Source of the DNA: Bacteroidales bacterium
GTDB lineage: Bacteria; Bacteroidota; Bacteroidia; Bacteroidales; GCA-2748055
Length of the DNA: 17,962 nucleotides
Assembly: GCA_029934875.1 (NCBI GenBank)
Contig: JAOZLK010000019.1
Span: 1-17,962 of the forward strand
Reading direction: 5' to 3'
Under the pieces are notes generated by a model that had not been told where the DNA came from, did not search any database, and worked only from the letters and a program-made list of their open reading frames with translations. The position numbers and the translations under genes were made by a program. Shown here one piece after another: positions 1 through 17,962 of this stretch (positions are counted from its first letter, which is position 1; each line of letters starts with the position of its first letter).

Positions 1-939
1 GGCGTAGTGAACGTTATAGAAGTTCAGTGAAGCAGTGAAATCCGGATCGGCTGGTCCGGCAAAAAAGTTAAGACAACCATCGAAAGACAGGAGTTTGTCG
101 GCCTGTTCAATGACCGGCGCAACAGGAGCAAAAACAAAGACATCATTAAATCCATCCTCCCCGCTGAGTTGCTTCAGCAGATCAACAGGGTCATCGGTGA
201 ACGAGGTATTGACATAATGGAGGTCAATTCCCTTCTGCTTTGCTTTTTCGGGGGAGTAAAGATCTGCAGCCCTGTCGAGCCGTACCTGGTCAATATCAGT
301 CACCACCATCAGCGATGGCTTGCGGTCCTCACGATTCAGCACGTAGTTAATTGCTGCAAGTCCCATTGGCCCTACACCGGCGAGAAGAGCCATTTTTCCG
401 CCATCCACGATCTCCATCTCATGGATGTAACTTCCCGGTTTGATGTGGTAGTTAGCGTGCATGGCGCCAATCACGCAGGAAAAAGGCTCGGCCATCGAGG
501 CCGGGAAATATCCGGGTCCCTTGTAAACCAGAAGGCAGCCCATCTCCATCACTTCTTTGGGAATCACCACATAGGTGGCATCACCTCCAAGGAATCTGTA
601 TGAATAGCCGGGTGCACTCAGAATCCCCACCGGACCATCTTTATAGTTCAGGGCAGGTTGAATGGCAAATTTATCTCCGGCTTTGAATTGTCCTTCCCAT
701 TTAGAACCCACCTCCACAATCTCACCAGCGAACTCATGTCCGATTATGACCGGATTTTCGGCGACATCGTCAGGAATCCTTTTGTGATCTGTTCCCTGAA
801 TGGAGGCTTTGTATGAGGACATACAAAGGCTGTCACTCACTACCTTAGCGAGGATTTCATCTTCCTTAAGTGCCGGTAGCTCGAACTCCTCAACCCTTAA
901 ATCATTCTTTCCATATAATCTGACAGCCCTGGTTTTCAT
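1..939 (-). CDS. Zinc-type MDR alcohol/polyol dehydrogenase, L-sorbose-1-phosphate reductase-like (partial)
   Basis: The frame is open from an ATG at 939 to the left edge (313 codons); the C-terminus lies outside the window. It belongs to the medium-chain dehydrogenase/reductase superfamily, NAD(P)-dependent enzymes that interconvert alcohols and ketones. Visible are a catalytic zinc Cys39 (SDSLCMSS), His68-Glu69 in IIGHEF, an EPFSC segment at 151-155, and the Rossmann motif GVGPMG at 188-193. The four-cysteine structural-zinc lobe usual between the GHE motif and the Rossmann fold is absent; that stretch reads NYKDGPVGILSAPGYSY. From memory the N-terminus resembles proteins annotated as L-sorbose-1-phosphate reductase (SorE type), which reduce L-sorbose 1-phosphate to glucitol 6-phosphate. 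It is the last operon gene seen here, 11 bases after the HAD gene. The MDR family is certain; the substrate is inferred. Confidence 0.85.
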   Translation of the reverse strand, partial: MKTRAVRLYGKNDLRVEEFELPALKEDEILAKVVSDSLCMSSYKASIQGTDHKRIPDDVAENPVIIGHEFAGEIVEVGSKWEGQFKAGDKFAIQPALNYKDGPVGILSAPGYSYRFLGGDATYVVIPKEVMEMGCLLVYKGPGYFPASMAEPFSCVIGAMHANYHIKPGSYIHEMEIVDGGKMALLAGVGPMGLAAINYVLNREDRKPSLMVVTDIDQVRLDRAADLYSPEKAKQKGIDLHYVNTSFTDDPVDLLKQLSGEDGFNDVFVFAPVAPVIEQADKLLSFDGCLNFFAGPADPDFTASLNFYNVHYA

Positions 940-950
940 ATAATACTTTT

Positions 951-1601
951 TTAATCAATAAATTTCAATAATTCCGAAGCTTGGAGAATCATCGGGTAGT
1001 CCCCTTCCACGGGTTCCGTCATCAGCCGTCCATATCCCCAGCTAACACCAACAGGGATCATTCCCGCTGCCCGGGCCGTGAGGATATCATTGTCAGAGTC
1101 TCCCACGAACAGGATGTTGGCCGGATTAATCTCCATCATTTCAGCAATCTCAATGGCCCCGGACGGGTTGGGTTTCCTGGGAACCTCCTCCCGCTGTCCG
1201 AATACCGGTACAAGAGGCCACTCTGAAAGGTAATAGTCAACCACCTTCAGGGTAAGAGCGTGGGGTTTATTGGAGAGGATGGAGATCCTTACACCTTTGC
1301 CAACCAGTTGATCCAACAACTCGGGAACCCCGTCATACACCCTGCTTTTATCGTGCAGGTTGTTTCCATATATCTCTTTAAATTCAGACACGTAGGCCCG
1401 TAGTTGCTCTTTGCTAACCGCTTTGCCATAAGCCCGCTCAATGAATTTCACGGCCCCGTTACCGATCCAATTCAGATAGTATTCTATTCCGTGCTGCGGA
1501 AGACCGTGTCGTTCAAACAACACGTTGGCCGCCCCGGCAATATCCTCGATGGTATGTACCAGGGTTCCGTCCAAATCAAATATGATTCCCTCCACCTTCA
1601 T
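951..1601 (-). CDS. HAD-superfamily phosphatase, phosphoglycolate phosphatase-like
   Basis: This 216-residue protein has the full HAD catalytic set: motif I FDLDGTLV with nucleophile Asp9 and acid/base Asp11, motif II Ser110 (ISILSNKP), motif III Lys143 (PRKPNPSG), and motif IV GDSDND with Asp168 and Asp172. A helical cap of about 70 residues between motifs I and II (roughly 15-85) places it in the Gph/beta-phosphoglucomutase-like subfamily. The family dephosphorylates small phosphorylated metabolites in the cytoplasm with Mg2+. Its position 6 bases after a sorbitol-6-phosphate dehydrogenase-like gene, and just before an MDR dehydrogenase, suggests that it acts on a sugar or polyol phosphate of the same pathway; phosphoglycolate itself is only the family default. 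A mutase activity cannot be excluded by eye. Length and motifs are complete, so it is likely intact. Confidence 0.9.
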   Translation of the reverse strand: MKVEGIIFDLDGTLVHTIEDIAGAANVLFERHGLPQHGIEYYLNWIGNGAVKFIERAYGKAVSKEQLRAYVSEFKEIYGNNLHDKSRVYDGVPELLDQLVGKGVRISILSNKPHALTLKVVDYYLSEWPLVPVFGQREEVPRKPNPSGAIEIAEMMEINPANILFVGDSDNDILTARAAGMIPVGVSWGYGRLMTEPVEGDYPMILQASELLKFID

Positions 1602-1607
1602 GTGCTT

Positions 1608-2789
1608 TTAGCTCAGCATGGTTTGTCCGCCCGTGACCATCACGGCCTGACCGGTTTCATACTCCTGGTCGATGACATATTTGATGGCTTTCACCACATC
1701 CTCCACCCGGCATCCACGGCCAGCGGGGACCAGGGATTCATAATGACGCTTGACATCTTCAATTGTTTTGGCGCTTTGAACCTTCCCTGCTTCCAGGTAC
1801 TGTTTAAAGAGCCCCGTTTCGGGGTGTGACCAAAGGGGTCCCTCGAAATAATTTCCGGGACAAATGGCGTTCACCTTAATCCGATCGGGCATCAGGTCCA
1901 TGGCAAAGGAATGGGTGAGCCCGATCCCTCCGAACTTACTGCCCGAGTAGGCAAAATTTTTCTTACTTCCCTCTACGCCAGACTTTGAGTTAATCTGGAT
2001 AATATCTCCGAAGTAGCTGTCTGAAACAGCATTTTGTGCACGCATTACCGGAACCGCAGCCTTCACACAGTTATAATAACCATTGTAGTTAACCCTGGTC
2101 ACAAAATCGAAAGTCTCAGGATCCATCTCATCCACGCCTCCTACTTTTAGCACACCAGCGTTGCTGATCATCACATCCAATCCGCTGAATTCAAGAACTG
2201 TCTCATAAACCGCTTCTCTTACCGACTCCAGGCTGCTTACATCGGTAAGTACGAAGTGCGACCTGTTGGCTACTGCCTGGGCATTCAACTCTGCGCTTAG
2301 TGCCAACCCGGCATCCGCATTGATATCCATAATCACCACATTAGCACCTTCCGAGAAAAGATTTCTTGCAAGCCCCTCTCCGTATCCCATGGCTCCACCA
2401 GTGATGGCAATTACCTTGTTAAGGAGCGGCTTGTTTATCTGGGGTGAGGCTAGGTTTTCGGACCGAAGCTCTCCCCTGCTGTCCAGGCGGACCGTGGCCA
2501 GCTTCTGCTCGATCCTGGTCCTATCGCTTGATAAGCCCAGCAGTCCCAGACCCTCGATAAAGATGTACTCACCAATATCCTGCTTTGAATGCTCAACATC
2601 CTTCAAGACCTGGTCCATTCCTCCTTTAAATACAGATACACTTCTTCCAAGGCGAACCGTAATCTTTTCCGGGTCAGTCTCTGAAAGCTGATCGATGGGA
2701 ACAAAAATCCCGCATTTAAGGCTGTTGAAAGACATGATCATCCTCAGGGCAGGCACCAGTTTTAAAATGCTGTTCTTTTTTGCTTCCAT
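1608..2789 (-). CDS. SDR oxidoreductase, sorbitol-6-phosphate 2-dehydrogenase-like, with N-terminal extension
   Basis: This is a 393-residue protein. Residues about 124-393 form a classical short-chain dehydrogenase: cofactor loop TGGAMGYG at 130-137, Asp155 (VVIMDIN) at the end of beta-2 suggesting NAD(H), NAG at 210-212, a catalytic Ser in INSKSG (266-271), and Tyr281-x3-Lys285. The stretch INSKSG..GSKKN..YSGSKFGGIGLT and the end TGQAVMVTGGQ closely resemble, from memory, E. coli SrlD, which oxidises D-glucitol 6-phosphate to fructose 6-phosphate. SrlD is about 259 residues, so the first ~120 residues are extra. Their segment YIFIEGLGLLGLSSDRTRIE (75-94) recalls the connector in class II aldolase-SDR fusions of the rhamnulose-1-phosphate aldolase type. 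The start lies 2 bases after the PHP stop, implying translational coupling. The SDR assignment is firm; the substrate is probable. Confidence 0.87.
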   Translation of the reverse strand: MEAKKNSILKLVPALRMIMSFNSLKCGIFVPIDQLSETDPEKITVRLGRSVSVFKGGMDQVLKDVEHSKQDIGEYIFIEGLGLLGLSSDRTRIEQKLATVRLDSRGELRSENLASPQINKPLLNKVIAITGGAMGYGEGLARNLFSEGANVVIMDINADAGLALSAELNAQAVANRSHFVLTDVSSLESVREAVYETVLEFSGLDVMISNAGVLKVGGVDEMDPETFDFVTRVNYNGYYNCVKAAVPVMRAQNAVSDSYFGDIIQINSKSGVEGSKKNFAYSGSKFGGIGLTHSFAMDLMPDRIKVNAICPGNYFEGPLWSHPETGLFKQYLEAGKVQSAKTIEDVKRHYESLVPAGRGCRVEDVVKAIKYVIDQEYETGQAVMVTGGQTMLS

Positions 2790-2791
2790 AA

Positions 2792-4024
2792 CTAGTTATC
2801 TCTAAGTGACGGATTATAGTTTCTGAAATAGTGGTAAAAGATGGCCTTCCCTAATTGCTCCATATCGTCTCGTGATTCCTGCTTGTATCCGACTCCTTCC
2901 CTGGCAACGTGGTACTGATGCGCTGCCACATAAGCGGCACCATTAAATGAGATCTCTTTGAGATCTTCATCCAGGGCAACATTATTTTTACAACTCACTT
3001 CTATGGGAATCATCTCAGATGTATTGTGCTCGGTACCAAAAGAGATCACAAATCCATGCTCGTAGAAATAACTTGCGTACTCTTTCAGTTTCCCGATCTG
3101 GTTCCTCAAAGGAATAAATTCGATGGAGTTAAAGCCCCGGCTCTGAAGCGACTTCAGCAACTGTTCCTTTCCATCTTCAAATTCAGTCATCTGAACACCG
3201 GCACCATCAAGTAACAAGGGATAGGTGGGAATCCCCCCTGCATCCCTGATGATCTCAAGGATCTCTTTCAGGGGAAGGAAGGCTTTTTCATCTTCGGGAA
3301 CAAAGGCAGGAGCTCCTGATTTTAGCAATTTCGACCTCAATTCGTCTTCGGTCCCTGCAGTATCGGACCTTTTTTTTGATGAAGTCACACCTCCGAAAAT
3401 CTTTTGCAAGATCTCATCATACTCCTCATCATTGGCTGCATGTTCATTCAGCTTTAAGCGCAGCATCTTGGCCACGTGCCGTTCACGCAGAAGATTCACA
3501 GCCAATGACTCCATGATCTCATCTTCCGAAATATGAAAACCCACACCCTGTTTTTTCAACCACGAGTTCAGCAAATCAATCATTTGAGAGACCTGCTTGT
3601 TGCTCTCTGCCACAACAAGTTGTAGTTGCTGCGCCTTCTCTTCGGATATGATATCAGGGAAAGCAAGTCCTTTGCCACTGATGTAGGTCCGGCCAGGATT
3701 GCCCGGATCATTGACCCTGATCCCGGCATCCTGGTCTGCTTTGCTGATCCCTACTAATTCAATGTTTAAAAGGGGAAAAAGGCCGTGATCAATACATTTT
3801 TCCATGAATTCGCCATAGCCATCAGTTACATAGAAATCGTTAATTCCCAGAACCCTGACTTCCTCGGCCACAGAAACCCTGACAGCTTCGGTCACACTTT
3901 CAAAAGCGCTGAAGGAATAGGGTGTATGAATGTGATTGTTGACTTTCATAGGGAATCCACTGCCCTCCTCTTTGTAGGCTTCAAGCAGTATGTCCCTTGC
4001 TGGGAATTGTTCTAAGAAACTCAT
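2792..4024 (-). CDS. PHP-fold (polymerase and histidinol phosphatase) protein with atypical metal site
   Basis: This is a 410-residue cytoplasmic protein. It opens like a PHP domain with HIHTPYSF (His31, His33), followed by GINDFYVTDG (60-69), NIEL with Glu89, RERHVAKML (His183), DAGGIPTYPLL (261-271) and SFGTEHNT (329-335). The order matches the TrpH/YciV type of PHP phosphoesterase. Several ligands differ, however: the usual TDH is NDF (62-64), the usual AHP is TYP (267-269), and the usual GSDxH is GTEHN (330-334). A stretch at about 115-240, much of it probably helical, separates the two halves. PHP proteins hydrolyse phosphoesters with two or three metal ions; with these changes the activity could differ or be lost. 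An AAGGAG Shine-Dalgarno at 4028-4033 lies close to the start. The place in the operon suggests a hydrolytic or lyase step. Fold likely, function unknown. Confidence 0.75.
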   Translation of the reverse strand: MSFLEQFPARDILLEAYKEEGSGFPMKVNNHIHTPYSFSAFESVTEAVRVSVAEEVRVLGINDFYVTDGYGEFMEKCIDHGLFPLLNIELVGISKADQDAGIRVNDPGNPGRTYISGKGLAFPDIISEEKAQQLQLVVAESNKQVSQMIDLLNSWLKKQGVGFHISEDEIMESLAVNLLRERHVAKMLRLKLNEHAANDEEYDEILQKIFGGVTSSKKRSDTAGTEDELRSKLLKSGAPAFVPEDEKAFLPLKEILEIIRDAGGIPTYPLLLDGAGVQMTEFEDGKEQLLKSLQSRGFNSIEFIPLRNQIGKLKEYASYFYEHGFVISFGTEHNTSEMIPIEVSCKNNVALDEDLKEISFNGAAYVAAHQYHVAREGVGYKQESRDDMEQLGKAIFYHYFRNYNPSLRDN

Positions 4025-4044
4025 TTTCTCCTTTTGCTTACAGT

Positions 4045-6513
4045 TTAAACGCCCATCCTGCTTCTGCGAAGCTGTTCACCGGCCGTATAGTTATTGGTAG
4101 TCTGGTGGCCCTTCAAGGGAAGTATTTTCTCATGAATTGCATCAAGCATCCAGCTCGCCTGCGGGAAGAAAAAGTCTTCCAGTTCATAAGCCGGTATGAT
4201 CCAGTTGCGTGAACCAACTACTACGGGAGGAGCATCCAGGTCATCGAAACCAAGTTCAGTAATATTCTGAGCCATGTCCTTCAGGTAGGAACCTCTTTCA
4301 CTGGCATCACTGACCAGTAAGATGCGGCCTGTTTTTTTCAATGACTTCAACACCAGGTCGTAGTTAAAGGGCACCAGCGAACGGGCATCGATGATCTCGG
4401 CCGACATCCCGTATTTTTCCTCCAACTCACCGGCTGCCTCCAGGGCCCTGTAAAGCGTGGCTCCTATGGTCAGGATGGTAATGTCTTTTCCTTCACGTTT
4501 CACGTCGGGTTCTCCAAAGGGAATCTCGTAGTATTCTTCAGGGACACCTTCTTTATGAAACTCTTCTCCAATACCATAGAGGCGTTGACTTTCAAAGTAG
4601 ATCACGGGATCGGTGCCCTGCAGGGCAGTGTTCATCAATCCTTTGGCATCGTAGGGAGTAGCCGGGAAGACCACTTTGATACCGGGAATGTGTGCCACCA
4701 GGGAGGACCAGTCCTGGGAATGCTGTGCCCCGTATTTTGACCCCACAGATACACGAAGTACAACTGGCATTTTAATCAGGTTGCCACTCATGGCCTGCCA
4801 CTTGGGAAGCTGATTGAAAACCTCATCACCCGAGCGGCCCAGGAAGTCACAGTACATGATCTCCGGGATTACACGACCGCCACACATGCCATAACCAATG
4901 GCTGTTCCCACGATGGCTCCTTCAGAAATGGGAGAGTTGAACAGGCGGTGGTACGGAAGGGCTTCAGTAAGTCCGCGGTAGACCGCGAAGGCCCCTCCCC
5001 AGTCACGGTTCTCCTCCCCATACGCGACCAGGGTGGAATCCTTATAAAAACGGTGAGCCACGGCTTCAAAAATACCGTCGCGGAACTGGTATTGCTTCAT
5101 ACCCGAATGGGCTTTGCCATTCTCATCATAGGCATAGCGTTCTTTCCTGGCAATCTGCTTGACCCGTGGATTTTCCTCCAGGGTCATCAAAGTATCCAGT
5201 GGACCCTCTTCCATGGCATCCACCGATTCGTTTGAGAACATCATCTCCCCAATCAACTCAGGGTAAGAGACCAGGTCCATTCGTGGTGATAACTCATCAT
5301 CAATGGAAAGCTTGAAAGATCCCATCAAAAGGTCATCGGTTTCTGTCTTGATCTCATCCAGAGTGGACTGATCAGCAATCCCTGAAGATATGAGTTCAAG
5401 TCCGTATGTGACAATTGAATCCACTGACTCCCATGCTTCGATTTCTTCTTTTGACCTGTAGGAGGATGAATCTGAAGGAGAGTGTCCACTGAATCTATAG
5501 GTAAGCACATCCAGGAAGACCGGACCACGTTTCTCTGCAAGTATCTGCATCTTTCTTTCATAGGCATCAATCACGGCCAGGGGGTTGTATCCATCCACTC
5601 GTTCGGTATGCATGTTTTCACGATTCACGGCAGCACCCACACGGGCAGCAATGGAATAGCCCATTGTCTCCCCACAAGTTTGTCCGCCCATCCCGTACTG
5701 GTTGTTCATGATGTTGAAGATGATGGGCAATCCGCCTTTCATGTCTCCTTCCCAAAGCTCCTGGTACTGGTCCATGGCAGAAAAAGTCATTCCTTCCCAG
5801 ACCGGACCGCAACCCAATGAAGCATCCCCGATATTGGCAACCACGATCCCCGGCTTCCTGTTCACCTTTTTATAGAGCGCTGCTCCCACTGCTATATCTC
5901 CTGAGCCACCTACAATTGCATTGTTGGGATAAATTCCGAATGGTGTAAAGAAAGCATGCATGGAACCACCCAGTCCTTTGTTAATTCCCGTTTCACGGGC
6001 AAATATTTCTGCCAGGGTACCATAGATAAGGAATTTGTGAGCCAGTGATTTCATGTCGCCTTTATGTCCCTTCTCCACGATGGAAAGGATCCGGCCATCA
6101 AAGAAATCCTTCATAATATTATAGAGGGTATCGTCATCCAGTTTCTGAATGGCTGACAGGCCCTTGGCCAGAATCTCACCATGAGAACGGTGCGAGCCGA
6201 AAATATAGTCGTCTATATCAAGCTTGTATGCCATCCCAACTGCTGCGGCTTCCTGTCCGATGGAGAGGTGAGCCGGACCGGGATGAGAATAAGGGATTCC
6301 TTTGTATTCATCCTTGGTTTTGATCAGGTTCAACATGGTTTCAAATTCCCTGATGATCAGCATATCCCGATAGATCCTCACCAGGTCGTCCTTCGAAAAG
6401 CGGCTTAGCTCTTCCTTCACACTAAGGTTATAGGTATTAACCGGAATGGATCCCAGGTCAAGGCTAGCCGATTTTCTAACATTCGCCGGATTGATAAATT
6501 GTTTTTTTGGCAT
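4045..6513 (-). CDS. Thiamine-diphosphate-dependent 2-oxoacid/acetoin dehydrogenase E1, fused alpha and beta subunits
   Basis: This 822-residue fusion has E1-alpha at about 40-400 and E1-beta at about 475-800, joined by a linker. The alpha part shows HRSHGEILAKG (108-118), GINKGLGGSMHAFF (176-189), the ThDP/Mg motif starting GDASLGCGP (229-237) and closing at Asn270-Asn271, and the loop RFSGHSPSD (340-348). The beta part shows SEGAIVGTAIG with probable catalytic Glu531, EIMYCDF (551-557), and AQHSQDWSS with His598. E1 decarboxylates a 2-oxo acid, or cleaves an acyloin such as acetoin, and acylates the E2 lipoyl group. About 35 extra residues sit at roughly 120-155, where other E1-alpha chains have a short loop. 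The gene follows E2 after 50 bases. Fused E1 chains are known, but the location inside a sugar-phosphate-type operon suggests an unusual substrate. The complex type is certain; the substrate is not determinable. Confidence 0.93.
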   Translation of the reverse strand: MPKKQFINPANVRKSASLDLGSIPVNTYNLSVKEELSRFSKDDLVRIYRDMLIIREFETMLNLIKTKDEYKGIPYSHPGPAHLSIGQEAAAVGMAYKLDIDDYIFGSHRSHGEILAKGLSAIQKLDDDTLYNIMKDFFDGRILSIVEKGHKGDMKSLAHKFLIYGTLAEIFARETGINKGLGGSMHAFFTPFGIYPNNAIVGGSGDIAVGAALYKKVNRKPGIVVANIGDASLGCGPVWEGMTFSAMDQYQELWEGDMKGGLPIIFNIMNNQYGMGGQTCGETMGYSIAARVGAAVNRENMHTERVDGYNPLAVIDAYERKMQILAEKRGPVFLDVLTYRFSGHSPSDSSSYRSKEEIEAWESVDSIVTYGLELISSGIADQSTLDEIKTETDDLLMGSFKLSIDDELSPRMDLVSYPELIGEMMFSNESVDAMEEGPLDTLMTLEENPRVKQIARKERYAYDENGKAHSGMKQYQFRDGIFEAVAHRFYKDSTLVAYGEENRDWGGAFAVYRGLTEALPYHRLFNSPISEGAIVGTAIGYGMCGGRVIPEIMYCDFLGRSGDEVFNQLPKWQAMSGNLIKMPVVLRVSVGSKYGAQHSQDWSSLVAHIPGIKVVFPATPYDAKGLMNTALQGTDPVIYFESQRLYGIGEEFHKEGVPEEYYEIPFGEPDVKREGKDITILTIGATLYRALEAAGELEEKYGMSAEIIDARSLVPFNYDLVLKSLKKTGRILLVSDASERGSYLKDMAQNITELGFDDLDAPPVVVGSRNWIIPAYELEDFFFPQASWMLDAIHEKILPLKGHQTTNNYTAGEQLRRSRMGV

Positions 6514-6519
6514 TTTATT

Positions 6520-6546
6520 AGTCTGTAAAGTTTATAAAGTCTGTAA
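6520..6546. repeat. 9-bp direct repeat between the E2 and E1 genes
   Basis: AGTCTGTAA occurs at 6520-6528 and again at 6538-6546 in the 50-base gap between the E2 stop and the E1 start. The copies are 18 bases apart. The gap is the widest in the operon and may hold a translation or processing signal for E1, but no clear promoter element was seen. Confidence 0.4.
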
Positions 6547-6563
6547 TGTCGAAAGAAAAAATA

Positions 6564-7943
6564 TTATAATAAGTCGCTTGAGAGCTGTTCTACCTGGTTC
6601 TTGATCTCGGCCAGGAACTGTGTAGCCGGTCCGCCGTCAATTGCCCTGTGATCGTAAGTGAGAGAAAGTCCGATAAATGGCTGGAACCCGAATGAGCCAT
6701 CAGCCAGGGTCGTGGGTCTTTGTACAATGGTATTAACCCCCAGGATGGCTACCTGCGGCAGGTTGATTACCGGGGTAAACATCTCCACCCCATAATTGCC
6801 CAGGTTGGAGATGGTAAATGTGGCTGCTTCCGGAGCCAGCAAATCGGGTGAAACATTCCCGCCACGGGCGGCCTCCACCACTCCTTTCAGCTGGGATGAT
6901 AAGCCGGGAAGGGAAAGGTCATCGGCATTCAGGAGGGCAGGAACAAGCAATCCGCGTTCGGTATCGACTGCAAGTCCCATATTTACCTTGTTGAAGAGCC
7001 TGATCTTCCCATCAATGAACTGGGCGTTGGCTTCGGGGTGGATTTTAAGTGCCCTGATCACGGCATAAACCACCATGTCATTCAGGGTGATATTATAGGA
7101 ATAGCCCTCCTTGACCCTACTTTTTACTTCATTTCTTAGCTGAAGCATCTTCGATGCATTGGCTCCCATATGGTGGGTCAGCTGGGCTGAATTTTGAAGA
7201 GAGTTGTACATGGCATTTGCAATGATTTTCCTGACATTAGAGAGTGGAATATCTGTATAATCGCCAGTAGCAACAATTGCGGCCGGGCTTTTGACATTTG
7301 CACCTGCAACTGATGATGATTCCACCAGGTCTTTGGAGCTAATCTTTCCAAAGGGAGTTTTCCCCCTTGGTGGAACTGCAAGCCCCTCACCTTCAAGTTT
7401 CTTCTGAGCAAGCGGGGTCAGGCGCTTTCCCGATTTAATTTCTTCGAGGACATCCCTTTCAATGATCCTGCCACCGGGTCCGCTTCCCGCGATACCTTCA
7501 AGTATGACCCGCTTTTCCGCAGCCAGCTTCCGGGCCCTGGGAGAAACTCCAACGCTTCCAATTCCGGAAGCTGCAAGTACCTGATCGGCTTCCACCTGAA
7601 CTACGGATACATCCTCTTCCGCCTGATCAGACGATTCGGGGAGCACCTTTTCAGTTTCACTGTTCCCTGCAGCACCCTCGGGACGAAACTCATCCACCGG
7701 CTCCCCCGCAGCGCCAATAACGGCTACATTGACCAGAACAGGAACTTCATCCCCCCCTTCGTAAAAACAGGCAAGGAGAACACCATCTGCCGGGGCCTCC
7801 TCTTCAAAAGAAGCCTTGTCCGTTTCATAGGCAAAAATCAAGTCTCCCGCTGAAACTTTATCTCCAATATTCTTATACCATTCCGTGAGTATGCAACTCT
7901 CAACGGATTGCCCTTGTCTAGGCATTTTAATCGCAGTAGCCAT
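6564..7943 (-). CDS. Dihydrolipoyl acyltransferase (E2) with one lipoyl and two tandem subunit-binding domains
   Basis: This 459-residue protein has E2 domains in canonical order. The lipoyl domain (1-78) carries the lipoylation site Lys43 in YETDKASFEEEAP. A Glu/Ala-rich linker follows (about 79-130). A peripheral subunit-binding domain at 133-167 reads VSPRARKLAAEK and GSGPGGRIIERDV. A second, shorter one at 175-208 reads LTPLAQKKLEGEG and GKTPFGKISSKDL. The catalytic acyltransferase domain (about 230-459) has the active-site motif DHRAIDGG (431-438) with His432 and Asp436. E2 takes the acyl group from E1 and passes it to CoA, forming the core of the multienzyme complex. It is the first gene of the leftward operon, 115 bases after a predicted -7 element. 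No E3 dihydrolipoyl dehydrogenase gene is in the window. The E2 role is certain; whether the acyl group is acetyl is unknown. Confidence 0.94.
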   Translation of the reverse strand: MATAIKMPRQGQSVESCILTEWYKNIGDKVSAGDLIFAYETDKASFEEEAPADGVLLACFYEGGDEVPVLVNVAVIGAAGEPVDEFRPEGAAGNSETEKVLPESSDQAEEDVSVVQVEADQVLAASGIGSVGVSPRARKLAAEKRVILEGIAGSGPGGRIIERDVLEEIKSGKRLTPLAQKKLEGEGLAVPPRGKTPFGKISSKDLVESSSVAGANVKSPAAIVATGDYTDIPLSNVRKIIANAMYNSLQNSAQLTHHMGANASKMLQLRNEVKSRVKEGYSYNITLNDMVVYAVIRALKIHPEANAQFIDGKIRLFNKVNMGLAVDTERGLLVPALLNADDLSLPGLSSQLKGVVEAARGGNVSPDLLAPEAATFTISNLGNYGVEMFTPVINLPQVAILGVNTIVQRPTTLADGSFGFQPFIGLSLTYDHRAIDGGPATQFLAEIKNQVEQLSSDLL

Positions 7944-8003
7944 TATCTTGTTTTAGGTGAAATACATGAGTTGAAAATTGAAAATTACAAGGTAGATAAA
8001 GTC

Positions 8004-8047
8004 CTTTTACCACACTATTACCACGCTCTTACAACACTCTTACTTGT
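8004..8047. repeat. Four imperfect 11-bp tandem repeats near the operon transcription start
   Basis: Four contiguous units are seen: CTTTTACCACA (8004-8014), CTATTACCACG (8015-8025), CTCTTACAACA (8026-8036) and CTCTTACTTGT (8037-8047). All share CTnTTAC. The last unit runs into the inverted repeat at 8043-8056. A period of 11 bases is about one helical turn, so bound subunits would line up on one DNA face. The array falls just downstream of the predicted start site of the E2 operon, inside its leader. A protein-binding array is inferred; chance AT-rich repetition is the alternative. Confidence 0.55.
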
Positions 8048-8056
8048 CTATACAAG
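8043..8056. promoter_or_regulatory. Candidate operator, copy 1 (E2 operon side)
   Basis: CTTGTCTATACAAG is a 5-bp perfect inverted repeat (CTTGT/ACAAG) with a 4-base centre. It contains GTnTAnAC, the pattern known for HutC-type GntR repressors. It sits immediately downstream of the leftward -7 element and would cover the predicted start site, a typical repressor position. A near-identical copy is at 8379-8392. No regulator gene is in the window to pair with it. Confidence 0.6.
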
Positions 8057-8058
8057 CG

Positions 8059-8089
8059 CAAAGATAGTAATATTTCTTCGAATTACAAT
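8059..8089 (-). promoter_or_regulatory. Promoter of the E2-E1-PHP-SDR-HAD-MDR operon
   Basis: Read leftwards, TATCTTTG (8066-8059) matches the Bacteroidota sigma-ABfr -7 consensus TAnnTTTG. ATTG (8089-8086), 19 bases upstream, fits the -33 TTG element. Transcription would start near 8051-8053, giving a leader of about 110 bases before the E2 ATG at 7943. This is the only promoter-like match I found for the six genes, and the short gaps between them fit one transcript. Confidence 0.65.
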
Positions 8090-8378
8090 ATCCTCCTACC
8101 CTTCCTTATGCTACTCATCTTCAGTTTGTTATGAATCATTAAGTGAAATCTGAAGAAATCTTCATCTTTTCTTAAAAAAACAGGAAGAAAGTATTATTGG
8201 ATATTCCCCTGCCTGAGAGTAAACCATTGAATGAAACTTACCCCATTAATCAGAGCATCTTTTTCAGCCGCAGCAGACCAAGCAAAAAGCCAAAGGAAAT
8301 TCACACGAGTTCCGGATTTTGGAAAATCGCTGCCCTGGTGGATATAAGAGAAAGACCTGATTATTACAAAAAATTCAT

Positions 8379-8392
8379 CTTGTCATTACAAG
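8379..8392. promoter_or_regulatory. Candidate operator, copy 2 (susC side)
   Basis: CTTGTCATTACAAG has the same 5-bp arms and 4-base spacing as the site at 8043-8056, and 12 of 14 bases are identical. It lies 16 bases upstream of the TATATTTG element for susC1, covering the -33 region, where a bound protein would block or replace RNA polymerase contacts. The two site centres are 336 bases apart, close to a whole number of helical turns at 10.5 bp per turn. Confidence 0.6.
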
Positions 8393-8408
8393 TAGTTAAT
8401 TATTTTCA

Positions 8409-8416
8409 TATATTTG
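8409..8416 (+). promoter_or_regulatory. Probable -7 element of the susC1 promoter
   Basis: TATATTTG is a full match to TAnnTTTG. No good TTG is found at the usual 19-21 base distance; that region is occupied by the candidate operator, so this may be a weak or activator-dependent promoter. The start would be near 8423, leaving a leader of about 180 bases before susC1. Confidence 0.5.
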
Positions 8417-8510
8417 AAAAGAAAAAATATCATGCATGTACAGATTTATTATTTATATAGTGTATTGAAATATATAATTCAGTTAAGATTGGCCCACTAA
8501 AAACCTCGTA

Positions 8511-8530
8511 TTATTATATATATGTAATAA
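8511..8530. repeat. AT-rich imperfect palindrome in the susC1 leader
   Basis: TTATTATATATATGTAATAA has TTATTA/TAATAA arms around a TATATATG core. It lies in the predicted 5' leader about 70 bases before susC1. It could be a protein site or a weak RNA hairpin, but such a pattern is also easily produced by AT-rich sequence. Confidence 0.3.
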
Positions 8531-8601
8531 CAACTATCATTTTATCAATTCAACAACCCTTAACAAGTGCTAACTAAACTAATCTGTAAAAACTAAAAGA
8601 A

Positions 8602-11600
8602 ATGGATGTATTCAAACTTAAAATGAAAAATCCACTAATCTTGCTTGTATTGATTGTCATTCAAATGAATTTTTCAATTGCATTTTCTCAATCCTTGCAG
8701 GACTATGAAATCACAGGAACTATTTCAGATAACAGTGGCCCTCTGATTGGTGTATCTGTAAAAATCAAAGACTCTAATACCGGAACCATCACCGATGTAA
8801 ATGGATTTTACGCTATCAAGGTAAGTCCTGAAGCTACAACACTGGTATTTTCTTTTGTGGGTATGAAAACCACGGAAGTTGCTATTGAAGAAAGAACCCA
8901 GGTTGATGTGACCATGGAGTTCGATGCATATGGACTGGACGAACTGGTTGTTGTAGGTTATGGCACTCAAAAGAAAAAGAGCCTGACAGGAGCCATTTCA
9001 GTCATCGATGATGATGCTATTACAACTACAACCGCAACAAGTCTGGCTCAAAAACTTCAAGGGAAAGTTGCCGGTTTAAATATTCGCCAGACTACGGGAG
9101 AGCCGGGAATGTATTCAAACTCAATAAATATTCGGGGTTTTGGAGAACCTTTATATGTTATCGATGGCATTGTCAGAGGTGGATCTGCAGATTTTCAAAG
9201 GCTTAACGCAGATGATATTGAAAGTATATCTGTGCTAAAGGATGCATCTGCTGCAATTTACGGATTAAATGCAGCCAACGGTGTGATCATTGTGACTACG
9301 AAAAAAGGAGTAGAAGGTAAAGCGAAATTCAGATTTAGCAGTATTCTTGGATGGTCTTCTCCTACCGATATACCGGAAATGGCCAATGCTTTCGAATATT
9401 ATACGATGCGTAATGATGCTGAAGTGAATGGAAGCCGGGCACCATTTATTACACAGGAAGAACTTGCACTCTGGGAGGCAGGAGGTCCGGGATATGAAAG
9501 CACCGATTGGTCCGATGAAACGCTGCTAAGTTCCTCTTTCCGGCAGGAGTATAGCTTATCTGCCGAAGGAGGCTCAGATAAAGTTACTTATTACATTAAT
9601 ATGGGGCTTATTGATGATGGAGGGCTTCTTAGAAGCCAGGATATTTACTACCGGAAATTCAATTTCAGATCCAATGTTTCAGCAAAACTTACTGATAATA
9701 TCACTGCAACTGTAAATATTGCGGGATTTGTAGATGAGAGAGGAAGCCCGGCTGATGGTATTTTTAATATATGGAGGGGTACAGTCTCCAGTCTTCCCAA
9801 CAAAGCGGTTTATGCCAATGACAACACCAAGTACCTGCACCGTGTACAAGATGGACAGGCCATGAACCCAGTGGCTATTGGCCAGAGTGATTTAGCTGGT
9901 TATACTATAAATGAGGATAAGGTATTTCAGACTTCTTTTGATTTAGCATGGGAAGTCCCCTTTGTTAAGGGTCTTGTAATCAAGGGGGTTGCCGCATACG
10001 ACCAGAGATTTTATCAGGGTAAAGGTGTAAGGACAGATTATGAGTTGTATGATTACAGTGTAGATGATGACACTTATCTGTCTACTGCTTTTAATACACC
10101 GGCATCCATTAATAATGCTTATAACAACTCGCATTACCTGACACTACAGGCTCATGCGATCTACAAAACCACTCTTGGAGATAATCACAACCTTGGAGCC
10201 ACACTGGTTTATGAACAAAGGGACCAGGCGGGGAGACATGCTGGAATTCTAAAGTATTATGATTTTTTCACCAATGCCCAGATAGATCAGGCCGGTGAAA
10301 CGAATGCAGCCTCCAGTGGAAATGAATGGCAAGTCAGGAATATGTCATATCTGGGACGGCTAAATTATGATTACATGGGTAAATATCTTCTGGAATTTGC
10401 AGCAAGATATGATGGCACCTATCGTTATCATCCGGATCGCAGATGGGGATTTTTCCCTGTTGTTACCGGTGGATGGAGAATCTCCGATGAAAATTTCATT
10501 AAAGACAACATCTCATGGATATCTAACCTGAAAATCAGAGGTTCTTATGGAATTATTGGTCAGGATGCAGGTGCACCTTTCCAGTATGTCCAGGCTTTCT
10601 CCACTTCCGGAGGCGGAACATATGAATTTACAGAAGGAACTCTAACCAATGGCGCCGCCGCCCCTGTGATCGTGAACGAAGAACTTACCTGGATGGAATC
10701 CAACATCAAGGATATTGGTATCGATATGGGGTTCTTCAACAACCAACTTACCATTACAGCCGATGTATACCAGAGGGACCGAACCGGGCTGCTTGCCTAT
10801 AGAAATGTCACGCTGCCCAATACCTTTGGAGGATCTTTACCGCAGGAAAATCTGAACAGCGACCGTGTCAGGGGAATGGAGTTCTCTTTTACACACAACA
10901 ACACCATTGGCCAATTCAGATACAGCATAACTGGTAACGTCAATATTGCCCGTACAATGAATGTGTATGTTGAGTCAGCTCCTTTTCAAAGCAGTTGGGC
11001 AGAATACAGAGCAGGTAGTACACGTGCTGCAGGGTCTGTTGAGTCAATGGCTCCCAACCGTTGGAATGACATTGTCTGGACCTACAACAGACTTGGGCAA
11101 TTTCAAACCGAAGAAGAGATCCTAATGGCACCCATTCAGAATGGAGCGCTTGGTAACCTGAGAGAAATTCCCGGAGACTTCAAATATGAAGATGTGAACG
11201 GTGATGGGGTTATCGATGGCAACGATATGGTTCCCAATGCATTTAATGAAAGTCCGAAAACCAATTATGGATTAACATTTGATGCAGGCTGGAAAGGTTT
11301 TGATTTTAGTTTTCTGCTACAAGGAGCTGCTAACTTCACTGCCAGGTACTCTCATGCCTATACAACCATGTTCTGGCAGGAAGGTAATACACCTGCTTAT
11401 TTTATGGACAGATGGCATTTGTCTGACCCATATGATCCGGAGAGTGAGTGGATAGAGGGTGAATGGCCAGCAACGCGTATTGGTGTAAATTTAGGTATGT
11501 TATATGCCGAAAGTGATGCATGGAGGCGATCGGCATCTTATCTTCGTATCAAGAATATTGAGTTAGGATACTCAATCAATAATGCAGCTCTTAATAAAAT

Positions 11601-11757
11601 CGGCCTTCGAAATGTCAGGGCGTTTATCAACATTAACAACGTCTACACATTTGCTGATCCTTTTATTAAACCTTTTGATCCGGAATCGATTTCAGGAATT
11701 GGCTGGACTTATCCGATCATGAGGACATTTAACCTGGGTATCAATATAGATTTTTAA
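8602..11757 (+). CDS. SusC/RagA-type TonB-dependent outer-membrane transporter (copy 1)
   Basis: This 1051-residue protein has a signal peptide of about 30 residues ending ...IAFSQ, then a carboxypeptidase-regulatory-like domain (about 35-108, from EITGTISDNSGPLIGVSVKI). The SusC marker LDELVVVGYGTQ (112-123) follows, then a plug domain (about 125-236; RGFGEPLYVIDGI, NADDIESISVLKDASAAIYG, NAANGVIIVTTKKG), and a long beta-barrel ending in the aromatic TFNLGINIDF. Such proteins import oligosaccharides or other ligands across the outer membrane, powered by TonB and capped by a SusD lipoprotein. There is no N-terminal STN domain, so direct signalling to an anti-sigma factor is unlikely. A DVNGDGVIDGND loop resembles the calcium-binding loops common in the family. 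The shared MDxFKxKMKxP N-terminus of both copies supports the ATG at 8602, although Met8 would give a more typical signal peptide. The ligand is unknown. Confidence 0.96.
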   Translation: MDVFKLKMKNPLILLVLIVIQMNFSIAFSQSLQDYEITGTISDNSGPLIGVSVKIKDSNTGTITDVNGFYAIKVSPEATTLVFSFVGMKTTEVAIEERTQVDVTMEFDAYGLDELVVVGYGTQKKKSLTGAISVIDDDAITTTTATSLAQKLQGKVAGLNIRQTTGEPGMYSNSINIRGFGEPLYVIDGIVRGGSADFQRLNADDIESISVLKDASAAIYGLNAANGVIIVTTKKGVEGKAKFRFSSILGWSSPTDIPEMANAFEYYTMRNDAEVNGSRAPFITQEELALWEAGGPGYESTDWSDETLLSSSFRQEYSLSAEGGSDKVTYYINMGLIDDGGLLRSQDIYYRKFNFRSNVSAKLTDNITATVNIAGFVDERGSPADGIFNIWRGTVSSLPNKAVYANDNTKYLHRVQDGQAMNPVAIGQSDLAGYTINEDKVFQTSFDLAWEVPFVKGLVIKGVAAYDQRFYQGKGVRTDYELYDYSVDDDTYLSTAFNTPASINNAYNNSHYLTLQAHAIYKTTLGDNHNLGATLVYEQRDQAGRHAGILKYYDFFTNAQIDQAGETNAASSGNEWQVRNMSYLGRLNYDYMGKYLLEFAARYDGTYRYHPDRRWGFFPVVTGGWRISDENFIKDNISWISNLKIRGSYGIIGQDAGAPFQYVQAFSTSGGGTYEFTEGTLTNGAAAPVIVNEELTWMESNIKDIGIDMGFFNNQLTITADVYQRDRTGLLAYRNVTLPNTFGGSLPQENLNSDRVRGMEFSFTHNNTIGQFRYSITGNVNIARTMNVYVESAPFQSSWAEYRAGSTRAAGSVESMAPNRWNDIVWTYNRLGQFQTEEEILMAPIQNGALGNLREIPGDFKYEDVNGDGVIDGNDMVPNAFNESPKTNYGLTFDAGWKGFDFSFLLQGAANFTARYSHAYTTMFWQEGNTPAYFMDRWHLSDPYDPESEWIEGEWPATRIGVNLGMLYAESDAWRRSASYLRIKNIELGYSINNAALNKIGLRNVRAFININNVYTFADPFIKPFDPESISGIGWTYPIMRTFNLGINIDF

Positions 11758-11768
11758 ATATACCAGAT

Positions 11769-13691
11769 ATGAAACTATATAGAAATATAATATTAATTGC
11801 TCTATTGGGCTTGATTGCCTGCAACGATGACTTTTTGAATCTGGAGCCAACTGACAAAGTAAGTGCAGATGCATTATTCTCCAGCCCTGAAGGTGTAAAG
11901 GTTTTTATGGCAGGCTTATACTATCAGATGCCTCTTGAAGATTTTAACTGGACACCTGATCATGGTTTCAGTTGGAACACCGGCGATGCCAACAATGCAG
12001 GGATGTTCCCCATTGTCATTACTGATGATGGCATCGGATCTGAACATCAGTCCATTACTTCTCGTGGTGGATACGACTTCGCCTGGTGGGAACGGGGGTA
12101 CAAACTGAACAGAGACATCAATCTTCTGTTTCAGGTGATCCCTGAACTGGATGTTGAACAGAAGGAAAAGGATGCCCTGTATGGGGAAGCTTCTTTTATG
12201 CGTGCCTATGTATACTTTGAATTGGCAAAGTTATATGGTGGCGTTCCCATTATTACAACAATTGCTCCTGTAGATGCCACTGAAGAAGAGCTTAATGTTC
12301 CCCGAAGTACTGAAAAGGAGACCTGGGATTTTGTATTGGCCACATGTGATACTGCGGCCATGTTGCTTGATGCAGGAGACGGAAGCAGAAGAAGAGGTAC
12401 AAAGTATGTTTCACTGGCCTTAAAATCCAGGGCCGCTTTGCATGCTGCTTCAGTAGCTAAATATTGGGATCAGTCTCCATTATCAGGAGATGCTGTTGAT
12501 GCAGCTTTGGTGGGAATGGATCCATCTGTGGCTGCAGGATATTATGCTCAATGTATCAGTGCATCGGAGGAGATTATGAATGATGGTCCATTTTCTCTTT
12601 TTCACCCATCACCTGCAAGTGTAGAAGAGGCGACTGAGAATTACAGGCAAATGTTTGAAAATCCCAATCGCGCGACGGGTGAAGTAATATTTATAAGAGG
12701 ATATACGCTTCAGGGAGTGGATCTGGGCAGCAACCAGGATAACTGGGGAAACCCGGCTCAGACTGCTGGTGCCTGGCCCCACCCGGGACGCTTTTGTCCG
12801 ACTTTGGATTTGGCGGACATCTATGAAAATTACTCGGATCCGGGTCAGAGTGCACCTATCATTACAACAGTCGATGGTGATGTTGAGAATTACGACGGCT
12901 ATGATCCCAGTAGAACCTATTTAGAATTTGATCATCCCAGCGATATTTTTGCTGATAAGGATGCGCGCCTGGGCGCTACAGTTTTACTTCCTGGTTCCAT
13001 ATGGAAAGATGTGGAAATTGTGATTCAGGGGGCATATATTCTACCCGATGGTTCGCCGATAGGTCATATTGAACTTAATAATGCACCTGTAGTCGGAAGC
13101 CCTGCTAATTTTGAAGTGGATGGGAGTACTTATTATCTCTACGGTGGCTCAACTCCAAAATTGTATTCCGGATTTAGCTCAGTTGGAGGTAACATGACAA
13201 GAACCGGATTTGGTTTTAGAAAGTTTCTCGATTCAGAATATGTTCCTATTCTCGGATGGAATTATTCAACAACCGACTGGATAGATTTCCGTTATGCTGA
13301 AATACTACTAAACTATGCTGAGGCCGTTGTGGAAAGCGGAACTGGTGATGCTACTGTAGCAGCACAAGGGATAAATGCTCTGCGGCACCGGGCAGCACAT
13401 CAGGGAGATGTTCCCCTGACGCTGGAAAATGTACTTCGTGAAAGAAGAGTAGAAATGGCTTTTGAGAATAAGAGATATTGGGACCTTATCAGGAGAAGGG
13501 AATATCATACAGCGTTTTTCGATACCTACAGGCACGCCCTGGTACCGGTACATGACTTGAGAAGTATGAAGTATATTTTTGTAAGAAGAGACTGTCATAA
13601 TACGCAACCCATGACTTTTGATGATGCCTGGTACTATAAAACCATACCGGGTACAGGAGCAAATGGTTTAACCCAGAATCCTCAGTATTAA
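11769..13691 (+). CDS. SusD/RagB-type surface lipoprotein (copy 1)
   Basis: This 640-residue lipoprotein begins 11 bases after susC1. The signal peptide ends in the lipobox LIAC with lipidated Cys18, followed by NDDFLNLEP; acidic residues just after the Cys fit a Bacteroidota surface-export signal. The N-terminal SusD-like region has WWERGYKLNRDINLL and GEASFMRAYVYFELAKLYGGVPIIT, and the C-terminal SusD/RagB region has RERRVEMAFENKRYWDLIRR (about 556-575) and ends in NPQY. SusD proteins form the ligand-binding lid over SusC on the cell surface. At 640 residues it is somewhat longer than the common 500-600. The operon partner is susC1; the next gene follows after 18 bases. Family certain, ligand unknown. 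Confidence 0.96.
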   Translation: MKLYRNIILIALLGLIACNDDFLNLEPTDKVSADALFSSPEGVKVFMAGLYYQMPLEDFNWTPDHGFSWNTGDANNAGMFPIVITDDGIGSEHQSITSRGGYDFAWWERGYKLNRDINLLFQVIPELDVEQKEKDALYGEASFMRAYVYFELAKLYGGVPIITTIAPVDATEEELNVPRSTEKETWDFVLATCDTAAMLLDAGDGSRRRGTKYVSLALKSRAALHAASVAKYWDQSPLSGDAVDAALVGMDPSVAAGYYAQCISASEEIMNDGPFSLFHPSPASVEEATENYRQMFENPNRATGEVIFIRGYTLQGVDLGSNQDNWGNPAQTAGAWPHPGRFCPTLDLADIYENYSDPGQSAPIITTVDGDVENYDGYDPSRTYLEFDHPSDIFADKDARLGATVLLPGSIWKDVEIVIQGAYILPDGSPIGHIELNNAPVVGSPANFEVDGSTYYLYGGSTPKLYSGFSSVGGNMTRTGFGFRKFLDSEYVPILGWNYSTTDWIDFRYAEILLNYAEAVVESGTGDATVAAQGINALRHRAAHQGDVPLTLENVLRERRVEMAFENKRYWDLIRRREYHTAFFDTYRHALVPVHDLRSMKYIFVRRDCHNTQPMTFDDAWYYKTIPGTGANGLTQNPQY

Positions 13692-13693
13692 TC

Positions 13694-13706
13694 ATCTAAA
13701 TTAGAT
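13694..13706. repeat. Small inverted repeat between susD1 and the DUF3823 gene
   Basis: ATCTAA-A-TTAGAT is a perfect 6-bp inverted repeat around one base, within the 18-base gap and immediately before the ATG at 13710. As RNA the loop would be too tight for full pairing. It may be a chance feature. Confidence 0.3.
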
Positions 13707-13709
13707 AAG

Positions 13710-14390
13710 ATGAAAGCAATTAAATTATATATGATAGCATTACTCGGTTTACTGCTTAGTTCCTGTGAACTGGATAATTATGACGGACCTGATGCTAAAT
13801 TTTTTGGCAGCATCATTGACACTGGTACAAATGAAGCAATTCCACAGGATCTCATTCAGGGATCTGTGATTGATTACACGGAGCATGGCTTTGAAAATCC
13901 TCAGATTCAACAGCTTAGATTCAAAGCGGATGGTACTTTCCGTAATAACCTGATGTTTTCAGGGACCTACGATGTTCAGGCTGTGCGTGGTAATTTCATG
14001 GAGGTTCCGATAGAAACCATTGAAATAAATGGTGATACGGAGCATAATTTTATGACACTGCCCTACATACGGGTAACTGAAGTAAGTATGGCTCTGAATG
14101 CAGACAGCAGCAGGCTGATAGCAACCTTCAAACTTGAGCAGCTCGTTCCGGAACCGGTAAAGTCCATGATGCTGGTAGCAGATTTGAATCCTTCGGTTGG
14201 AGTGGGAATTCGTTCGGCAACCCAGGGAGCTAACGTGGGTCGTGTTGTTGATCCTGATGAAGTATTTACAATAGAGCTGAAAACTAAATCATTGGAAAAG
14301 GGAAAGGAATATTTCTTCAGGGTATGTGCTTTAATTGATGTTCCTGAAGCCAAGTATAACTTTTGTACAGCTGTAAAAGTAGGCATCTAA
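13710..14390 (+). CDS. DUF3823-type lipoprotein in the SusE position
   Basis: This 226-residue lipoprotein has the signal sequence MKAIKLYMIALLGLLLSSC with Cys19 as the lipidation site and ELDNYDGPDAKFFGSI immediately after. The mature N-terminal part (about 25-120) contains GSIIDTGTNEAI and LRFKADGTFRNNLMFSGTYDVQ and looks like the immunoglobulin-like DUF3823 domain. A second beta-rich domain (about 121-226) ends ...YNFCTAVKVGI. Proteins of this kind lie just after susD in many polysaccharide utilisation loci and are thought to be accessory surface glycan-binding proteins, like SusE/SusF. It is co-directional with susC1-susD1 and followed by a strong hairpin, so it is probably the last gene of the first unit. 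There are no catalytic motifs. The family call rests on remembered sequence patterns. Confidence 0.8.
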   Translation: MKAIKLYMIALLGLLLSSCELDNYDGPDAKFFGSIIDTGTNEAIPQDLIQGSVIDYTEHGFENPQIQQLRFKADGTFRNNLMFSGTYDVQAVRGNFMEVPIETIEINGDTEHNFMTLPYIRVTEVSMALNADSSRLIATFKLEQLVPEPVKSMMLVADLNPSVGVGIRSATQGANVGRVVDPDEVFTIELKTKSLEKGKEYFFRVCALIDVPEAKYNFCTAVKVGI

Positions 14391-14414
14391 GCAGGTATAT
14401 TATAATTCAATAAA

Positions 14415-14448
14415 ATCAGCCCTGTATGAATATTCATGCAGGGCTGAT
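14415..14448 (+). terminator. 34-base hairpin between the first and second sus units
   Basis: The arms ATCAGCCCTG (14415-14424) and CAGGGCTGAT (14439-14448) are perfectly complementary. Pairing continues inward through one U-G wobble and ATGA/TCAT, giving a 15-bp stem with a 4-base ATAT loop. It starts 25 bases after the DUF3823 stop and ends 54 bases before susC2. No U-run follows on the plus strand (GAATATATTG), while the minus-strand side reads TTTTATTG. It may be a partial terminator, a 3'-end protector or a processing site. No TAnnTTTG promoter is seen between it and susC2. Confidence 0.6.
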
Positions 14449-14502
14449 GAATATATTGATGTCAAATTTCCACTCTAGTTCTAACTCCAAAACTAAAACG
14501 AA

Positions 14503-17500
14503 ATGGATGCATTCAAATCCAAAATGAAATCTCCACTGATTTTTCTTGTGCTAATTTTGGCTCAAATGAGTTTTTCCTTTGCTTATTCTCAAGCTATACA
14601 AGACTATGAAATTACAGGGACCATTTCAGATAACAGTGGTCCTCTGATTGGTGTATCTGTTAAAGTCAAAGACTCCAATACCGGGACAATCACTGATGCA
14701 AATGGAATGTATTCAATTATGATTGAACCTGAAGCTACAACACTGGTATTTTCTTTCGTAGGTATGAAAACTGTTGAAGTTGACATTGAGGAACATACCC
14801 TTATTGATTTGACGATGGAAGTTGATGCCTATGGACTTGAGGAGGTGATCGCCGTGGGATATGGTTCTCAAAAGAAGAAGAGCCTGACCGGAGCCATATC
14901 AAGTATTGATGACGAGGACATTCAAACGACAACAGCAACAAGTCTTGCCCAAAAGCTTTCCGGGAAGGTTTCCGGATTAAATATTCGTCAGAATACGGGG
15001 GAACCCGGAGCTTTTTCCAACTCGATAAATATCCGGGGCTTTGGAGAACCCTTATACGTGATAGACGGAATCGTCAGAGGAGGATCTGCAGATTTTCAAA
15101 GGCTTAATGCAGATGATATTGAAAGCATTTCTGTATTGAAAGATGCCTCATCTGCAATTTACGGATTAAATGCTGCCAACGGGGTGATTATCGTAAGCAC
15201 GAAAAAAGGGGGACAGGGCAAAACGAAATTTGTATTCAGCAGCACGATTGGTTTCTCCTCCCCCACTGATATTCCTGAGCTTGCAAATGCAGCTCAATAT
15301 TATGAAATGCGCAATGATGCCAATATAAATGTCGGAATGGAACCCTTCATCTCACAGGAAGAACTTGAAAAATGGAAAGCAGGAGGACCTGGTTATGAAA
15401 GCACCAACTGGGCTGATGAGACTTTTCTAAATCGCTCGATTCGTCATGAGCATAGTTTGTCAGCCGAAGGGGGTACAGAAAAGGTATCCTATTATTTAAA
15501 TTTCGGCATGGTGAAAGACGGGGGAATTCTGCAGAGTGGTGATATACATTACAACAAGTTTAATTTCAGATCAAACGTGTCAGCAAAACTGACAGAGAAC
15601 ATTACAGCAAACATAAATATTTCAGGTTTCACAGATAAGAGAGAATCTCCGGTTGACGGGATTTTTTCAATATGGAGAGGAACCGTTTCCATCCTGCCCA
15701 TTCATTCGGTTTATGCCAATGATAATACCAATTACCTTCACAGGGTTCAGGACGGGCAAGCCATGAATCCCGTGGCCATTGCACAGAGCGATTTGACAGG
15801 ATATACCATCAATGAAGACAGGGTGTTTCAGACTTCCTTTGACCTGAGCTATAAAGTACCCTTTGTTAAGGGGCTGGAATTCAAAGCAGTGGCTGCCTAT
15901 GACCCGAGGTTTCATCAGAGTAAAGGAGTAAGTACAGATTACGAGTTATTTGATTATAAAGTTGAAGATGATACCTACATGCCCACTGCATTTAATGAAC
16001 CGGCTTCAATTTATAACCTTTACAACAACTCCAGTTTGCTCACGCTTCAGGCCATGGGGATTTATAAAACAAGCATCGCAGAAAAGCATCATATCGGAGC
16101 CACGCTGGTATACGAACAAAGGGAAGAATCCGGAAGGTATGCAGGAATCAACAAATACTATGAATTCTTTACAAATGCTCAGATTGACCAGGCCGGAGAA
16201 GAGAATGCTGCTTCAAATGGGAATGAATGGCAAATAAGGAACATGTCTTATCTCGGACGATTGAATTATGATTACCTGGGCAGATACCTTATTGAATTTG
16301 CAGCAAGGTATGATGGTTCATACCGCTACCACCCGGATCGCAGATGGGGGTTCTTTCCAGTGGTTTCAGGTGGATGGAGAATTTCGGAGGAGAACTTCAT
16401 AAAAGATAACATTTCCTGGGTAGCCAATATAAAGATCAGGGCTTCGTATGGCATTATTGGTCAGGATGCGGGAGCTCCCTTCCAGTACGTGCAGGCTTTT
16501 TCAACAACAGGCGGGGATGTCTGGGAATTTACAGAGGGAAAGTATACAAACGGAGCAGCTTTCCCGACTATTGTAAACGATGAACTTACATGGATGGAAT
16601 CCACGATCAGTGACATAGGTGTCGATCTGGGATTTTTCAACAACAAACTCTCTTTTGTTGCCGATGTATACCAAAGAGACCGGACCGGCTTGCTCGCTTA
16701 TCGGAATGTGACTGTTCCAAATACATTTGGGGGTTCATTACCCCAGGAAAATCTGAATAGTGACAGGGTCAGAGGCCTTGAGTTTTCTTTTAATCACAGC
16801 AACCAGGTAGGTCAATTCACTTATAGTCTCTCCGGAAACGTAAATTTCGCCCGGACGATGAACGTGTATGTTGAATCGACTCCTTTTCAAAGCAGCTGGG
16901 AAGAGTACAGGGCAGGAAGCTCCAACCGGTGGAATGATATCGTGTGGATGTACAACAGGATTGGACAATTCCAATCGGAAGAGGATGTCACCTATGCACC
17001 TGTACAAAATGGAGATCTTGGCAACCAAAGGGAACTTCCAGGGGATTTCAAGTATGAAGACTTAAATGGTGATGGAGTAATCGATGGAAATGATGCAAGT
17101 CCTCAGGCATATAATGAAAATCCAAAAACATACTTTGGATTAAACATTAACGGAGCCTGGAAAGGATTTGATCTCAATCTTCTCTTTCAGGGTGCAGCAA
17201 ATTATACGGCAAGATATACGCATGCGTACTCAACCATGTTCTGGGACGAAGGTAATTTACCGGCCTATTTCATGGACAGATGGCACCATCAAGATCCTTA
17301 TAATCCTGATAGTGAATGGGTATCCGGAGAATGGCCTGCTTCACGCATCGTAGAGAATTCAGGCATGCTATACGCGGAAAGTGACGCGTGGAGAAGAGAT
17401 GCTTCTTACGTGCGTTTTAAGAATCTAGAACTGGGGTATACCTTCAATAAAACAAAAATTCAACAAATAGGATTTAATTATATACGGGTTTACATCAGTA

Positions 17501-17634
17501 TTAACAATGTTTTCACATGGGCTGATGAGTACATAAAACCTTTTGATCCTGAATCCATTGCAGGATCGTTCTCTGCCGGATGGACTTATCCCATCATGCG
17601 GACTTTTAACATAGGTATAAATGTGAGTTTCTAA
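14503..17634 (+). CDS. SusC/RagA-type TonB-dependent outer-membrane transporter (copy 2)
   Basis: This 1043-residue paralogue of the protein at 8602-11757 has the same layout: signal peptide ending ...FAYSQ (about 30), carboxypeptidase-regulatory-like domain (35-108), LEEVIAVGYGSQ (112-123), plug (RGFGEPLYVIDGI, NADDIESISVLKDASSAIYG) and beta-barrel ending TFNIGINVSF. Long segments are identical between the copies; for example, the same residues run from the GEPLYVIDGI region through the DDIESISVLKDAS region. Length differences are explained by loss of TRAAGSVESMAP relative to copy 1 (replaced by Ser) and AGSFSAGW in place of SGIGW near the C-terminus. It presumably imports a related ligand with the SusD2 that follows 10 bases later. 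Transcription probably depends on readthrough past the upstream hairpin or on a weak promoter not recognised here. Confidence 0.96.
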   Translation: MDAFKSKMKSPLIFLVLILAQMSFSFAYSQAIQDYEITGTISDNSGPLIGVSVKVKDSNTGTITDANGMYSIMIEPEATTLVFSFVGMKTVEVDIEEHTLIDLTMEVDAYGLEEVIAVGYGSQKKKSLTGAISSIDDEDIQTTTATSLAQKLSGKVSGLNIRQNTGEPGAFSNSINIRGFGEPLYVIDGIVRGGSADFQRLNADDIESISVLKDASSAIYGLNAANGVIIVSTKKGGQGKTKFVFSSTIGFSSPTDIPELANAAQYYEMRNDANINVGMEPFISQEELEKWKAGGPGYESTNWADETFLNRSIRHEHSLSAEGGTEKVSYYLNFGMVKDGGILQSGDIHYNKFNFRSNVSAKLTENITANINISGFTDKRESPVDGIFSIWRGTVSILPIHSVYANDNTNYLHRVQDGQAMNPVAIAQSDLTGYTINEDRVFQTSFDLSYKVPFVKGLEFKAVAAYDPRFHQSKGVSTDYELFDYKVEDDTYMPTAFNEPASIYNLYNNSSLLTLQAMGIYKTSIAEKHHIGATLVYEQREESGRYAGINKYYEFFTNAQIDQAGEENAASNGNEWQIRNMSYLGRLNYDYLGRYLIEFAARYDGSYRYHPDRRWGFFPVVSGGWRISEENFIKDNISWVANIKIRASYGIIGQDAGAPFQYVQAFSTTGGDVWEFTEGKYTNGAAFPTIVNDELTWMESTISDIGVDLGFFNNKLSFVADVYQRDRTGLLAYRNVTVPNTFGGSLPQENLNSDRVRGLEFSFNHSNQVGQFTYSLSGNVNFARTMNVYVESTPFQSSWEEYRAGSSNRWNDIVWMYNRIGQFQSEEDVTYAPVQNGDLGNQRELPGDFKYEDLNGDGVIDGNDASPQAYNENPKTYFGLNINGAWKGFDLNLLFQGAANYTARYTHAYSTMFWDEGNLPAYFMDRWHHQDPYNPDSEWVSGEWPASRIVENSGMLYAESDAWRRDASYVRFKNLELGYTFNKTKIQQIGFNYIRVYISINNVFTWADEYIKPFDPESIAGSFSAGWTYPIMRTFNIGINVSF

Positions 17635-17644
17635 TTTATCTAAG

Positions 17645-17962
17645 ATGAGATTTCAATCTATATTAATAATTGCTTTATTGAGTATGGCTGGCTGCAACGA
17701 TGACTTTTTGGATCTGGAGCCCACTGATAAAATAAGTGCTGATGCTATATTTTCCAGTCCCGATGGAATTAATGCACTTATGGCAAATCTTTATGCACAT
17801 GCCCCTATTGAAGACTTTAATTCTGTCTCAACCTTTGGATTGAGTTGGAATTCGCCCTGGCCAAACCAAGCCGGATGGTATCCTTTTATTATGACCGATG
17901 ATGCTGTCGGATCTCAGCATCAGGGCATTATAGGGTGGGAAGGAACAGACTTCCCTTGGTGT
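17645..17962 (+). CDS. SusD/RagB-type surface lipoprotein (copy 2, N-terminal part)
   Basis: The frame opens with ATG at 17645 and runs off the right edge in frame (106 codons). The start MRFQSILIIALLSMAGC gives a lipobox with Cys17, followed by NDDFLDLEPTDKISADAIF. This is nearly the same as SusD1 after its Cys (NDDFLNLEPTDKVSADALF), and TDDAVGSQHQ parallels TDDGIGSEHQ in SusD1. It is therefore a paralogue paired with susC2, separated from it by 10 bases. It completes the tandem duplication of the susC-susD module; beyond the first ~35 mature residues the copies diverge (AHAPIEDFNSVSTFGL against YQMPLEDFNWTPDHGF). The C-terminal ligand-binding part is outside the window. Confidence 0.93.
   Translation, partial: MRFQSILIIALLSMAGCNDDFLDLEPTDKISADAIFSSPDGINALMANLYAHAPIEDFNSVSTFGLSWNSPWPNQAGWYPFIMTDDAVGSQHQGIIGWEGTDFPWC

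Follow-up and report, generated by a model that had tools for sequence, protein, structure and literature searches.

What ties together the two divergent gene groups in this stretch of Bacteroidales DNA is the question raised by a pair of near-identical inverted repeats, one at each of two divergent promoters. The window (the whole stretch that was analysed, 17,962 nucleotides) is contig C139 in full, one of 749 contigs of a draft assembly that amounts to 4.77 Mb and is 88% complete. Left of the intergenic region, an operon on the minus strand begins behind copy 1 of the repeat with E2, a dihydrolipoamide acyltransferase (6564..7943; PF00198, PF00364, PF02817), and continues with a fused E1 alpha/beta 2-oxoacid dehydrogenase (4045..6513; PF00676, PF02779, PF02780), a PHP-domain protein (2792..4024; PF02811 slightly under its cut-off, assigned with synteny), a short-chain dehydrogenase resembling the RhaW half of RhaEW-type aldolase/dehydrogenases (1608..2789), a HAD phosphatase (951..1601; PF13419) and a zinc-dependent alcohol dehydrogenase (1..939; PF08240), which is truncated at the contig end. 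Between E2 and E1 (6513-6564) there is no E3 gene. Right of the intergenic region, on the plus strand and behind copy 2, follow susC1 for a TonB-linked outer-membrane receptor (8602..11757; TIGR04056, 829.7 bits), susD1 (11769..13691; PF07980, PF14322), a DUF3823 gene that is probably part of the susC1-susD1 operon (13710..14390; PF12866, PF18003), susC2 (14503-17634) and the start of susD2. The two susC genes are tandem copies with the DUF3823 gene between them, and their proteins are 75% identical. Links from outer-membrane uptake to a cytoplasmic pathway are seldom legible in DNA, and the original prediction had seen one here, namely a common regulator acting through both repeats. We consider it probable that the two repeats are operators of one repressor of the GntR/HutC type, which would join uptake by SusC1 to breakdown by the E2 operon.

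Copy 1 (8043..8056) reads CTTGTCTATACAAG, or CTTGTATAGACAAG towards E2, and is a candidate operator that lies across the start site inferred for the E2-E1 operon, while copy 2 (8379..8392), also a candidate, reads CTTGTCATTACAAG and lies over the -33 region of susC1. Both 14-bp repeats sit where they had been predicted, with both 5-bp arms in common and 12 of 14 bases identical, and the window indeed holds no third exact copy. The exact pattern CTTGTN4ACAAG occurs four times in the whole genome, two of them in the window (reversed control pattern: three). When the 658-bp intergenic region was resampled with a first-order Markov model in 20,000 trials, at least one exact copy arose in 0.04% of them and two copies in 0 of 20,000; the pair is unlikely to have come about by chance. 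The fourth exact genome copy (C7:19760) has a different geometry and no pathway link that we could see, and is probably a chance occurrence. In relatives the conserved unit extends over 16 bp, ACTTGTAWWTACAAGT (consensus of 57 exact sites among the best 80 loci listed); in either copy of the window, the outer conserved base survives on a single side. GTnTAnAC is the core of HutC-type operators. This core, which the original prediction had noted in copy 1, is present there but missing from copy 2, and its occurrence in 19 of the 57 exact relatives among the best 80 loci listed does not support it as a general feature of the operator. As for the literature, no title describing a CTTGTN4ACAAG operator was found among the titles and abstract openings listed.

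Comparison with relatives speaks for copy 1. At 1e-60, a match to E1 is present in 25 of the 28 family genomes, and 19 E2 upstream regions of the family, the window's own counted in, are readable; within 120 bp of E2, an exact palindrome is found in 14 and one with a single mismatch in the remaining 5. All 14 bases of copy 1 recur at the E2 locus of six genomes (G002, G006, G010, G014, G017, G020), and in three genomes beyond these 19 loci (G002, G003 and G009) an exact copy, located on a different contig, separates GntR from E2. A wider set came from a scan of genome contigs with the E1 alignment and consists of the best 80 loci listed, which are from Bacteroidales or Bacteroidota (including Draconibacterium, Maribellus, Carboxylicivirga, Sunxiuqinia and Labilibacter), count two draft genomes labelled Chlorobiota among them, and overlap partly with the genomes of the family search. 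Since 12 of these 80 lack the E2 start and 5 have less than 150 bp before E2, 63 are readable. Among them the best site before E2 is exact in 57, has one mismatch in 5 and two in 1 (in resampled controls, an exact site turned up in 0.05% and one with a single mismatch in 1%), and at least two sites with no more than two mismatches occur in 55 of the 63 (controls: 1.1%). A divergent GntR gene adjoins E2 in 62 of these 63 loci from the best 80 listed, at a median distance of 210 bp; at the 63rd (L159), where none was seen, merely 326 bp are available upstream of E2. A SusC1-like gene upstream of E2 was found in none of the 47 loci with more than 5 kb of upstream sequence among the best 80 listed. 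The layout of the window, one copy per divergent promoter, thus recurs in relatives with GntR in the place of susC1. Hence the arms, whose lack of conservation in orthologous intergenic regions would have spoken against the original prediction, are clearly conserved for copy 1, which is, to judge from these comparisons, an old and conserved operator. Of the intergenic region as a whole, 30-37 bp around copy 1 do align across orthologous loci, together with one 27-bp match elsewhere (L235), but the remainder does not.

With a stricter form of the palindrome, 15 of 17 further genomes gave matches, each of the 15 having one that by position lies at the GntR/E2 locus, and 10 of them having no other. 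The six off-locus matches (one each in G431, G419, G423 and G422, two in G426) are about what chance would give, and their neighbours, judged by eye, share no common pathway. Because the stricter palindrome is mostly confined to the GntR/E2 locus, the regulator looks local in those genomes. One off-locus site, on contig C204 of G426, is found between genes for a SusD-type protein and a sulfatase.

The candidate regulator carries a GntR domain (PF00392) and a UTRA domain (PF07702) and is of the HutC type, both in G008 and in the window's own genome. Its NCBIfam matches all stay below the cut-offs, so that it is no named member of these families. In the window's genome the gene resides on contig C591 (8439-9155), where it follows a mannitol-dehydrogenase-like gene and, at a greater distance, a sugar porter; it encodes the sole UTRA protein found in that genome. 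The expectation that a GntR gene lies near this locus is therefore borne out for the relatives, where it adjoins E2, but not for the source genome, where susC1 occupies its usual place. The C591 protein is divergent, being 73% identical to that of G008, and in a tree it forms the first, long branch (0.3) in a clade made up of the genus plus G020 from another genus (100/99). The C591 gene may thus be the former neighbour of E2, moved to a new place, or a close relative of it that was kept when the neighbour was lost. Its DNA-binding recognition helix is conserved in the readable part, with a run of N following in the helix region. A glycyl-radical enzyme fragment, convergent to the GntR gene, sits at the end of the same contig (L136, 9179-9748). 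Contigs C139, C259 and C591 share no end overlap of 15-150 bases, and a draft of 88% completeness may hide another regulator, just as the E2/susC1 junction may be misassembled. With a regulator adjoining its operator in nearly all of the readable relatives and also present on C591, the predicted common regulator of the GntR/HutC type held up, and sequence comparison lends good support to the view that both palindromes in the window are under its control.

Promoters were placed with the consensus quoted in a passage of PMC7366714. For the E2 operon this gives a -7 box, TATCTTTG (8059..8066, minus strand), 2 bp before copy 1 when read towards E2, and for susC1 a box, TATATTTG (8409..8416, plus strand), 16 bp after the end of copy 2, so that with start sites derived from these boxes the predicted positions of copy 1 over the E2 start and of copy 2 over the susC1 -33 region agree. 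In the family, 11 of 19 E2 loci, the window included, have an exact TANNTTTG box whose first base precedes the site by 10 (offset -10), and two more have it there with one base off. Among the best 80 loci listed, an exact -7 box stands at +24 relative to the E2-side site in 21 of 62 and at -10 in 6 of 62.

Copy 2 has to be judged by other means. The genus yielded no near orthologue of susC1, and in the closest relatives from the family (G023 and G027, 50-51% identical) the stretch fetched contains no site with fewer than two mismatches, which leaves copy 2 without orthologous support. Searching for the operator followed by 10-18 bases and TANNTTTG, with C or T permitted at one arm position, we obtained seven matches in the 28 family genomes and one with the control pattern; three of the seven fall in the window's genome (at susC1, C259:11712 and C591:6124), and the four from the other 27 are all at the GntR/E2 locus. 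With exact arms and 14-17 bases before the box there were four matches in 393 genomes of the order (control pattern: five), two of them in the window's genome (susC1 and C259) and the other two in G051 and G369; the three sites of this genome were already known when the two spacing ranges were chosen. In all three of these sites the box begins 28-30 bp past the site start. The C259 site precedes the gene of a secreted protein whose pectate-lyase domain is of the rhamnogalacturonase/epimerase type, on a contig that also has a GH92 gene, and the C591 site, which has one mismatch, precedes the gene row that ends in GntR. Secreted proteins encoded on C591 (L136, 3028-7069) and on C259 (L051, 11796-14853) have, by eye, a similar N-terminal stretch, NGDFE...WRF.EV, and this may reflect a common glycan target. 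In G013, the genome with the nearest E1 (92%), a GH92 gene is preceded by an exact copy, which begins 30 bases ahead of TATATTTA in a layout like that at susC1, and by a copy with one mismatch 107 bases further upstream (L283 = G013:C392, 15237-15357); no GntR match at 1e-20 was obtained in that genome, which is 97% complete. Upstream of susC2, every operator copy with fewer than two mismatches is missing. Taken together, rarity and promoter geometry support copy 2 as a putative operator of susC1.

One could still argue that copy 1 is a genuine GntR operator while copy 2 is a chance palindrome of no effect on susC1, the more so as the closest susC1 relatives do without it and the bare palindrome is no commoner than its control (59 against 127 occurrences, summed over 28 family genomes). 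Scatter of the motif over random positions, the other finding that would have spoken against the original prediction, does apply to this bare palindrome, but not once a -7 box has to follow it, and to our minds a chance origin of copy 2 is improbable: this intergenic stretch would contain an exact copy by chance with a probability of about 0.0004, and the spacing to the -7 box has just four matches in 393 genomes, two of them here, albeit with a range set afterwards. Even less likely is a scenario in which both copies serve the E2 operon, with copy 2 as an auxiliary site in a 336-bp loop and susC1 controlled otherwise. A distance of 32.0 turns at 10.5 bp and the presence of at least two copies in most of the readable relatives would suit such a loop; set against this, 52 of 54 copy-to-copy spacings in relatives from the best 80 listed are 75-169 bp, and copy 2 covers what we take for the -33 region of susC1. 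Looping over integral turns, as originally proposed, fails on the same 54 spacings, which are scattered in phase and include two outliers of 257 and 542, and we rejected DNA looping for this reason, i.e. helical phasing is not kept across relatives.

Sites placed upstream of or over a -33 region are used by activators, too. The box spacing of 28-30 bp common to the susC1, C259 and C591 sites would accordingly suit a regulator that activates at susC1 and represses at the E2 operon, yet we deem such a dual role as improbable as a fortuitous copy 2: the HutC-type NagR, in what PMC4333415 describes of it, blocks transcription, and on the E2 side of relatives the -7 box directly follows the site, or else the site falls on the transcription start. 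Finally, the repeats might act in RNA, as small hairpins of the 5' leader with 5-bp arms and a 4-base loop, for which the closeness of copy 1 to the inferred transcript start could be quoted. However, wherever the E2-side site lies upstream of the -7 box (the 21 of 62 loci among the best 80 listed mentioned above) it would not be transcribed from that box, copy 2 is upstream of its own box, and no Rfam family reached threshold in the window; on position and the lack of an Rfam match we rejected the hairpin, and we give it next to no credence.

The reading that we prefer, repression through both copies, would work as follows. One dimeric GntR/HutC-type repressor with a UTRA domain would bind copies 1 and 2, thereby blocking RNA polymerase at the E2 start site and over the susC1 -33 region, until a metabolite of the sugar pathway, perhaps derived from a deoxyhexose, releases it. 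Glycan uptake and cytoplasmic breakdown would then be switched on jointly, and with them the secreted pectate-lyase-fold protein and the operon that holds the repressor gene. In relatives, the repressor gene is divergent from an operon of the order E2-E1-PHP-(RhaEW-like)-HAD-ADH, usually with one operator copy per promoter. It is conceivable, at somewhat less than even chances, that a repressor which looks local in the relatives analysed has become a multi-locus regulator here, its gene having made way for a transporter now under its control, with operators arising at the SusC/D operon, at the secreted pectate-lyase-fold protein and at the mannitol-dehydrogenase-like operon in which the repressor gene lies. 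If repression through both copies is correct, a regulator and a 16-bp operator can be assigned to a dehydrogenase operon conserved in Prolixibacteraceae, Marinilabiliaceae and their kin, and for one genome a SusC/D system co-run with that operon will have been predicted from DNA alone; relatives and window would also form a before/after pair for a local repressor acquiring distant targets. Should the multi-locus reading be true as well, we would be looking at regulon growth in progress, coupling the capture of surface glycans to a 2-oxoacid dehydrogenase branch.

A link of this kind has a predicted precedent. According to passages of PMC3878776, the GntR-family regulator ManR (BT2103) of B. 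thetaiotaomicron is predicted to govern the breakdown of mannose along with a SusC/SusD operon that includes alpha-mannosidases; a like prediction exists for AraR and arabinose. The likeness to ManR, drawn from its described role, consists in a GntR-family regulator that combines cytoplasmic sugar catabolism with SusC/SusD and extracellular glycosidases (PMC3878776, same passages); the differences are the mannose pathway and other target genes. What we report here is the same operator sequence at a SusC/D operon and a catabolic operon, seen in sequence and geometry. So GntR control linking SusC/D uptake to catabolism has its predicted precedent in ManR, from which the operon and operator described here differ. 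NagR/YvoA of Bacillus subtilis and DasR of Streptomyces resemble our regulator in having GntR DNA-binding and UTRA domains and palindromic operators at uptake and catabolic promoters, as described in parts of PMC4333415, but their operator sequence and pathway are others and they are distant in sequence, matches to the structures (2wv0, 4u0v, 9i0v) reaching E values of 1.3e-10 and 1e-9. A different comparison concerns the enzymes of the operon. In Escherichia coli, 2-oxoacid dehydrogenase genes are repressed by the GntR-family protein PdhR, which is FadR-type rather than UTRA-type. PdhR shares with our case the pairing of a GntR-family regulator with such genes, unlike it that pairing comes without a surface uptake system, and its structure (PDB 5kvr) matches our GntR protein in the DNA-binding part only.

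As to the substrate, a metabolite derived from a deoxyhexose of the rhamnose or fucose type is our lead for the ligand. The operons of many relatives include a RhaEW-like aldolase/dehydrogenase, and in some, rhamnose genes are nearby, as at the RhaEW rhamnose loci treated in PMC3870299; these loci differ in that the operon here has a 2-oxoacid dehydrogenase complex, and the word GntR does not occur in the main text of that paper. Among the best 80 loci listed, a RhaEW-like protein is matched in 53 (in part at its full length of ~650 aa), E3 (lipoamide dehydrogenase) in 43 and a rhaA-like gene in 8. Rhamnose as a settled substrate, or a rhamnose regulon, was rejected because the exact operator is found at just one of 18 rhaT-type loci (G012), and there the exact -7 box is missing. 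The off-locus site of G431, which is the same genome as G012, precedes rhaT. In Draconibacterium orientale, rhaT-like, rhaM, rhaA and class II aldolase-like genes adjoin GntR, as does, by eye, a kinase gene. The window's own short-chain dehydrogenase corresponds to the dehydrogenase half of the RhaEW-like bifunctional enzyme together with a short N-terminal piece of it.
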